From a virus, in IMG/VR virus record IMGVR_UViG_3300033146_005950, positions 18,181-82,180 of that record: DNA of 64,000 bases. The stretch is one strand, 5' to 3'. Each line of letters opens with the position of its first letter. The first letter of the stretch is position 1. The translations under genes were made by a program, and so were the position numbers. The notes under the pieces were generated by a model. It ran no database searches and was not told the origin of the DNA. It saw only the letters and a program-made list of their open reading frames with translations. Positions 1-64,000 of this stretch are shown here, piece by piece.

Positions 1-489
1 AATTTTAATTTTCTGGAGATTTTTACTTGTTAAAATCTACAGAACTTGTTTTAGCTTTAGCTGAAACAATACAATAAAATAAAATAAAACTAAAATTATT
101 TAAGACTTATAAATTTTAATTTAAAATATTTCAATTCATATTTAAAATACAATTGTAGATAGTTCCAAATAAAATTGGAACTGAACCATTTTTTAAATCA
201 TCATACAGATGCTAAAAAATTCTAAAGAATTTGCTTCTCTATATATAATATAATAAAGGTAGGAGAGCACATCCACCATCGCTTTTTAGCTATTATTAAT
301 CAACACATTAACATTTAAGAAATTTCTTGAAAACTTTTCTAAGCGATTTTCATTTTTTTCTTAAGTCTTCATAAAAATAACTAATATTTGGTAATTTGAA
401 ATTAAAAATTTTTTAGTTTCAAAAAATAAATATAATTTAAATAAGATAAAAAAAAAATCAATAATTAAAAACATAGGACTTCGCAGATT
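1..489. repeat. Noncoding structured element, left copy of a large inverted repeat
   Basis: No gene is visible here. Bases 7-69 are an exact reverse complement of 48095-48157 (63 bp), bases 149-195 of 47884-47930 (47 bp), and 212-259 closely match 47799-47845. On the + strand it holds a series of hairpins: 13-43, 48-67, 161-182 (AGTTCCAA / TTGGAACT), 200-212 (CATC / GATG), 214-229 and 258-277 (GGTAGGA / TCCACC). Where the two copies differ, the last hairpin remains paired (GGA..CAC / GTG..TCC in the other copy), which suggests that structure is selected. It could be a structured RNA, a leader or a replication element. A late-promoter motif lies at 421-433, after the element. Confidence 0.75.
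421..433 (+). promoter_or_regulatory. Putative late promoter
   Basis: AAAAAATAAATAT, the recurrent late-type motif of this genome, lies about 57 bases before the 83-aa gene at 490. Confidence 0.5.
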
Positions 490-741
490 ATGATTAGCCA
501 CATACCAATTTGGGCAGGTAAAGCAAATAAATGGCCAAAACCCCCTTTGTATAAAAATCATATTAATAATAGTAAGTTATTTATTGAACCTCCAACTGCA
601 GTTTATTTAAATCATATTGATAGTAATGAATTATTTGCTGAGCCAGAAACTGCAGTTTATTTAAATCATATTGATAGTAATGAATTATTTAAAGCACTTT
701 CAACTTATAATTTTGAAATTGATAAAGATATTTTAACTTAG
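490..741 (+). CDS. Small repeat-containing protein of unknown function
   Basis: An 83-residue protein that I do not recognise. Its middle is built from an 18-residue unit (AVYLNHIDSNELF plus a five-residue linker) present twice almost exactly and once in degenerate form further N-terminal. The corresponding DNA (42 identical bases at 595-636 and 649-690) shows recent tandem duplication. The start is preceded by AGGAC ten bases upstream and by a late-type promoter motif. It lies 28 bases before the adhesin gene at 770 and is probably co-transcribed, so a small virion or fibre-associated role is plausible but not shown. Confidence 0.6.
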   Translation: MISHIPIWAGKANKWPKPPLYKNHINNSKLFIEPPTAVYLNHIDSNELFAEPETAVYLNHIDSNELFKALSTYNFEIDKDILT

Positions 742-769
742 TGAAAATAAAGGATATAAAAATAATATT

Positions 770-2056
770 ATGGCAGAATTAAATCATTTCCCGTTTTATT
801 TTGAAATTACTGCGACTGAAAATTGCCCACAAAATTTTTGGGAAGATTGCCGTATCAAAAATATTACAAAAAGTAATATTAGATTTGAGGATATTAATGG
901 AAATAATTTAGATAGGTATATAATGCATTTTAATTCTGCAATTGGGTCAGAAAGACTTACTGCTTATATCAAAATGCCCCAAATAACAGACTCAACAAAC
1001 ACATCATTTAAAGTCGTTTTAGATAAAGACGCTTCATTGACTTCATTAAAATCTGCGACTTATTATATGCCTGCTTACAATACAACATATTCAAATAAAG
1101 GAACCGACCATTCATTACGATACCCAATTTTTGCAGGTGAAACGAACCCAGGAACTGCGTTAGGGTCTTCAAATCAAATTACATTAGATTCAAACACAAG
1201 CATTGTAATTGATGAAAGTAAAACAGGTTTAGATAAAGGCTATATTGAATTTACAGGTGCAGCATCAGATCCTTGTATAATTACAATATTCGATACTGAT
1301 ATTCATACAAGATTTATGCACCCGGGAAATAGTTATTGGGATATTTTAGAATTTTCATTAAAAACACCAGCAACAATACCAGATAAATTTGAAATATTAA
1401 ATTTTACAATTTCAAATACAACTTCAAATGTTGCGCCTGATGCGAACACGAGGGCGGACGATTTTTCAGATCGCACAACGGGTACTAACACAGTTCTTGG
1501 AAGTATAATGTATATGAACACTCCAACGAATGACGACCAATCAAAATTTGTATATACAAATGCTTATAATACTCCTAACAGTGATCATTTTTTTAAAAAA
1601 ATATTCAATACAAATGACACTTTAACTCCAAACACTTGGTATAATTTTAAAATGATAATGGGTAATGTTGGGGATAATTATAATATAAATTCTCTTAATA
1701 ATGTTATAAGTAACAACAGTAATGCAGACTCTATTGCTTATCTTGATGACAGTTATCTTTCCAGAATTATTAATAATGATTCTTTTATCGGGAGAATAAA
1801 TTTAGGAAGTTTGGACGGTAAAACATTTAATTATGACACCAATTATACAAGTATTGGAGACCACACAAAAGGAAATTGTCCAAATATAAAATTTTCAAAT
1901 ATAAATTTACAAACTATAATGTTTGAAACGGGCGGTAGTGCTGACTGGTATGATGAGGGGGATGTTGGCGCAGATAAAACAATTTATTCAACTGAACAAA
2001 TAACAGCGATAAATAGAAATATTCAAAATAATGCAGATTATGTAATTGTTCTTTGA
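770..2056 (+). CDS. Virion adhesin-like protein with N-terminal DUF2341-like domain
   Basis: 428 residues. The first ~100 residues have the look of DUF2341 domains (FPFYFEIT, a DCRIKN..RFED segment, then AYIKMPQI), a domain found in secreted and receptor-binding proteins. The rest is rich in Asn, Thr and Ser, typical of beta-structured surface proteins, with a possible concanavalin/LamG-like part around residues 140-390. No signal peptide or membrane segment is seen, as expected for a virion component. AAAGGA lies about 15 bases before the ATG, a long spacing. It follows the 83-aa gene and ends at a bidirectional terminator shared with the ligase gene. A tail-fibre tip or receptor-binding role is inferred. 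Confidence 0.55.
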   Translation: MAELNHFPFYFEITATENCPQNFWEDCRIKNITKSNIRFEDINGNNLDRYIMHFNSAIGSERLTAYIKMPQITDSTNTSFKVVLDKDASLTSLKSATYYMPAYNTTYSNKGTDHSLRYPIFAGETNPGTALGSSNQITLDSNTSIVIDESKTGLDKGYIEFTGAASDPCIITIFDTDIHTRFMHPGNSYWDILEFSLKTPATIPDKFEILNFTISNTTSNVAPDANTRADDFSDRTTGTNTVLGSIMYMNTPTNDDQSKFVYTNAYNTPNSDHFFKKIFNTNDTLTPNTWYNFKMIMGNVGDNYNINSLNNVISNNSNADSIAYLDDSYLSRIINNDSFIGRINLGSLDGKTFNYDTNYTSIGDHTKGNCPNIKFSNINLQTIMFETGGSADWYDEGDVGADKTIYSTEQITAINRNIQNNADYVIVL

Positions 2057-2070
2057 TTTAGAAAAGAAAA

Positions 2071-2106
2071 GAGGAGCAACTTTTTAAAATAAAAAGCCAC
2101 TCCTCC
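2071..2106. terminator. Bidirectional terminator between convergent genes
   Basis: Imperfect hairpin (GGAG..CTTTTT / AAAAAG..CTCC) between the ends of the adhesin gene (+) and the ligase gene (-). Confidence 0.55.
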
Positions 2107-2141
2107 AATCCAACAAAACAAAACAAAAGAATTTTTTTTTT

Positions 2142-3566
2142 CTAACTAAGTCCTAAGACCATATTTTGATTTTCTTTAATTTGCTGCAATGTATCAGCAA
2201 CATTTTTATCAGTTCTAATTTCATTAAAGCTTGGGTGCAATAAAGAATAATTCATATCAACATCGTGACTCAAACCACAGCTTTTTACTTCAATTATTTT
2301 ACCGATATATTTTTCTTTATTATTCCAAATTTCATCTCTTAAATCTTCTTTAATTCCACCAGGATCACTTTTCAATAAACCATCTTCACTTTCACAAATA
2401 AATGAACCGAGGCTTCCTTCATATTTAGTTCCTTTATTTCCTTCATTAAAACCAATTATTTTCAAATCAACAGTAAGTTCTAATTTCATTTTAATTTGAT
2501 AAACAGGTTTGCCATCTTTCCATAGTCCTGAATTTGATTTAAGAATTGCACCTTCTTCACCAGCTGCTAATAATTTTTTAAATTCTGTCATTGCTTCTTC
2601 AAAATTATTTACTATTTTATAATTTATAAAAGAAATATTTTTTGTGTCAGCAACTGCAGTTTCTAATAAATTTCTTCTTTCTTCCCTAATTAATTTAAAC
2701 TCTTCACCACTTCGATAATTTTCAAGCGGCACAAAGTCCCAAATAGTTGCAGTAATTCTTTTCTCTGCTTCAGTTATTGAAATTGAATTTGATTTTTTAA
2801 ATTTTTCTTTATCTTTTTCTGTATTTATACCGTTTAATTCTTTTTCCCTAATCTGAGAAATTGCATTAATAATCCCATTTGCTTTATACCTATCAAAGCC
2901 TTTCACTAAAAGTTCTCCGTTTAAAACAACATTATCAAAAGGCAAATTATAAGCAATTTCAACTGCTTCTTTATAAAAATTAAAACCATTAAAATAGCTT
3001 TGTTTACCTGAGCGTGAAAATATTTCAACTTCATTATTATTCACAATTATATTTGCATATCTTCCGTCCATTTTTGTGTTTAATTCTACACTATTTCCAT
3101 TTTCAAATAGTTTTTTTGCTTTTTTCTCACTGTAAGAAACAGCGCCCATATAAGGAGTTGTTTTTATAAAGTTTTTTCCAAATGCTTTATTTATTGATTT
3201 AATGTTGCAACCAAATTTTAAGTTTCTATCAAAAATCGAGAAAATTAATTCTTGATAATCTTTATCTTTATTATTCAATAAACTTGACACTAAATCAAAT
3301 AAATCATTACCAACGACTTCTCTATTATATGCTTTCTGTAATAATGATAAAATTGAAATATTAATTGTATTATCACCTTCAATATAATTCTTTCGTAGAT
3401 AAGAACCGCTTATCCCAAAATTGTATGTATTTGAATAAACTAATTTAATTATTTCAAAGTCTTCATCAGTCAGCTTATTTTTATAATTTGTTAAAATTTC
3501 AATTTTTGCAATTGAGCCTGGCTCATTTTTCATTTCATTTATCAATTTTATTAATACATTGCTCAT
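2142..3566 (-). CDS. ATP-dependent DNA ligase (T4 gp30-like)
   Basis: 474 residues, close to T4 DNA ligase (487). It seals nicks in phage DNA during replication and repair. Nucleotidyltransferase motifs are visible: motif I with the adenylated lysine in NTKMDGRYA (about residue 166), motif III around VVLNGELLV, motif IV in EEGAILKS (about residue 350) and motif V in YQIKMKLELTVD, followed by an OB-fold-type C-terminal part. The start has AAAGG eight bases upstream. It is the last gene of a minus-strand group with 3635-5287. A DNA ligase call rather than RNA ligase rests on length and the KMDGR core. Confidence 0.92.
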   Translation of the reverse strand: MSNVLIKLINEMKNEPGSIAKIEILTNYKNKLTDEDFEIIKLVYSNTYNFGISGSYLRKNYIEGDNTINISILSLLQKAYNREVVGNDLFDLVSSLLNNKDKDYQELIFSIFDRNLKFGCNIKSINKAFGKNFIKTTPYMGAVSYSEKKAKKLFENGNSVELNTKMDGRYANIIVNNNEVEIFSRSGKQSYFNGFNFYKEAVEIAYNLPFDNVVLNGELLVKGFDRYKANGIINAISQIREKELNGINTEKDKEKFKKSNSISITEAEKRITATIWDFVPLENYRSGEEFKLIREERRNLLETAVADTKNISFINYKIVNNFEEAMTEFKKLLAAGEEGAILKSNSGLWKDGKPVYQIKMKLELTVDLKIIGFNEGNKGTKYEGSLGSFICESEDGLLKSDPGGIKEDLRDEIWNNKEKYIGKIIEVKSCGLSHDVDMNYSLLHPSFNEIRTDKNVADTLQQIKENQNMVLGLS

Positions 3567-3634
3567 TTTTCAAACCTTTTTAATATTTTACAATTACTTT
3601 ATATTATCAGAAACGAAACACCTCAGCAATTAGT

Positions 3635-4063
3635 TTAACCAAGTGCACCGTATTGTTTTTTAACAAACTTTTTAGCAGCTCTTAAATATGCTCTTGAATT
3701 ATAAGCGCCAACAAGACCAAATTTATCTTTAGGATATACTGTTTCTCCATACTCAGAGTCATCTTCTTCACGAACGTCAAATAAATGTACTAAAGTTTTA
3801 TAATCTTTATTTGACAGACCGGTGATATTTTCGTATGCGAATTTATCAACAAGGTCGCCAAAATGCTGGTCAATATCAGCAGTTTCAACATTTCCATAAT
3901 TTTCATCGATTAAATCAGCGAGATCATCAAGTTCAAAAAGACTATAGTTTTCCTTTTTAAACATCTTTTCTATGAAATTATAATAGTCGTCTTCAGTTGG
4001 GCGTTGAGATTTATTTATTGGCTCTTCAGTCATTTGGTTTAGTTCAGATTTTGTAAAATTCAT
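3635..4063 (-). CDS. Hypothetical acidic protein
   Basis: 142 residues, unrecognised. The N-terminal half is strongly acidic (NYSLFELDDLADLIDEN region) and the C-terminal ~40 residues are basic and aromatic (SRAYLRAAKKFVKKQYG). There are no membrane segments or metal-binding motifs. It lies 14 bases downstream of the 101-aa gene and upstream of DNA ligase on the same strand, so it is probably an early or middle gene of that cluster. Confidence 0.7.
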   Translation of the reverse strand: MNFTKSELNQMTEEPINKSQRPTEDDYYNFIEKMFKKENYSLFELDDLADLIDENYGNVETADIDQHFGDLVDKFAYENITGLSNKDYKTLVHLFDVREEDDSEYGETVYPKDKFGLVGAYNSRAYLRAAKKFVKKQYGALG

Positions 4064-4076
4064 TTTCTTATCCTTT

Positions 4077-4382
4077 TTAATATTTTATTTTTACTTTATC
4101 GCTTGTTAAAATATAAGTAAACGATACATCAGGCACTTGGCCTTTTTTAAAAATTCCCCAACCAGTGCTTTTTGAGTCATCAAGATTATATTTTTTACAA
4201 TCAAAAGCAGATGACCGTACTAATTGTGCAAATTTATAATCTATATCGCTTGCTCCTCTATTTTCATTAAATTCTTTATTAAATTCTTCTAACCATTTTA
4301 ATGTAGCGTCCGGGTACCCATCATAATGTTTGTACAAAACAAAGTCACAATTTTCGATTAAAATATTTGCATTAGTGCTCAT
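4077..4382 (-). CDS. Conserved small phage/bacterial protein of unknown function
   Basis: 101 residues. The pattern (N-terminal beta strand, YKHYDGYPD, then FAQLVRSSAFD and STGWGIF) resembles a widely distributed family of phage and plasmid proteins with a YxHxDGYP core. To my knowledge no function is established. It lies 2 bases after the 300-aa gene and 13 bases before the next one, so it belongs to an operon led by the duplicated leader at 5288-5480. Confidence 0.7.
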   Translation of the reverse strand: MSTNANILIENCDFVLYKHYDGYPDATLKWLEEFNKEFNENRGASDIDYKFAQLVRSSAFDCKKYNLDDSKSTGWGIFKKGQVPDVSFTYILTSDKVKIKY

Positions 4383-4384
4383 TT

Positions 4385-5287
4385 TTAGTTTTCCCCTTCA
4401 ATAAAAGACATAATTTTTATTAGTTCATCAATTGATTTAACTTTAAGCGAAATATTTGCATTATATTCTTTATCTTCATTTTCATCAAAATCAAGATTTA
4501 TATTCATTTTAGCTTGAGATTTTTCGTTATTAATTTTAAAACTATATTCATCATAAGAAGAATATTCAGCACCCCTTTTATTAATGCGTCTGTATTTGCG
4601 TTCTGCATTGAAAATAACATTACCCTCTTTACGATTTGCAAATTCTGATAATAAGCTTTTTCTATTTTTCTCATACATATTTTTCTTCATTTTCAGAATT
4701 TCATCATTATATTTATCCACTGCTTTATTATAAAGAGTTTGAAGATTTTTGTATGTCCTAAAACACCTGCTAATATCATAACTTTCATAATTGCCGTCTT
4801 TAAAGTTGACAAAGTGGTTATTAAATTTTAGCTTATAAGCAAACTGTTTTATTGTTATTTCTTTTTTATAATAATATTCTCTATCATATTCACCCTTTTC
4901 TATATTTTCTTTATACACTTCAATTATTTTATCATAAAGATTTTCCCAACCATTATCATTACCATAAGTTTCTTTTAACGCTTTTTTTACATTTATTTTT
5001 ATATCTGACTCAAAATATCTGATCATAAAAGGATCTTGCATTGTAACATCTTGAATAATTTCAAAAACAACTTCAACACCATCAACAGTTTTCAGATGTT
5101 TTATATCTTCTTCTATTTTGTTATATTCCTTTTTCTTAATTTCATAATTTTTTTCTGCGTTTTCAATCTCTTTCTTAATTTTTGAATCTATATAATCATC
5201 AATTTTTTGTATTGCTTTGTTATAAGCAACTTTATTTACGTTTCTCATTTTTTCTACCATCTTGATTTCTTCTTTTGTAAGTTCCAT
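4385..5287 (-). CDS. Hypothetical coiled-coil protein
   Basis: 300 residues, very rich in Lys, Glu and Asn, with a predicted long coiled coil at residues ~15-65 and another around 180-215. The C-terminal ~100 residues are likely beta-rich. No known domain is recognised. The start codon has a strong AAAGGAG site. It is the first gene after the duplicated leader (5288-5480) and probably heads an early transcript running to DNA ligase. Confidence 0.7.
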   Translation of the reverse strand: MELTKEEIKMVEKMRNVNKVAYNKAIQKIDDYIDSKIKKEIENAEKNYEIKKKEYNKIEEDIKHLKTVDGVEVVFEIIQDVTMQDPFMIRYFESDIKINVKKALKETYGNDNGWENLYDKIIEVYKENIEKGEYDREYYYKKEITIKQFAYKLKFNNHFVNFKDGNYESYDISRCFRTYKNLQTLYNKAVDKYNDEILKMKKNMYEKNRKSLLSEFANRKEGNVIFNAERKYRRINKRGAEYSSYDEYSFKINNEKSQAKMNINLDFDENEDKEYNANISLKVKSIDELIKIMSFIEGEN

Positions 5288-5480
5288 TTGGTAACTCCTT
5301 TGTTTTGTTGTTTTGTTATATTAATAATATATAACAAATTTTAAGTTAAATATGCTTTTTTATAAAGAAAAAGTGTAACTTATTATAAATCAATAAGTTA
5401 CAAAATGAAATTTTTTTGTTTTATTTTTCTGTTTTTTATAAAGTATTAAAAATCAATGGTTTATAAGTTTACATAAAGAT
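5288..5480 (-). promoter_or_regulatory. Duplicated leader/promoter region, copy A
   Basis: About 190 bases nearly identical to 25407-25598, in both cases immediately upstream of a minus-strand gene. It contains a perfect 10-bp hairpin (GTAACTTATT / AATAAGTTAC, 5375-5401), a second palindrome near 5320-5340 (GTTATAT / ATATAAC), and ends in a strong ribosome binding site. It is probably an early promoter with a structured 5' leader. The exact promoter boxes cannot be assigned from sequence alone. Confidence 0.65.
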
Positions 5481-5497
5481 TTGATATTAGCTAATTT

Positions 5498-5932
5498 TTA
5501 AGAAAATCTTGGTGCTTGTATTTTTGAAGGGTCAAACCGTCTGTCTTTCAAATAGCTTGAAACTAAGTCCCAACTATTGTTTTTTATTGAATAAAAAGTC
5601 CAAGTATTTATTGCTTCATCAAACATATAAATATAAATTATATCTAAATTATCTGCGATTTTAATTGCACTTTGAAGTCTTGAAGTTTTACCTGGCAAAT
5701 ATTCTGTTTTTTCTCCACTTGGGATATAATCACCATTTGATTTTATTTTTAATATTGAACCTTCTAAAGTATCGAAATCTAAATCATCTGGGGTAACGTT
5801 TGGTTCCTCACCTTTTCCTCTTAATGTTTTGCCAAGACTTTGAATTCTTCCGCCTCTCTCAACGACATTATATTTATAAATTGTATTTTGTTTATTTGTT
5901 GTAATTAGCAACGCTTGCTGGTTCATAGCCAT
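5498..5932 (-). CDS. Hypothetical protein, probable late gene
   Basis: 144 residues, unrecognised. It has a beta-rich N-terminus (LLITTNKQNTIYKYNVVERGG), an acidic central loop, and a second beta segment with IIYIYMFDEAINTWTFYSI. There are no membrane segments. A late-type promoter motif (5975-5987) precedes it, divergent from the baseplate operon at 6030, which suggests a virion or assembly role. The ribosome binding site AAGGAG lies just before the ATG. Confidence 0.65.
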   Translation of the reverse strand: MAMNQQALLITTNKQNTIYKYNVVERGGRIQSLGKTLRGKGEEPNVTPDDLDFDTLEGSILKIKSNGDYIPSGEKTEYLPGKTSRLQSAIKIADNLDIIYIYMFDEAINTWTFYSIKNNSWDLVSSYLKDRRFDPSKIQAPRFS

Positions 5933-5974
5933 AATAAGTATTTCTCCTTAAAAAGTTTACTTTTGATTTTAATA

Positions 5975-5987
5975 TATTTATTTTTAA
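5975..5987 (-). promoter_or_regulatory. Putative late promoter
   Basis: Reverse complement reads TTAAAAATAAATA, about 40 bases upstream of the 144-aa gene ending at 5932. Confidence 0.5.
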
Positions 5988-6000
5988 AAATAAGAAGCTT

Positions 6001-6013
6001 CAAAAATAAATAT
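6001..6013 (+). promoter_or_regulatory. Putative late promoter of the baseplate operon
   Basis: CAAAAATAAATAT on the + strand. If transcription starts 6-8 bases downstream, as at T4 late promoters, the ATG at 6030 would have almost no leader. This favours the ATG at 6063 as the start of the next gene. Confidence 0.55.
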
Positions 6014-6062
6014 ATGTATAAGTATTGCAATGACATTAAAAATTAAAGGTTTTGAAAATAAT

Positions 6063-8633
6063 ATGGCGAATAATGAGCAAAACAGAGCTGAGAAAAGAGC
6101 ACAGCAATATAAAGACTTTATTGCAAATAACAGTCAGCGAAAAAATGATAAAAATACAGAAAATTTAATTAAAGCTATAAATGAATTAAATAAAAATCTT
6201 AAAAATACAATTAAACCTACTGTATCTATTAAAACCAATTCTATTAAAAACAGTTCTAATAAAGAAACGACAACTGTATTAAAAACTTTAATCGATGAAA
6301 ATAAAAAATGGCGCACTGAAAATAAATCAACTTATATTAATAACTTTAATAAAATATCTACAAACTTAATAAAAAGTCAAAATGATAATAAAAAAGATTT
6401 AGCTAAAATATTTAATACAGTTAAAAATAATAATAAAGAACAAGATTTAAAAAAAGACAAATCTAAGTTAGTAAGTTTAAATGTTTTAAATAAACCTGAT
6501 TCTAAATCAGATGAACAAATAAAAATAGAAAGAAAGAAGCAAGAACAGCTTGATAAATCAGAACATAAAATAGAAATAAAAGACTCAAAAAATCTAAGTA
6601 CTTTAGTTTCAATTTCAGATTTAATGTTAAAGAAATTTGATAATCTTGGTAAAGACAACAAAGATGAAAATAAAGATGATAATAAAAAACAAGAACAAGA
6701 TTTAAAAAAAGGCAAATTTAAGTTATTAAATATTTTAAAGGGTGTAGGTTTAATAACTGCAATAGTCACTGGACATTGGTCACCATTTTTAAAATCATTA
6801 GCAATAGGTCAACAGTCAATAAAAAAGATGTTTGCAAATATAATCAATGATGTTGGCGGTGGTTATGTAAAAACAGCGTACAGTACAACTAAAAACTTTT
6901 TCAGTAATATTTGGAATGGTGCAAAAGATGCTGGAAAACGTATTCCCAAAGATGGTCTTGATGATGCAGCAAAAAAACCAAGTATATTTAAAAAAGGTGC
7001 AGATTTAATTAAATCTGGGGCAAATAAAGTAAAAACATTTGCTGAACCTGTAATATCAAAAAGTAAAAGCGCAGTAAGTAAAGTTGGAAAAGGTGCAGCA
7101 GGCGCAGTAGGTGCTGTAGCAAATAGTACAAAATCAGTTTTAAAGAACGGTATTGAAACTGGTTCAGCTGCAATGAAAAATGTTAAAAGCGCAGTGGGCA
7201 AAGTTGGAAAAGACGCAGCAGGCGCAATACTTGATAAAACAGGTCTTAAAAAATTAATTGCATCTGCAATGGCACCCGTTAAAACTTTAACAGATAATGT
7301 TGGAAATATTGTTGCTGGTAAACTTGGTTTACTTAGTAAAGGTTCTAAAACAGGCACAAGCGGTATTAAAGCACTTGGCAAAGAATTTGGTGAAAAGAAA
7401 ATAAAGAAAATTATTGGTAGCAAAGTAGCAAAATTTATCCCTGGTGTTGGGGAACTTATTTCTTTATATTTTGCAACTGATAATTTTATGAAAGGCGACT
7501 GGGGCGGCGGTTTATTAGATTTAGCTTCACTTGGCGTTGGGCTTGGTAGTGACTTAACCGGTGCTTTAACATTTGGTGGGGGAAAAATTGCTGGGTCAAC
7601 AATACAAATACCTATAATTGCGGCACAAATATTACACGATTTAAATAATATTAAAACTGGAAAAATTAATACTTTCCGCCCTGGTTTAACTGATAAAATT
7701 TTCAATACGAAAAAGAATAAATCGTACAAGGCAAGTAAATCAAATGAGACTGGCGATTCAAACGCTGCAAATAGTTTTAATAAAAAATATACTAAAAAGG
7801 CAATTACTAAACAAGATTTAAAATTATATGCTGCCAATAAAAAAGGCTCAAATGCATCTGTTTTAGATTCTAAAAAATTATCAATGCCCAATCCTACTTT
7901 AACAGAAAGTGAAAACAAATGGAAAAATAATGTTTTTGTAAAAGCTTTCAAAAAGGTAAAACAAATAATAAAACCAGAGGAGCTCCCTGCGAACATTATT
8001 CCTAACAGTGATAATTTAGATTTTAGTGGGATTATACCAGACGCATTAAATAATTTACAAGGATTAGCAGCAGACTATCAATTGTTGCACCCTGAGAAAC
8101 CTAACTTATTTTTGAATTCTGCTTACAGGAGTTATGAAGACCAAGTAAGATTATATAAAGAAAAAGGACCGGGTTGGGCTGCTGTTCCTGGAACAAGTAA
8201 ACACGGTTTTGGTTATGCTTTTGATTTAAACAGTGCTGAAATGAACCAAGCAGATAAAGATGGCTTATTATCAAAATGGGGATTTGTGAGACCTATGGTG
8301 AAAGAACCTTGGCATATTCAATCAAAAATTAGTGGGGATAAATATTCTTCTAATAAAACAAATAATATTGCCGATACTCCTAAACCAGCAAAAAGCCAAA
8401 TTGGGGATTCAAACCCTGCTGCATTAAACCCATTTGTTAAAAAAACAGTAACAGTATCAAATAATAATAATCAATTTGATAGTAATTATAAATCATCAAA
8501 TAATAATGTTGTCGTTGTTGCTTTAGATAAAGCTTCAATAAAAGCATTATTAGATGGTCAAGATAATATTGCAAATAAATATAATATTAAAATGACATCA
8601 ACACCTGAAATAAATATAAACGGTAGACTTTAA
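6063..8633 (+). CDS. Tape-measure-like tail protein with C-terminal M15 peptidase domain
   Basis: About 856 residues from the ATG at 6063, which has AAAGG upstream; an in-frame ATG at 6030 would give 867 but has no ribosome binding site. Residues ~1-230 are Lys/Asn-rich coiled coil, ~240-600 hold Ala/Gly-rich hydrophobic stretches typical of tape measure proteins, and ~670-770 form a D,D-carboxypeptidase-type M15 domain. The zinc motifs are visible: SxHxxGxAxD as SKHGFGYAFD, then EPWHIQ. The protein probably spans the tail lumen or hub and locally digests peptidoglycan during injection. It is the first gene of the tail operon reaching 12226. T4 itself carries its lysozyme in gp5, so this arrangement is different. 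Confidence 0.7.
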   Translation: MANNEQNRAEKRAQQYKDFIANNSQRKNDKNTENLIKAINELNKNLKNTIKPTVSIKTNSIKNSSNKETTTVLKTLIDENKKWRTENKSTYINNFNKISTNLIKSQNDNKKDLAKIFNTVKNNNKEQDLKKDKSKLVSLNVLNKPDSKSDEQIKIERKKQEQLDKSEHKIEIKDSKNLSTLVSISDLMLKKFDNLGKDNKDENKDDNKKQEQDLKKGKFKLLNILKGVGLITAIVTGHWSPFLKSLAIGQQSIKKMFANIINDVGGGYVKTAYSTTKNFFSNIWNGAKDAGKRIPKDGLDDAAKKPSIFKKGADLIKSGANKVKTFAEPVISKSKSAVSKVGKGAAGAVGAVANSTKSVLKNGIETGSAAMKNVKSAVGKVGKDAAGAILDKTGLKKLIASAMAPVKTLTDNVGNIVAGKLGLLSKGSKTGTSGIKALGKEFGEKKIKKIIGSKVAKFIPGVGELISLYFATDNFMKGDWGGGLLDLASLGVGLGSDLTGALTFGGGKIAGSTIQIPIIAAQILHDLNNIKTGKINTFRPGLTDKIFNTKKNKSYKASKSNETGDSNAANSFNKKYTKKAITKQDLKLYAANKKGSNASVLDSKKLSMPNPTLTESENKWKNNVFVKAFKKVKQIIKPEELPANIIPNSDNLDFSGIIPDALNNLQGLAADYQLLHPEKPNLFLNSAYRSYEDQVRLYKEKGPGWAAVPGTSKHGFGYAFDLNSAEMNQADKDGLLSKWGFVRPMVKEPWHIQSKISGDKYSSNKTNNIADTPKPAKSQIGDSNPAALNPFVKKTVTVSNNNNQFDSNYKSSNNNVVVVALDKASIKALLDGQDNIANKYNIKMTSTPEININGRL

Positions 8634-8657
8634 AAAAGCATAGGAGAAAATTTTATT

Positions 8658-9584
8658 TTGAGTTATACAAGCATTTTTAGTTCAGATGTTAGTTACGATT
8701 CAGATGTGAACAGTTCATTATTTGATATTGCAATATACCCTACATATGTAAATGGAGAATTACAAGAAAAAGATAGAGTTTGCATTCGTGGCAAAATGGA
8801 TGCGGATAAATCTATTAATTATCAATTATCAGCAAGTTGGGAGAAGGGTTTATTAAATAGTTTAGTTTCAAATTTGACAAGTGGGGGTGTTCTAAAATCT
8901 ATTTCAGGCGACACGATGATGGCTGAGTTTGGAATACAAACAGGAAAAACTGGTTTTACAACAAGGAGAACTTTTACAGGTGCAAATAGCCCTCAATTTA
9001 CAGTTGGGATGAAAATATTCAATGACGGGACTCAAGACGGCTCAGCCGCGTTTTATAAAAAAATAAATGATTTGCAACAATTAGTAATGCCGCAAATAAC
9101 TGAAGGCGCAGACGGTTCAAAACAAACGCAAGATGCTGTTTATGAAATTTTTAAAAGTAAACAAAAGAAAATAAAAGAAAAGAAAATAAAGAAGGATAAA
9201 GAAGTAAAGACTGAAGAAGAAGCACCAATATCTGGTTTAGCAACCGCTTCTGATGCCCAATTAAAAAAAGCTGGAGTAACTAAAAGAATTGGCAATGTAA
9301 CAAAAGATAGCGGCATTGATATTACAAACGCGCCGTCTGATTTTGTATTGATTGTTGGCAATTATTTTGGAATTAATAGGGGAGTAATGGATTCTGTACA
9401 AATAAATTATTCTGTTGCAAAAAATGCTTACGGCCCGGTTTATTGCGATGTTGAGCTACAGTTCTCAATTATGTACACTCCTAAAATAACTTTATACGAT
9501 AACGGAGATCCTGCTAAAATCGATAATATATTTGTAGGTTCTAATCAAGTTGCAGATTTAATGAAGTTGGAAGGAATTGAATAA
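8658..9584 (+). CDS. Baseplate tube-cap / tube-initiator-like protein (gp48/gp54 type)
   Basis: 308 residues, with a TTG start supported by AGGAG eleven bases upstream and no early ATG. The C-terminal ~80 residues (SDFVLIVGNYFGIN..MDSVQINYS then PVYCDVELQF) resemble the tube-like end domain of T4 gp48/gp54, which caps the baseplate and starts tube polymerisation. A Lys/Glu-rich linker lies at residues ~170-200. Its position between the tape-measure-like gene and a gp53-like wedge gene supports a baseplate tube role. Whether it equals gp48 or gp54 cannot be decided. Confidence 0.55.
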   Translation: MSYTSIFSSDVSYDSDVNSSLFDIAIYPTYVNGELQEKDRVCIRGKMDADKSINYQLSASWEKGLLNSLVSNLTSGGVLKSISGDTMMAEFGIQTGKTGFTTRRTFTGANSPQFTVGMKIFNDGTQDGSAAFYKKINDLQQLVMPQITEGADGSKQTQDAVYEIFKSKQKKIKEKKIKKDKEVKTEEEAPISGLATASDAQLKKAGVTKRIGNVTKDSGIDITNAPSDFVLIVGNYFGINRGVMDSVQINYSVAKNAYGPVYCDVELQFSIMYTPKITLYDNGDPAKIDNIFVGSNQVADLMKLEGIE

Positions 9585-9931
9585 TGATAAAAAGTAAATT
9601 AAATCGCACAAATTTTTATGACGATTTTAATAATAATGGAATAGCAGAAAAAGTACTTGATTCCGATTATTATAAATTGTTTAAAATGAATTTTAAACCA
9701 ACAATTTATATAATTAAAGATGTTGATATTGCAAGGTGGGATATGATAAGTTTTAAACATTATCGTTCATATGATTTTTATTGGATTATATTAAAAGTAA
9801 ACAATATAAATGACCCTTGGAACGATATCGAACCAGGGGATGAAATTATCATTCCTGATAAAAGAGACGTTTATGATTTTTATACAGCTGTAAAAAATTC
9901 AAAAAGGGATTGTGAAAATGGAAAATGCTAG
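9584..9931 (+). CDS. Baseplate wedge protein, gp53-like (LysM-type fold)
   Basis: 115 residues. The segment from residue ~49 (ARWDMISFKHYRSYDFYW, then ILKVNNINDPWNDIEPG, then IIIP) follows the LysM-like pattern of T4 gp53 and related baseplate proteins: a short folded unit ending in a D..PG..I.IP turn. These proteins join wedges into the baseplate ring. The gene starts at the last base of the upstream stop codon (ATAATG overlap) and overlaps the next gene, indicating translational coupling. Confidence 0.7.
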   Translation: MIKSKLNRTNFYDDFNNNGIAEKVLDSDYYKLFKMNFKPTIYIIKDVDIARWDMISFKHYRSYDFYWIILKVNNINDPWNDIEPGDEIIIPDKRDVYDFYTAVKNSKRDCENGKC

Positions 9932-10121
9932 CAACCAATATGGTTTATTAGATTCAGAGTATTATGCACTAATGAAAATTAAATCACAAAGCTCATTTTT
10001 ATTTAACGATATTTTAGATACATATTATGATAGCGGGCGAAATTTAATAATTACAAAACTTATTTTAAATATTGCACAAAAATTAAATATCAAAAGCAAA
10101 CCACAGAACTTACTATCTTAA
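9918..10121 (+). CDS. Small protein in baseplate operon
   Basis: 67 residues from the ATG at 9918; a GTG at 9912 would add two, but AAAAGGGA is better spaced for the ATG. It overlaps the end of the gp53-like gene by 14 bases. It is helical, unrecognised, and without membrane segments. Position suggests a baseplate assembly factor or a small structural subunit. Confidence 0.6.
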   Translation: MENASNQYGLLDSEYYALMKIKSQSSFLFNDILDTYYDSGRNLIITKLILNIAQKLNIKSKPQNLLS

Positions 10122-10142
10122 CAGAAAATATATTTTAATAAA

Positions 10143-11387
10143 ATGAGAAATAAAACACTTACAAAATTTGAATTTGATACTGCAAAATATCAACAATTTT
10201 ATGGAACTTTATTTATAAATAATAGAGAAGTTCCCGCAAGTGATATTTATTCATTTACTGTTAGAGAGTGGATTTTACCTAATTTATTTTTACCCCGTTT
10301 AGAATTAGTATTGATTGACGGTGGAAGATTATCTGAATTAGAATTGCCAATACACGATACACAAATTAAATTAATGATTAGCAAACACGAAGAATCCGCT
10401 GAAGCAGAAGATTTATTATTTAATATTTTAGATTTTGAAATATTAAATGGGCAAAACCCAAACGACCAAAGAATTATAAAAATATCTGCATATTTAGATA
10501 TTCCTAACTTATTTTCAATCGAGAGCAAAAGTTATGACGGTACTTCATTAGATGTATTTAAACAAATAGCAAAAGAACTTAAATTAAAATATAATAAAGT
10601 AAATAATATTTCTGCGCAAGATAAAATGATTTATTATAAACTTAAACAAAATAATATAACTTTTTTCAAACACATTTTAGAGAAGTCTTATATTGGTAAA
10701 GACGATGTTTTATTTGCTTACATTACGACTGATAATTTATTAAATACATTATCATTGAAAGATGCATATTCTAAAAAACCTGTTTATAAATTAAGATATG
10801 ACATTGAATTAGCAACTGCAAATTCAAAAGATAATTTTAAACAATTATTAAAAGATAAAAGAATTAAAGAAGACGATAAATCAATTTATTATTCAAATTA
10901 TGGAATAATAAACAAGAGCGGCACATTTTTCAATAACGGCGGGTATTCTGTGTTGTCTTCAAATTATAATTTAGAAGATAATGAATATTTTGAAACAGAA
11001 GTAAATTCTTCAGAGAGTTTTTTCAACACTGATTTAAATAGTTTTAAAGACTTCGCGTCAAACACAAAATATATTTATAATGGTTTAAACATTAAAACTA
11101 ATGTTTATTCTGATTATGAAATAGCAGCATCGGTCAGACATAATATATTAAATTCATTTTTCGCAAACTCAATTGAAATTGAAATAGATTCTTATTCAAA
11201 CCCTAATATTGGAGATATGATTGACTTAATAATTCCATCAAAGTCTCAAACAACTGCAAAATTAAATAATGAACCTTTAAGTGGTAAATATATAATAATA
11301 AGTAAATTGAGAACGGCGAGCAAATTAAGCATCTTTAAAAAACGAATAATAGTTGCGAGACTTGGAACAAATGAAGGGATTTATTAA
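10143..11387 (+). CDS. Baseplate hub protein (gp27 / gpD-like)
   Basis: 414 residues. Size, position just before the spike gene and pattern match hub proteins of contractile tails. The N-terminal beta domain holds YGTLFINNREVPASDI, a middle tube-like domain includes SYDGTSLDVFKQIAKEL, and the C-terminal domain ends in a beta barrel with PNIGDMIDLIIP and GKYIIISK. The SxxxVLxxIA-type helix after a short beta segment is typical of gp27/gpD/VgrG hubs. It forms the central trimer onto which the spike docks. The ribosome binding site is weak. Confidence 0.7.
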   Translation: MRNKTLTKFEFDTAKYQQFYGTLFINNREVPASDIYSFTVREWILPNLFLPRLELVLIDGGRLSELELPIHDTQIKLMISKHEESAEAEDLLFNILDFEILNGQNPNDQRIIKISAYLDIPNLFSIESKSYDGTSLDVFKQIAKELKLKYNKVNNISAQDKMIYYKLKQNNITFFKHILEKSYIGKDDVLFAYITTDNLLNTLSLKDAYSKKPVYKLRYDIELATANSKDNFKQLLKDKRIKEDDKSIYYSNYGIINKSGTFFNNGGYSVLSSNYNLEDNEYFETEVNSSESFFNTDLNSFKDFASNTKYIYNGLNIKTNVYSDYEIAASVRHNILNSFFANSIEIEIDSYSNPNIGDMIDLIIPSKSQTTAKLNNEPLSGKYIIISKLRTASKLSIFKKRIIVARLGTNEGIY

Positions 11388-11389
11388 AA

Positions 11390-12226
11390 ATGGAAAATAT
11401 AAATGACATTATAACAGAAGATATATTTTTAGTATTAAAAAATATAGTAAATAATGTAGAATCAAATTTTGCGAAAAAAGTTTATATTGCGACCGTAGTT
11501 GATAATAAAGATCCTGATGGAGAAGGTAAAGTTCAAATAAAACCACACGGATTATTTGATGATATAAAAGAAAAAGATTTACCTTGGGCCGTTTACGAAA
11601 CTCAATATACAGATGTTGAAAATATTAAAATAACAATACCTAAAATTGGTTCAAAAGTTAAAGTTTATTTTGATAATGATGATTTATATAAACCAATTTA
11701 TAATTTAAACGTCCCAACATTTGCAAGCATTAATTCTAAAGTTAAAGGGGCAGGCTCAAATCCTGATATTTATGTTTTATATGAAAACGAACAAGGAGAC
11801 TATATTTCAATTGATACAGCAAACTCAGTTTTTACAATAAACCATAATAAAGGAACTGTTTTAACAATTGATACAGATGGTTTTGTTCATTTAACTCAAA
11901 CAAACCCAAATACAAAATTAACAGTTGGAACTTTAGATATTGATGATAAAGGTTTTAATGTAGTGAGATATGACTCGATTGGTTTAAAGAAAACAAATGT
12001 AAGTGCAAATAATGATGGGACTGTTGAAATTAAAAATGCAGGCACGGCAGGGCTTGGCTCAGGCGGTATTTCAGTTGCTGCAAATGGAATGTTATCTGTA
12101 AATGATGGTATGGCGACCCCAAACCCTTTAGGACCTTTTTGTGCAATTCCGGTTTGTCCTATTTCAGGTGGAGTGCATACAGGAGCAATGGCGGCCCCGG
12201 GATTATCCTCTCCCGGAGCAATTTAA
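11390..12226 (+). CDS. Baseplate central spike protein (gp5/gpV-like, OB fold)
   Basis: 278 residues. Residues ~27-110 form an OB-fold-like module (YIATVVDNKDPDGEGKVQIK, then LPWAVYETQY, then PKIGSKVKVYFDNDDLYKP), the fold of T4 gp5 N-domain and P2 gpV. Residues ~140-240 are repetitive beta (triple-stranded helix type). The end (GPFCAIPVCPISGGVHTGA) carries two Cys in a Pro/Gly-rich tip, possibly metal-binding. No lysozyme domain is present, consistent with the peptidase being in the upstream gene. It starts 3 bases after the hub stop, with AAGGGA upstream. Confidence 0.75.
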   Translation: MENINDIITEDIFLVLKNIVNNVESNFAKKVYIATVVDNKDPDGEGKVQIKPHGLFDDIKEKDLPWAVYETQYTDVENIKITIPKIGSKVKVYFDNDDLYKPIYNLNVPTFASINSKVKGAGSNPDIYVLYENEQGDYISIDTANSVFTINHNKGTVLTIDTDGFVHLTQTNPNTKLTVGTLDIDDKGFNVVRYDSIGLKKTNVSANNDGTVEIKNAGTAGLGSGGISVAANGMLSVNDGMATPNPLGPFCAIPVCPISGGVHTGAMAAPGLSSPGAI

Positions 12227-12233
12227 AAAAAAG

Positions 12234-13133
12234 TTAAAATAAATCTTTTATTAATAATGTGTTTATTGATTTTTCAAATTCCAATTTAATTTGTGCTTCT
12301 TTTATTAAATATTCATCATTCCAAAGACTTCTTGCTTTTTGAAATATATCTAATGTTTTTTCAAAAAATAGTTCTTTATTAACTATTTTTTCCATTGCTC
12401 GTTCATCAGATATTTTGATTAACATATTATCAAATATTGGAAAATAAATACTTAAATATTTTGTAACTATAATACTAAATACTTCAACTTTTTTCAAAAC
12501 AAACTGTTTAAGTTGCTCATCATTCATTTTATAAAAACCATTTAATCTGAAAGATTGACGGTATGCTTTCATTAAATCAATTTTAAAAGCACTCCTTAAT
12601 GATTCTTTATATAATAAATATTCTTTGCTCAATAATTCAGGTTCGTCTAAATATATGAAATTTTTTTGTAATTTTATTTTATCTTTATCAGAAATAAGAT
12701 CATTATCTGCGTTTTCATCAAATGCAGCTTTGGCTAATCGTATTTCAGAAATTTTTTCTTCTTGCAAATTTCTATACAATTTAACTAAATTATTTATAAT
12801 TTGGTCCAAAATATTTTCAGCATAGTCCAATTGCATTCCTGTAATTTGATGTTTTAATGCTAATGAATCATCTTTATATTTTGTATGAATCTCAAACAAA
12901 TATATTAATATTGAAGTATTAATTGTGATCACTTTTCCTTCAGTGACATTATCAACATTACTATTTTCAGTCGGCGCTCTTCTCTCTGTATTTTTTATTC
13001 CTTTATTTGCTTTTTCAACAATCATAAGTAAAGGATTTATACTTAAAACCGCAACTATTAATAATATTAAAAATAATGCGATTAATCCATAAACAGGGCC
13101 AAAAGCTGATACAACTTGTGCTATTCCATCCAT
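12234..13133 (-). CDS. Membrane-anchored protein of unknown function
   Basis: 299 residues with one strong N-terminal transmembrane segment at residues ~14-40 (VYGLIALFLILLIVAVLSI) and a long, charged, mostly helical remainder. No enzymatic motif is recognised. It is convergent with the spike gene (7 bases apart) and only 6 bases downstream of a second single-span protein (13140-13865) of similar design, so the two may form a complex. Roles in lysis timing, superinfection exclusion or host takeover are possible; none is shown. Confidence 0.6.
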   Translation of the reverse strand: MDGIAQVVSAFGPVYGLIALFLILLIVAVLSINPLLMIVEKANKGIKNTERRAPTENSNVDNVTEGKVITINTSILIYLFEIHTKYKDDSLALKHQITGMQLDYAENILDQIINNLVKLYRNLQEEKISEIRLAKAAFDENADNDLISDKDKIKLQKNFIYLDEPELLSKEYLLYKESLRSAFKIDLMKAYRQSFRLNGFYKMNDEQLKQFVLKKVEVFSIIVTKYLSIYFPIFDNMLIKISDERAMEKIVNKELFFEKTLDIFQKARSLWNDEYLIKEAQIKLEFEKSINTLLIKDLF

Positions 13134-13139
13134 TTTTTA

Positions 13140-13865
13140 CTATTCCCAATCGTCCTTAAGATTCATTGTATATTTTATAACACTTAACGGGTTTTTCTTA
13201 AAATCATTTTCCATTTTTTCAATAAATTCTATTGCTTTATTATAAATTAATTTTGTTTGTCCTGCTATTTGTAATGAAATAATATAGTCAGGATTTAGTT
13301 CGGGATTTTTAGGCAAACGACTTTTTATAAATTCTTTGCGCTCTTTGTATGTTATTTTAAATGAAAAATTAAATCTCGGCCAAAGCAATCTTATTTTTTG
13401 ATTTATTACTTTAGTAAATTCGTTTAATATTAATTCCGTATAATCTTCTACAGAATAATCAACGTATTCATAATTTTTTAAGCTTACAATTACAACTTCT
13501 TTAACACTTTCTTTAATAGCTCTATCTAACATTAGCTCATATAATTGAATATTTATTTGCATAATTTCAGGTGCTGCTTCGCATTTATGATTTTCAGAAA
13601 TGCAAAAAGTGTTTTTATCTAATTTATAAATTTCATTTAATTGTTCAATAAAAGAAGATAAATAAGTTCTTTTAATTGATTTAATGCAATTTTTTACAAC
13701 TTTAACTTGAGCTTCAAAAACTGAAACAAAAATATTATTTTTAATTACAATAAATAAAAGTCTTAAAATTACTTCTGAAACTCTAATGCTGCCATATACA
13801 AGCAAGAATGTAATTGAAACCATCGCCCATATTAAAACATCTGTATTATTGATTTGTTCAAACAT
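13140..13865 (-). CDS. Membrane-anchored protein of unknown function
   Basis: 241 residues with an N-terminal hydrophobic region at residues ~10-45 (LIWAMVSITFLLVYGSIRV and a second weaker stretch) followed by a soluble helical domain. It shares architecture, though no evident sequence identity, with its downstream neighbour. It lies directly after the 87-aa gene in the same operon. No catalytic motif is seen. Confidence 0.6.
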   Translation of the reverse strand: MFEQINNTDVLIWAMVSITFLLVYGSIRVSEVILRLLFIVIKNNIFVSVFEAQVKVVKNCIKSIKRTYLSSFIEQLNEIYKLDKNTFCISENHKCEAAPEIMQINIQLYELMLDRAIKESVKEVVIVSLKNYEYVDYSVEDYTELILNEFTKVINQKIRLLWPRFNFSFKITYKERKEFIKSRLPKNPELNPDYIISLQIAGQTKLIYNKAIEFIEKMENDFKKNPLSVIKYTMNLKDDWE

Positions 13866-13867
13866 TT

Positions 13868-14131
13868 TTAATAATACACCTTTTTAACATAAAGCGAATC
13901 TTCAGTTGACAATTTATCAATATTAATCGCACCAAATTTAAAATATGAAAATAGTTTATCACAACCGTCTACAAACTCAACAATAAAACCTTCTTCAGTT
14001 GAAGCAATTACAGAGTGAACTGGAAATTCATCTCCAACATTTCTCCATTTAATTGTGTCATTTGAGACTCGCCCAAATGAAATAGAACCATGCCACCCCG
14101 GTTTAATTGAATACGAATCTAAGATTTCCAT
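13868..14131 (-). CDS. Small hypothetical protein
   Basis: 87 residues, beta-rich, with an SH3-like look (IKPGWHGSISFGRVSND, then VIASTEEGFIVEFVDG). Unrecognised. It lies 3 bases after the DUF4376-like gene and 2 bases before the membrane protein gene, so it is co-transcribed with them. Confidence 0.6.
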   Translation of the reverse strand: MEILDSYSIKPGWHGSISFGRVSNDTIKWRNVGDEFPVHSVIASTEEGFIVEFVDGCDKLFSYFKFGAINIDKLSTEDSLYVKKVYY

Positions 14132-14134
14132 TTT

Positions 14135-14539
14135 TTATTCTTCTACGTTTTCCCACTCAGTGCTATCCCAAGTAATATCGAACACTTGGTCAACAGATGT
14201 GCATTTATTGATTAAATCACCTTTTTTGATATTTTTATAATACATATTAAACCCCCAATTTCTAACATCAGTTATCATTGTTGCCATTTCTTCAATCGTG
14301 CATTCAATTATTTCTTTTGTAATTGAATCTCTAACGAACGGCTGAATATCTGTATTATCTACAAAATAACCAAGAAAGCCTTGAAGACCTGAAAGAACTT
14401 GAAGCCCTCCAGCAATATAAATATTTTTACTTCCTAAAGTAAAATAATCGCCTTTCATTATTAAATTATTAAAAATATCGTCAAGCTCAGCTTTTCGTTG
14501 TGCTTTTACAGATGCTAAATTTTCTTCTTTTGTAACCAT
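14135..14539 (-). CDS. Putative tail fibre assembly protein (DUF4376-like)
   Basis: 134 residues. The N-terminal helix LASVKAQRKAELDDIFNNL, followed by a GDYFTLGS beta hairpin and a later helix ending in W, matches the DUF4376-type domain common at the end of tail fibre assembly proteins. Placement immediately downstream of fibre genes (14558-18475) supports a chaperone or fibre-attachment role. GGAGAG lies 12 bases before the ATG. Confidence 0.5.
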   Translation of the reverse strand: MVTKEENLASVKAQRKAELDDIFNNLIMKGDYFTLGSKNIYIAGGLQVLSGLQGFLGYFVDNTDIQPFVRDSITKEIIECTIEEMATMITDVRNWGFNMYYKNIKKGDLINKCTSVDQVFDITWDSTEWENVEE

Positions 14540-14557
14540 ATTATTTTTATTACTCTC

Positions 14558-15133
14558 CTAAGAAATTATAATGATTCTTCTGTTTATAGAACTGTATATA
14601 TTTATTTTTATATTTTTGAATGTATCATAACAGTTCCATTGACTTGACGGATAAACAAAACCAATATTGCCTGTTGTGTAAGTAGAATCTGATGCAAGAA
14701 CAGTATAAGCAGAACCATTAAATGAAACACTAAAATCATCACCCACTCTTTTTATTTTAATTTTAAATGAAGTTGAGTTTCCGACAAATACAGCAGTACT
14801 TCCAAGTTTTGTCCCACTGTCACCTTTACCACTTGTGTTATTTTTATAAAGAGTGAATTTTGAATTTGAGCCGTCAATTGTCCATAACAATACATAGTTT
14901 TGGTCTATATTTAATGTGTTTAAACAAAATGATAAACCACCTTTATCATCAGTTCCCCAAGCTTCAGTTTCAACATCAACTTCAAAATCAAAATCACCAA
15001 TTGAATTATTAAACTCATTTTTTGTTAAAAAACTACCACCATCTAATACTGACATACTGTCTGGAGATATTCCGTTTATTTCATCGCCGCTCCAAGTTCT
15101 GTCACCATATTCTGTCCATCCTGATACTGACAT
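14558..15133 (-). CDS. Concanavalin/LamG-like adhesin or fibre tip
   Basis: 191 residues with a jelly-roll pattern: alternating beta strands such as FDFEVDVETEAWG, GGLSFCLNTL, YVLLWTIDGSNSKFTLYK, FKIKIKRVGDDFSVSFNG and GNIGFVY. This is typical of carbohydrate-binding LamG/DUF1080-type domains. It lies 3 bases after the 1112-aa fibre gene, so it is probably a fibre tip, receptor binder or separate adhesin. There is no signal peptide, consistent with a virion protein. Confidence 0.6.
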   Translation of the reverse strand: MSVSGWTEYGDRTWSGDEINGISPDSMSVLDGGSFLTKNEFNNSIGDFDFEVDVETEAWGTDDKGGLSFCLNTLNIDQNYVLLWTIDGSNSKFTLYKNNTSGKGDSGTKLGSTAVFVGNSTSFKIKIKRVGDDFSVSFNGSAYTVLASDSTYTTGNIGFVYPSSQWNCYDTFKNIKINIYSSINRRIIIIS

Positions 15134-15136
15134 AAT

Positions 15137-18100
15137 TTAATTAATCTCGTATTCAATTGTAATATGAATATATGAAACAGTACCAGAGACAGCCGTAACT
15201 TCTAACCAAACATATTCATTTTGATTTATTGCAATTCCACTTTTTGTTACTTCAGCCCCGTTTAAACCTGATGAAACTAATTGCCCATTTACAATTGTGT
15301 TTATTGCAGTCCCGACTGAAGTTCCAGATTTAATATTAAAAGTAACTGAAGAACCGTCTTTAACAACGGCTTGAACTGTATTTACTTTTAACGCTTTTGT
15401 TGTGAACCAAATGGGTATTAAATCTGTATCAACTGGAGCAGGTAAATAAATTGCTTTACTTAATAAATTTTTAGATTTTTCTAATTTATTATTTAATTCT
15501 GTATTTAAATCTGTTTGGTTCGTTATTATTCCGGTTATCCCACCCCAAGCAATGTTAGAAGATGCCCCGGGTGAAAGTACTTTTTTAATTGTAATTGTGT
15601 TTGCTCCTGAAAGCGCTTGTATTTGAGCTGTACCACGGGTGCGCATTAAATGAACTTCAATAACATCATTTACTTGTAAATTTTTAATAATTGATGAAGA
15701 AGCGGAAGACCCAAAATTTGCCTGTCTCATATATAATTCGCCATAAGTACCCGAAACATCATTTGAATTTATTACTAATTTAGATGCAGCTTCAGATCTT
15801 ACATTTCCACTGTTTCCTTTTATTGACACATTATAAGTAATTTCATATTGCCCCGCTTCTTGAATTTCAATCGTTCCCGCTGAAATTACTGAATACGCAG
15901 AACAAGTTGCAGATACGGTATTAAATGGAACTTTTTGCCAAGTCCCGTCTAATGCTAAATCAGTATTATTATATAAACTTAAAACTTTAGGGTCTTCTTT
16001 AGAATCATCAACATATTTTTTAGTCGCGGGTTCATAATCAGATGCCGGAGTAAACGAAGCTGTATTATCTAATTCTAATACATTATTTTTATTTGCCTTT
16101 AAATTTAATGCAGTTTGTGTATCATTTGAAATTGGTTTATTTAAATCTGAAGTATTATCAACATTGCCCAAACCAACATCAGATTTATTAACATTATGAG
16201 GATTATTTGTGTTTGAAATATGACTTTGAATATTTGTGTTTTTAGGTTCATAATCAGAATCGTGATTATGATTTCCTTCTGCAACTTCTCCACTATTATT
16301 TCCAAAATTTTTATTGAAAGCGGTGTTTTCTGTGAAGTCATCTTTCTTTCCAGCTAATTCATTTTGTAAATCTGTTTGATTAGTAATATCCCCGATTATA
16401 TCACCCCAAGTAATATTCTCAGCTGTGCCGCCTGAAATTGAAGGAATTAATATTTTTTTAATTGTAATTGAAGTTCCGTTCCCAGATGCTTTTACTGTAT
16501 TACTTCCATCTACCACTTTTGCTCTTATTCTTAACATATCACTGTCATCTAAGTCAAAAATATAGCTGTATGATGCAACTGCTCCATATTGAGTTTTCTT
16601 TATAAATAAAGTATTTTCAGTACCCGGGATATTAGTGTAATTTTTTTGTAGCATTATTTTTACAGAAGTATCAACAGTCCCCGCTGAGGCAACTAAATCA
16701 ATATGAAAATTTACTTCATATTGTCCTGCATTATCTAAAGTTATTTCACCGTTGCTATTTGTGTAACCACCACCTGTAATATCAATAACATTAAATGGTA
16801 CTGTTTGATAGTTCATAGATGAAATTGTAAAATCATTAGTGTTCCTTGCTGCAAAAACATCCGGGTCTTTTAATTTATCGTCAACATATTTTTTAGTTGC
16901 AGGTTCATAATCAGCCGCCGGAACAAACGAAGTTGTGTTATTTAATTCTAATACATTATTTTTATCTGCTTTATTATTTAAAAGATTTGCGACTGCGTTG
17001 CTAACAGGTTTATTTAAATCTGAAGTATTATCAACATTGCCCAAACCAACGTCAGATTTATTAACATTATGAGGATTATTTGTGTTTGAAATATGACTTT
17101 GAATATTTGAATTAGCAGGTTCGTAAACTCCATTATGATTATGATTTCCTTCTGCAACTGTTGAAGCAGCCGTACCAAAGTCTTTATTAAAAGCACTGTT
17201 TTCGGCAAAGTCATCTTTCTTTCCATCTAATTCATTTTGTAAATCGGTCTGATTAGAAATGTTTCCAACAATTGTACCCCAAGTTGTATTACCATTGCTT
17301 TCAATAACACCTGCTGCAACGATCTTTTTAAGATTTAACGAAACACCTTTTACAGTCGTATTAATTGAAGAAGTACCAACCGTTCTACTTGCGATTACCT
17401 TTAATACATCATTTTCGTTTAAATTTAATATTGCGGTTGCAGTACCGTGTGTACCATAATTTTTTAGTCTACAATATATTGTTGATTGAGTTCCATTCAC
17501 ATCTGAGCCATTTAATTGTAATTTAGTTACGACAGTGCTTCTTGAACTTCCACTGGCTACTTCAAAATCAGCGTGATAAATTATTTCATATTGTCCATCT
17601 TTTAATATTGTAACTTCACCATTATTATTATGAGAATAAGAATCATCTATTATATCAACCGTGTTTAACGGGATTGTTTGAAAACTACTTGAGATAGAAA
17701 ATGCATTATTGTTATGCGCAAAATATACAGACGGCTCATCAACAGAATCATCAACATATTTTTTAGTCGCAGGTTCATAATCAGCATCTGGAGTAAATGA
17801 AGTTGTATTATCTAATTCTAATACATTTGTTTTGTCTGCTTTTAAATTTAACGCAGTTTGTGTATCATTTGAAATTGGTTTATCTAAGTCTGAAGTATTA
17901 TTTACTGCTCCTAAACCTATTTGGCTTTTTGTCACTACGTGCGGGTTTGTTTGATTGCTAATATGACTTTGAATATTTGAATTGACAGGTTCATAAACAG
18001 TATCGTGATTATGGTTCCCCATTGAAACAGTGTTAGAAGTAGTTCCAAAGTCTTTGTTGAAGGCTGTTTTTTCTGTGAAGTCATCTTTCTTTCCATCTAA

Positions 18101-18475
18101 TTCATTTTGTAAATCTGTCTGATTGGTAATGTTGCCTGATATATTGCCCCAAGCAACTTCTTCGCTCAAATCAATTTCACCATCACCATCTTCATCATAA
18201 ACCGAACCGCCAACATTTGATTTATGATAAAAATTAAATGTGTTTTGTATTATTGCAATATAAACATCTGCACTTGTAGATGTTGGGTTATATGTGTTTA
18301 GTTCATTAGTAATTAAAGAAACATCTTTATTACCACTAAAATTTATTAAAATGTCATCTGCAAATTTTCTTGTGTATAATAATCTATTTATATTTGTAGT
18401 TGAACCCGAAGTATAAAATACTCCATCTAAATAAAGGTTTGAACCTGAAATATAAATTTGATCTACTCTTTCCAT
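15137..18475 (-). CDS. Large modular tail fibre protein
   Basis: 1112 residues. It holds a three-fold repeat of ~270 residues. Each unit contains a WG.I.G.ITNQTDLQ segment, GKKDDF, a GNHNHD..YEP segment, NIQSHISN..NPH, then GLGNVDNTSDLNKP, a YEPATKKYVDD segment and a jelly-roll domain of ~130 residues (FN..D......G.I....AGQYEI). The NPHxV...GLGNVDNTSD pattern is typical of T4-like fibre shafts. The last ~110 residues form a different C-terminal domain. A 101-bp stretch (17745-17845) is identical to one in the neighbouring fibre gene (20104-20204), showing recombinational exchange. AAAGG precedes the start. Confidence 0.85.
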   Translation of the reverse strand: MERVDQIYISGSNLYLDGVFYTSGSTTNINRLLYTRKFADDILINFSGNKDVSLITNELNTYNPTSTSADVYIAIIQNTFNFYHKSNVGGSVYDEDGDGEIDLSEEVAWGNISGNITNQTDLQNELDGKKDDFTEKTAFNKDFGTTSNTVSMGNHNHDTVYEPVNSNIQSHISNQTNPHVVTKSQIGLGAVNNTSDLDKPISNDTQTALNLKADKTNVLELDNTTSFTPDADYEPATKKYVDDSVDEPSVYFAHNNNAFSISSSFQTIPLNTVDIIDDSYSHNNNGEVTILKDGQYEIIYHADFEVASGSSRSTVVTKLQLNGSDVNGTQSTIYCRLKNYGTHGTATAILNLNENDVLKVIASRTVGTSSINTTVKGVSLNLKKIVAAGVIESNGNTTWGTIVGNISNQTDLQNELDGKKDDFAENSAFNKDFGTAASTVAEGNHNHNGVYEPANSNIQSHISNTNNPHNVNKSDVGLGNVDNTSDLNKPVSNAVANLLNNKADKNNVLELNNTTSFVPAADYEPATKKYVDDKLKDPDVFAARNTNDFTISSMNYQTVPFNVIDITGGGYTNSNGEITLDNAGQYEVNFHIDLVASAGTVDTSVKIMLQKNYTNIPGTENTLFIKKTQYGAVASYSYIFDLDDSDMLRIRAKVVDGSNTVKASGNGTSITIKKILIPSISGGTAENITWGDIIGDITNQTDLQNELAGKKDDFTENTAFNKNFGNNSGEVAEGNHNHDSDYEPKNTNIQSHISNTNNPHNVNKSDVGLGNVDNTSDLNKPISNDTQTALNLKANKNNVLELDNTASFTPASDYEPATKKYVDDSKEDPKVLSLYNNTDLALDGTWQKVPFNTVSATCSAYSVISAGTIEIQEAGQYEITYNVSIKGNSGNVRSEAASKLVINSNDVSGTYGELYMRQANFGSSASSSIIKNLQVNDVIEVHLMRTRGTAQIQALSGANTITIKKVLSPGASSNIAWGGITGIITNQTDLNTELNNKLEKSKNLLSKAIYLPAPVDTDLIPIWFTTKALKVNTVQAVVKDGSSVTFNIKSGTSVGTAINTIVNGQLVSSGLNGAEVTKSGIAINQNEYVWLEVTAVSGTVSYIHITIEYEIN

Positions 18476-18800
18476 TCATAGCCTTTGAAAAAATTAAAAT
18501 TTACTAATTATATTTATTATTAAAAATGGGGGAATTTTAATTCCCCCCCATTTTATTTTAAAAATTAGTGAACTAATGCAACTCTAAAGAGTTGCATCTT
18601 CCTGTTTCATAGTCTAATTCTTACAGCTGGATTCAATGAATCCAGCGCAGAGGAATTAAACTCCGCAGGCTTAAAATCCCTGAGTCCCTCAGGTACTATT
18701 AATATTTATTATTTGTAATAATTGTTAGTTCACAATATTATGTCATTTAGAAGCCTTAAAAGGCTTAGTTTATAAAAAGATTTTAATTAATTAAATTTCA
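18476..18800. repeat. Intergenic region with terminator and palindrome-rich MITE-like element
   Basis: No gene. It holds a variant late-promoter motif (18506-18520, minus strand), a strong terminator (18522-18556) and a palindrome-rich segment at about 18567-18777. Hairpins in order are GCAACTCT/AGAGTTGC (18579-18596), GCTGGATTC/GAATCCAGC (18626-18646), a GC-rich pair near 18647-18666, CTGAG/CTCAG (18680-18692) and AAGCCTT/AAGGCTT (18752-18767). The ends match a much shorter element at 32110-32175, in opposite orientation. The segment is less AT-rich than its surroundings. An IS200/IS605-derived non-autonomous element or a structured RNA are both possible. Confidence 0.55.
18522..18556. terminator. 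Rho-independent terminator
   Basis: Strong G/C stem (AAAATGGGGG / CCCCCCATTTT) flanked by A and T tracts, usable in both directions, between two minus-strand fibre genes. Confidence 0.8.
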
Positions 18801-20597
18801 CTAATCAATATCAAGTATTAAAGTAGCAGCAGGGTTATTGCTCCAATTGCTTAATGCAATTCTAATTGTGTCACCCGCAGCAACTGACAAACCATTAAAC
18901 TCAAATACAGTTGTGTCATCTGAACCACCGCCTGTATTTGTTGAAACGGCATCAGCGGTAGTCGTTGAAATAATTTCACTTGTATTATTTTTAAATAATT
19001 TCAAAGTTGAATTACTTGCTCCACCATCCATTTTAACTGAGATTTTATGAATTGTTCCTGCAAATGCCATACTCCAACCAGGATTTATTACTGAGCCGTC
19101 TGAAGTTCCGCCTGCCCAAATTTCTTTATTTGCACCAAGTGCTTCATTTCTTGCAAATAAATATGTAATTTTAGCACCTGCTGTTGAAGCATCAACATAA
19201 GCTTTAACAGATTGCTGTGTAGGAACTGCTGTATCAGAATCTGAAGTAAAATCATCTTCATCAATAACTTCAAAACCTGAATCTGTTAAATTGCCATTTG
19301 AGTCTAAAGCAGCAAGATTACCATCCGTTGCTCCGGTGACTTTATCAGCTTTAGAATCAAAATTAGGTTTATTTTGAATATAAGCATCTGAACTATTATC
19401 AGTCTCATCCCAATCAGCTTGTACATTTACTTCAGCACCATCAGCAATTCCATTTAATTTTGTTAACTGAGCATCGGTAACATAATTTTTATCTGTAACT
19501 GTTGTAATATCACCAGTATTTAATACAACAACACCAGTCTTTCCATTGACAGATGCAACTTGGTCTGTATTATCAATTTTATCCCAATTACTTCCATTAT
19601 AAACAGCCCAATCTCCGATTTCATAAACTGTACCTGAAATTGTACCCGCTGTATCAATTACATAATAATCTCCATTTTCAGGTGAAGCAGGATAAGAGCC
19701 GCCTGAGGCATCTAATGTTCCTTTATATTGCAAACCGCCTAAAATTGTATCAGGCAATTGAGAAGTTGGAACTTTACCGTCACCACCTAATGTTGCGACT
19801 CCATTTGCAGATGCTTTTTCTGAAGTATCAATTTTATCAGCAAGTTCTGAAGTAATTTGTGAAGCAGTCCAAATATCAGAAGTACTTGAACCAGAGTCAT
19901 TTATTTTTGCTCCACTATCAACTGCGTCTCCATCTGAATCTAATACAGTAATGTTACCAGTTGTTCCTGCCGCATCTCTTACAGCATAATAAGCAGGCAA
20001 TTCCCCACCTAATTTATCTGCATCTTCAGCACCGTCAACTTTTCCATTATCATTTGTGTCATAGACAGATTTTAACATATCTCCGTTACCAGAAGCAGCG
20101 TACGAATCATCAACATATTTTTTAGTCGCAGGTTCATAATCAGCATCTGGAGTAAATGAAGTTGTATTATCTAATTCTAATACATTTGTTTTGTCTGCTT
20201 TTAATGCAAGACCATTTGTAAGGTCAGTGTTTGAAGCATAGTAAGAAGCGTCATTTCCTCCTAAATTATATGCGTTTTCTGCATTATCAACAACACCAGT
20301 TTCATTACTGTCATATTGATTTATTGTCATATCAGAATTATGCCACTCATTATAAGTAGTTTGTACCCAACCTGTATAAGTGTCATTATCTGAAGAAGGC
20401 GTAATTGTTGTGCTCGAACCGTCGTCAAGCACCATCGTTACAACACCACTTCCACTTTCATAATCGCTAATTATATCATTAGCATATTCTCTTGTAAAAA
20501 TAAAAACATCTAATGATTCTGTGTCTCCATTTGTATAACTATGGCCGTCTAATGTTACGCTACCAGCAAATGAAAGACTAATCGCTTTTGTACCCAT
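18801..20597 (-). CDS. Tail fibre protein
   Basis: 598 residues. The N-terminal ~110 residues resemble the start of the 1112-aa fibre (an ISGSN/LDG..Y..G opening with IFTREYANDII). A middle part holds KADKTNVLELDN..YEPATKKYVDD, identical to the neighbouring fibre over 101 bp. An NGKTGVV / ITTVTDKNYVTDAQLTKL segment is a common phage fibre module. The C-terminal ~120 residues (EIWAGGTSDGS, then DTIRIALSNWSNNPAATLIL) are homologous to an internal domain of the 979-aa protein at 29111-32050. It is probably an alternative or accessory fibre. Confidence 0.8.
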   Translation of the reverse strand: MGTKAISLSFAGSVTLDGHSYTNGDTESLDVFIFTREYANDIISDYESGSGVVTMVLDDGSSTTITPSSDNDTYTGWVQTTYNEWHNSDMTINQYDSNETGVVDNAENAYNLGGNDASYYASNTDLTNGLALKADKTNVLELDNTTSFTPDADYEPATKKYVDDSYAASGNGDMLKSVYDTNDNGKVDGAEDADKLGGELPAYYAVRDAAGTTGNITVLDSDGDAVDSGAKINDSGSSTSDIWTASQITSELADKIDTSEKASANGVATLGGDGKVPTSQLPDTILGGLQYKGTLDASGGSYPASPENGDYYVIDTAGTISGTVYEIGDWAVYNGSNWDKIDNTDQVASVNGKTGVVVLNTGDITTVTDKNYVTDAQLTKLNGIADGAEVNVQADWDETDNSSDAYIQNKPNFDSKADKVTGATDGNLAALDSNGNLTDSGFEVIDEDDFTSDSDTAVPTQQSVKAYVDASTAGAKITYLFARNEALGANKEIWAGGTSDGSVINPGWSMAFAGTIHKISVKMDGGASNSTLKLFKNNTSEIISTTTADAVSTNTGGGSDDTTVFEFNGLSVAAGDTIRIALSNWSNNPAATLILDID

Positions 20598-20650
20598 TTA
20601 GAATTTCTCCTCATATTTTTGAATAAAGTAAAGCTATTTAATTTTAATTA

Positions 20651-20662
20651 TATTTATTTTTT
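20651..20662 (-). promoter_or_regulatory. Putative late promoter
   Basis: Reverse complement AAAAAATAAATA, about 55 bases before the 598-aa fibre gene. Confidence 0.5.
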
Positions 20663-20716
20663 AAATTAATTTAAACAAACAAACAAATAAACAAACAAAT
20701 AATCATTAAAATACAA

Positions 20717-20757
20717 AAATAGCAGCCAATTTTAATTAAAAAATTAGCTGCTATTTG
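20717..20757. terminator. Rho-independent terminator
   Basis: Long hairpin AAATAGCAGC..AATTTT / AAAATT.GCTGCTATTT between the first hexapeptide gene and the fibre gene. It is flanked by an inverted pair of TTAATTTAAACAAACA-type sequences (20670-20695 and 20780-20812). Confidence 0.75.
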
Positions 20758-20797
20758 ATTTATAGGGGAAAAAAACTAAATTAGTTTGTCTGTTTGT

Positions 20798-21523
20798 TTA
20801 AATTAATTTAAAAACATTCGTCAATATATTCACCTTCTGAAATTTCTGCATCTCCAGCAACAAAACATTCACCTCTAATAATTGCGTTTCCATAAACTTC
20901 TGCTCATAAACTTCTGCGTTTCCATAAATTTTCGCATTATCATAAATTACTGCGTACCCAGAAACCAATGCATCGTCGTAAATTTGTGCATCGCCATAAA
21001 CTTGTGCATTACCAAAAACTTTTGCACCATCATAAACTTGTGCATCTCCATAAACTTGTGCATTACCAAAAACTTCTGCATCGTCATAAATTACTGCGTA
21101 TCCAGAAACCAATACACCACCATAAACTTGTGCATCGCCATAAACTTTTGATTTACCAAAAACTTCTGCATTTTCGCAAACTTCTGCAGCACCGTAAACT
21201 TTTGCACCATCATAAACTTGTGCTTCACCATAAACTTTTGCGTCTCCGTAAACTTGAGCTTCACCGTAAATTTCTGCATTGTCATAAACTTCTGCGTGCC
21301 CATAAATTACTGCATTATCTTTAACAACTGCTGACTCAAAAACAATCGCGTCTTGAAATACCCAGCAATTATCTTTTTGGTTTAAATTATCTTTATTTTC
21401 AACTAAGCCGCCCCAGTCGCCTTCTTTTACTTTTTTACCAATTACAGTTCTAAAGTTTTTCAGTGCTTTAATTCTGTAATATTTGCCTTCAGGTACCATT
21501 TCATATTTTAATTTTTGACTCAT
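20798..21523 (-). pseudogene. Hexapeptide-repeat beta-helix protein, copy 1, frameshifted near the C-terminus
   Basis: The reading frame gives 241 residues. Residues ~1-60 match the N-terminal domain of copies 2 and 3 (KYEMVPEGKYYRIKALKNF, then GGLVENKDNL and DNCWVFQDA). Then follow ~22 hexapeptide units (xVYGxA/xVYDxA), forming a left-handed beta helix. Near 20900-20910 one 18-base unit is only 14 bases long. This shifts the frame, so the last ~30 residues are unrelated. Restoring the frame gives a sensible ending (AIIRGECFVAGDAEISEGEY, then IDECF) with a stop at 20808. It may be a decayed gene or a slippage-prone, phase-variable one. Confidence 0.75.
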
Positions 21524-21544
21524 TTTTTTATTTTTCCTTTTGTT

Positions 21545-22033
21545 TTATGTAAACTTTATGTCTAATTCAGTTAAAGTATCTTCAATTGGGTTTATAATTA
21601 ATTTTTTAAAAAATGGAAAATATTCTTCAATATGTTCTTTTAAATCTTTATTTTTTAATTTTTTAACATTTTCTTTAATTTCATCTAATGCCATTAAAAT
21701 AGTTATCCTAATATCATATAGTGTGTCGTAAATTTCAATAACTTCTGTATCAATAAAATCAACTGTACTAAATGAGTGAAATATTTTTCTAATTGAAAAG
21801 AAAAATGCATTTAATTCTTTTATTGAAATAGTAGTTGAAGATTCACTTAACGTATCAATAAACGCTGCCTCAAATACATCTTCAATATAAATTCGACAAA
21901 TATTATTACCACTATCTTTAACGGCTGGTAATTCAACAAACTCACTATAAACAGCGTCATTTTCTTGCAAACCCTTGATACTTTTAATACCTCTTTTATA
22001 ATTATAACGAAATTCTTTATTTGTTTTATTCAT
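21545..22033 (-). CDS. Hypothetical helical protein between hexapeptide genes
   Basis: 162 residues, unrecognised. The N-terminal half is mixed (NYKRGIKSIKGLQEND), the rest mostly amphipathic helices ending in a charged tail. The leader shares sequence (TTGCATATTTTTAAAATTG region) with the leader upstream of copy 3, showing that this whole region grew by cassette duplication. Its relation to the hexapeptide genes may be a chaperone or partner role, which is only inference from alternation. Confidence 0.55.
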   Translation of the reverse strand: MNKTNKEFRYNYKRGIKSIKGLQENDAVYSEFVELPAVKDSGNNICRIYIEDVFEAAFIDTLSESSTTISIKELNAFFFSIRKIFHSFSTVDFIDTEVIEIYDTLYDIRITILMALDEIKENVKKLKNKDLKEHIEEYFPFFKKLIINPIEDTLTELDIKFT

Positions 22034-22122
22034 TATTTACTTTTCTTTCCTTGCATATTTTTAAAATTGAAACTGAAATTAATCAAAATTTTCAATATGG
22101 TTTGTGAACTATTAAAATAGAC

Positions 22123-23166
22123 TTAATCTTCACCAAATACTTCATCTTTACCAAAAATTTGTATATCGCCGTAAACTTCTGCGTCTCCATAAACTTTTGA
22201 TTTACCATAAATTTTTGCATCCTCATAAATGTCTGCATTTCCATAAACTTCAGCATTTTCGTAAACTTCAGCATTTTCAGAAATTTGTGCATATTCGTAA
22301 ACTTGTGCATTGTCGTAAACTTTTGCGTCTTCGTAAACTTGTGCATCGCCGTAAATTTTTGCTTTGCCATAAACTTCTGCATCGTCATAAATTTTTGCAA
22401 AATTATAAACTTGTGCATCTTCGTAAACTTGTGCATTTCCACAAATATCTGCACCACTAAATACTTCAGCATTTCCGTAAACTTGTGCATTGCCGTAAAC
22501 TTGTGCAATACCATAAATTTTAGCAAGATCATAAACTTTCGCATTACCAAAAACTAATGAACCTTCGTAAACTTTTGATTCACCATAAATTTTTGCTTCA
22601 CCGTAAACTTGTGCAGCACCACAAATTTTAGCATCGTTATAAACTTTTGCTTTACCAAAAACGTTTGCGCCATCATAAACTTCTGCATCGTCGTAAACTT
22701 CTGCATCTTCGTAAACTTGTGCATCGCCATAAATTTTAGCAAAATTATAAACTTCTGCATTGTCGCAAACTTCTGCATCTTCGTAAATTTTGGCAAAATT
22801 AAAAACTTCTGCATCGTCATAAATTTTTGCAGCACCGTAAACTTTTGTGTCACCATAAACTTTTGCTTCACCATAAACTTGTGAATCATCATAGATTTCT
22901 GCATTTCCGTAAATTTCTGCATAGTTATAAACTTCTGCGTGCCCATAAATTACTGCACTATCTTTAACAATCGCTGACTCAAAAACAATCGCGTCTTGAA
23001 ATACCCAGCAATTATCTTCTTGACTTAGATTATCTTCATTTTCAACTAACCCACCGAAGTCACCTTCTTTTACTTTTATACCAATTACAGTTCTAAAACT
23101 TTTAAGGGCTCTAATTCTGAAATATTTACCTTCAGGTACCATTTCATATTTTAGTTCTCTACTCAT
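22123..23166 (-). CDS. Hexapeptide-repeat left-handed beta-helix protein, copy 2
   Basis: 347 residues. N-terminal domain of ~60 residues (MSRELKYEMVPEGKYFRIRA, then GGLVENEDNL, DNCWVFQDA), followed by about 45 tandem hexapeptides of the form xVYGDA / KIYGxA to the end, which closes with QIFGKDEVFGED. The repeat predicts a left-handed triangular beta helix. The same N-terminal domain plus hexapeptides occurs in many phage and bacterial proteins with no settled function. The number of units differs from copies 1 and 3. A surface, adhesin or scaffolding role is possible. The start has AAGGAAG upstream. Confidence 0.8.
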   Translation of the reverse strand: MSRELKYEMVPEGKYFRIRALKSFRTVIGIKVKEGDFGGLVENEDNLSQEDNCWVFQDAIVFESAIVKDSAVIYGHAEVYNYAEIYGNAEIYDDSQVYGEAKVYGDTKVYGAAKIYDDAEVFNFAKIYEDAEVCDNAEVYNFAKIYGDAQVYEDAEVYDDAEVYDGANVFGKAKVYNDAKICGAAQVYGEAKIYGESKVYEGSLVFGNAKVYDLAKIYGIAQVYGNAQVYGNAEVFSGADICGNAQVYEDAQVYNFAKIYDDAEVYGKAKIYGDAQVYEDAKVYDNAQVYEYAQISENAEVYENAEVYGNADIYEDAKIYGKSKVYGDAEVYGDIQIFGKDEVFGED

Positions 23167-23233
23167 TTTCTGTTCTTCCTTTTGTTTTATTCATTATTTA
23201 ATTTTCTTTACTTGCATATTTTTAAAATTGAAA

Positions 23234-24049
23234 TTAATCAAAACTTTCACCAAATACTTCATCTTTACCAAAAATTTGTGTATCGCCAGAAACTTGTGTA
23301 TCGCCAGAAACTTGTGTATATCCAGAAACTTGTGCATCTTCGTAAACTTGTGCATCTTCGTAAACCTCTGCATTCTCAAAAACTTCTGCGTTTCCGTAAA
23401 CCTCTGCATTTCCATAAATCTCTGCATTTCCATAAATCTCTGCATTGTCGTAAACCTCTGCATTTCCATAAACGTGCGCATTTCCATAAACTTGTGCGTT
23501 ATCAGAAACTTCTGCATTTCCAGAAACCAATGTATCGCCGTAAACTTGAGCTTTACCGTAAACTTTTGCATTATTATAAATTACTGCATTATCATAAATT
23601 GCTGCTTTATCATAGACTTTTGCATTTCCATAAACTTCTGCGTATTGGCAAACGTCCGCATCGCCGTAAACCTCTGCATTCTCAAAAACTTCTGCGTTTC
23701 CATAAATTTCTGCGTTTCCATAAATTTCTGCATTGTCATAAACTTTTGCATTGCCATAAATTTTAGCAGAATTATAAACTTTTGCTTCACCGTAAACTTC
23801 TACATAGTTATGAATTACTGCGTTATCATAAATTACAGCGCCGCCATAAATACTTGATGACCCATTAACAATTGCCTCTTCAAATACCCAGCAATTATCT
23901 TTTTGGCTTAAATTATCTTTATTTTCAACTAAGCCGCCCCAGTCGCCTTCTTTTACTTTTATACCAATTATAGTTCTAAAAGTTTTCAGTGCTCTAATTC
24001 TGAAATATTTACCTTCAGGTACCATTTCATATTTTAGTTCTCGGCTCAT
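23234..24049 (-). CDS. Hexapeptide-repeat left-handed beta-helix protein, copy 3
   Basis: 271 residues. Same N-terminal domain as copy 2 with nearly identical residues 1-50, then about 34 hexapeptides. The C-terminal units switch to xVSGDT/xVSGYT before the shared ending QIFGKDEVFGES. Central arrays contain blocks repeated almost exactly (the NAEIYGNAEIYGNAEVFENA type), so the array is probably expanding and contracting by recombination. AAGGAAA lies before the ATG. Confidence 0.8.
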   Translation of the reverse strand: MSRELKYEMVPEGKYFRIRALKTFRTIIGIKVKEGDWGGLVENKDNLSQKDNCWVFEEAIVNGSSSIYGGAVIYDNAVIHNYVEVYGEAKVYNSAKIYGNAKVYDNAEIYGNAEIYGNAEVFENAEVYGDADVCQYAEVYGNAKVYDKAAIYDNAVIYNNAKVYGKAQVYGDTLVSGNAEVSDNAQVYGNAHVYGNAEVYDNAEIYGNAEIYGNAEVYGNAEVFENAEVYEDAQVYEDAQVSGYTQVSGDTQVSGDTQIFGKDEVFGESFD

Positions 24050-24080
24050 TTTTTATTTTTCCTTTTGTTTTATATAAACT

Positions 24081-24356
24081 TTATAACAAATTATCTATTA
24101 TTTTATCAAATTCTTTTTTGAACATTTTTTCTTTTCTTGCGTTATCAATGCTTCCAATTAAAACAATAAAGTCATCAATAGCATCTAAAAATTTTATTGT
24201 TTTGTTTATTAATTCAGAGCCGTGGAAATAATCTTCAAATACATTTTTAATATCTTCAAAAATGTTTTTATCAAACTCTTCTTTATTTAAGTATTCTGAA
24301 GTTTTTGCTTCTTTTAACATATAATTATATAAAAATGTTTTGTCATCAACTCTCAT
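24081..24356 (-). CDS. Small hypothetical helical protein
   Basis: 91 residues, all helical by composition, acidic then basic, unrecognised. It lies 31 bases upstream of hexapeptide copy 3 on the same strand, in the position that the 162-aa gene has relative to copy 1, which hints at an upstream partner of each hexapeptide gene. It has a clear AAGGAAAT site. Confidence 0.55.
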   Translation of the reverse strand: MRVDDKTFLYNYMLKEAKTSEYLNKEEFDKNIFEDIKNVFEDYFHGSELINKTIKFLDAIDDFIVLIGSIDNARKEKMFKKEFDKIIDNLL

Positions 24357-24400
24357 AATAATTTCCTTTAGTTTTTAATAATTAAAAAATAACCTTTGTT

Positions 24401-24646
24401 CTATTTATTTTTATATTTAAAACATTTATCTTTAAGTAAGAAACCGCATTCATCATTATTGACACAGCTTGAGCAAAGACTTTTTTGCCATTTTTTTCTG
24501 AATTCTGAAGCGTTATCTCGTACCCAATCTAATACATATTGTTCTCCAGGATCTTTTTGAATTGTTTCACCATAAAGCCATTTATCGTGGTTTATCCAAT
24601 ACAGTTCGCTTTTGAAAATATTATCAGCTAGGTTCATAACATTCAT
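24401..24646 (-). CDS. Small Cys-rich protein, possible zinc binder
   Basis: 81 residues. The C-terminal part carries four Cys (SLCSSC..NDECGF..KDKCF), a spacing that could bind zinc or an Fe-S cluster. The N-terminal part is helical with Trp residues. An ATG four codons in is an alternative start. It lies 7 bases downstream of the kinase-like gene in the same operon. No family is recognised. Confidence 0.6.
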   Translation of the reverse strand: MNVMNLADNIFKSELYWINHDKWLYGETIQKDPGEQYVLDWVRDNASEFRKKWQKSLCSSCVNNDECGFLLKDKCFKYKNK

Positions 24647-24653
24647 TCCGTTT

Positions 24654-25058
24654 TTATTTTAATTTTATGTTCCGTTCTAATTTTTTAGCGAAAAATTGTC
24701 TTTTATTTTCATCAATATTATGTATTGATTTATTATTATGGTAATTTTCTACTATTAAAACAAATACTGTATAACCGCCTTCTTCAGCAACTTTTTTATA
24801 ATTTTCAAATTCAAATTTAGTTGCGTTTGTGTTTGATTGTATAATTGTGCTTACTCCAATTTTTATAGCGTTTTCCCATTTTGTAAAACAGCGGAGATGA
24901 TTTTCTGCTAATTTAGTCATATCAAATTTATAATTTCCATCTTCATCATAAAAATAATCGTCTGCTTCGCAAATTACCCCATTTTTACCTTTTAAATTTT
25001 TTGCTAAAGTTGATTTACCTGCTCCGGGCACGCCCCTTAAAATGTACGCTATTTTCAT
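24654..25058 (-). CDS. P-loop kinase-like ATPase (AAA_33 / polynucleotide kinase-like)
   Basis: 134 residues. Walker A is RGVPGAGKSTLA at residues ~8-19, followed by EADDYF (~30-35) and the HLRCF helix typical of the AAA_33 / zeta / T4 PNK-kinase group, with a QSNTNA segment in the usual position. The protein is short and lacks a phosphatase domain. A nucleoside or polynucleotide 5'-kinase role is most likely; the substrate is unknown. It sits in the small-gene operon led by the duplicated leader at 25407. Confidence 0.75.
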   Translation of the reverse strand: MKIAYILRGVPGAGKSTLAKNLKGKNGVICEADDYFYDEDGNYKFDMTKLAENHLRCFTKWENAIKIGVSTIIQSNTNATKFEFENYKKVAEEGGYTVFVLIVENYHNNKSIHNIDENKRQFFAKKLERNIKLK

Positions 25059-25073
25059 TTTATTTTTTCCTTT

Positions 25074-25199
25074 TTATAAAATATGAAAGTCATATTGTGT
25101 TTCTTCATTATCTTCTTTTATAATTGAGATTATATTTTTTATAATTATATATATTGAAATAAAAATCATCATAATTAAAATAATAGTAAGCATTTTCAT
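25074..25199 (-). CDS. Small single-span membrane protein
   Basis: 41 residues: MKMLTIILIMMIFISIYIII then a short charged tail ending in EETQYDFHIL. One transmembrane helix covers residues ~3-21. It fits exactly between the 65-aa gene and the kinase gene, with AAGGAAA just before the ATG. Function unknown. Confidence 0.55.
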   Translation of the reverse strand: MKMLTIILIMMIFISIYIIIKNIISIIKEDNEETQYDFHIL

Positions 25200-25208
25200 T
25201 TTTCCTTA

Positions 25209-25406
25209 TTAAATTTTATTAAAACGTTTTACATAAGTTCCATTTACTTCTACCCAACACCAGGTTCTCTGACTTGGAGAATTGGTGCTAAATTTTGGGG
25301 CATTGTATTTTCTAAATACATTTGCTTGTTTTTTACTTTCATCAATAATACCTTCAACAGTTGTTGCTCCAGTATAAATTCCGTGGCTTAATCCTTTTTT
25401 AGCCAT
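25209..25406 (-). CDS. Small basic protein of unknown function
   Basis: 65 residues, starting MAKKGLSHGIYTGATTVEG. This start is chosen because AAAGGAG lies just upstream; a longer frame exists but would begin inside the conserved leader. The C-terminal half has WCWVEVNGTYVKRF. Basic and Trp-containing, with no recognised family. It is the first gene after leader copy B, so probably early expressed. Confidence 0.6.
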   Translation of the reverse strand: MAKKGLSHGIYTGATTVEGIIDESKKQANVFRKYNAPKFSTNSPSQRTWCWVEVNGTYVKRFNKI

Positions 25407-25598
25407 TTTGATAACTCCTTTGTTTTGTTTTTGTTTTGTTATATTAATAATATATAACAAATATTGAGTTAAATATGCTTTTTTATAAAGAAAAAGTGTA
25501 ACTTATTAAAAATCAATAAGTTACAAAATGAAATTTTTTTACTTTATTTTTGTGTTTTTTATAAAGTATTAAAAATCAATGGTTTATAAGTTTCTTTT
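25407..25598 (-). promoter_or_regulatory. Duplicated leader/promoter region, copy B
   Basis: Nearly identical to 5288-5480, including the perfect hairpin (25498-25524) and the GTTATAT/ATATAAC palindrome. A short TGTTAAAAA-type triple repeat lies just outside at 25625-25652, behind the adjoining fibre gene. Confidence 0.65.
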
Positions 25599-25653
25599 CA
25601 ATTAAAGAAGAAAAACACCAAAAAATGTTAAAAATGTTAAAAATGTTAAAAAA

Positions 25654-28600
25654 TTAAGTTAACTTTGTCTCAACACCAGCGTCATTTTTGAAATATAAAC
25701 AACCATCTGTTTTCACATATAATTGCCCATAACCTGCTAATGTTGTTTGAGGTGTGTTTTCTCTTATTTGAATTGTACCATTTGAAAATAATGAAGTAAT
25801 ATCAGTATGCCCAATTGTGACCGTGTTTGAGCCTTTTCCAACTGCATTTGCTCCAATTACAATTTCATTAGTGCCATTATCTGCTCCAGCTCTGACATTA
25901 TAACCTAAAAATATTGAATTATTTGCTTTCGTTAAAAAATCACCACCTGTATTATAATATCTACCTGAGGAACTTCCTATTGATATATTATTATTTCCTT
26001 CTGTCAAATTATATAATGAAACAGGTCCTAAAACAGTATTATTTGCGCCTGTTGTGTTTGAATATAAAGAAGATGAACCAACTGCAACATTATTGCTACC
26101 AGAAGTCGTAAGAGTACCGCTTCTATAACCGTAAAAAGTATTTGCCGTAGCATTTGAATTTTGGCCGCTCTGGTATCCAATAAAAGTATTTTTATCTTTA
26201 TCAGATGTTCCTTTACCTGAATATAAACCAATTGCAATATTATAGCTCCCTGTTGTATTTGAAGACCCCGCGTCTCTTCCAATAAATACATTATAAAACC
26301 CAGATGTATTATTAAGACCTGAATAATAACCCATAAATATATTATGGTACCCAGTTATATTATTATACCCTGAAGTTGTTCCAACAAAAACATTGTTTGA
26401 TGCAGTCGTTGTTTTATTGCCTGAGTTGCTTCCAAGAAATATATTGCGTTCCCCACTTGTAATTGATACACCTGCACCTTTACCATTAAAAATATTATGG
26501 GCGCCTGTATTTGAATTATTTCCCGCTCCGTTTAAATAAATACTGTAAGTCGGTCCTGATTTTATTAAATCGGTACCATTTGATTTAATTCCACCGTATA
26601 TTGGCATTTGAATAAAAGTCTCTGAATTTGCAGGGCTTAATATATTTCCATTTTTTGTCCATTTACTTCCTGAGTTCGCTGCAGCAGTCAAATCAAACTC
26701 TGTTCCTGAGTCATTTTGAAAATATAGTTTGCCATCTGTTTTTGCAATCATTTGCCCATAACCTGAAACAGCTGAGATTGAGACGGCTTCTTTAATAAAA
26801 AGATTTCCATTTGAAAATAATGAAGTATTATTAATATCTCCAATTGTTGTTGTATGAGAGCCTTGCCCGTAAGTTGTGTTTGCCCCAATTATTACTTCTG
26901 AAGTTCCATTATTTGTAAGTGGTTTTGAATTATTTCCAATAAAGATTCCGTATGTTGCATTTGAAACAGAGTTTGAGTCTTTATCTAAATACCCTGCCCA
27001 ATAGCCCATTGCAATATTAAAACTTCCATCTGTCAATGTTGAAAGAGTTCTATTTCCAATTGATATATTATTTCCACCTGTTATATTATTTAATAATGAA
27101 TGATAGCCAAAACCTAAATTATGGATTCCTGTTGTTAAAGAATATTGTGCGGAAGCACCGAGCGCGACGTTATAATCACCTTCTGTCATTGAATAAAATG
27201 TCTGTGGCCCAATACCAACATTATTACCACCGGTCGTAAGTACTCTTCCTGAATTAACTCCTGAGAAAATTGAATCATTTTTAGATTTTATTAAATTTAA
27301 ATTATTTTGTGTTATTGAACCGTTTTCTGGGATGTTTAAAATACTTTCATTTCCTGCAAAATTTAAAACTGAACCGTCTGTTTCCCATAAACTTGAACCG
27401 CCACTTGATGCTTCTACCCATTTTAATCCGCTTACTTCAGAACTATCTGCTGTTAAAACATATCCATCCGTCCCAACAGGCAATCTTGCGTCACCTGAGC
27501 TATAAACAAAAATATCTCCTTTTGTTGTTAAGGGCGATGAAATTCCGCTTTCCCCAACTTCAGTCAAATCATACTCAGTGCCATCATCTGAAACATAATA
27601 AAGTTTTCCATCTGTTTTTGTATATAATTGTCCGTAGTCATTTAAATTTGTGTATGCTGCGGTTTGTTCTTTTATAAAAACTGAGCCAACAAAATAATTT
27701 GCTAAATTTGTTGAAGCACCTATCGTGGCTGTATTTGAACCGTTTCCTGCCGCATTTGCTCCAATTACAATTTCATTACTTTGTCCGTTTGCTTTACTTT
27801 TTGTTGAGAATCCTAAATAAGTACAATGATTATATGTAGTAATTTCAGCACCGTTCTTATCATATCGACCTGCGTTTGAACCTAAACCTAAATTATAGTC
27901 TCCATCTGATAATCTAATTAATGATTGAGAGCCAATCGCAACATTATGGTCTCCCCCAGCCGCATTCTCATCATTCGTACAAAGTGCAAAAGAACCAATT
28001 GCTAAATTATTAGCTCCACTTAAATACCCAGCTGAAGTTCCAATCGCGACACAATCAGATAAATCGGTCGCAGTTTTTCCAGATGCATTGCCAATTAATA
28101 TATTATTATCTCCGTTTACTAAATTTTGTCCTGCAAAAGTACCAATCGCAGTATTCTGGTTGCTTGTTGAAATATTTTGTAATGCGCCGCGGCCAAACGC
28201 AACACTCCCCCTTGCTGTAGTAATATTTTGTAAAGCATTTACACCATAAGCAAAATTCTGCCCGCTTGACGTATAAGTTGAAATATTTACAGGACCAGCA
28301 TACCCAAGAAATACTGCATTTTTATAGAACCTTGCAAAACCATTTATTCCATTTGCATCTGCCGTATTAAAATTAATTGTAAACTGTGTATCGGCTAAAG
28401 CAATAATAGATTCACCATTTTTTGATGATAAAATATTACCGTCTGTTTCCCATAAAGATTCTGCTATTTCTGGTTTATTTAATATATAAGCATCTGAATT
28501 TGTATCAGTTTCATTCCAATCAGGTTGTACATTTTCTTCAGCTAATTCATTTATTAAATCTAATTTTGTTTTGTATGCGGAAGTGAAATTCTTTTCAGAG

Positions 28601-29043
28601 AGTTCGCCATCTTTTATTGAATAAGTTGTATCTGTAAAAACAGCATTTTGAGGGACTGCAGTTTCAACTGTTAAATTATTTACTTTATTTGCGTTTTCGG
28701 CTAAATCAACAATACCGTTATCGTTTGTGTCATAAACAGATTTCTCCATATCTCCTGTGCCGCCCGGAGCAGTTCCGCCATTACCTAAATTCGCGATTTC
28801 CCAATCTGTGTTTTCTAATCCGTTTATAAGAGTATAAAATTTCTGTTCCCCATTATCATCAAGAACATTTACAAGCATTCCAATTTTTCTACGGTCAGCA
28901 GTAATTGCGTCTCTGCCATTTATTGTTTGTACAGTTCTATAACCGCCACGATTCCAAAATTCATCTTGAGTAGCGTAAATATCTTCCGTATCTGTTGGTG
29001 CAATGAAACCACCTAATCTAACTGAACCTGGTATTATAGCCAT
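25654..29043 (-). CDS. Giant tail adhesin with YadA-head-like repeats
   Basis: 1129 residues. N-terminal domain (PGSVRLGGFIAPTDTEDIYA, then GGYRTV, then ADRRKIGMLVNV) of the kind that starts many phage tail proteins. Three repeats of ~280 residues follow, each with a run of NxAIGxxxGxxxT units (NVAIGSQSL, IFLGSNSG, FVGTTSG) as in trimeric YadA-type head domains. Each repeat ends with EIVIGAN..GxGSxTxTIG, FSNG..IKE, and GQLYxKTDGKLYF..GTEYDLT. It is probably a homotrimeric fibre. A late-type promoter lies at 29092-29104. Confidence 0.8.
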   Translation of the reverse strand: MAIIPGSVRLGGFIAPTDTEDIYATQDEFWNRGGYRTVQTINGRDAITADRRKIGMLVNVLDDNGEQKFYTLINGLENTDWEIANLGNGGTAPGGTGDMEKSVYDTNDNGIVDLAENANKVNNLTVETAVPQNAVFTDTTYSIKDGELSEKNFTSAYKTKLDLINELAEENVQPDWNETDTNSDAYILNKPEIAESLWETDGNILSSKNGESIIALADTQFTINFNTADANGINGFARFYKNAVFLGYAGPVNISTYTSSGQNFAYGVNALQNITTARGSVAFGRGALQNISTSNQNTAIGTFAGQNLVNGDNNILIGNASGKTATDLSDCVAIGTSAGYLSGANNLAIGSFALCTNDENAAGGDHNVAIGSQSLIRLSDGDYNLGLGSNAGRYDKNGAEITTYNHCTYLGFSTKSKANGQSNEIVIGANAAGNGSNTATIGASTNLANYFVGSVFIKEQTAAYTNLNDYGQLYTKTDGKLYYVSDDGTEYDLTEVGESGISSPLTTKGDIFVYSSGDARLPVGTDGYVLTADSSEVSGLKWVEASSGGSSLWETDGSVLNFAGNESILNIPENGSITQNNLNLIKSKNDSIFSGVNSGRVLTTGGNNVGIGPQTFYSMTEGDYNVALGASAQYSLTTGIHNLGFGYHSLLNNITGGNNISIGNRTLSTLTDGSFNIAMGYWAGYLDKDSNSVSNATYGIFIGNNSKPLTNNGTSEVIIGANTTYGQGSHTTTIGDINNTSLFSNGNLFIKEAVSISAVSGYGQMIAKTDGKLYFQNDSGTEFDLTAAANSGSKWTKNGNILSPANSETFIQMPIYGGIKSNGTDLIKSGPTYSIYLNGAGNNSNTGAHNIFNGKGAGVSITSGERNIFLGSNSGNKTTTASNNVFVGTTSGYNNITGYHNIFMGYYSGLNNTSGFYNVFIGRDAGSSNTTGSYNIAIGLYSGKGTSDKDKNTFIGYQSGQNSNATANTFYGYRSGTLTTSGSNNVAVGSSSLYSNTTGANNTVLGPVSLYNLTEGNNNISIGSSSGRYYNTGGDFLTKANNSIFLGYNVRAGADNGTNEIVIGANAVGKGSNTVTIGHTDITSLFSNGTIQIRENTPQTTLAGYGQLYVKTDGCLYFKNDAGVETKLT

Positions 29044-29091
29044 TTTATATTAAAGTCCTTGCTTTGAAATTTTCATTTGCTTTTTTAATAA

Positions 29092-29104
29092 TATTTATTT
29101 TTTT
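29092..29104 (-). promoter_or_regulatory. Putative late promoter
   Basis: Reverse complement AAAAAAATAAATA, about 50 bases before the 1129-aa adhesin gene. Confidence 0.5.
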
Positions 29105-29110
29105 TGTCAA

Positions 29111-32050
29111 TTATTTTACTTCAACTGCAATTGGTGCTGCCATTACATTAGTCGACCTATGTACATTATAATTAGTTGTAATTCCATAACTATTTGTAAC
29201 TTGAACCGTATAAGGATCATTAAAAGGAACATTAAATTGAGTCGTTGGGTCTATAAAACTTGTTGCTGTTCCAAATAAGCTTGGGTACGCAATATATTTA
29301 TAACCGCCGCCTTGGAAATTGTATGTTCCCTCAAATGATGCCGCTAATTGATTTACTCTTAAATTATGTACTCCATCTTCATTAATTGATGTTGCAGTAT
29401 TTTCTCCATAGAATCTTCTCCATTGCCAATAAACTACATAATCTTTACTAAATTCTATATTATTTGTATTCAATGCTTTTATCCTAAATCTATTATTTGT
29501 TGCTGAAGTTTTTGTAATTGGGGATAATATTAAATTTTCAGTACCGTCATTTGCAAGATTATCTTTAATTGTTGTTCCTGCTGTTAAATCTAAAATACTA
29601 ATTGAATCTTCCGTCACATTTTCTGGGTTTTCAATATTCCAAGTTGCTGTTGGGTTTTCAGGTGTTGAAGCGCCAACTTCAAGAGGAGTAGCCCAACCAA
29701 AATGAAACAAAGTAAAATTTGGAGTTTGATAAGGGTATAATAAATCATCCCACATTTCTTGAAGAGTTCTGTTATCAAAAGTACTCCCCTTCGCGATTCC
29801 GTGAATTGCTTCTGGAGTAGGATTAGGATTATTATAATAAATGTTTCCACCTGGCGATTCACCACCGCCGCCGTTTGATACTGAACTATAAAATAATATT
29901 GCAGCTGGGTTATTGCTCCAATTATCTAAATTAATTCTGATAATATCGCCCTTTGATAAAGCAACAGTATTAAATTCAAATATTACAGTGTTATCAGTTC
30001 CACTATCATTTGTTGAAACTAAAGTTGGTTGAACCGTGCCGCTTGCAATATTACCTTGTTCATTTATATAAATATTCATTTTTGTATTTGCTGCAATTTT
30101 ATTTGTTTTTAAAGTGACACATTTTATAAAACCGTTTTCGGTTACTTTCCAACCGGTGTCAATTGTTGAAGTGTCATTTGTACCGCCTGCAAATATTTCA
30201 GCATAAGGCGGTGCAGCAATATTTAATGAATAATTATATTGAGACCCCGACGCTGATGAAATTGCTGAGACTGCTGCGGCCACATAATCTTCAACATATT
30301 TTTTATATACAATATCATAATCTAAAGACGGAGTAAATGTTTGGTCAACTTGAACTGAGCCATCTTTTTTAAGGAATTTATCAAACTCCATTTGTAGATC
30401 TAATTGATTATTTACATCACCTGTTATTTCGCCCCATTTTCCACCACCGCTATTGCCGCCGTCATAATAGCCGCCACCCCCGCTATAAGATGCTGCGATT
30501 TTTTTAACTGTATCAATTGTCGCTAAATGATTGTCATTTACAGGAGTGCTGTTTGTTGAAATATTTCCGTCTATAAAATATTCTTTGTCACCTGTTTTTT
30601 GTAATGGAAATTTGGGTAATTTTTTATTTACTTTTTTTTCAATTATATTTGCAGAATTTTTAATGTCTTCTTTTATTGAATTTGTAATATCATCTAAATC
30701 ATCAAACGTAATGTAACTATGTTTTGAAGTAAGTTTACCGTCTATTATTTGAAATTCATCTTCATCAAAATTGAAATTTAATATATTATCAGAAGTTAAA
30801 TTTAATGCAGAATATTTTGCAATTGTCAATGGTTCAATTTTAATATCAGAAACATTACTTGCAACGACGTTTTCTTTTTTTGCCCCCGATATAATTAACT
30901 CTTTTATTACATTAATTTTATCAGTAATATGTTTTTCTATTTTAGCTAAGTCTTGGTCTGTCGCAAATTTTGTATTGTTTATATAAACTTCGTCATTTTC
31001 TAATTTAATTGGTACGTCATTTATTTTTTCAGCAAATATATCGCCGCTTAAATATAAATCTCCATCTTCATTTTTAATTGTTAAAGATTTGCCATTTTTA
31101 TTTATGAGCTGTATTAAATTTTGTTGAACATCTATTTTGAAGGCATTATGTTCGTGATTTAATGCAAGTAAACGTTCTGACATTACCCAATTATTTGAAT
31201 ATAAGACACCGCCCTCTTCTTTAATATCAGACTCAATTAAATCTCCATTTTGTCCTTTTTTAACAAACTGAAAATTATTTAATTTATCAATTTGCGATAA
31301 TAATGATTTTAATAAACTTAAAGTATTATTATCAATATGGGTATCATTTTCTTTTACATCTTCTAAATCAGAATGTTTTGAAATTTTAGAAGTAATATTA
31401 TAAGTTTCTTCGCCAATCTTTACAAATAAGTCTTTCTCATCTGCAAAGAAACTAAACATCGTCGTTTCAATTGAACCGTTTGGGTTTATTATAAATGTTT
31501 CATTTAACTCGCCATCTGCATTTGAAACAAAATATAAAAACCTCCCTTCTTCATCTAATCTTATTAATTGAGATGTTTTATTATTATTGATTTTTTTATA
31601 AGAGTCGCCGTTAAAACCCTGCGGTATGAATAAATTATTTGAGATTTCTAATTTATCATTTTTATTATAAAAACCGTTTTTATTAGTAACAAAACCGTTT
31701 AAGTCATCGTTCCATTTTATTTCGTCATTATTTAATTTGATTAATGACTTGTTAGATAAAATTGAATTTTGAAATTCTTCATCAGAATAAAAAGAAACAT
31801 TGTATAATTGTTCGGCAAATTCATTAACTTTTTCATCAAGAGTTATTTCTATATATTCATTTAATTTATTAATTATTTGTTGGTTTGTTTGGTCTTTTAC
31901 TAATGATAAAATTTTAGAATCATCTGAAAACACAAAAGTTGAATAACCAGTTTTTGTTTTATATGCAATTGTGCCGTCTGCAGTAAAGCCTATGTCGCCG
32001 CGTTTTATATTATTAATTAAATCATCAATACTTAAAAACTGATTAAACAT
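29111..32050 (-). CDS. Large tail fibre / baseplate-attached structural protein
   Basis: 979 residues from the ATG at 32050, which is well spaced from GAGGG; an ATG three codons upstream overlaps that site. The N-terminal ~580 residues are alternating coil and beta, with a YKKYVEDY fibre hinge. Residues ~615-720 (EIFAGGTND..IINLDNWSNNPAAILF type) are homologous to the C-terminus of the 598-aa fibre. The C-terminal ~250 residues (EAIHGIAKGSTFDNRTLQEM, WDDLLYPYQ) form a domain found at the ends of several phage fibre proteins. It has a late promoter at 32093. Confidence 0.7.
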   Translation of the reverse strand: MFNQFLSIDDLINNIKRGDIGFTADGTIAYKTKTGYSTFVFSDDSKILSLVKDQTNQQIINKLNEYIEITLDEKVNEFAEQLYNVSFYSDEEFQNSILSNKSLIKLNNDEIKWNDDLNGFVTNKNGFYNKNDKLEISNNLFIPQGFNGDSYKKINNNKTSQLIRLDEEGRFLYFVSNADGELNETFIINPNGSIETTMFSFFADEKDLFVKIGEETYNITSKISKHSDLEDVKENDTHIDNNTLSLLKSLLSQIDKLNNFQFVKKGQNGDLIESDIKEEGGVLYSNNWVMSERLLALNHEHNAFKIDVQQNLIQLINKNGKSLTIKNEDGDLYLSGDIFAEKINDVPIKLENDEVYINNTKFATDQDLAKIEKHITDKINVIKELIISGAKKENVVASNVSDIKIEPLTIAKYSALNLTSDNILNFNFDEDEFQIIDGKLTSKHSYITFDDLDDITNSIKEDIKNSANIIEKKVNKKLPKFPLQKTGDKEYFIDGNISTNSTPVNDNHLATIDTVKKIAASYSGGGGYYDGGNSGGGKWGEITGDVNNQLDLQMEFDKFLKKDGSVQVDQTFTPSLDYDIVYKKYVEDYVAAAVSAISSASGSQYNYSLNIAAPPYAEIFAGGTNDTSTIDTGWKVTENGFIKCVTLKTNKIAANTKMNIYINEQGNIASGTVQPTLVSTNDSGTDNTVIFEFNTVALSKGDIIRINLDNWSNNPAAILFYSSVSNGGGGESPGGNIYYNNPNPTPEAIHGIAKGSTFDNRTLQEMWDDLLYPYQTPNFTLFHFGWATPLEVGASTPENPTATWNIENPENVTEDSISILDLTAGTTIKDNLANDGTENLILSPITKTSATNNRFRIKALNTNNIEFSKDYVVYWQWRRFYGENTATSINEDGVHNLRVNQLAASFEGTYNFQGGGYKYIAYPSLFGTATSFIDPTTQFNVPFNDPYTVQVTNSYGITTNYNVHRSTNVMAAPIAVEVK

Positions 32051-32092
32051 AAAAATCATCCCTCATATTAAAAAATACATCTTATTTGATAG

Positions 32093-32105
32093 TATTTATT
32101 TTTAA
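32093..32105 (-). promoter_or_regulatory. Putative late promoter
   Basis: Reverse complement TTAAAAATAAATA, about 45 bases before the 979-aa gene. Confidence 0.55.
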
Positions 32106-32107
32106 GG

Positions 32108-32178
32108 GATAACGTGGTTTATAAACTAAGCCGTAAAAATACAACTCTTTAGAGTTGTGTTAGTTCACTTTAAATTTG
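32108..32178 (-). repeat. Short palindromic element related to 18567-18777
   Basis: On the minus strand it reads AGTGAACTAA, a CAACTCT/AGAGTTG hairpin, then GGCTTAGTTTATAAA. These are the same left and right ends as the longer element at 18567-18777, with the interior missing. It overlaps the stop codon of the 74-aa gene. Confidence 0.5.
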
Positions 32179-32389
32179 CGTTTTCTGGGTTTTGATTGCA
32201 AATTATGACTTTAGGGTGTTTTGCTTTTTTGAATACTAATTTATTTTTGTATTTCTCCCAAAGTCTTTTTGAAATTATAATTTGGTCATATTCAAACATT
32301 ATTTGGGGGTGTCCTTTATAATTTTCAGACACGACTAAAGTTAGTAAGCCATTTAATTCAATCCAAATATAGTTTTCTACTTTTCTCAT
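32165..32389 (-). CDS. Small hypothetical protein
   Basis: 74 residues, basic, with IWIELNGLLTLVVSENYKGH and a KRLWEKYKNKLVF helix. Unrecognised. Its stop codon lies within the AGTGAACTAA end of the palindromic element, so it may have been truncated by or moved with that element. A late-type promoter (32432-32443) and an AAGGAAG site precede it. Confidence 0.55.
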   Translation of the reverse strand: MRKVENYIWIELNGLLTLVVSENYKGHPQIMFEYDQIIISKRLWEKYKNKLVFKKAKHPKVIICNQNPENANLK

Positions 32390-32431
32390 ATGTTATATAA
32401 AATGCTTCCTTAAATATTATGAGCTTTTTTA

Positions 32432-32443
32432 TATTTATTTTTT
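32432..32443 (-). promoter_or_regulatory. Putative late promoter
   Basis: Reverse complement AAAAAATAAATA, before the 74-aa gene. Confidence 0.4.
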
Positions 32444-32462
32444 GAAACTGTTTTAAGACTAA

Positions 32463-32500
32463 AAAAGAGGTTTGAAAATAAAAATTTACAAACCTCTTAA
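32463..32500 (-). terminator. Terminator of the capsid gene
   Basis: Ten-bp stem AAGAGGTTTG / CAAACCTCTT followed by a T-rich run on the minus strand, about 40 bases after the major capsid stop codon. Confidence 0.75.
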
Positions 32501-32538
32501 AAATTATATAATTAAAAAAATTAATTATTAAATTTTAT

Positions 32539-34014
32539 TTACCAAACGTCGATTCCAGTTACAGTATTTATACCTTTGAAATTAATCAAACGATAAAAAC
32601 TACCGGCTGAAAGCAAGCTGGTACTAATTGCATAACGTGATTTAACACCAACTCTTGGAGCGAAGTTATCTTCACTTGTTGCAGAATACTGTACATTCAT
32701 TTTGTATGGACTAAAAACAACTCCACCGTCTGTCATTCCTGGTCCTTTATACCCAATAAGAGCATATTCATTAGTAGCGAACTGATCAAGATAAACAGAA
32801 ATTGAGTTATTAAGAGTACCAATAAGAGTTGACTCAGAACCTGAAAGAATTATACCTGGTTCAACATTTGAAGTATTCGCAGTAAAAGCAGCGTTTGCAG
32901 CTTTAAGAACTGATGCAACTCCATTCGAAACAACAACGAAGTTACCTGGACCACGAAGAGCCGCGCCAGCAATAACAGTTGAAGCATAAACGATTGCATT
33001 TGTTACCATTGCAGTTTTAGCACGAATATCAGAAACAGAAGTAATATCAACATTTGCAGCAACATCTCCACCGTCACCATTAATAGCAGTCCATTTCAAT
33101 GCCTGAAGCATTTCACGGTCAAGCTCCTGAACAACTTCCTGATGAAGTGTATTAATCATATCAAGCTTAAGATCGAAGTTATGCATTGCAAGTACATCTT
33201 CAAGTACATTCAATGAAAAAGTAGCAGCAAGCATTCTGTCACCAGCGCGAACTGTTTTCTGATCCCATTTAGTTGTTAGCTCAGGCCATTTAGTATTTGC
33301 ATCATTAGAATTAAGAATCCAACCTTCAGCGTCATTTGATGCAGCAGCTTTACCGAAGTCAGCAGCACCAGAAGTTGCTTGAGTTCCACGGTCAGCTTTA
33401 CCCTCAATATCCCCAAGAATCTGAGTAGGAGTTGTGTCATCATCAACCTGAACAGTTTGCCCTTCAACAAAACCAGAATCTTTTGCAAAACCAGTTGTAA
33501 CATCAGTAGAAGTTAAAGTATAAGTGTCACCTTTATATCCACCAGTATAACCAGAATACTCAGGAACTGATTTCCAAGCAGCTTCAACACCTTGATCTGT
33601 TGCAGAGGAAATAGAATCTTTATAAACAGTTCTCTTTGCAAAAGCAATTCCAACAGGTCCAGTCATAGGCTGAACAGCAACAAGTTTATTAGCAAAAAGT
33701 GAAGGAACAACACGACGAGCAAGAGCAAAAGAAATGGGTTTGAACTCGTGAGCTTGTGCATTAGCAGTTCCGTTAAGCATTCCACCAACACCGTAAGCAG
33801 GAAGGTTTGTACCGTCCGAGAAAGCACCTGAGTGAGTTGAAGCATTTGCAGCAGCTTCCTCAACCATTTCTGTTGCGCCTTCATCAATATTATTAAGCAC
33901 AAGAGTAGTTGCGCTCTTTACAATTTCATCTTGGATAAGGTCTACACCAAGAGCAGCATTTTTTCCAGATGTCCATTTTTTAAGAACGTCTGCAGTAGCA
34001 ATATTTACTGACAT
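32539..34014 (-). CDS. Major capsid protein (gp23-like)
   Basis: 491 residues, near T4 gp23 (521). The N-terminal ~65 residues, probably removed by the prohead protease, include an acidic helix with EGATEMVEEAA. Fold-typical segments of the HK97 family are present: NFVVVSNGVASVL, the SVYLDQFATNEYALIGYKGP strand block and PYKMNVQYSATS near the end. Placement after protease and scaffold as in T4 supports the call. It has its own late promoter (34091) and an AAAGGAG site, and is less AT-rich than its neighbours, as expected for a highly expressed gene. Confidence 0.93.
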   Translation of the reverse strand: MSVNIATADVLKKWTSGKNAALGVDLIQDEIVKSATTLVLNNIDEGATEMVEEAAANASTHSGAFSDGTNLPAYGVGGMLNGTANAQAHEFKPISFALARRVVPSLFANKLVAVQPMTGPVGIAFAKRTVYKDSISSATDQGVEAAWKSVPEYSGYTGGYKGDTYTLTSTDVTTGFAKDSGFVEGQTVQVDDDTTPTQILGDIEGKADRGTQATSGAADFGKAAASNDAEGWILNSNDANTKWPELTTKWDQKTVRAGDRMLAATFSLNVLEDVLAMHNFDLKLDMINTLHQEVVQELDREMLQALKWTAINGDGGDVAANVDITSVSDIRAKTAMVTNAIVYASTVIAGAALRGPGNFVVVSNGVASVLKAANAAFTANTSNVEPGIILSGSESTLIGTLNNSISVYLDQFATNEYALIGYKGPGMTDGGVVFSPYKMNVQYSATSEDNFAPRVGVKSRYAISTSLLSAGSFYRLINFKGINTVTGIDVW

Positions 34015-34090
34015 ATTAAAAATCTCCTTTTTATATTATTTGTTTTATATGTAAATGATTGGCTAAATTTTCACTTAACCAATCTATTGT

Positions 34091-34103
34091 TTTATTTATT
34101 TTT
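34091..34103 (-). promoter_or_regulatory. Putative late promoter of the major capsid gene
   Basis: Reverse complement CAAAAATAAATAAA between the scaffold and capsid genes. Confidence 0.6.
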
Positions 34104-34119
34104 GATTAAAGATGCTTTA

Positions 34120-35007
34120 TTAGAGATACTTTGCAGCTTCTTCAATTAGAGGATTAACCTCAACTTTCTGTTCATTGTCTTCATTAGATTCAAACTGAGC
34201 AAAAATGTTTCTCTCTGTTTTATCTACTTTATTATTTACAGACTCTTCAATCATAGTCTCTATATAATTATCAATCCTGCGAGCAATAAATCTATCACTC
34301 TTGTTTGAAAATTTCTTTATTACTTGTCTTGAAAGTTTCGCAGGTAGACCTTTGATTGACTCTTCAACAAGAGGGTTCAGTTTTGGCTCTTCAATAGATT
34401 CTTCAACCATTCTGCGTTTTGAAGGTCTTGGTCGTCTTGTCCGTCTTTTCAAAAATCTTTCACGGGCGATTTTTACTGATTCCTCAATAACATCTTCTTC
34501 ATCTTCAGATTCTTTTTCATCTTCAGATTCTTTTTCATCTTCAGATTCTTTTTCATCTTCAGATTCTTTTTCATCTTCAGATTCTTTTTCATCTTCAGAT
34601 TCTTTATCTTCAGCTGATTGCAACCTGTCAATATGGCTTTCCTCTTCAACAAGTTTTAACTCAAGATAGTCAGAAATGTAATTCATTACCTTATCATTAA
34701 GTTCTTCTTTATATTCTTCAGCTTCTTCAACAAGAGCATCAACTTCTTTTTGAACCTTAGTTTTTACTGATTCCTCAATAACTTGTTCATTTTTAGCAAG
34801 CTCATCTGCAACTCTTTTATTTGCAATTTCTTCAGCAATTTTTGTTGCTTCTTCAACAAGTTTTGCATCTCTCTTTGCTTCTTCTTCAACAAGCTCTTTA
34901 GCCTTTGAATCTACAGCAGCCGCGAAACTATCTTCTATTGAAGACATATCTTTTGCTTCTATTATTCCGTCGGCTACGAGTTTTGTTAGTACGTTTTTAT
35001 AACTCAT
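34120..35007 (-). CDS. Prohead scaffold core protein (gp22-like)
   Basis: 295 residues, highly charged and helical, the hallmark of T4 gp22, which forms the prohead core and is degraded by the gp21 protease. It contains many VEE/IEE motifs that fit T4-type (L/I)xE cleavage sites. A central acidic run of six SEDEKE repeats (residues ~135-170) is encoded by an 18-base tandem repeat at 34503-34611. A basic stretch (RERFLKRRTRRPRPSKRR) follows. It lies between protease and capsid exactly as in T4. An AAGGAG site is present. Confidence 0.85.
   Translation of the reverse strand: MSYKNVLTKLVADGIIEAKDMSSIEDSFAAAVDSKAKELVEEEAKRDAKLVEEATKIAEEIANKRVADELAKNEQVIEESVKTKVQKEVDALVEEAEEYKEELNDKVMNYISDYLELKLVEEESHIDRLQSAEDKESEDEKESEDEKESEDEKESEDEKESEDEKESEDEEDVIEESVKIARERFLKRRTRRPRPSKRRMVEESIEEPKLNPLVEESIKGLPAKLSRQVIKKFSNKSDRFIARRIDNYIETMIEESVNNKVDKTERNIFAQFESNEDNEQKVEVNPLIEEAAKYL
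34503..34611. repeat. 18-bp tandem repeat inside the scaffold gene
   Basis: Six copies of CTTCAGATTCTTTTTCAT, in frame, encoding SEDEKE. Copies are identical, so recent expansion is likely. Confidence 0.9.
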
Positions 35008-35031
35008 ACTAATTTATCTCCTTTTCTATTA

Positions 35032-35685
35032 TTATAAATGATAAAAAAGATTCTTTATTGCGGCTGCAATATCTTCATCTTTTTTCTTCTTTTTACTTAC
35101 TTCAGTTTTAAGATTTTTGATTGAGTTTGATAAAAATACATTACCTTGTTCATCTATATCATATTCAATTGATTCTAATATTGGATCAACCATACTTGAA
35201 TGATTGGATGGGTTAAAAACTAAATCAACGGCAAGAACTTTAAAATTGTTTTGCATTTCTCGTTTTTCATTAAAAGTACCTAATGCACGAATTGAAACTC
35301 CGAAAGGTATTTTTTCATCTATCAAAGTACAAGCAACTCTACCTGTGTCTGATTTATTTGGGTTTAATATTCTACTTGTGCCAACTAATTCATTTCCAAT
35401 ATATTCGAGCTGATTAATTTTATGAACAATTTTATTTAATGTTATATCAATTTTATGAGGGTGGTCGAGCTCGCCAATGCCACGTCCTGTTTTAACGTTT
35501 TGCTCAATAAAAGTATCCCAACCAGCTTTAACATTTTCTAACGGGTAAATATTTCCATTTATATTTTTAGCATTGAAAGTTTGATATGGGCCAACTATTT
35601 TATAAGTTTTATTATCTCCAACACCTTCTTCAACAACATCATAATCATACCCGTTATTATATAAGCTTTCTTCAATAAGTTTCAT
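35032..35685 (-). CDS. Prohead core protease (gp21-like)
   Basis: 217 residues, the size of T4 gp21 (212). This serine protease matures the prohead. Family features are visible: the catalytic-His region GIGELDHPHKID, TSRILNP, then IPFGVSIRALGTF with the probable nucleophile Ser, and LVFNPSNHSSMVDPI. C-terminal VSKKKKKDED may be self-cleaved. It starts 2 bases after the 42-aa gene and ends 24 bases before the scaffold gene. Confidence 0.92.
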   Translation of the reverse strand: MKLIEESLYNNGYDYDVVEEGVGDNKTYKIVGPYQTFNAKNINGNIYPLENVKAGWDTFIEQNVKTGRGIGELDHPHKIDITLNKIVHKINQLEYIGNELVGTSRILNPNKSDTGRVACTLIDEKIPFGVSIRALGTFNEKREMQNNFKVLAVDLVFNPSNHSSMVDPILESIEYDIDEQGNVFLSNSIKNLKTEVSKKKKKDEDIAAAIKNLFYHL

Positions 35686-35687
35686 TA

Positions 35688-35816
35688 TTATTCCTCAGTT
35701 TGTTCTTCTGTTTTGTTTATTTTTTTAAGTTTTTCTTTAGATTTTTCAATTTGCTCATCTAAAATCTTATTTGCTTCACCAGTTAAATTTTGCTCTATTG
35801 CTTCAACTAAATTCAT
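35688..35816 (-). CDS. Small prohead-core-like protein (position of gp67/gp68)
   Basis: 42 residues: MNLVEAIEQNLTGEANKILD then a charged Lys/Glu helix ending in TEEQTEE. It sits between portal and protease, where T4 has the prohead core genes 67 and 68. Its charged helical nature fits a core protein, but it is shorter than gp67 (80). GGAG precedes the ATG, with a late-type promoter at 35844-35860. Confidence 0.6.
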   Translation of the reverse strand: MNLVEAIEQNLTGEANKILDEQIEKSKEKLKKINKTEEQTEE

Positions 35817-35843
35817 TTTATTTTCCTCCACTTATACATTATA

Positions 35844-35860
35844 ATTTATTTATTTTTTAA
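35844..35860 (-). promoter_or_regulatory. Putative late promoter of the core/protease genes
   Basis: Reverse complement TTAAAAAATAAATAAAT, about 30 bases before the 42-aa gene. Confidence 0.5.
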
Positions 35861-35865
35861 AAGTT

Positions 35866-37458
35866 TTACCACTTTCTTTTGCTGCCTGAATCTTCCCCAT
35901 CATCTTTAGGTTCTAATTTTTTTTGTTCTTCTATTAATAATCTGTTCTCTTCTAATTCTGATTCTGTAAAGCCACAAACGCTTTTTAGCACCCAATCTCT
36001 ACTTAAAAAACCGTTTGGTGCATCTTCTGAGTCATAAATATAATCTGACGCATTATCATACATTTCTAATTTTGTCGACCATAACTCAGATTTTAGGTAA
36101 AGTTGATATTTTGATGCTTCATTCCATACAATTGAATAAAACTTCTTATCAATATATTTGTCATCAACACCTTCAAGTTTTAGTAATAATTCAAATGGCG
36201 TTATTAAAACAGGACTAAAATTTCTTTTATATTTTTCTAATTTTTGAGCAAATTGTTGTTCATCTCTTGTTATCGACTCTGTTCTTGCTTCCCACTCTCC
36301 CATTTCGTCTGAGTCCCATCGCCCTTTTGGAATTCCTAAACCTTTATATAACTTTGCAATAAACATTTTAACATCTTCAAGTTCACCTAATTGCATTCCG
36401 CCTGAAATTGAATCTACTTCAGTTTTATTTCCGTCTTCCCCAACTGCAAACCATAAATCGTCAATTATTGATTTAATATGAGATTTTTGCGATATTTCAC
36501 CTGTATTATAATTATAATCGTTTACTTTATTATAACGCTTTGCTAAATTTTTCAAATAATTTTGTGCCGGGCCTGATTTTAGTTTTCCTGTATAAACATT
36601 AAAAACTCTCATTTCAGGAGCTCTTGTCCATCTATAAATTGCTAAAGAATCATCAATCATTTTCATATGATTGTAAGTTTTCATTACAATATCGTACGGG
36701 CTACGGACATCATATAAAGAATTACCATATTTTCCACTATTCAAATAAATAATTTGATTGGGTGCAAATTCTTTTATAATATCCTCTTTTTTCAATTTAT
36801 ATAAAGAATTTGAAATAGACTTTAATTTAATATCATTTATTTGAACGAACTTCTCAATAATGTTCATTTTATTATAAACAGGTAGCATTGTATAAGATGG
36901 CAATATTTGATAACCTATTATTTTTGTTTTATCTGTGCTTGGAATCAATTCTATAAATAATTCAGCTTCTATAAATAATTTTTCGAACATTATATCCGCA
37001 ACATTATTAAAATCAAACAAATCATAGTAAACTTTATAAAATACTTTAGAATAAATCTTTTTAATATTTTCAGGTATTTTTTCGGTTGTTTCATTTATTT
37101 TTAATTTGCAAATTTCGTCGTCGGTGTTCTTTGTAATTGTTTCATTTACAATTATTTCAGTCGCGTCATATATTTCTGGGTAATTCGCCATCTGCTGATA
37201 TTTTGCGATTTTTGATTTTTTAGAATTTACAATATTTAAAAAGTCAGAACCTTCATTTGACACTTCATTCGCTGCAAATGCTCCAGAACCATTTTGTTCT
37301 GAAGTAAGTCTTTTTTGTAGTTCTATTAAATCTGGGTCAACATAACCTTGTGCTTGTGAATTATCGCTTGCTTGCTTTACTTCTTGTGTTAGTTCTTTGC
37401 TAATTAATTTTTTGAAAAAACCAAAGAACTTATTTTTGTTATTCTGTGAAACAGCCAT
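35866..37458 (-). CDS. Portal vertex protein (gp20-like)
   Basis: 530 residues (T4 gp20 is 524). It forms the dodecameric DNA entry/exit ring. Typical segments are YQQMANYPEIYDATEIIVNE near residue 90, then FEKLFIEAELFIELIP, SLYDVRSPYDIVMKTYNHMK, YRWTRAPEMRVFNVYTG, and GLGIPKGRWDSDEMGEWE ahead of ITRDEQQFAQKL. All follow the T4 portal pattern. A late promoter overlaps the end of the upstream gene (37504-37517). Confidence 0.95.
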   Translation of the reverse strand: MAVSQNNKNKFFGFFKKLISKELTQEVKQASDNSQAQGYVDPDLIELQKRLTSEQNGSGAFAANEVSNEGSDFLNIVNSKKSKIAKYQQMANYPEIYDATEIIVNETITKNTDDEICKLKINETTEKIPENIKKIYSKVFYKVYYDLFDFNNVADIMFEKLFIEAELFIELIPSTDKTKIIGYQILPSYTMLPVYNKMNIIEKFVQINDIKLKSISNSLYKLKKEDIIKEFAPNQIIYLNSGKYGNSLYDVRSPYDIVMKTYNHMKMIDDSLAIYRWTRAPEMRVFNVYTGKLKSGPAQNYLKNLAKRYNKVNDYNYNTGEISQKSHIKSIIDDLWFAVGEDGNKTEVDSISGGMQLGELEDVKMFIAKLYKGLGIPKGRWDSDEMGEWEARTESITRDEQQFAQKLEKYKRNFSPVLITPFELLLKLEGVDDKYIDKKFYSIVWNEASKYQLYLKSELWSTKLEMYDNASDYIYDSEDAPNGFLSRDWVLKSVCGFTESELEENRLLIEEQKKLEPKDDGEDSGSKRKW

Positions 37459-37503
37459 ATTTTATTTTACCTTTTTAATAATAATTAAACATTAAATTCA
37501 AAA

Positions 37504-37517
37504 TTATTTATTTTTTT
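37504..37517 (-). promoter_or_regulatory. Putative late promoter of the portal gene
   Basis: Reverse complement AAAAAAATAAATAA, embedded in the 3' end of the upstream gene. Confidence 0.45.
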
Positions 37518-38007
37518 CATAATTGCGCATTCTTGCTTCAAAAGTTGATTGTTCATATGTTTTAGTTGCAATTTGTATAAACTCATCAATATTTGTTTCA
37601 TCTACTTCATATAATTTTACAACACTGTCAACTAAGTATTTCCTGACTGCGAACGGAGAAGTTTTTTCTATTACTTTTAAATCATTATAAGAAATTGTTT
37701 TTAAATTTTTAGAAAGAAGCCCATCTAAAATTTTCTTTCTAATTTTTATAGGTAGATGATGGAAATTTATTCCAGTAAAATATGTTTGTGTTGAATATGT
37801 TATACTGTAAATAAATGTAAGTGGGTAGGAATCAAAAAATTTTAGTTCATTAAAATTATAATCAAGTTTATAGTCATAAACAAAAGTATAAAATTTACCT
37901 TTTTGAATTTTTGATTTTCTTTTCGCATTTTTAGTTACAAATCTATCATATTGCTTGAAAGATTTAGTTTCAAATAAAGAACGTAAAAAACCAGTTGTAA
38001 ATAACAT
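37504..38007 (-). CDS. Conserved T4-like virion-module protein, function unknown
   Basis: 167 residues. A KGKFYTFVYDYK segment, FDSYPLTFI, then TGINFHHLPIKIRKKILD match a family that I recognise from other T4-like phages near the portal gene (KGK.Y.F.Y / YPL / GLNLHYLP pattern). I cannot name its function with confidence. It lies 45 bases before the portal gene and directly after the 130-aa gene, so it is expressed with head genes. Confidence 0.6.
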   Translation of the reverse strand: MLFTTGFLRSLFETKSFKQYDRFVTKNAKRKSKIQKGKFYTFVYDYKLDYNFNELKFFDSYPLTFIYSITYSTQTYFTGINFHHLPIKIRKKILDGLLSKNLKTISYNDLKVIEKTSPFAVRKYLVDSVVKLYEVDETNIDEFIQIATKTYEQSTFEARMRNYEKNK

Positions 38008-38014
38008 TTTTTTT

Positions 38015-38407
38015 TTACTCTTCTAAATTATCTGGTATTAGCGTAAATTCACCATCTTTTAAAAGTTCTATTAAATCTTGATTTATTTTTTTGACAATAT
38101 TATAGTTTGCTAATTGTTTAGAAGGAATTATTTTATCCCAAACACTTGTATCTTTATAAAATTTTGAATATTTTATATCGTAAAATTTTAATATTTTCGA
38201 TTTTAATAAATAACGAATTGTTATAAGCATTAAATCAAAGGAGTTTAGTGCTTGTTTTTCTTCTTCAGTTTTGGGATCTTTTAATATATTGCCTGCTTTA
38301 TCAACTAAACCAAGTCTTACTGCATCAAATTTATTTATGTCTTTAAATAAATTATTTGCTAATATGAAGCCAATTGCTTGTTTATCTATAAAATTGTTAT
38401 CTTTCAC
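38015..38407 (-). CDS. Conserved phage protein of the head operon, function unknown
   Basis: 130 residues, helical. The segment AVRLGLVDKAGNILKDPKTE followed by a helix with TIRYLLKSK resembles small proteins encoded near portal genes in other large myoviruses (xLGIIDxxGxxL). A late promoter lies at 38451-38463. It is probably a virion or assembly component. Confidence 0.55.
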   Translation of the reverse strand: MKDNNFIDKQAIGFILANNLFKDINKFDAVRLGLVDKAGNILKDPKTEEEKQALNSFDLMLITIRYLLKSKILKFYDIKYSKFYKDTSVWDKIIPSKQLANYNIVKKINQDLIELLKDGEFTLIPDNLEE

Positions 38408-38450
38408 TAATTTCCCCTAAATTAAAACTTCTTTCAAATACTAATTAATA

Positions 38451-38463
38451 TATTTATTTTTAA
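38451..38463 (-). promoter_or_regulatory. Putative late promoter
   Basis: Reverse complement TTAAAAATAAATA, between the HD hydrolase gene and the 130-aa gene. Confidence 0.55.
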
Positions 38464-38467
38464 AGTT

Positions 38468-39028
38468 TTAGTTTTCTAATAAGTATTCGAACGGCTCAAT
38501 TTTGTCGTAAATTAATTTCATTAAATGTTTTTGTAAACTATTTCTTCCTTTTACTCCTGCTAATATTGAATATGTTTGGTCAATGTATTTTGTTACCCAT
38601 TTTACAGGTGCAATGCTAAAGTCAGAGACATTATCTAATCTATCAATTAATTTTATTGTTAAAGCATTATCTGAAATTTTGTTCATTTTATTAATAATAT
38701 ATTTAGTTTTTCCTAAAGCATCAATTTCATTTTTATCATTTGTCAATTCTTTTACTAAATTTGCGATTGCTGTTCCAAAATAATCTTCTAAAGTTCCTTC
38801 GGTGACATCAGTGTCTTCAAGAGTATCGTGTAATAATGCCGCAGCAGCTAAATTAAAATCATCTGTTAAATTATAAATTTTAGTAAAGACTCTAACAGGG
38901 TGATTATAATAAGCTTCTTTTTCTCCAAATTTGCGTCTTTTACCTTTATGATTTAATTTTATAAAATCAATAATATCAGACAATTTTGCATTATCTAATT
39001 TCGACATTTCTTCAATTAATAAAACCAT
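38468..39028 (-). CDS. HD-domain hydrolase, (p)ppGpp hydrolase-like (SpoT/MESH1 type)
   Basis: 186 residues. The order of elements is that of RelA/SpoT-family HD hydrolases: RRKFGEKEAYYNHPVRV (first metal His), LAAAALLHDTLEDTDVTEG (HD plus the following ED pair), then LTIKLIDRLDNVSDF (last metal Asp in KxxDRxxN). No synthetase domain is present, so it would degrade alarmones or another nucleotide. Its position between presumed neck genes and portal-side genes is odd for an enzyme. The family is clear, the substrate is inferred. Confidence 0.8.
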   Translation of the reverse strand: MVLLIEEMSKLDNAKLSDIIDFIKLNHKGKRRKFGEKEAYYNHPVRVFTKIYNLTDDFNLAAAALLHDTLEDTDVTEGTLEDYFGTAIANLVKELTNDKNEIDALGKTKYIINKMNKISDNALTIKLIDRLDNVSDFSIAPVKWVTKYIDQTYSILAGVKGRNSLQKHLMKLIYDKIEPFEYLLEN

Positions 39029-39031
39029 ATT

Positions 39032-39925
39032 TTAAAACCATTTCCCAACTGTGTTTGAATTTCTTGGCGGTTGTTTATGTTCATCAGAATCATCATAAAT
39101 GACTTCATCTCTTCTGTCTTTTATATAATCTTTTATATCAAAAATATCATCTGCGTTTTCTTGGTCAACATAATCGCCAATTTGGTCTTGCATAACATCT
39201 GCCATATCATATTTATTATCAATACCTTGATGATTGTCAATATATTTTCTAATACTTAAAGTCCAGTATGCTTGACGACTTAAAAAATCGCCTGCTTCGG
39301 TTGCTCCGTCATCTACAAAAACTATTTTATATAATACTTCATCTAAACGAGATTTAATTAAGTCTCCAATTTTTGGTGCATCTAAAGATTCAAAAATTTT
39401 ACTATCATCAATTAAAAATCCTTTATCTGGGCTTGTCGTTTCATCTGATTTTTTTGATGCGTATTTTGAAGCTTCTTTAAAATGTAATTTAGGAACGTGA
39501 ATTGTTCCAATATTCATATCTTCAATTCCATACGCACTAAAATTACTTGTATGGTCTGGCACATCTTCATACTCAATCATTAAATTAAATGATCTTACAA
39601 TTTTTGTATCCTGGTCATTACTTTCTAATATATTTTGATTTCCATTTTTATCAAACTCAGTAACAAAATACTCTGCAATATTTCCATTTATTACTGTTTT
39701 TTCTGATGCGATTCTTGCGTAAGTTAAAGCATCTGTTTTATATTTTTCAGTTTCTTTTAATAACAATTGGTTAGGCATAACTGTTATTGGATTATTTTCA
39801 GTTGGGTAAAGTTCTATTTTATCATAAAAAGAGCCAAACTCATCTACAAACGGAATTAATTTAATTGATAATTCAGAAGGCTTTGAATCTTTAAGTGGCT
39901 CTTTATTAAGATTTTTTGTTATCAT
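39032..39925 (-). CDS. Putative neck / head-closure protein
   Basis: 297 residues, mixed alpha/beta with segments PKIGDLIKSRLDEVLYKIVF and SRQAYWTLSIRKYIDNHQG. Size and position in the head operon fit T4 neck proteins gp13/gp14, and the GD.I....... pattern is usual in head-completion proteins. The match is by pattern and context only. The stop overlaps the next region closely, and the start sits at the stop of the 150-aa gene. Confidence 0.4.
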   Translation of the reverse strand: MITKNLNKEPLKDSKPSELSIKLIPFVDEFGSFYDKIELYPTENNPITVMPNQLLLKETEKYKTDALTYARIASEKTVINGNIAEYFVTEFDKNGNQNILESNDQDTKIVRSFNLMIEYEDVPDHTSNFSAYGIEDMNIGTIHVPKLHFKEASKYASKKSDETTSPDKGFLIDDSKIFESLDAPKIGDLIKSRLDEVLYKIVFVDDGATEAGDFLSRQAYWTLSIRKYIDNHQGIDNKYDMADVMQDQIGDYVDQENADDIFDIKDYIKDRRDEVIYDDSDEHKQPPRNSNTVGKWF

Positions 39926-40377
39926 TAATCCACCGCAATTAATATATTATGTTCTGTTTTTGATTGAGGTAATGCAAATAAAACATCAGAATTTTTTACA
40001 ATTGATTTATTTCCATATAAATATGTAAGTATTACATAATTATTTTTAATTATTGCAACTCCATAAACTTCAAAGTTAAAATTATTATTAATAAAAATAA
40101 TATCGTCACAAGAAATGTAAATTCCGTCGTCATCTTTTTTATTTGGGTTATTTATAAGTTGGCCGCCAAGCGTATAACCTGTTTCAGAGTCACTAACTTC
40201 AAATTGTTTTATATCAATTGCAGAACCTGTATTATATTCTGTGTAAGTCTTAATATTTCTTTGTTCTTCTTTAGTCAGTTGCTTTAATAAAATCACCCTT
40301 GAGCCAACAAATTCATTTAATAATGAGTCTGCAATTAAGTGTCTAAACGCGTTACTTTTTACAGCGTTTGCTACCAT
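39925..40377 (-). CDS. Hypothetical head-operon protein
   Basis: 150 residues: a helical N-terminus (AFRHLIADSLLNEFVGSRVI) and a beta-rich C-terminal domain. It shares one base with the following gene (stop/start overlap) and overlaps the upstream gene by 7 bases, so it is tightly coupled. It could be a small head-tail connector or tail terminator; there is no specific evidence. Confidence 0.5.
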   Translation of the reverse strand: MVANAVKSNAFRHLIADSLLNEFVGSRVILLKQLTKEEQRNIKTYTEYNTGSAIDIKQFEVSDSETGYTLGGQLINNPNKKDDDGIYISCDDIIFINNNFNFEVYGVAIIKNNYVILTYLYGNKSIVKNSDVLFALPQSKTEHNILIAVD

Positions 40378-40940
40378 CTTGCCTCCTCGTCCTCATAATC
40401 ATCATAATCATCATCATAATCCAAATAATCATCTTTATCTGGAAAGGGGTTATTTTTATGTGTTTTTAAATATTTTTGTTTTGCTTCATACTCTTTATCA
40501 ATTTCTTCTTCATAATAATCAATTATATCTTCAACAGCATCTTTTATTGCAACTGATAATGATTTTGAAGCTATATCGTAAATTATATCCCCGACTAAAT
40601 TTCTAAATTTGGTTGAGGACAAATAGTTTTCAATCTCATTTGTAATATCAATAGAATTAGTTTGTTTATTAAACGGCCCTCTTTTAATTTTTTGCTTAGG
40701 ACTTTTTTGTGTTGGTGTTGCTGAGAAAGAACTTAAAAATTCTTTCATATTTTCAGCGTCAGTATTTTGAGTGTTAGGCGTTGTTGGTAAAGGTACTGTT
40801 GGTAAAGGCGCAACGTTTTGTTCAGGTATTGCAGACTCTTCTACAACATTTGTATCATTTTTGTTTTCTGTTTTAACACCAGCACCTGATTCCACAACAG
40901 ATTTAATTTTCTCAGTAATATCAATTGTTTTTTCTGACAT
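40371..40940 (-). CDS. Hypothetical charged protein of the head operon
   Basis: 189 residues. There is a low-complexity Pro/Thr linker at residues ~40-75 and a strongly acidic C-terminus (DDYLDYDDDYDDYEDEE). A VVEESA site near residue 31 resembles a prohead protease cleavage motif. A late promoter (40965-40976) and GGAG precede it. A structural or scaffold-associated role is plausible. Confidence 0.5.
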   Translation of the reverse strand: MSEKTIDITEKIKSVVESGAGVKTENKNDTNVVEESAIPEQNVAPLPTVPLPTTPNTQNTDAENMKEFLSSFSATPTQKSPKQKIKRGPFNKQTNSIDITNEIENYLSSTKFRNLVGDIIYDIASKSLSVAIKDAVEDIIDYYEEEIDKEYEAKQKYLKTHKNNPFPDKDDYLDYDDDYDDYEDEEARW

Positions 40941-40960
40941 TTCTTTGTCTCCTATAATTT

Positions 40961-42544
40961 TTAATTATTTATTTTTGCAAGTTCACTATATTTTATATTT
41001 TGTTCTTGCCAATCATACTTTTCTTTTTTATAATGTAATTGTCTTTTAATGTAATGTTTATAAGCGTGGTTTGCAGTTCTATCGTTTAATACTCCATTTT
41101 TATTTATTTCTCTAAAATCATCAACAATATCAAACAAGAAAAATTTATTTACACCATTTTTAACTTTTCTTAAACCTCTACCAATTGATTGCAATACTTT
41201 AAATTTACTTTTATAACTTGATAAGAAAAAACCTATTTGTAAATTTTTAATATTAAAACCAGTTGAAACCGTTGCGTAAGTGGCAACTAATATTGCTCTT
41301 TTTGATTTTTCAACCTTTGCCCTAATTTTATCACGTTCTTTTGCAGAGACTCCACCGTATATTAAACTGACTTCACTATCTGGAAATAACGATTTTAATT
41401 TTGAAACAGTTTCTTTTAAATGGTCTATCTTTTTTACTAACACAATAACATTTGCATCTGTCAATTCTTTGGTTTTCCATAAACTTTCAACTTGAGGTTT
41501 TATAACATTTGTTCTGTGTTCTAAAGTTTCAATATATTCCATTTCATTCGCAAACTCCCTTGATCTGCCATATTTTTTAATTTCTTCAGGATATTTTATA
41601 ATTAAAGACTTTATAAATAGTTTAGATGTTAAATTCATATCTTCAAGTTCTTTTGCTGATATATCAACTAACACAGGTCCTAAATAAGCAAATACTGTAT
41701 ATAAACCAACTTTATCCTCAGACGCATTATGTAATGTTCCAGTATAACCTAATTTATAAGTGCAGCTCATTTTTGATAAAATATTTTTTAATGAAGTCGC
41801 CGCATTGCCGTGGCTTTCATCTGTTAAGACTGCATTAAATTGATTTAGCCAATCTGCAGATTTTTTAGTAATGCTTTGCCAAGTTGTAATTAATAATTTT
41901 TTATCAAAATTATCATTTATTCTTTTACGTTCTTTTGCAGGTATTTCAGATGAAAGAACATCAACATTATTATCAATATCTTTCCAATTATAGCTTTTCA
42001 TATCCCCGTACATCTGATTTACTAAACCTTTATTTGGAACAATTAATAAAACTTTTTTTGCTTCACCTGATGCTAATAAATATCTAACTGTTGCATATTG
42101 TATATAAGATTTGCCGCCGCCCATTGAGATTCTTATAATACCTCTTTTATGATTTATGCCCTTATATAATGATTCGACTTGAAACGGGTGAGATTTAAAT
42201 TCTTGTTGTTCATCAAGCATATCCATAAATAGTTTTGCTTTTTTTCTTGTAATAACATCTGGGTTATTAAATGTTTTTTTAACATCAAAATTAAAAGTAT
42301 ATTTTATATTGTTTGCTTCACAATAATTTAATAAAATATTCCAAAGCCCGATTGGTAATGCTCCTTTAGCCCTATCAAAAAATCTTACTTTACCATCCCA
42401 TATTTTATTTCTAAATCTCGGGCTGAATTGAGCACCAGGTTTAAATATTGCAAAGTGATTTGAAATAGCATTTAAAACAGAAGTATCTGTCGAAGTTATT
42501 TTAAAATATATTGAATTATACTTACTTATAAATATTTCTGACAT
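40961..42544 (-). CDS. uvsW: ATP-dependent DNA helicase UvsW-like (SF2)
   Basis: 527 residues (T4 UvsW 503). It unwinds branched DNA and R-loops and converts origin- to recombination-dependent replication. Motifs: Walker A SMGGGKSYIQYA (~139-150), motif Ia LLIVPNKGLVNQM, DESH box in AVLTDESHG, motif III GYTGTL, motif V ATVSTGFNIKN and motif VI VLQSIGRGLRK. An N-terminal small domain (~80 residues) precedes the helicase core, as in UvsW. AAGGAAAT precedes the start. Confidence 0.9.
   Translation of the reverse strand: MSEIFISKYNSIYFKITSTDTSVLNAISNHFAIFKPGAQFSPRFRNKIWDGKVRFFDRAKGALPIGLWNILLNYCEANNIKYTFNFDVKKTFNNPDVITRKKAKLFMDMLDEQQEFKSHPFQVESLYKGINHKRGIIRISMGGGKSYIQYATVRYLLASGEAKKVLLIVPNKGLVNQMYGDMKSYNWKDIDNNVDVLSSEIPAKERKRINDNFDKKLLITTWQSITKKSADWLNQFNAVLTDESHGNAATSLKNILSKMSCTYKLGYTGTLHNASEDKVGLYTVFAYLGPVLVDISAKELEDMNLTSKLFIKSLIIKYPEEIKKYGRSREFANEMEYIETLEHRTNVIKPQVESLWKTKELTDANVIVLVKKIDHLKETVSKLKSLFPDSEVSLIYGGVSAKERDKIRAKVEKSKRAILVATYATVSTGFNIKNLQIGFFLSSYKSKFKVLQSIGRGLRKVKNGVNKFFLFDIVDDFREINKNGVLNDRTANHAYKHYIKRQLHYKKEKYDWQEQNIKYSELAKINN
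40965..40976 (-). promoter_or_regulatory. Putative late promoter at the head of the operon
   Basis: Reverse complement AAAAATAAATAA inside the 3' end of the UvsW gene, 25 bases before the 189-aa gene. Confidence 0.5.
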
Positions 42545-42674
42545 TTATTTTATTTCCTTTACGAGACTTTTTTGAATACTTATTTTTACTCTCAATTGAC
42601 TTTTTAAAAATTCCTGTTCTATCAAACTTATAATTTGTTTTAATTTCATAGCGATTACTTCTATCAATAGGCAT
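42522..42674 (-). CDS. Small basic protein overlapping uvsW
   Basis: 50 residues (MPIDRSNRYEIKTNYKFDRT then a Lys/Ser-rich tail), with AAAGGAAT just upstream. It overlaps the first 23 bases of the UvsW gene in another frame, suggesting translational coupling. Very basic; may bind nucleic acid. Function unknown. Confidence 0.45.
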   Translation of the reverse strand: MPIDRSNRYEIKTNYKFDRTGIFKKSIESKNKYSKKSRKGNKINVRNIYK

Positions 42675-42689
42675 ATCAAAAATTCCTTT

Positions 42690-42941
42690 TTAATAGGGGT
42701 TTGTATTATGGTTAGTATTTGGGTTCATTAACGCTTGGTTTATTTTATCAATTTTTTTATTATGCTGATATGTCCCTGGCACAGAAGGAGCAAAGAATGA
42801 AAATGTTTCAACCTTCTCTAATTTACTTTTATTGCATTTAGGGCAAATCTCAGGGTGCCAATTTGTTTTTGATACAGAGGAGCTCTCAATATATTCGTTT
42901 TGAAAACCACAAACTGGACATTTATATTCTCTAATAGCCAT
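42690..42941 (-). CDS. FmdB-like zinc-ribbon protein
   Basis: 83 residues. Two CxxC pairs (YKCPVCGF and EICPKCNKS) separated by ~24 residues form a zinc ribbon of the FmdB/putative regulatory type. A Phe-rich stretch and an Asn-rich tail follow. AGGAGAT lies upstream. It is found with UvsW and gp62 genes, so a DNA-binding or transcription role is possible. Confidence 0.65.
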   Translation of the reverse strand: MAIREYKCPVCGFQNEYIESSSVSKTNWHPEICPKCNKSKLEKVETFSFFAPSVPGTYQHNKKIDKINQALMNPNTNHNTNPY

Positions 42942-42956
42942 TTTTAAAAATATCTC

Positions 42957-43721
42957 CTATGCTTTAATGAAAGAAATTTTTCTTTCGTTCTTTATTAAAT
43001 TAGCTAAAGTTTTTGAATTATATTCTATAAAATTATTATTATTTACATTTGTATATTCAATCACAATATTACCACATTCAGGACAGTTAAAGTTCTTAGT
43101 AGGAATATCGTGCTCAGTCTTAAAGAAATGAGGGTTCCCACAAAAAGGACACTCAAAATATAGAAAATTTGTAAGTATAAAATCTTCAGATTGAATGAAC
43201 TCATTTTCAATGCTTGAGTGCTGAGAAAAAGCATTAAATAATATTTTATTTGCATTTTCAACAGTCATATCATTTTTTATTTTTCCGTTAGGTAATACAC
43301 CAGAATGTTCAGTAGAACTTAACATTGATAAAGATATAAAAATGTTTAAAGTTGAAAAATATGAATATGCATTAGCAATAATACTATTTATCTTGTCATC
43401 ATCATATTCATCTTCATCATCTAAATTTTCATCAAAAAATTCACCTTCAAATACATTATCTGACCGCTGTGTATCTTCTTCAATTAAACCTGCATCAAAT
43501 AAAAAATCTATTGCTATTTCAGGCAAGACTTGAGATAATGCTTCATAATAATTTATTTTAGCAAATCTAAATCCTTTAATATAATTTATTAAAGTTTCTC
43601 TGTTTTTAATTGAAAACGGTACCCAAATCTGAAGTTCTCCATTTTTATTTTTTTGAAAATCATAATGTTTCATTTTTAGTAAATTAATTTTATTAAAAAT
43701 CTTATTAAGTATTTTTTTCAT
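42957..43721 (-). CDS. Hypothetical protein with C-terminal zinc ribbon
   Basis: 254 residues. The C-terminal part has two CxxC pairs (FECPFCGNPHFF and FNCPECGNIV), about 22 residues apart. The N-terminal ~160 residues are helical with an acidic loop (DENLDDEDEYDDD). The start overlaps the end of the gp62-like gene by 4 bases. A T4-type transcription or baseplate-assembly factor is conceivable; the fold cannot be assigned. Confidence 0.55.
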   Translation of the reverse strand: MKKILNKIFNKINLLKMKHYDFQKNKNGELQIWVPFSIKNRETLINYIKGFRFAKINYYEALSQVLPEIAIDFLFDAGLIEEDTQRSDNVFEGEFFDENLDDEDEYDDDKINSIIANAYSYFSTLNIFISLSMLSSTEHSGVLPNGKIKNDMTVENANKILFNAFSQHSSIENEFIQSEDFILTNFLYFECPFCGNPHFFKTEHDIPTKNFNCPECGNIVIEYTNVNNNNFIEYNSKTLANLIKNERKISFIKA

Positions 43722-44134
43722 TTCACTTTCCTCTTTATTTTGCCGTGTTCATACTTACTTGTTATAAATTTAATTTGTTCATCTGTCAATTGATTATAAT
43801 AAATTAATGCTTCTCTTGGAGAAATTTCATAATATTTAGAAATACATTCAATCGAAAAATCTCTATCATTATTCTTATCTTTTTTTGATTTTATATAATT
43901 AAATCTATGAAATGCTTTTGGAAACACACTTTTATAAAAATTATAATGTGCTTTTTTAGGTATATTACCATTACTTACTTGATTAATTGCATTTGCTAAA
44001 TTTAAATGTAAATTAGACATCGACACAAATCTCGTTATCATATAAGGCGAATATGATGATTCTTGTTCTTCATCAAACTCAGCTTTAGTTTGTGTGATGT
44101 CTCTTAACCAATCAAATAATTGTTTTTTTGCCAT
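43718..44134 (-). CDS. Clamp loader small subunit (gp62-like)
   Basis: 138 residues. The pattern FDWLRDITQTKAEFDEE, SPYMITRFVSMS, then PKKAHYNFYKSVFPKAF, FNYIKSKK and ISKYYEISPREALIYYNQLT is that of the phage clamp-loader A family (shorter than T4 gp62, 187). It works with the gp44 ATPase, not seen here, to load the sliding clamp. An AAAGGAG site is present, with the replication-type promoter motif at 44164-44191. Confidence 0.75.
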   Translation of the reverse strand: MAKKQLFDWLRDITQTKAEFDEEQESSYSPYMITRFVSMSNLHLNLANAINQVSNGNIPKKAHYNFYKSVFPKAFHRFNYIKSKKDKNNDRDFSIECISKYYEISPREALIYYNQLTDEQIKFITSKYEHGKIKRKVK

Positions 44135-44163
44135 TTTTTAACAGTCTCCTTTTTTTCAATTAT

Positions 44164-44192
44164 TTAAATATATAATTTTATTTTTCAAAATA
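44164..44192 (-). promoter_or_regulatory. Putative middle/early promoter motif of replication genes
   Basis: Shares 24 identical bases with the site before the helicase gene (47605-47632), and matches the polymerase site (58430-58453) with two differences. Core on the minus strand is TATTTTGAA, an A-rich spacer, and AAATTATATA. Confidence 0.6.
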
Positions 44193-44201
44193 AAATAGAA
44201 A

Positions 44202-44240
44202 AGGTCAGAAATATTTTAAAATATTCCCAACCTAATCTAA
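44202..44240 (-). terminator. Probable terminator after the tail tube gene
   Basis: Imperfect hairpin (AGGT..AATATT / AATATT..ACCT) about 30 bases after the tube stop codon. Confidence 0.4.
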
Positions 44241-44265
44241 TTTTAAAAACATTAAAAGTCTTTAA

Positions 44266-44841
44266 TTAAAATACAAACTCATAATCATCAATTTTGAACA
44301 CAATATCATAAACTATTTTCTCAGCACCGTCTGCCGCGAGAGACACTTCAGGAACTGATGTAGGCCAAAGATTTTTAAGTTTTATCTTTTGCAATGGAGT
44401 CATATCGTACTTAAAAGTTGTTATAAATGCAGTAACTGCAAAACCGCCTTCTTTATGACTAAAACCAGGTAATGCTCCACCAGTTGAAGTTTTTTCTTTA
44501 TTGATATTCTGAATCACTTCTCCCCAGTTCTCAAATAGTTTTCGTACTGCGCCTGTGTTACCATCTTCTTCAAACTGAACTGTAATATCAGTCACTGGTA
44601 CTTTTTTACCAGGGTGCCAAATTTGGTCTCCCATATAATCAGACTGTATTGGATCAATTGTCCATCCTGGTATATTTACTGCTCTTACTGAAGTTGTAAA
44701 ACCTTCAGGTTGCCCGATTGTACTTGGCATACCAGCAATACCATTTAGTCTTGAAATTTCAGGAATACTAAATTCATATAACCAACTACGCTGTACATCT
44801 CTTGTTTGTATTGAAGTTTGAGGCACTGTAAATCCTGCCAT
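44266..44841 (-). CDS. Tail tube protein (gp19-like)
   Basis: 191 residues (T4 gp19 is 163). It polymerises into the inner tube. The C-terminal part LKNLWPTSVPEVSLAADG followed by a DIVFKIDDYEF strand closely follows the T4 tube pattern (xLWPTxVxExxL..., then a final beta strand). The segment VNIPGWTIDPIQSDYMGDQI resembles the tube loop. An AAGGAGA site and a late promoter (44906-44920) precede it. Unusually, it is on the opposite strand and ~11 kb from the sheath gene. Confidence 0.85.
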   Translation of the reverse strand: MAGFTVPQTSIQTRDVQRSWLYEFSIPEISRLNGIAGMPSTIGQPEGFTTSVRAVNIPGWTIDPIQSDYMGDQIWHPGKKVPVTDITVQFEEDGNTGAVRKLFENWGEVIQNINKEKTSTGGALPGFSHKEGGFAVTAFITTFKYDMTPLQKIKLKNLWPTSVPEVSLAADGAEKIVYDIVFKIDDYEFVF

Positions 44842-44905
44842 AATCTCTCCTTTTTAAAAATATTTTTATATCATACAAAATTAATTTCGGTTCTTTTTTA
44901 TAATT

Positions 44906-44920
44906 CTATTTATTTTTATT
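44906..44920 (-). promoter_or_regulatory. Putative late promoter of the tail tube gene
   Basis: Reverse complement AATAAAAATAAATAG, 65 bases before the tube gene. Confidence 0.6.
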
Positions 44921-44945
44921 AAAGAAAGATAATTTTGATTTTTTA

Positions 44946-45107
44946 TTAGAAAAATGACTCAAAACCAAAATCGTTGCCAAAAGATTCTTCAAGTGCTGCG
45001 CCGAGTGCTTCAGCTTCTTCAATATCTTCTTCTGTAATATTAATTTCTTCAACACTATTATTTTTTTCTTCAACAATAGTTTGTTTTTTATTTTGTTTCT
45101 TTTTCAT
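44946..45107 (-). CDS. Small acidic protein coupled to the helicase gene
   Basis: 53 residues: MKKKQNKKQTIVEE then an acidic helix (EDIEEAEALGAALEESFG). Its ATG overlaps the stop codon of the large helicase gene (TAATG), with AAGGAG upstream, so it is translationally coupled. Function unknown; an acidic partner of the helicase is possible. Confidence 0.55.
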   Translation of the reverse strand: MKKKQNKKQTIVEEKNNSVEEINITEEDIEEAEALGAALEESFGNDFGFESFF

Positions 45108-47578
45108 TAATCTTCTCCTTTTAATTTAAGATATTCTTTTCTTTCAAATATATTCTCAGATTTTATAATATCAGGAACAAAGTCTGATATTACAACCGTC
45201 TCAACATCTTTGTTCAATAATAACCTGCTTCTACCAATTGCTTGAACCATTTCAGAATTTATATCGTCTAATTGTGTTTTTCTAAGTCCAGTGTCAAGAA
45301 ATGTAAAAAACTTAAAATAATGTTTTCCATTTTTAACACCCATTGTTGATTTAGAAAATGTATTTGGCAAAGTCAATTTAGTTTTATTTTTATTATTTTT
45401 ATTATTAAAATTTAATTTAGCAATATGTTTCAATATATAAAATTGTTCAGGTTTCCTAAATGTTGCTGCAACGACTGTGTTCTTACCGCTTAATGAATTG
45501 TATCCGGAAGTATTGCCCATATAAATTTTATAATGTTCATCAAAATTCATTTCGCTTGCATATTTTTTATATGTAATTATGTCGTCCGCGCCCGCTAATT
45601 CTGCTATTTCGGCGATTTGTTTTTTTAAATATTTGTTTTTATTAAAATTTACTTTCCCGGTTGGAATTTTTACTTGATTTAGTTCTCCTAATAATTCCAT
45701 TTCAATTTCATAAACATTAACTTTTCTATCTTTATAATATTTTTCATAAAAATCTGTATCAATTGTCGCGGATAATATTACAATTGTTTGAGAAGGAAGT
45801 TCTCTTACTGATGCAAATGTTTCATTACTTATAATAAAAGAGCCAATTAAATTTAAAGTTGTTGCTGAAATTATTTTTTTATTTTTATAAACTTTATCTA
45901 AAATATATTTAATTTCCTTCTTAGATAACGGGTTCCGTTTAAAATCACTTCTTTTATCAATTGATTTTATTGCATTTATCAAAGATAATAACGGTCCTTT
46001 TTTACTGTCTGCAATTATTTCATATATTTCATCTAATTCTGACAAGACTTTGGTCTTTTTAAATGTTGAAGTTTTAAATAATGAATTAACTGGGTCTTCA
46101 TCGTAAGCGACCATTCTAACATTTGTATTAAATTTTGTTACTAAACTTTTTTCGTGTGTTGTAAATGTTCTTTTTGATAACGGTAAATTATTTTTGCGCA
46201 GCCATTCTTTACCGCCTCTTCTACTTTTAATAAAGTTTGAAGCAGAATAATATCCCTCAATCTTATAAATGTTTGTTATTGTTTCATAATCTTCTTCAGA
46301 TAAAAAGTCTTTTACATTTAAAGATTCAAATGGCTTATCTGAGTATAAATTAATATATTCATTTATTTTTTCAGATTTTAATTGATGATTAGGAAACGCA
46401 AGTACTGAACTTTCTGCTAATTCTTTCATTGCTGCAAAAGTTTTGCCTCCGCCTGTTGGGACTTTAATTAAATTAATGCTGCCCTTCTCACTTTTCCTTA
46501 CTTTTGTTAAAATATTTTTTAATTCACTTCTTAATTTATCAATATCTCCTTTCGCAATTGGCTCCGTTTTTTTATTAAAATCAACGTCGAGCGAAGAAAA
46601 TATTTTGCTTTTTAAATTAATTTGTAAATCCGTATTATACAATGACTTACAAGCGCATTTCTTTGAACAATTTGAGCAAGAGAGATTAAATACATTGTTC
46701 TTAATAATTGATGCTTGAATAGCTTTATTAACAGCATTATTATATTTTCCGCTAATCATAATTTTTGATTTATTAAAATTTACTAAATTTGATATTGTAA
46801 TGACTTTATCCTCGTTTGAAACTTCATTAAAATCTAATTGTAAGTTCAAACATTTTATTTTTGAAATATCAAAGTCTTTAATAATATTAAACGAATCTTC
46901 AGCAATTAACAAATCATCATAATTCGTTGTTTTTTTATAATGATTTTGTTGCATATTTTTAATAACTTTTTTAATTTTCATTGACTCCATTTTGTCTCTG
47001 TCACTGTACTCATAATTTGTAATAAAGTTTAGTGATTCGACTGCATTATCATAAAATTTTTTATTTATGTCATCTGAAATAAAAATTGATTTGTACTTAA
47101 TTGAGTTATGAGATGAAATTAAAATACCGTTTTCAACAGTATTTATTTCAAAAAATTCTTTCAGGATCATATGCAGAGCTTTTTGAACACTTTTAATATT
47201 TTGGTTTGTTTTACTATTGGCTAAATATAAAAGCTGCAAATTACCGTTTCTACCGTGTAATACACAATTAGGCATTAATGGGATGTTTTTGATATAATCT
47301 AATATTTTTTGTTTTGATGTTCCGCTACTAAGACCTGCTTCAATATTAAAAGCCATAATTTGTTGATTTATATTAGTATCAAATTTAGATGCTACGATTG
47401 TTGTGTCATATAAATCACAAAAGTCTTTTAACGAATTGAATTCTCTGTTTTTATCAATATTTTTAATAAGGTCGAGCTTATTGGGTTTAGTAAACCTGTC
47501 AAGTTCATAATAAGGTCTTATTTTTCCGACCGAAATTCTTAATAATGTTTTTGCTTCAATAATTTCAAATTTAATCAT
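45107..47578 (-). CDS. Large SF2 helicase with possible N-terminal primase-like domain
   Basis: About 823 residues from the ATG at 47578, which is correctly spaced from AAAAGGA; an upstream TTG would add three. Helicase motifs lie in the second half: Walker A IKVPTGGGKTFAA (~residue 365), DE-box in MVAYDEDPV, motif III-like VILSATIDTDFY, and motif VI EMVQAIGRSR. A four-Cys knuckle (CSNCSKKCACK) lies near residue 295. The N-terminal ~200 residues, with MPNCVLHGRNGNLQLLYLAN, faintly resemble AEP primase cores of replication proteins. It may provide helicase-primase activity, but no T4 gp41 or gp61 signature is seen. Confidence 0.65.
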   Translation of the reverse strand: MIKFEIIEAKTLLRISVGKIRPYYELDRFTKPNKLDLIKNIDKNREFNSLKDFCDLYDTTIVASKFDTNINQQIMAFNIEAGLSSGTSKQKILDYIKNIPLMPNCVLHGRNGNLQLLYLANSKTNQNIKSVQKALHMILKEFFEINTVENGILISSHNSIKYKSIFISDDINKKFYDNAVESLNFITNYEYSDRDKMESMKIKKVIKNMQQNHYKKTTNYDDLLIAEDSFNIIKDFDISKIKCLNLQLDFNEVSNEDKVITISNLVNFNKSKIMISGKYNNAVNKAIQASIIKNNVFNLSCSNCSKKCACKSLYNTDLQINLKSKIFSSLDVDFNKKTEPIAKGDIDKLRSELKNILTKVRKSEKGSINLIKVPTGGGKTFAAMKELAESSVLAFPNHQLKSEKINEYINLYSDKPFESLNVKDFLSEEDYETITNIYKIEGYYSASNFIKSRRGGKEWLRKNNLPLSKRTFTTHEKSLVTKFNTNVRMVAYDEDPVNSLFKTSTFKKTKVLSELDEIYEIIADSKKGPLLSLINAIKSIDKRSDFKRNPLSKKEIKYILDKVYKNKKIISATTLNLIGSFIISNETFASVRELPSQTIVILSATIDTDFYEKYYKDRKVNVYEIEMELLGELNQVKIPTGKVNFNKNKYLKKQIAEIAELAGADDIITYKKYASEMNFDEHYKIYMGNTSGYNSLSGKNTVVAATFRKPEQFYILKHIAKLNFNNKNNKNKTKLTLPNTFSKSTMGVKNGKHYFKFFTFLDTGLRKTQLDDINSEMVQAIGRSRLLLNKDVETVVISDFVPDIIKSENIFERKEYLKLKGED

Positions 47579-47604
47579 TTTTATCAATCCTTTTTTATTT
47601 TCAA

Positions 47605-47633
47605 TAATAATATATAATTTTATTTTTCAAAAT
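47605..47633 (-). promoter_or_regulatory. Putative middle/early promoter motif of the helicase gene
   Basis: Identical over 24 bases to the site upstream of the gp62-like gene. Confidence 0.6.
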
Positions 47634-47954
47634 ACAAATTTTTTTTAATTTAATTCATATTTTTATTTATTTTAGCTTGTATGTGTCTATTTCGTTAGTT
47701 TTATACTTTAATTATACGTATAATTTTTAATTTATATGCAGAATTATAAATGATTGATTTTTATATAGCAATTTTGAGGAACCACGACTATAGTGATCCT
47801 TTATTATATTATATTATATAGAAGCAAATTCTACAGAATTTTTTAGGAAACTGTAAGGATATTTTAATATCCTGAATGTTGAATAAAAAATGGTTCAGTT
47901 CCAATTTTATTTGGAACTATCTACAATTGTAAAAACTATTATAAATAAATTTTA

Positions 47955-48090
47955 AAAACTGTAGTTTATTTTAGTCAATTTTAATATTTTAAAGAACTGT
48001 AGTTTATTTTAATCAAATTTAGTTTATTTTAATATTTTAATCAAATTTAGTTTATTTTAATATTTTAATTAAATTTAGTTTATTTTATTA
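47955..48090. repeat. AT-rich tandem repeats
   Basis: About four imperfect copies of a ~28-base unit (TTTAGTTTATTTTAATATTT plus TAATCAAA), absent from the left copy of the element. Confidence 0.75.
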
Positions 48091-48349
48091 TTGTTTGTTT
48101 CAGCTAAAGCTAAAACAAGTTCTGTAGATTTTAACAAGTAAAAATCTCCAGAAAATTATAATTTTTTATTTGATTTAAGTCTTTAAGTACTTTTATTAAA
48201 AATTTGAAATTTAAAAATTTAAGTATTTTAAAAATTTCAAAAATAAAGTAATTTCGATTTTTTAAACTTGTTTTAAAAATCTTGTTTTTAACTTGTTAAA
48301 AACAACAAATACAATTTTAATCTAATTGCTCGGTTACGGAATGAATAAC

Positions 48350-48362
48350 AAAAAATAAATAG
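48350..48362 (+). promoter_or_regulatory. Putative late promoter
   Basis: AAAAAATAAATAG, about 50 bases before the 1241-aa fibre-like gene. Confidence 0.55.
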
Positions 48363-48413
48363 AAACAATATATTAAGTTAAAAATAATTAAAAATTATAA
48401 GGAAACAGTGAAT

Positions 48414-51400
48414 ATGTCAACAATTACAATGCCAAAAAATAAGTATACTTATATTACGCAATCTGGTTATAATTTAATTAAGCAAGCAGCAAATTTTGAT
48501 ACCGCAAGTGATAAATTAGACACAGCTGTAAAATGGTTTTTACCTGTTTATGACCAAAGAATTGATGAAATTGCACAGTCTTTATGCTTAAATGAATTTA
48601 ATGAACAACCATACGATAATAATAGATTAGAATTATTACAATTTCTTGAAGAACGATGCAGCGGATTAATTACAGAAGATGACCTATTTCTTTGGAATAA
48701 TGTATCAACATATTCATTAGATTATAATTCAAAATATATTTTAGGAGACTTAGATACAGCAGTTGATGCAAATAATGCTAAACATTTATTAAATGCACAA
48801 AACACTGAGAAAGTCCCATTAGTTAAATCTGGAGAAAAATATTTAGTCAATTCAGGTCGTAAAATATTTAAGTCCGATAATGCAACTTCAATTCATTATG
48901 AAGATGACAAATGGATTACAAATGGAGAGGATTGGGAGGAATTAGATTCTGCTGATACTCTTGACACATTTAATAGATTTATTCAAACTACAAATTCTCC
49001 TTATGGGCATTTACAAGTTCCTTCTGACTCTGACAGTTTATTTGATACTGTAATTTATTCAACAAAGAAAATAACTAATGACGAAGGAGACCCTGAAATT
49101 GTTGCGTCTTATAATATTAAATTTGACCAATCAATTGGAAATATACGATATAACAAAATTATTACATTTGTAAAAGTCTTGAATGATGACCAACTTGATC
49201 CTTCTTTAACTGCAAACTTTGTACCTTTCACGGTTACAGTTATTCCAGAAACAATGACAAAATCTGATTTAGTTGAAGATGGTGTAAATGAATTAAGTTT
49301 AGATATACAATTAAGTTATCTTTTAAATGATTATCAACAAACTAATTTAAATGTTGCTCTTGAAGATTCTTATTGGTCTCAAACAGAAGGTTTAACTGAA
49401 GGCGGAGTAAATAAATCAACTCAAGTCGCACAATATATTTATGACTCAGTTGTAATTTCAAATGATGCAGAAGCAAATAAATTAGATAGAGCAAGACTTA
49501 TTATTTCAAACAGAGCATTGACTTATGTTGATACAGATGAAGAAATAAATGGAAAACCTGTTGGAGTTTTATTTGAAAATAAACAAATAAAATTTGATGC
49601 AAATATGAACCCATCTGACCTTTATAATACTAAAATTGATTATTTTGGTTTTGGTATGGAAGGTAGAGAAAATAAAAATGACAGAGAAAATAATGATTTA
49701 TCAAATACAGTAAATGTTTATTTTCCTGCGTCTGGTGTTGGAGCATCTGAAATAATTCCAATAAATTATTTAGACCCTTCAAATTCAACTGATAAATTAA
49801 ATTTAGGTTCATCTGCAAATAGATTTAAACAGACTTTTACAAAAGAAATACAAACTGATTATTTGAAGCCTGATATAAGTTTGGGTTCAAACGCATACAC
49901 ATTTAAAGCCAACGGCGATTCATATGATATTTACCCAATTATTTTTGGGGCGAACACAGGATTTTATTCAATAATACCAAGCGGTGATTATAGACATCAT
50001 ATTGGAAGAGCCGGAGATAATTTTGATTTATCACCTGCATCGAGTGGCAATTTTAATAATTGGAAGGGCACAAATTCTGCAATATTTTCTATAATACATT
50101 CATATAATTTTGTTTCAGAAAAATTACTAACTCAATCAATTCGTTCTGTTGATTTTGATTATAGTTCAAATAGTTCCGCAACAAAAACAAAGGCTCAAGC
50201 AAAAGTAATGTTAGCAGGACATCTTGCCTCAGAATGGGCTAACTCTGGTGAAAAGACTGCTGATAATAAAGACTTTGCATATGATATTGGAATGTATGAG
50301 GGTGATGCCAGCACAAATGGTTTTTACCCCTTTAATAATATTTTTGGTAATAATATTGTAATAAATAATATTAAAGGTTCAATTGAAGCAGTGACTCCGT
50401 CAGGTTCCCCTGCTTGGATTAATATGCGTAGTGACATTACTCTTAATGGAGATTTATTAGCGGGAGAAGGTACTTGGTACCATTATGTTTCGCAAACTGA
50501 CACTTGGTCTGAACAAACTAAACGATATTCGTTGGGGAGTCTTACTGGGTATTTTGAAAATACATTTTCAAATTATATATTAACGAGCGGGTTATCAAGC
50601 TTAGATCCAAACTCAGATTATATTACAATAAATGATGATTTAATTCCAACAGGTTCAAAAAATTTAGGAAGCGCGACATCAGTGTGGGACAGTGTTTATG
50701 CAAATAATTTAATTATTTCAACATTAGATACAGATTTAATAAAAAGTTCTACGAATACATATGTAAGTATTGATGATGATTTCTATCCTTATTCAAATAA
50801 TACTTATTCATTAGGAAGCAACACAAAATACTTTTTAAATACATATTCATTAAATGTAAGAGCAGAAACTTTAGGTACGATAAATTCAACTGAAATTGAA
50901 GTAACGGATCATTTAGTGTCATCTCCCGCATCTTACGGGCACTCCCGTAGAAATTTAGGAAGTTCGGGCACTTACTGGGCTAATACTTATACAAATAATT
51001 TATATTCTGATACAGTTCATGTTGATTATATACATTCTAAAAATAATTCCAGCAACATTTACTTAAAAAATAATTTAGTTGCTTATACTGAGCCCGTTTT
51101 TGATACCGATAACAATGGGCATTTAACAGTGCAGGGCGGCGAGGTACTTGGCGGCGCCGGAGGCCATTATTTTAAATATATTGCTTCAAGGCTGTCTTAT
51201 ATTGAAGTATTAAATGCGACCAATGATATAAGAGGAAATGCTAATGATGGAACTAAAAAAGCAAAAGAAGCAAATTCAATAATGATAAACGGCGATTTAG
51301 TACCTTATAATTATATAGCAAAATCAAATAATTTCGCATTAGGTTCAAAAACAAGACCGTTTAATTCATTATACAGTGAAGCCTATTATACCCCTTTAAG

Positions 51401-52139
51401 TTTAAAATTAAAAGATGATGCTACAGATTTATTTCCTCAATTTATTACAGGAACTGTAAATATTATTTTTATTTACCCAAGTGACCATAGGGACAACACG
51501 AGTTATTTAACTGTGCCATTACATTTTGTAGGAACATTAATAAATGTATTTAACGCAGCTGGTCAGAGTACGAAACAAAAAGCAATTTATAATTTTAAAT
51601 TTCATACATTTGCAACAGTCGCTTGTTCAGTAAAAACTAATAATTATGTAAGAATGCGCCTTGATGTTTCTTCTTTTGTTATTGACCAAAAAATGCCATC
51701 TTTTAATTGGTTAGGTGGAATGCCTAAAGGCGAATTTGTAATTGATAATGTTGGTGCAAGACAATTTGAAGATGGCGGTGGTTATAAAAGAACTTCGTTT
51801 CACGGTCAGACAAGAGTTATAAGTGACGCCGGTACACACGATGAATGGGTGTTATATTATTTAGAGCGCACTGGTGTAGTACAAAATTCTCCAGATTATT
51901 TAATAAATTGGGGTGCTGGAGATATAAATCATTTTTCAATAAATAATGATATGTATGTTAACGGGAATATTGAGGACGGTTTGCCCATCGTTGAAGATGA
52001 TATTTATACTTGGGCTGACGACGGCAACGGCGATCATTACGCAACTGCATCAGATCACAACTCATATAATTATGATGAAATATCAGAACATTATGGGTTA
52101 TTTAGTGGAAGTTTTAATTATATGTTTGGTAGTGATTAA
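48414..52139 (+). CDS. Giant fibre/whisker-like structural protein
   Basis: 1241 residues from the ATG at 48414; a GTG six bases upstream is closer to AAGGAAA. The N-terminal ~440 residues form a unique part beginning KNKYTYITQSGYNLIKQAAN. Residues ~460-1000 hold irregular repeats of the form NLGSxxxxWxxxYxxNLxxxT, typical of fibre shafts in T4-like phages. The C-terminal ~200 residues are a beta domain (FITGTVNIIFIYPSDHR, then GGMPKGEFVIDNVG). It is separated from other fibre genes and heads an operon with tube-like genes, so a baseplate-attached or neck fibre is likely. Confidence 0.7.
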   Translation: MSTITMPKNKYTYITQSGYNLIKQAANFDTASDKLDTAVKWFLPVYDQRIDEIAQSLCLNEFNEQPYDNNRLELLQFLEERCSGLITEDDLFLWNNVSTYSLDYNSKYILGDLDTAVDANNAKHLLNAQNTEKVPLVKSGEKYLVNSGRKIFKSDNATSIHYEDDKWITNGEDWEELDSADTLDTFNRFIQTTNSPYGHLQVPSDSDSLFDTVIYSTKKITNDEGDPEIVASYNIKFDQSIGNIRYNKIITFVKVLNDDQLDPSLTANFVPFTVTVIPETMTKSDLVEDGVNELSLDIQLSYLLNDYQQTNLNVALEDSYWSQTEGLTEGGVNKSTQVAQYIYDSVVISNDAEANKLDRARLIISNRALTYVDTDEEINGKPVGVLFENKQIKFDANMNPSDLYNTKIDYFGFGMEGRENKNDRENNDLSNTVNVYFPASGVGASEIIPINYLDPSNSTDKLNLGSSANRFKQTFTKEIQTDYLKPDISLGSNAYTFKANGDSYDIYPIIFGANTGFYSIIPSGDYRHHIGRAGDNFDLSPASSGNFNNWKGTNSAIFSIIHSYNFVSEKLLTQSIRSVDFDYSSNSSATKTKAQAKVMLAGHLASEWANSGEKTADNKDFAYDIGMYEGDASTNGFYPFNNIFGNNIVINNIKGSIEAVTPSGSPAWINMRSDITLNGDLLAGEGTWYHYVSQTDTWSEQTKRYSLGSLTGYFENTFSNYILTSGLSSLDPNSDYITINDDLIPTGSKNLGSATSVWDSVYANNLIISTLDTDLIKSSTNTYVSIDDDFYPYSNNTYSLGSNTKYFLNTYSLNVRAETLGTINSTEIEVTDHLVSSPASYGHSRRNLGSSGTYWANTYTNNLYSDTVHVDYIHSKNNSSNIYLKNNLVAYTEPVFDTDNNGHLTVQGGEVLGGAGGHYFKYIASRLSYIEVLNATNDIRGNANDGTKKAKEANSIMINGDLVPYNYIAKSNNFALGSKTRPFNSLYSEAYYTPLSLKLKDDATDLFPQFITGTVNIIFIYPSDHRDNTSYLTVPLHFVGTLINVFNAAGQSTKQKAIYNFKFHTFATVACSVKTNNYVRMRLDVSSFVIDQKMPSFNWLGGMPKGEFVIDNVGARQFEDGGGYKRTSFHGQTRVISDAGTHDEWVLYYLERTGVVQNSPDYLINWGAGDINHFSINNDMYVNGNIEDGLPIVEDDIYTWADDGNGDHYATASDHNSYNYDEISEHYGLFSGSFNYMFGSD

Positions 52140-52140
52140 A

Positions 52141-52153
52141 AAAATATAAATAG
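52141..52153 (+). promoter_or_regulatory. Putative late promoter
   Basis: AAAATATAAATAG just after the fibre stop codon, 63 bases before the 165-aa gene; closest of all sites to T4 TATAAATA. Confidence 0.5.
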
Positions 52154-52215
52154 AATTGATAAAAATAGTTTTAATTTTTTAATTTTTTAATAATTTTTGA
52201 AAAGGAGTGATAAAT

Positions 52216-52713
52216 ATGAAAATCACAAAAAAACAATTGCTTGATTTTAACCAGGCGTTCAATGTTCTCTCATCAACTGTTCAATCTAAAGTATTAGTTT
52301 ACAGTTTACTAAAAAACTCAAAATTAATTGCAGATGAAGCAGAAGCATTGAATAAAGCATTTGAAACAGATTCTGAAGAATATAAAGATTATATTCAAAA
52401 GACTCAAGAACTGTCTCAAAAATATGGGGATAAAGACGAAACCGGTGAACTTAAATTAACTGAAAATAAAATGGGTGTAATTGTTTCAGATCCTGAAAAT
52501 AAAAAGAATCTTACTGAAGAAATTAAAAAATTAGATGAAGATTATAAAGACGCCCTTGAAGCAAGAAATAAAGAACTTGAAAAATATAATGAATTATTGA
52601 GTGAAGAAATTGAAATTGATTTTAATAAAATCAAACTTAAAGATTTACCTGACACTCTTACTAATGATGCTAAGTTTGCCGTTTCTGTTTTAATTGATTT
52701 AATTGAAGAATAG
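52216..52713 (+). CDS. Coiled-coil protein of unknown function
   Basis: 165 residues from the ATG at 52216, correctly spaced from AAAAGGAG; a GTG overlaps the site three codons earlier. Helical and charged, with coiled coil around residues 95-125 (LDEDYKDALEARNKELEKYN). Unrecognised. It is co-directional with tube-like gene 52745, 31 bases away. It may be a small tail or chaperone protein. Confidence 0.55.
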   Translation: MKITKKQLLDFNQAFNVLSSTVQSKVLVYSLLKNSKLIADEAEALNKAFETDSEEYKDYIQKTQELSQKYGDKDETGELKLTENKMGVIVSDPENKKNLTEEIKKLDEDYKDALEARNKELEKYNELLSEEIEIDFNKIKLKDLPDTLTNDAKFAVSVLIDLIEE

Positions 52714-52744
52714 AAACATAATTTAAGGTTTAAAAGATATAAAA

Positions 52745-53266
52745 ATGGGTTTTCCAAATACATCAAGAAATTCTAATTTTTTAGTTAGTATATCAAATAT
52801 ACCTGGTTTAACAAATCACAGGGCGTTTAAATATTTCGATAATTATATTCGCTCTGTTGATTTACCAGACTTTAGTTTAGATTTTGTTGAAAGTGTAATT
52901 TTAGATTATACAATTAATCACCCAATTTCTCAGAAGAACAATTCTTTATCTGAAATTACTTTAACGTTCAAACTATCTGAAGATTTAATGAATTATTTTT
53001 ATGCGTTTAGATATATACAATCTGTCCGTTATGGAAATAATGAAAATAAAGACGTTAGTGAGAAATTAGTTGATGATGTAATAAATTCAGTAATAGTGAC
53101 TGCTCTGGATAACCAACAAAGACCAGTTGCAAAAATTGAGTATAAGAATTTATTTATTTCAAATTTAAGTTCATTATCATTGGCTTATGGCGAAGATATG
53201 GAAAGTGAGTTTTCAATATCTCTTAAATATGAAAATATAATTATAAAAATTGAAGGAGATGATTAA
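52745..53266 (+). CDS. Tail-tube-like protein (gp19-family paralogue)
   Basis: 173 residues. The N-terminus NFLVSISNIPGLTNHRAFKY, a SVDLPDFSLDF strand and the C-terminal IEYKNLFISNLSSLSLAYG with a final ISLKYENIIIKI strand resemble gp19-fold tube proteins (sequence E..NxFxxxLxxLxL). It diverges from the main tube gene at 44266, so it may be a tube initiator, terminator or a second tube. AAGG is present but poorly spaced. It is followed 3 bases later by the 140-aa gene. Confidence 0.5.
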   Translation: MGFPNTSRNSNFLVSISNIPGLTNHRAFKYFDNYIRSVDLPDFSLDFVESVILDYTINHPISQKNNSLSEITLTFKLSEDLMNYFYAFRYIQSVRYGNNENKDVSEKLVDDVINSVIVTALDNQQRPVAKIEYKNLFISNLSSLSLAYGEDMESEFSISLKYENIIIKIEGDD

Positions 53267-53269
53267 ATT

Positions 53270-53692
53270 ATGTATAAAGTAAATTTATCAAAAATAGCAA
53301 ATATAAGTGCGGTTCGTGAAACATTAAGGCGAATCGGCGTAGGAGATATGAAACGGAGAATACTTTATCAATCTTGCTATTTAGTAGAATTAGATTTTCC
53401 TGAAGCAAATAAAAAAGGTTGGTATTTAACTCATTTTAAAGAATTGTACGCATTATTACCTAATAAATTTGTTGATATGTTAGAAGAAGATTATCAAAGA
53501 TTAAATGTAATTGCAATGTTTTTAAAGAATTGGGATTTATGTGAAATTGAAGATGAATCTTATAAAGATATTGATTTGGAAGGCGCGCCATTTGTAACTG
53601 TAATAAAACATCACGATAAAGATGATTGGGTAATAGTTGAGAAAATTTCTTTGCGTGAATTAGAGAAAAATAAACATATTTTAAATTGTTGA
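53270..53692 (+). CDS. Hypothetical protein in tail operon
   Basis: 140 residues. Mixed alpha/beta with RETLRRIGVGDMKRRILYQS near the start and KKGWYLTHFKELYALL. Unrecognised. It starts 3 bases after the tube-like gene with GGAGATG-type spacing and ends at a strong terminator, so it closes this operon. An assembly factor is possible. Confidence 0.5.
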   Translation: MYKVNLSKIANISAVRETLRRIGVGDMKRRILYQSCYLVELDFPEANKKGWYLTHFKELYALLPNKFVDMLEEDYQRLNVIAMFLKNWDLCEIEDESYKDIDLEGAPFVTVIKHHDKDDWVIVEKISLRELEKNKHILNC

Positions 53693-53710
53693 TGAAACAT
53701 TAAAAAAAAT

Positions 53711-53748
53711 AAAATGGAATCTCAGTAAAAAATTGAGATTCCATTTTT
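53711..53748. terminator. Bidirectional rho-independent terminator
   Basis: Perfect 14-bp stem AAAATGGAATCTCA / TGAGATTCCATTTT with T-runs on both sides, between convergent genes. Confidence 0.9.
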
Positions 53749-53754
53749 GTTTGA

Positions 53755-54303
53755 TTATTTTTCATTAGGAATTATAATATCACATTTTAAATTCCAAAGT
53801 CTTTTAATATGAACCCAACTTTTAACGTACCAAATTTTATTTTTCTCCGGCATCCATTCAAGCGGCCCTTTACTACCTTTTTGTCTATTCAATGATGCTT
53901 TACAGGCGACAAGATGGTTTTCGTCTTTTAAATAATTTGCATATTCTTTTTTCTTTCTTTTGCTCCATCTTTTACCACCACTTTCAAATGCATTTTTCAA
54001 TGGGACTAAATGATCTATATCTAATTTTCTTGGGTCATAAATTGTATCACCTGAATAAGGGCAAACCCACGTACCTTTAATTATTTTAAGATCACCTTTT
54101 AAAATTAAACAAATTAAAGTGTCAGAAACATTTTCATCATACAATACTTTTTGTCTTGTATTTAAACTAATATTTACACCGTCTTTAACCGTGACCCAAT
54201 GAGACCAATTTTTCCTATTGTATTTTTCAATTGTTTCAGCGTTTAATTCAATATTATAAAATGAATTAAATGTAATGAGTATAATTATGAACAATTTTAA
54301 CAT
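53755..54303 (-). CDS. Secreted HNH-family endonuclease
   Basis: 182 residues from the ATG at 54303, with TTGGAG upstream. Residues 1-22 form a signal peptide (MLKLFIIILITFNSFYNIEL, then NA). The nuclease core has DIDHLVPLKNAFESGG (DHxxPL, metal and catalytic His), then YANYLKDENHLVACKASLNR and QKGSKGPLEWMP, as in the DUF1524/GmrSD C-terminal-like HNH group of periplasmic or secreted nucleases. It would act in the periplasm, perhaps degrading incoming DNA of competitors or released DNA. No late promoter is visible. It looks bacterial in origin. Confidence 0.75.
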   Translation of the reverse strand: MLKLFIIILITFNSFYNIELNAETIEKYNRKNWSHWVTVKDGVNISLNTRQKVLYDENVSDTLICLILKGDLKIIKGTWVCPYSGDTIYDPRKLDIDHLVPLKNAFESGGKRWSKRKKKEYANYLKDENHLVACKASLNRQKGSKGPLEWMPEKNKIWYVKSWVHIKRLWNLKCDIIIPNEK

Positions 54304-54327
54304 ATATTTCTCCAATTTAAATATATT

Positions 54328-54368
54328 AAAAAAGAGGGACTCAAAATCTGAATCCCACCCTTTTTAAA
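54328..54368 (-). terminator. Probable terminator
   Basis: Hairpin AAAAAGAGGGA.TC / GA.TCCCACCCTTTTT after the Lys-rich gene. Confidence 0.65.
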
Positions 54369-54391
54369 AAATAAAATTTTAATTAAAAAAT

Positions 54392-54736
54392 TTATTTAGC
54401 GTCGCGTTTTTTTGCAATTTTAGCAGCTCTTTTACCATTAGCAGATTTTGCATATTTTTTTGCTGATTTTTTGATTTGAGCTTTATGAGTTCTTGCATAT
54501 TTTTTTGCTTCTTTAGCTTTTTTCTTTTCATAAGCAGATAAAGACATTCCCGCTTTTTTTGCAGCTTCTTTCTTCTTCAACAAAGCTTCTTTCTTTTTCT
54601 TAGCAAGTTGGGCTTTAGTTTTTGCAACGGCTTCCTCATCAAGATCTTCGTTTTTATCGTCGTCCTTAACATTTTCTTCAGCAAAATCTTTTAACTCAGG
54701 CAAATAACTTGTTGCCTCTTCAATTAAATTTTTCAT
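54392..54736 (-). CDS. Lys/Ala-rich probable internal head protein
   Basis: About 114 residues from the ATG at 54736, well spaced from AGGAG; an ATG five codons earlier overlaps that site. The N-terminus MKNLIEEATSYLPEL resembles T4 capsid-targeting sequences with a (L/I)xE protease site (LIE|E). An acidic stretch then a long Lys/Ala-rich histone-like tail (AKKKKEALLKKKEAAKKAGM, KKYAKSANGKRAAKIAKK) follow. A DNA-binding protein packaged in the head and cleaved by the prohead protease is the best guess. A late promoter lies at 54776-54790. Confidence 0.6.
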   Translation of the reverse strand: MKNLIEEATSYLPELKDFAEENVKDDDKNEDLDEEAVAKTKAQLAKKKKEALLKKKEAAKKAGMSLSAYEKKKAKEAKKYARTHKAQIKKSAKKYAKSANGKRAAKIAKKRDAK

Positions 54737-54775
54737 TAAATTACTCCTCATATGAATATAAAAATACTATTTTAA

Positions 54776-54790
54776 TTTATTTATTTTTAA
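54776..54790 (-). promoter_or_regulatory. Putative late promoter
   Basis: Reverse complement TTAAAAATAAATAAA, 40 bases before the Lys-rich gene. Confidence 0.55.
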
Positions 54791-54824
54791 AAAATTAATT
54801 AAAGTTAAACAAATATATATTAAT

Positions 54825-55970
54825 ATGGAGAATACATATAAAATAAACACATTTAATAAATATAAGATTAATACATCAGTTGGCTTCAGACATTTTGAAG
54901 GTATTCAAAAATTATATAAAGAATGCTTAAAAATATCATTTGCTAATTTAGATAAAAATATCATTATAACAACAGACCAATTATTATGGAGTTTTAATAA
55001 ATGGGTAAAAGCTTCAGACTTAAAAGAAGGTGACTTAGTTGAAAATAATAAAGTAGGCTCAGTTGCAATAATAAAAATAGAAAATATTGGAGTTCAACCT
55101 GTTTTTGATATTATAAATTCAGATGTACAACATTTTACTACAGACGGGTTTACTGCGCATAATTGTAGTTTTATTGGTTCTTCTAAAACATTGATAAGAG
55201 CTGATTTATTAGAAGGTTTAAGAGCTGAAGACCCGATTGAAGTAAGACTAAATTATAAATTAAAAATATTTACTGCTCCAATTGAAAATCATATTTATAT
55301 TTTAGGAGCGGATCCGTCAGAAGGAACTGGTAATGATAATTCTGTTATTCAAGTTTTAGATATTACAAATCCTAAAAAAATATTACAGGTCGCGACATTT
55401 TCAGATAATAAAACAGACCCTTATAAATTCTCAGATATTATTGTAGGATTATCTGAAACTTATAATAATGCTGAAATTGTCGTTGAAAGCAATTCTGTTG
55501 GAATTTTAGTAACAAATAGAATATGGAGAGATTTAGATTGCGACAGTTTAGTAAATATTTCTGAAAATGGAAAAGGATTAGGAATAAAAGCAACAAAGAA
55601 AACAAAAAAATTAGCAAATATGATTTTTAAACGTTTTGTTGAAAATAATTGGTTTTTAATAGTAAATAAAGACACAATTTCAGAATTAGGTAAATATGAA
55701 GAGCAAACAAACGGCAGTTATAAAGTACCAGAGCCCGACCACGATGACCAAGTCACTTCATTGATTTATATAATGTATTATTTAGAATCTGATTATAATG
55801 AGCATTCTGAAGTTTATGAATCGACAGAAATTGATAAAGAATTAAAAGAAGAGCTGAGTTTTGTGCCGTTATCAATATCAAGCTCAGATATTGAAGATGA
55901 CGAGAATAATGATTATGGGTATAATTATGACGGTTTTGATAACGGTCTTGATTATTTAAATGTTTTTTAA
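54825..55970 (+). CDS. Large terminase, nuclease half, with N-terminal atypical split-intein C-fragment
   Basis: 381 residues. Residues 1-113 are an intein C-part: GFRHFEGIQKL, an IIITTDQLLW block, VKASDLKEGDLVE, VFDIINSDVQHFTTDGFT and the splice end AHN followed by Cys114. It begins after intein block N1, as in the known AceL-TerL atypical split intein (very short N-fragment). From Cys114 (CSFIGSSKTL) the sequence is the T4 gp17-type C-terminal domain. Its nuclease motifs are LGADPSEGTGNDNSV, EIVVESNSVG and PDHDDQVTSL. The ATPase half is not in this window, so a separate gene with the ATPase plus a short N-intein is expected. No good ribosome binding site is seen. Confidence 0.88.
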   Translation: MENTYKINTFNKYKINTSVGFRHFEGIQKLYKECLKISFANLDKNIIITTDQLLWSFNKWVKASDLKEGDLVENNKVGSVAIIKIENIGVQPVFDIINSDVQHFTTDGFTAHNCSFIGSSKTLIRADLLEGLRAEDPIEVRLNYKLKIFTAPIENHIYILGADPSEGTGNDNSVIQVLDITNPKKILQVATFSDNKTDPYKFSDIIVGLSETYNNAEIVVESNSVGILVTNRIWRDLDCDSLVNISENGKGLGIKATKKTKKLANMIFKRFVENNWFLIVNKDTISELGKYEEQTNGSYKVPEPDHDDQVTSLIYIMYYLESDYNEHSEVYESTEIDKELKEELSFVPLSISSSDIEDDENNDYGYNYDGFDNGLDYLNVF

Positions 55971-55992
55971 TATTTAATTAGAAGACAAGCTT

Positions 55993-56005
55993 TAAAAATA
56001 AATAG
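55993..56005 (+). promoter_or_regulatory. Putative late promoter of the tail sheath gene
   Basis: TAAAAATAAATAG, 93 bases before the sheath gene. Confidence 0.6.
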
Positions 56006-56097
56006 ATACAATTACAGTTAGAATGATTTTTTAAAATTATTCAAACAAAGATATTGATTTAAAAAATAAAAAAATTTTATTATAAGGAGAACAAAGT

Positions 56098-58353
56098 ATG
56101 GCTAATAATGTACCTGGTTCATTTAAAAAAGAATTAGATAAAAGCTTAACAATTTCGGCAACGGATACAGTCGCCGGTGCAATTGTAATTAAAAGCCCAA
56201 AGGGTAGAATAAATACTCCAATTACAGTAAGTAATGAGGCAGAATTTATTGAAGAATTTGGAAAACCAGTTTTTAGTGGTAAAAGTAAAGTTCCAGAATA
56301 TGGTTATGGAATGTATGCAGCACTCAAGTATTTATCAATTTCAGATAAAATTACTATTGTAAGAGTTCCTTCAGTGACTGTTTCAGGGACTGATATTACT
56401 GAGGCTGACGAATATGCAGTTGGTGGATTAAAATATGAAAGTAATGCACTATCACCCGTTTATTATACAAATGAAGAAGGAGTCGCACCTTATAAAGAAG
56501 ATGACGCAACAAGTTATTCTTCACCAGTAGTTCCAAACACACCAACCCGTATTATTGATTTAGATAATGCGACCGCAATTGCTGATTCTAAATTTTCAAT
56601 TTTCTTTTCTGCTCCTGGCGCAGAAGGTAATAATATTGCATACTCAATTGAATTTTTTGGTGGTAACTCTGATTGGAAATATAATTATGACCCAGATTCT
56701 AATGTTGATACAGTTATAAGTAAAATTAAAGATGGCACAGCAACAACGGATGATATTACTTCTATTATTGCAACTCAGGTTTTTAAGCTTTCTTTTTATA
56801 GCAAAAACTCTTCAGAGAATTGGCCTACTAATTTTACAAATGGTTCTATCAAACCTGATAAAGTTATTTATGCTTCACTAAATAATATTTTAGATGCAAA
56901 TAAAGAATCTCTTTATATTGGCGATAAAATTGAAATGATGAACTCATTATATTTTATTGAGAATGAAACTCTTACGAATCAAGAATTATTAGATATTGTT
57001 AAACGTGGTTTTGATGATACGGTTTTAATTGAAGGACAAACTGATTTTTCTGATGCTGAAGATTTTATGCCAATTGATGATTCATATTCATATGTTTCTT
57101 CAATGGTAGATGATGAATATTATTATATTGCAAAACCAAAAACAGAAGCTGCTGACGCAAGTAATACTTCATCAATTGACTCTTCTTCAGTTGAACGTTT
57201 AATCGCAAGCTCAAATATGGAAGTTCGTTATAAAGCACAATCTGATGGAAGTGAAGGTTTTTATATTCGTCCGGTTGGCTCAACAACAGAAGGAACGACA
57301 AGATATGTTGAAGACACAAATGGCAATCTTGCAAATGAATCTGACGCAAATGATATTTTATTATATGCAGACGGAACACCAATTAAATTACCTTTTAAAG
57401 AATTAGTAATTGAGTCAAAACCTGATTCTGAACAACCTGGAGAATTTGTTTTTATTGCTCTTAAAGGTGGTAATAATTCAGAAACAGGAACTTCTGATAT
57501 AAATAACATTCAAGGTTGGAGTTATTTAGCAAATAGAGAATCTGTTGATGCAAATATAATTTTAGTACCTTCTCCAAAAACAACAGTAAAACAGCACGTT
57601 GCATCACACGTTATTGATGTTAGAAAAGATTGTGTAATGGAAGCTCAGTCAGGTTCAATCGATAATTTAGATGCAGATTCAATTATTGCTGCAGAAAGTT
57701 ATGGTTATTCAAGTCCTTCATTTGTTTCTCTAACAGCAGGTTTTACTAAAGTTAAAGATTCTTATAATGATAAATTTGTATGGCTTCCTAATTCAATATT
57801 TGCTGCATATACAGATGCTAAAACTGCGATTGAGGCAAATGTTTGGGATTCTCCTGCAGGTAACCCTCGTGGTATTATTTCAGGTATTGAACAATTAGTT
57901 ACATTTAGTGAAGGCGATTTATCAAAACTTTTTGCTGCAAATATAAATGCTGCGAAAATGTTTGCTGGTGTTGGTTCAGTAATTTGGGAAAGCTTAACGG
58001 CTCTTCGACAACATACAGCATTAAGAAGCAAAAGTGTTCGTTTCAATATAAACAATATTGAAAATACTTTAGAAGAATACACAAATTCATTAGTTCATAA
58101 TATTAATAATACTGAGACAGAAAGAACGAGAATCGAACTTAAGTTTGATAAATTTCTTTCTGGTATTAAAAATGCAGGCGGTTTGTATGATTATAAAGTT
58201 CAATGTGATGATGAAAATAATACACCTGAGGTTATTGATAATGAAGAGTTAGTAATTTGGGTATTTTTAAAACCTGTACGGAATGTTAAATTTATTAAAT
58301 TAACTTATGTTATTACTGATTCTGGAGCAAGTTTCGATGAAATTCAGGTTTAA
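56098..58353 (+). CDS. Tail sheath protein (gp18-like)
   Basis: 751 residues (T4 gp18 is 659). It forms the contractile sheath. The opening VPGSFKKELDKSLTISATDT, SPKGRINTPITVSNEAEFIE, EFG and YGMYAALKYLSI are characteristic. The C-terminal conserved domain includes WLPNSIFAAYTDAKT, a SPAGNPRGIISGIEQLV-type segment, GVGSVIWESLTALRQHTALR and RNVKFIKLTYVITDSGASFD. A long variable insert lies at residues ~110-480. AAGGAGA precedes the start and a strong terminator follows. Confidence 0.95.
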   Translation: MANNVPGSFKKELDKSLTISATDTVAGAIVIKSPKGRINTPITVSNEAEFIEEFGKPVFSGKSKVPEYGYGMYAALKYLSISDKITIVRVPSVTVSGTDITEADEYAVGGLKYESNALSPVYYTNEEGVAPYKEDDATSYSSPVVPNTPTRIIDLDNATAIADSKFSIFFSAPGAEGNNIAYSIEFFGGNSDWKYNYDPDSNVDTVISKIKDGTATTDDITSIIATQVFKLSFYSKNSSENWPTNFTNGSIKPDKVIYASLNNILDANKESLYIGDKIEMMNSLYFIENETLTNQELLDIVKRGFDDTVLIEGQTDFSDAEDFMPIDDSYSYVSSMVDDEYYYIAKPKTEAADASNTSSIDSSSVERLIASSNMEVRYKAQSDGSEGFYIRPVGSTTEGTTRYVEDTNGNLANESDANDILLYADGTPIKLPFKELVIESKPDSEQPGEFVFIALKGGNNSETGTSDINNIQGWSYLANRESVDANIILVPSPKTTVKQHVASHVIDVRKDCVMEAQSGSIDNLDADSIIAAESYGYSSPSFVSLTAGFTKVKDSYNDKFVWLPNSIFAAYTDAKTAIEANVWDSPAGNPRGIISGIEQLVTFSEGDLSKLFAANINAAKMFAGVGSVIWESLTALRQHTALRSKSVRFNINNIENTLEEYTNSLVHNINNTETERTRIELKFDKFLSGIKNAGGLYDYKVQCDDENNTPEVIDNEELVIWVFLKPVRNVKFIKLTYVITDSGASFDEIQV

Positions 58354-58384
58354 ATAAACAATAAATTTAGTTCATACTTATATA

Positions 58385-58424
58385 AAAAATAGCGGAGTAA
58401 TTTATAATTATTTCGCTATTTTTC
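58385..58424. terminator. Rho-independent terminator after the sheath gene
   Basis: Stem AAAAATAGCG.AGTAATT / AATTATT.CGCTATTTTT. Confidence 0.85.
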
Positions 58425-58429
58425 TATTT

Positions 58430-58460
58430 TATTTTGAATAAAAAAATTATATATTAATAG
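58430..58460 (+). promoter_or_regulatory. Putative middle/early promoter motif of the polymerase gene
   Basis: TATTTTGAAT then A-tract then AAATTATATATTAATA. It matches the helicase and gp62 sites with two differences over 24 bases. Confidence 0.6.
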
Positions 58461-58462
58461 TA

Positions 58463-58495
58463 GAAACAAATCAGTATAAAAGTTTAATTGGTTTC
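58463..58495 (+). promoter_or_regulatory. Possible translational operator hairpin of the polymerase gene
   Basis: GAAACAAAT / ATTGGTTTC hairpin (one mismatch) ending 5 bases before the AAAGGAG site. T4 polymerase represses its own mRNA through a hairpin at the equivalent place; the parallel is inference. Confidence 0.35.
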
Positions 58496-58515
58496 TAATT
58501 AAAGGAGAATTATCA

Positions 58516-59922
58516 ATGCCCGACAAAATTATGTTTAACTCAATTTATTATAATAATAGGTCGAACACAATACATTTATGGGAAACTGTGAATGATAAAT
58601 TAATAAAAAGCAAGTACAAAGACTATCCATATACATTTTATATAAAATCAAAGTCAAAAACAAAATATAAAGATATTTATGGAAATTATATGGAGAAAAG
58701 GCAAGTAAGTTCAAGAAAAGAAGCCCCAAACATTCCACCTATGAATTTAGCTGAAGCAGATCTTCAACCTGAAGTAAAGTTTTTGCACGATAGATATGAA
58801 AATGTAAAATTAACTCCTGAGTATAAAAATTTTTCAGTATTATATTATGATATTGAAACTGAGTTCGATGGTTCATTACAAGACCAATACGGGTACCCAA
58901 TAAATTCAATATCCGCATACTTTAGCAAAAGTAAAAATTTTTATGTATTTGGAAATAAAGAAATTTCAAAGCCATTAAATAAAGATTTGTATTCTGAAAA
59001 TATTGAAATAAATAATTTAACATATTTTTATATTAAAGATGAAAAAGATATGATTGAAAGATTTATCTCTATTTCTAAGAAAGAAAATACACAAGCAATA
59101 ACAGGTTGGAACACAACATTTTTTGATAATAAGTATGTGATGGAAAGATTGAACCGTTTGGGATCTGATAAATCATTTTCTCCACTTAATAATAAATTTG
59201 ATAAAAATAGAAATGGAGATTATGTTTTTCCATTAATCACTGATTTAGATTATATGATCTTGTATAAAAATGTATTTATGAAACATATAAATTTAGATAA
59301 TTATAAATTAAACTCAGTTGCTGAACATACATTAGGCAAGGGAAAAGTAAAGTATGATGGGCAACTGAAAAATTTATGGATAAACGATTGGGATAAATTT
59401 ATTCATTATAATATTTTTGATACATTATTAGTTGTTGAAATGGAAACAAAATTAAAATTTATTGACCAAGTCTTGATGAAATTATCTGAGTCAATAATGC
59501 CTTATAAAACAATTTATTCAACAATTGCAGACCATTTAGGGATGGTCTTAAAATTAATTCATAAAGATAATGTTGTATTAAATAATCGACAAGAAATTAA
59601 TACAAATTCCGTAGATGAATTTGGTAACAAAGCTTTAGATTTACCCGGTGGGTTTACATATGCAAAAAAAGGAATTCATTCTTATTTAAGTAGTTTTGAT
59701 TTTGAGTCTCTATATCCTTCAATAATTCGCAAATATAATATTGGGGTAACAACATTAATAAAAAATCCTCAAAAAGATAATTTTATTAGATTAACGGTAA
59801 AAAATGGAAAAAGCATAGATATTCGTTATGGTACAGAAATTGAAATAAAAAGAGAAAATAAAATAATTAAAATAAAAGTTGAAGATATTAAAAAAACTGA
59901 CCTAATTTTAATAGGAGATTAA
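58516..59922 (+). CDS. Family B DNA polymerase, N-terminal half, fractured after motif A
   Basis: 468 residues versus ~900 for T4 gp43. The 3'-5' exonuclease is complete: Exo I YYDIETEFDG (~114-123), Exo II TGWNTTFFDN, Exo III HYNIFDTLLV. Palm motif A is present (FDFESLYPSIIRKYN, ~394-408). After it, only ~55 residues remain (FIRLTVKNGKSIDIRYGTEI, then KIKVEDIKKTDLILIGD). This tail resembles the second half of an intein N-fragment but lacks the initiating Cys/Ser and blocks before it. Motifs B and C are absent, so a second gene elsewhere must supply them. AAAGGAG precedes the ATG. Confidence 0.88.
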   Translation: MPDKIMFNSIYYNNRSNTIHLWETVNDKLIKSKYKDYPYTFYIKSKSKTKYKDIYGNYMEKRQVSSRKEAPNIPPMNLAEADLQPEVKFLHDRYENVKLTPEYKNFSVLYYDIETEFDGSLQDQYGYPINSISAYFSKSKNFYVFGNKEISKPLNKDLYSENIEINNLTYFYIKDEKDMIERFISISKKENTQAITGWNTTFFDNKYVMERLNRLGSDKSFSPLNNKFDKNRNGDYVFPLITDLDYMILYKNVFMKHINLDNYKLNSVAEHTLGKGKVKYDGQLKNLWINDWDKFIHYNIFDTLLVVEMETKLKFIDQVLMKLSESIMPYKTIYSTIADHLGMVLKLIHKDNVVLNNRQEINTNSVDEFGNKALDLPGGFTYAKKGIHSYLSSFDFESLYPSIIRKYNIGVTTLIKNPQKDNFIRLTVKNGKSIDIRYGTEIEIKRENKIIKIKVEDIKKTDLILIGD

Positions 59923-59929
59923 TTTAAAA

Positions 59930-60343
59930 ATGACTGAAGAAAAATTTGAGAAAGTTAAAGAATTAATAAATAAACGATTTGATTTAAATACTGATAAAGA
60001 GATGGAAGACTTTAGCAGAACTTCAATACAATTTCATCAATTAGTTTTAGATCTTATGGTGAAGGAAACTTTAGAATTGAAACAATTACAGCTTAAAAAA
60101 GATGAGCTATTTTCAAAAAAGTTCAAATATTATAATGAAGAATATAATAAGAAACGTCTTACCCCAAAAGATATTGCAACTTATATAAATGCAGATGAAG
60201 AATATTATCAACTGTCATATGAATATCAAAGAGTGAAAACGATAGCAGATTATTTAGAAAGAACAATTGATAATATAAAAAGGAGCTCATTTCAGGTTAA
60301 AAATTATATTGAACTTAAGAAATTTTTAAATGGAGTTTATTAA
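59930..60343 (+). CDS. uvsY: Recombination mediator UvsY-like protein
   Basis: 137 residues, exactly the length of T4 UvsY. UvsY loads UvsX recombinase onto gp32-coated single strands. The helical pattern and C-terminal region (INADEEYYQLSYEYQRVKTI, a YLERTIDNIKRSSFQVKNYI helix pair and a final KKFLNG) follow T4 UvsY (SADKD..., DAIKSRGFAIKHI). It starts 7 bases after the polymerase stop and is followed directly by the 33-aa gene. The call rests on pattern and length, not on a database search. Confidence 0.65.
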   Translation: MTEEKFEKVKELINKRFDLNTDKEMEDFSRTSIQFHQLVLDLMVKETLELKQLQLKKDELFSKKFKYYNEEYNKKRLTPKDIATYINADEEYYQLSYEYQRVKTIADYLERTIDNIKRSSFQVKNYIELKKFLNGVY

Positions 60344-60445
60344 ATGAAAATATTAAAGTTTTTAATATACAGTTTTGCTGAACATTTTTTACTATTTTTA
60401 TTGTTTATTAAAGACCTGTTCTCTGATAAAAATAAATACAATTAA
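60344..60445 (+). CDS. Very small membrane protein
   Basis: 33 residues: MKILKFLIYSFAEHFLLFLL, then FIKDLFSDKNKYN. One hydrophobic helix (~5-22). The ATG directly follows the UvsY stop (TAAATG). The late promoter at 60427 overlaps its end. It could be real or spurious. Confidence 0.4.
   Translation: MKILKFLIYSFAEHFLLFLLFIKDLFSDKNKYN
60427..60438 (+). promoter_or_regulatory. Putative late promoter
   Basis: TAAAAATAAATA, 47 bases before the nucleotidyltransferase gene, implying that this enzyme gene is expressed late with virion genes. Confidence 0.55.
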
Positions 60446-60484
60446 ATATTCATTAAAAAAAAATTAGAGAGAAAGACAAATAAT

Positions 60485-61432
60485 ATGAATTTTAAAAAAT
60501 TCGTTCAATTTATCGAAGAAGGTGGAAAAGCAGTTGAAAATGTATCACCTATAAAAGCTGAATATCAAAAAGCTACATTTAAAGACTTTGAAGATAAAGT
60601 ACTTAAAGGTGTATTAAAATTAAACAAAAAAGAATATAAGCCATTAGGTTCAACATTCAAAAAATTGCCTGGAGCATCATCTGGTGATATGGACATTGCT
60701 GTCGGCGTAAATGCATTAGCAGAAAATTTTAAAGTTTCAACTGATAAAGTTTTAAATGAATTATATAAAGTATTAAATTCACATTTTCCAAATTTATCGG
60801 TCGCATTATTATCTGGTTTTAATATTGTATCTATTGCTTGGCCAATTAGTAGCAATGATAAAACTGAAACATTACTTGGCTCTGTACAAATTGATTTAAT
60901 GCTTACTAATGACACTGATTTTTCATCTTTCTTATTTCATTCTCCAGATTTTACAGTAAAAAATCCTTCTCAATATAAAGGATTATACAGAACTGAGTTC
61001 TTAAAATCAATATTTCATTCTTTGCCAATAAGTAAAATAACTAAATATTTTGAAGACGAATTTGATGGAAAATATAAAGGCGACATAAAAGAACTTGGCA
61101 GGTTATTATTAAATACAAACGGTTTGCATTATCAAATAAAAAGTTTTGTTGGTAAACGCGGTAAAGTAAAAAATGGTAAAGTATTAAATAATGAATTTAT
61201 TACGAAAAACCCTGCTGAAATTGTAAAAGCAGCCCTTGGCCCAAAAGCAACAATAAAAGATACAGATTCTTTTGAAAGTATTTGGAAGGCGTTCAATAGA
61301 ACATCATTTCCATTTAAATCAATGAAAGAAAGAAAGAAAATAGTAAAATATTTCGTTGGTGTTTTGAATACAAAAAAATTACCAATCCCAGAACAAATTA
61401 AAAATTCAAAATATTATGATGGAGAACAATAA
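60485..61432 (+). CDS. Nucleotidyltransferase of the pol-beta superfamily
   Basis: 315 residues. The signature LGSTFKKLPGASSGDMDIAV (GS...DxD, ~55-75) and the third acidic strand SVQIDLMLT (~135) define a pol-beta-type nucleotidyltransferase (CCA-adding, poly(A) or minimal NTase type). The C-terminal ~150 residues are helical. The N-terminus MNFKKFVQFIEEGGKAVE resembles capsid-targeting sequences with an FIE|E protease site. It has a late promoter, and is followed 3 bases later by the ligase-NMNAT fusion. RNA end processing is the likely activity; the substrate is unknown. Confidence 0.75.
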   Translation: MNFKKFVQFIEEGGKAVENVSPIKAEYQKATFKDFEDKVLKGVLKLNKKEYKPLGSTFKKLPGASSGDMDIAVGVNALAENFKVSTDKVLNELYKVLNSHFPNLSVALLSGFNIVSIAWPISSNDKTETLLGSVQIDLMLTNDTDFSSFLFHSPDFTVKNPSQYKGLYRTEFLKSIFHSLPISKITKYFEDEFDGKYKGDIKELGRLLLNTNGLHYQIKSFVGKRGKVKNGKVLNNEFITKNPAEIVKAALGPKATIKDTDSFESIWKAFNRTSFPFKSMKERKKIVKYFVGVLNTKKLPIPEQIKNSKYYDGEQ

Positions 61433-61435
61433 ATA

Positions 61436-63112
61436 ATGGCAGGAATTACTCATTTTAAAGACTTGAATAAAAAAGGTACTGATTTTTTAAATGATTTATT
61501 GAACCAAGATTTAGTAATATCAGAAAAAGTCGATGGCAGTTCATTTTCAGTAAAAAAAGAAAATGATGAACTACAATTTTATAATAGAAATGAAAATAAA
61601 CCTTTATCAAAAATTGATAGAAGTATATTATCTTTATATGAAATTCCAATATCTCATTTAGAAAGCATCGATATTAATAAGTTTGATGAAGGAGTAATGT
61701 ATTCATTTGAATATTTTTATAATAATAATCCTGTTGAAATAAAATATGATTATTTACCTAAAAACAATTTAATGCTTACGAATATAAAATCAAATGGCAA
61801 AATAATTACAGACCCAAAAATATTGAATAAAAAAGCAAAAGACTTTAAAGTAGACGGACCGTTTATTGTTTTTAATGGCAAATTAAATAAAAAACAAAAA
61901 GAACAAATATTAAAATTTATAAGCACAGATTTTGATGAACTTGTACAAAAATTTAAAACGAATTCATTTACAAGATTTATTATTTCAATATTAAATCCTA
62001 AATTAGCAAACACTGCATTAAGAAACGGAATTGACTCTCCAATTGAAGGATTAGTTTTTAAATTTTCAAATGAAACTGAAGACTTCTTTGCAAAATTAGT
62101 GGATCCTGTATTTACTCAAATGGCTAAAGATAAAAAGAAAAAACAATTGAGTGAAAATAATGATGACTATAAATCATTATTATTTGATTTAACTGATTTT
62201 ATTAAAAAGACTAAAATTAAAACAAACGGCGAAACAGCTGAAGAACGACAATTAAATTTATTTGCTAAATTAGCAATTAATTATTATAATAAAAATAAAA
62301 ATATTAAATTGCCAAAAAGTTTTTCAAATGATGAAGTTTTTAATGCAAATACAAATTTTATAACAGACGATAAACTTAGAAATAAAATATCATCAAATAA
62401 TACATTATTAAGATTATTTCAAATAATAACATCTGGTTTTAGAAAAACTAAAAAAAGAGCAAGTGCAAAATATAGCAAAGACGATATTCAAATTATAAAT
62501 AAAGCTGTTCAAAAAATTAATAAATTAATTGAAGACAGTATTATTTTTAATGACTTTATTGTTGAAGAAGAAGTACTTTCATTTAAAGAATTTTTCAAAC
62601 AGCAAGAAGAAAAGAAAGAAAACAATGCTTTATTTTTGGGTAGAATGCAACCACCAACAAAAGCTCATATTGCTATTATTGAAAAAGCATTAAAAAAGTT
62701 TAATAAAGTTTATGTCGCAATAATAAAAGGAGCAAAGTCAGATCCTTATAAAAATCCATTTGAACTTGATTTGCAAAATAAAATGATAAAATCAATATTT
62801 GGAAATAAAGTAAAATTAATTGAATTTAAAATTGGCTATATTCCTTATATTATTAATGATATAGAACAAAATTATGGAGATGAAATAACTGCTGTTTTAG
62901 CAGGAACTGATAGAGCAGAAAGTTATCAAAAACAATTAGATAGAGCTGAATTGTATGATGTCGATGTAATAGAGATCCCAAGAACCGGCGCAGATGTTTC
63001 AGCTACAGAATTGAGAAACTCTATTAGAGAGAACGACTATAATAATTTTAAAAAGAACATTGATAAAAGATTATTAAGTTTTTTTGATATATTAAAACGA
63101 GAAATAAATTAA
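61436..63112 (+). CDS. Nucleic acid ligase-like domain fused to NMN adenylyltransferase-like domain
   Basis: 558 residues. Domain 1 (~1-235) is a covalent nucleotidyltransferase: motif I SEKVDGSSF (Lys ~31), YSFEYFY (motif III), SPIEGLVFKF (motif IV), FAKLVDP (motif V), close to RNA/DNA ligases. Domain 2 (~398-558) is an HxGH-type nucleotidylyl transferase: ALFLGRMQPPTKAHIAIIEK (TKAH replacing HxGH), AVLAGTDRAE, and GADVSATELRNSI (ISxTxxR motif), as in NadM/NadR-type enzymes. The linker holds FIVEEEVLSFKEFF, like a capsid-targeting sequence or protease site. Starts are coupled to the NTase gene (3-base gap). Confidence 0.75.
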   Translation: MAGITHFKDLNKKGTDFLNDLLNQDLVISEKVDGSSFSVKKENDELQFYNRNENKPLSKIDRSILSLYEIPISHLESIDINKFDEGVMYSFEYFYNNNPVEIKYDYLPKNNLMLTNIKSNGKIITDPKILNKKAKDFKVDGPFIVFNGKLNKKQKEQILKFISTDFDELVQKFKTNSFTRFIISILNPKLANTALRNGIDSPIEGLVFKFSNETEDFFAKLVDPVFTQMAKDKKKKQLSENNDDYKSLLFDLTDFIKKTKIKTNGETAEERQLNLFAKLAINYYNKNKNIKLPKSFSNDEVFNANTNFITDDKLRNKISSNNTLLRLFQIITSGFRKTKKRASAKYSKDDIQIINKAVQKINKLIEDSIIFNDFIVEEEVLSFKEFFKQQEEKKENNALFLGRMQPPTKAHIAIIEKALKKFNKVYVAIIKGAKSDPYKNPFELDLQNKMIKSIFGNKVKLIEFKIGYIPYIINDIEQNYGDEITAVLAGTDRAESYQKQLDRAELYDVDVIEIPRTGADVSATELRNSIRENDYNNFKKNIDKRLLSFFDILKREIN

Positions 63113-63140
63113 AAAAATAAAAAAAGAAAGAGGTAATATT

Positions 63141-64000
63141 TTGAGAAAATCTTTTACTGATTATTTAAAAGAAAATAAAAAGAAGAAAAACATTTTTTCA
63201 GTTGTTGAAGAAAGCGTAGATATGGAATTTGTTGAAGAAGCGGCGTCTATAAATGCAAATACTGAAAAACAAGCAAACTTAATCGCAAAATTAATTGGCA
63301 AACGTTTGGGCGCCGAAGTATTTAGAATGCCCGGAGTACAAATGTTTTCAAACGGCAGAGGCAAATTTGGCGGGTTTTTATATTTTTATGGAGACACTGC
63401 AGCATTCAGATTGAATTTATTAAAAGGTTCAAAAAACATTTCATCTTTTGATTCCCTCGATGTTTGGGCTGACGGCGGAAATACTTCAATAAATAAACCG
63501 GATTATTCTTTAATATTCGACCAAATAAATATTAATATGCAGATCCCATTGATTGTAAACTTTATGAAAAAGACTCCGCAATTTGGAAAAGAAGTTTATA
63601 TTGATAATAAAAAATTCCATCAAGAAAGCGTTGATTATGAATTAATGGACGAATCTTTAATTGATTATGATTTAGTTGAAGAAGCAAAAGTTCAATATGA
63701 TGGACAAACATTCAAAAATAAAAAAGAAGCAATAGTTTATATGAGTCAAGATTTATCTATGACTGCTGAAGAAATTGTTGCAACTGGTATATCTTCAGTT
63801 AAAATGATAAATTATCATTTAAAGAGCATTGGCGCTGCAGGAACAATTTCAGTCGCAAAACCAGTCAAATCAAAAATAATTGAAGAACCAATAAAACAAC
63901 AGATTCCTAAATACGCAAATGTAGATGAATTGTTTGAAGATATGGAAACATTAACAGGAATGGTGATAGACGGGACGCAGAATAGCCTCATGATTGTAGG
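63141..64000 (+). CDS. Large protein, 5' part only (cut by window end); possible AAA+ ATPase
   Basis: TTG start with AAAGAGGT upstream; the gene continues past the window. The first ~40 residues (RKSFTDYLKENKKKKNIFSV, VEES, then VEEA) resemble capsid-targeting/protease-site sequences. Residues ~45-155 form an unknown alpha/beta domain with GKFGGFLYFYGDTAAFRL. Residues ~190-225 have a helix-turn-helix look (SMTAEEIVATGISSVKMINY). The last visible residues (GTQNSLMIVG) look like the strand leading into a Walker A loop, so an ATPase domain probably follows. Direction and context link it to the NTase/ligase locus. Confidence 0.6.
   Translation, partial: MRKSFTDYLKENKKKKNIFSVVEESVDMEFVEEAASINANTEKQANLIAKLIGKRLGAEVFRMPGVQMFSNGRGKFGGFLYFYGDTAAFRLNLLKGSKNISSFDSLDVWADGGNTSINKPDYSLIFDQININMQIPLIVNFMKKTPQFGKEVYIDNKKFHQESVDYELMDESLIDYDLVEEAKVQYDGQTFKNKKEAIVYMSQDLSMTAEEIVATGISSVKMINYHLKSIGAAGTISVAKPVKSKIIEEPIKQQIPKYANVDELFEDMETLTGMVIDGTQNSLMIV

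What the first reader, a model, noticed from the sequence alone, without database searches (positions are those of the whole stretch)
54825..55970. Large terminase is fractured, with an atypical C-terminal split intein fused to its nuclease half
The frame starts with 113 residues of intein C-part (missing only the block N1 region), ends the intein with AHN and Cys+1, then continues as the gp17-type nuclease domain. This is the layout of the AceL-TerL atypical split inteins, where the N-intein is about 25 residues. The ATPase half must be elsewhere, so the packaging motor would depend on protein trans-splicing.
Basis: partly seen in the sequence, partly recalled or inferred. Interest (0 to 1): 0.85.

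Follow-up and report, generated by a model that had tools for sequence, protein, structure and literature searches.

The report
Split packaging motor with half intein
This phage encodes only the DNA-cutting half of its packaging motor as one gene, headed by half of a self-splicing protein element; the motor probably has to be assembled by joining two separate proteins, a known but rarely described arrangement that here also lacks a catalytic histidine almost all its relatives keep.

Summary
ORF 54825-55970 (+) is a 113-residue C-intein ending in HN, then Cys+1 and a T4 gp17-type nuclease with its acidic catalytic residues. The C-intein matches the consensus atypical split intein CatC by sequence (E 7e-7; family profile 1.4e-23) and by predicted fold.

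The ATPase half is not on the 82-kb record, which is a fragment. In relatives the expected half exists: of 89 TerL ATPase genes with an intein Cys1 at this site, 79 stop 28-76 residues later. At least 13 viral contigs carry both halves, often about 46-60 kb apart. Isolated Vibrio phages VP-1 and 1.244.A have both halves and no intact terminase. The same record also has two complete split-intein genes, NrdJ and UvsX. Trans-splicing is therefore the best explanation, though the N-half and splicing itself are unproven for this phage.

The unexpected feature is the block B (N3) catalytic histidine: His in 39 of 41 aligned C-inteins, Gln here and in the only close relative (69% identical). Such inteins are known but rare.

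Verdict: a new variant of the known AceL/GOS-TerL class.

The parts
54825..55970 (+). TerL C-half gene: C-intein fused to gp17-type nuclease, 381 aa
54825..55163 (+). Atypical C-intein (113 aa), ends His112-Asn113
   Evidence: CatC match E 6.6e-7, profile E 1.4e-23, Hint-fold match; H112 and N113 invariant in 41 homologues
54969..54980 (+). Block B (N3) motif T-T-D-Q: Gln52 replaces the catalytic His
   Evidence: His in 39/41 aligned C-inteins, Gln only in window and L053
55164..55166 (+). Cys+1, first residue of the C-extein (CSFIGSSKTLIR)
   Evidence: invariant in 41/41; aligns to the ATPase/nuclease linker of T4 gp17
55242..55778 (+). gp17-type RNase H-fold nuclease domain with D163, E221, D308
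   Evidence: residues invariant
54392..54751 (-). Lys-rich ORF transcribed away from TerL-C, so TerL-C is not the distal part of an upstream operon; synteny marker
   Evidence: same order and strand in L213:2605-2982
56098..58353 (+). Tail sheath gene (gp18 type) directly after TerL-C, the T4 gp17-gp18 order
   Evidence: phages with annotated gp17-gp18 order

Best explanation
This is the C-terminal half of a T4-like large terminase that was fractured at the ATPase-nuclease linker by an atypical split intein. The ATPase half, encoded elsewhere in the phage genome, would end in a roughly 25-40 residue N-intein starting with Cys or Ser. The two intein parts associate and fold into one Hint domain. 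The acyl shift, transesterification to Cys+1, Asn113 cyclisation and S-N shift then join ATPase and nuclease into one motor protein. Shown: the C-intein, its splice residues, the intact nuclease, the insertion site, and the partner halves in relatives. Inferred: this phage's own N-half and the splicing reaction. Gln52 would have to stand in for the usual block B His, or the first step is compensated by extein or other intein residues.
For: C-intein homology and fold. H112, N113, C114 and the nuclease residues D163, E221, D308 are invariant across 41 sequences. 65 of 84 pattern matches in IMG/VR are separate C-half genes at the same site. Of 89 ATPase genes with an intein Cys1 there, 79 end 28-76 aa later. 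At least 13 contigs carry both halves, seven of them about 46-60 kb apart, which explains why the partner need not be adjacent. Vibrio phages VP-1 and 1.244.A each have exactly one ATPase and one nuclease domain, in separate genes with intein ends. The same record holds complete split-intein pairs in NrdJ and UvsX. The layout is conserved in an independent contig. No stops, and third-position divergence (0.48) exceeds first and second (0.30, 0.32) in the C-intein.
Against: No ATPase half on the 82-kb record or on the 15-kb contig of the close relative. Block B His is Gln. The C-intein evolves faster than the nuclease (52% vs 76% identity; rough dN/dS 0.42 vs 0.14, dS near saturation). No experimental splicing data.
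Confidence: 0.78

Rival explanations
1. The halves are made but not spliced: the C-intein is a decayed or structural remnant, and ATPase and nuclease act as separate, non-covalently assembled subunits.
For: Catalytic block B His replaced by Gln in both lineage members; C-intein more divergent than nuclease. Split but functional phage enzymes without splicing are known (a split ribonucleotide reductase, cited in PMC10448857).
Against: His112, Asn113 and Cys+1 are retained, and the C-intein shows purifying selection and no stops in two diverged phages. Inteins naturally lacking or not needing the block B His can splice (PMC6333167, PMC10189870).
Confidence: 0.15
2. The gene is a pseudogene or homing-related leftover, and an intact TerL sits elsewhere in the unsequenced part.
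For: Record incomplete; ATPase half not seen.
Against: Nuclease catalytic residues intact and under constraint; gene in the canonical place before the sheath gene; relatives and the isolated Vibrio phages have only one nuclease domain, in the split gene.
Confidence: 0.05
3. Assembly chimera that joined an unrelated intein to a terminase fragment.
For: Metagenomic record.
Against: Identical arrangement and flanking genes in an independent contig at 69% protein identity.
Confidence: 0.01

Closest known systems
AceL-TerL / GOS-TerL atypical split inteins and their consensus Cat (PDB 6dsl)
   Same: C-intein of about 104 residues lacking only N1, in a phage terminase; HN end with Cys+1; direct sequence and fold match. 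Short N-inteins (25, 37 and 30 aa in PMC11766414) agree with the 28-40 aa tails in relatives.
   Different: Block B His (SDNH in CatC) is Gln in TTDQ; N-half not on the record.
PolB16 OarG atypical split intein (PMC10189870)
   Same: Atypical N-proximal split; works without the N3 His.
   Different: Ser1/Ser+1, inserted in DNA polymerase, uses another His. Here Cys+1 in terminase; residue 1 unknown.
Tko CDC21-1-type inteins that naturally lack block B His (PMC6333167)
   Same: Loss of the block B His with retained splicing.
   Different: Contiguous archaeal inteins in another host protein.
Fractured genes with split inteins (Dassa et al. 2009, cited in PMC10448857)
   Same: Essential replication or packaging genes broken into two ORFs by split inteins; NrdJ and UvsX here fit this, UvsX with an endonuclease-like ORF between the halves.
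   Different: TerL halves are not adjacent here.

Membership tests
Atypical TerL split inteins (AceL/GOS/Cat) | C-intein of about 100-115 aa lacking only the N1 region | tested here: met
   113 aa aligned to CatC 9-114
Atypical TerL split inteins (AceL/GOS/Cat) | Sequence and fold homology to the family | tested here: met
   hmmsearch 6dsl_B E 1.4e-23; Foldseek E 2e-5
Atypical TerL split inteins (AceL/GOS/Cat) | Inserted in a phage large terminase, here at the ATPase-nuclease boundary | tested here: met
   Cys+1 aligns to the T4 gp17 linker before the nuclease; same site in 65 C-half genes. That AceL uses exactly this site is from memory.
Atypical TerL split inteins (AceL/GOS/Cat) | C-terminal His-Asn followed by Cys+1 | tested here: met
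Atypical TerL split inteins (AceL/GOS/Cat) | Short N-intein (25-37 aa) on the ATPase half | tested here: inconclusive
   Not on this fragment; present in relatives, 28-40 aa typical
Atypical TerL split inteins (AceL/GOS/Cat) | Block B (N3) catalytic His (a conserved feature rather than a defining one) | tested here: not met
   Gln52 in window and L053; His in 39/41
Atypical TerL split inteins (AceL/GOS/Cat) | Protein trans-splicing activity | not testable with these tools
   needs experiment
T4 gp17-type terminase nuclease | RNase H fold with acidic catalytic triad | tested here: met
   D163, E221, D308 invariant; gp17 fold match E 2e-17
Fractured gene (two half genes, each with a split-intein half) | Both halves present in one genome | tested here: inconclusive
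   Only the C-half is on the record; both halves in at least 13 relative contigs

The most novel reading that the evidence does not exclude
A natural trans-splicing TerL intein with Cys+1 that works with Gln in place of the block B His, joining two terminase halves encoded far apart, so that motor assembly depends on a distinct first-step catalysis.
Probability: 0.4. Interest if true: 0.6.

Novelty: new variant of a known kind. Interest (0 to 1): 0.5.

Why it matters
Terminase is essential, so every infectious particle of such phages would depend on trans-splicing. The survey suggests this is common rather than a curiosity: dozens of uncultured phages, including contigs above 400 kb, and at least two isolated Vibrio phages carry it. 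The isolated phages make it testable whether splicing limits or times DNA packaging. The His-to-Gln intein is a natural test of how the first splicing step can work without its usual catalyst, and could give a new orthogonal atypical split intein for protein labelling.

Tried and rejected
(1) ATPase half on the record: PF03237 and a 20-member N-half profile found nothing. (2) N-half of this lineage in IMG/VR: lineage-specific protein and DNA patterns found only the L053 contig, which is a fragment. Pairing a loose N-half to this phage by sample or neighbours gave nothing. (3) Chimera: rejected by synteny. (4) HNH gene 53755-54315 as the cognate homing endonuclease: unlikely; it starts with a signal-peptide-like stretch (by eye) and has a GmrSD_C/HNH match just under the curated cut-off, so it looks like a secreted nuclease. 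(5) DNA polymerase N-half tail as a usable N-intein: no Cys1/Ser1 block at the extein junction and only a weak profile match (hhalign E 0.11); left unexplained. (6) genome-contig scan gave split TerL genes but none of this lineage.

Full report
WHAT IS THERE. The window is positions 18181-82180 of an 82,180-base virus record that ends inside a gene on the right, so it is a fragment. ORF 54825-55970 (+) encodes 381 residues. Residues 1-113 match CatC, the engineered consensus of the atypical TerL split inteins (6dsl_B), with E 6.6e-7. Residues 111-317 match T4 gp17 and RB49 gp17 nuclease (5e-20 to 2e-16) and PF17289 (7e-7). A profile of 41 homologues raises these to 1.4e-23 for CatC and 1e-64 for gp17, and also finds gp41-1 and VidaL inteins. 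An AlphaFold2 model (pLDDT 80) shows a beta-rich Hint part and an RNase H nuclease; Foldseek returns T4 gp17 (2e-17) and CatC, gp41-1, NpuDnaB and VidaL inteins (2e-5 to 5e-5).

RESIDUES. Across 41 aligned C-halves, His112, Asn113, Cys114 (Cys+1) and the nuclease residues Asp163, Glu221 and Asp308 are invariant. Block B (N3), normally T/S-x-x-H, is T-T-D-Q here. His is present in 39 of 41; Gln only in the window and in L053, the single close relative found. That relative is 69% identical, with the same gene order: HNH gene and Lys-rich ORF on the minus strand, then TerL-C, sheath, DNA polymerase N-half, UvsY. The C-intein is 52% identical between the two, the nuclease 76%. Rough NG86 values are dN/dS 0.42 and 0.14, with dS near saturation, so they show constraint but not its exact strength.

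THE MISSING HALF. Neither PF03237 nor a 20-member N-half profile matches the record or the L053 contig. The gene directly upstream runs the other way, so TerL-C cannot be the distal part of an operon with its N-half.

THE FAMILY IN OTHER PHAGES. A DNA pattern for H-N-C-x-F-x-G-x-x-x-T-L-I found 84 stretches in IMG/VR. 65 are separate C-half genes with a C-intein, 10 have a long upstream ORF (most of them contiguous ATPase-intein-nuclease genes), 6 are cut by contig ends, and 3 are intact terminases matching by chance. A second pattern at the N-junction gave 89 ATPase genes with Cys1; 79 stop 28-76 residues later (mostly 30-38) and 10 are contiguous or longer. At least 13 contigs carry both halves. 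In seven of them (some near-identical) the halves lie about 46-60 kb apart, by comparing ATPase and nuclease positions. One N-half has Ser1 (L113, contig of L061), the residue reported for GOS-TerL (PMC11766414).

ISOLATED PHAGES. Vibrio phages VP-1 and 1.244.A have an ATPase gene whose N-intein runs into a GIY-YIG endonuclease domain (PF01541 E 3e-6) and a separate C-intein-nuclease gene. Each record has exactly one PF03237 and one PF17289 match, in different genes. VP-1 is deposited as a complete genome, 1.244.A as a partial one of 159,885 bases. They therefore show no intact TerL.

OTHER SPLIT INTEINS IN THIS RECORD. Coordinates are in L002 (record 1-18400). NrdJ: N-half 4422-6059, C-half 3196-4341; the joined extein reads ...LAPTG/TISYIADTSSGIEP. 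UvsX: N-half 15398-16366, C-half 13057-13707, with an endonuclease-like ORF between (13814-15385, Pfam DUF7487 match). The curated intein models TIGR01445 and TIGR01443 hit both pairs. The phage thus carries other complete split-intein pairs.

MECHANISM. Best reading: protein trans-splicing of an ATPase half (off the record) with this nuclease half. Shown by sequence: C-intein, splice residues, nuclease, insertion site, family-wide partner halves. Inferred: the partner in this phage and the reaction. Block B His normally assists the first acyl shift. A few natural inteins lack it and compensate (PMC6333167), and PolB16 does not need it (PMC10189870). Gln52 could donate a hydrogen bond in its place, or the step may be slow or rescued by the extein; this is untested. 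The main rival is non-covalent assembly without splicing.

COMPARISON. The element meets the architecture, homology, insertion and C-terminal residue criteria of the AceL/GOS-TerL class; it departs at block B; the N-half criterion is open. I therefore call it a new variant of a known kind. The literature library held no description of widespread TerL splitting in these phages, but it holds only part of the literature (two key papers on fractured genes and on Cat were not held), so priority is not claimed.

Noticed in passing
L053:8383-9264 and 9311-10393 (window homologue 63141-63998, cut by the record end): A P-loop gene split at Walker A (GGTGK): the N-part ends with only 12 intein-like residues (CVYEDTKITVEM, stop), and the next ORF begins with a roughly 140-aa C-intein ending HHN/T. 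Shorter than the 15-aa N-intein called the shortest characterised (PMC10189870); seen on one contig only.
   Followed up: partly
window 58516-59922 (+), L053:3639-5039: DNA polymerase B N-half ends in a conserved ~45-aa tail resembling the middle of a Hint domain, without a Cys1/Ser1 block; the C-half is not on the record. Intact homologues read through here. Unexplained.
   Followed up: partly
L014, L015 (Vibrio phages VP-1 and 1.244.A): TerL N-intein continues into a GIY-YIG endonuclease; VP-1 also has a contiguous intein at Walker A.
   Followed up: partly
L013 (Vibrio phage vB_VmeM-32), L018 (Campylobacter phage CP21): TerL carries inteins or C-inteins at Walker A and Walker B sites, so TerL has at least three intein sites.
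   Followed up: no
L123-L126 (contigs G003-G006): Contigs of 291-424 kb carry a second TerL-like ATPase gene; where read, it has no intein tail, and each contig has only one nuclease-domain match.
   Followed up: no
window 53755-54315 (-), L213:1992-2519 (-): HNH/GmrSD_C-type nuclease with a signal-peptide-like start, conserved upstream of TerL-C.
   Followed up: no
L002:13057-16366 and 3196-6059 (record 1-18400): Complete split-intein pairs in UvsX (with an endonuclease-like ORF between) and NrdJ.
   Followed up: yes
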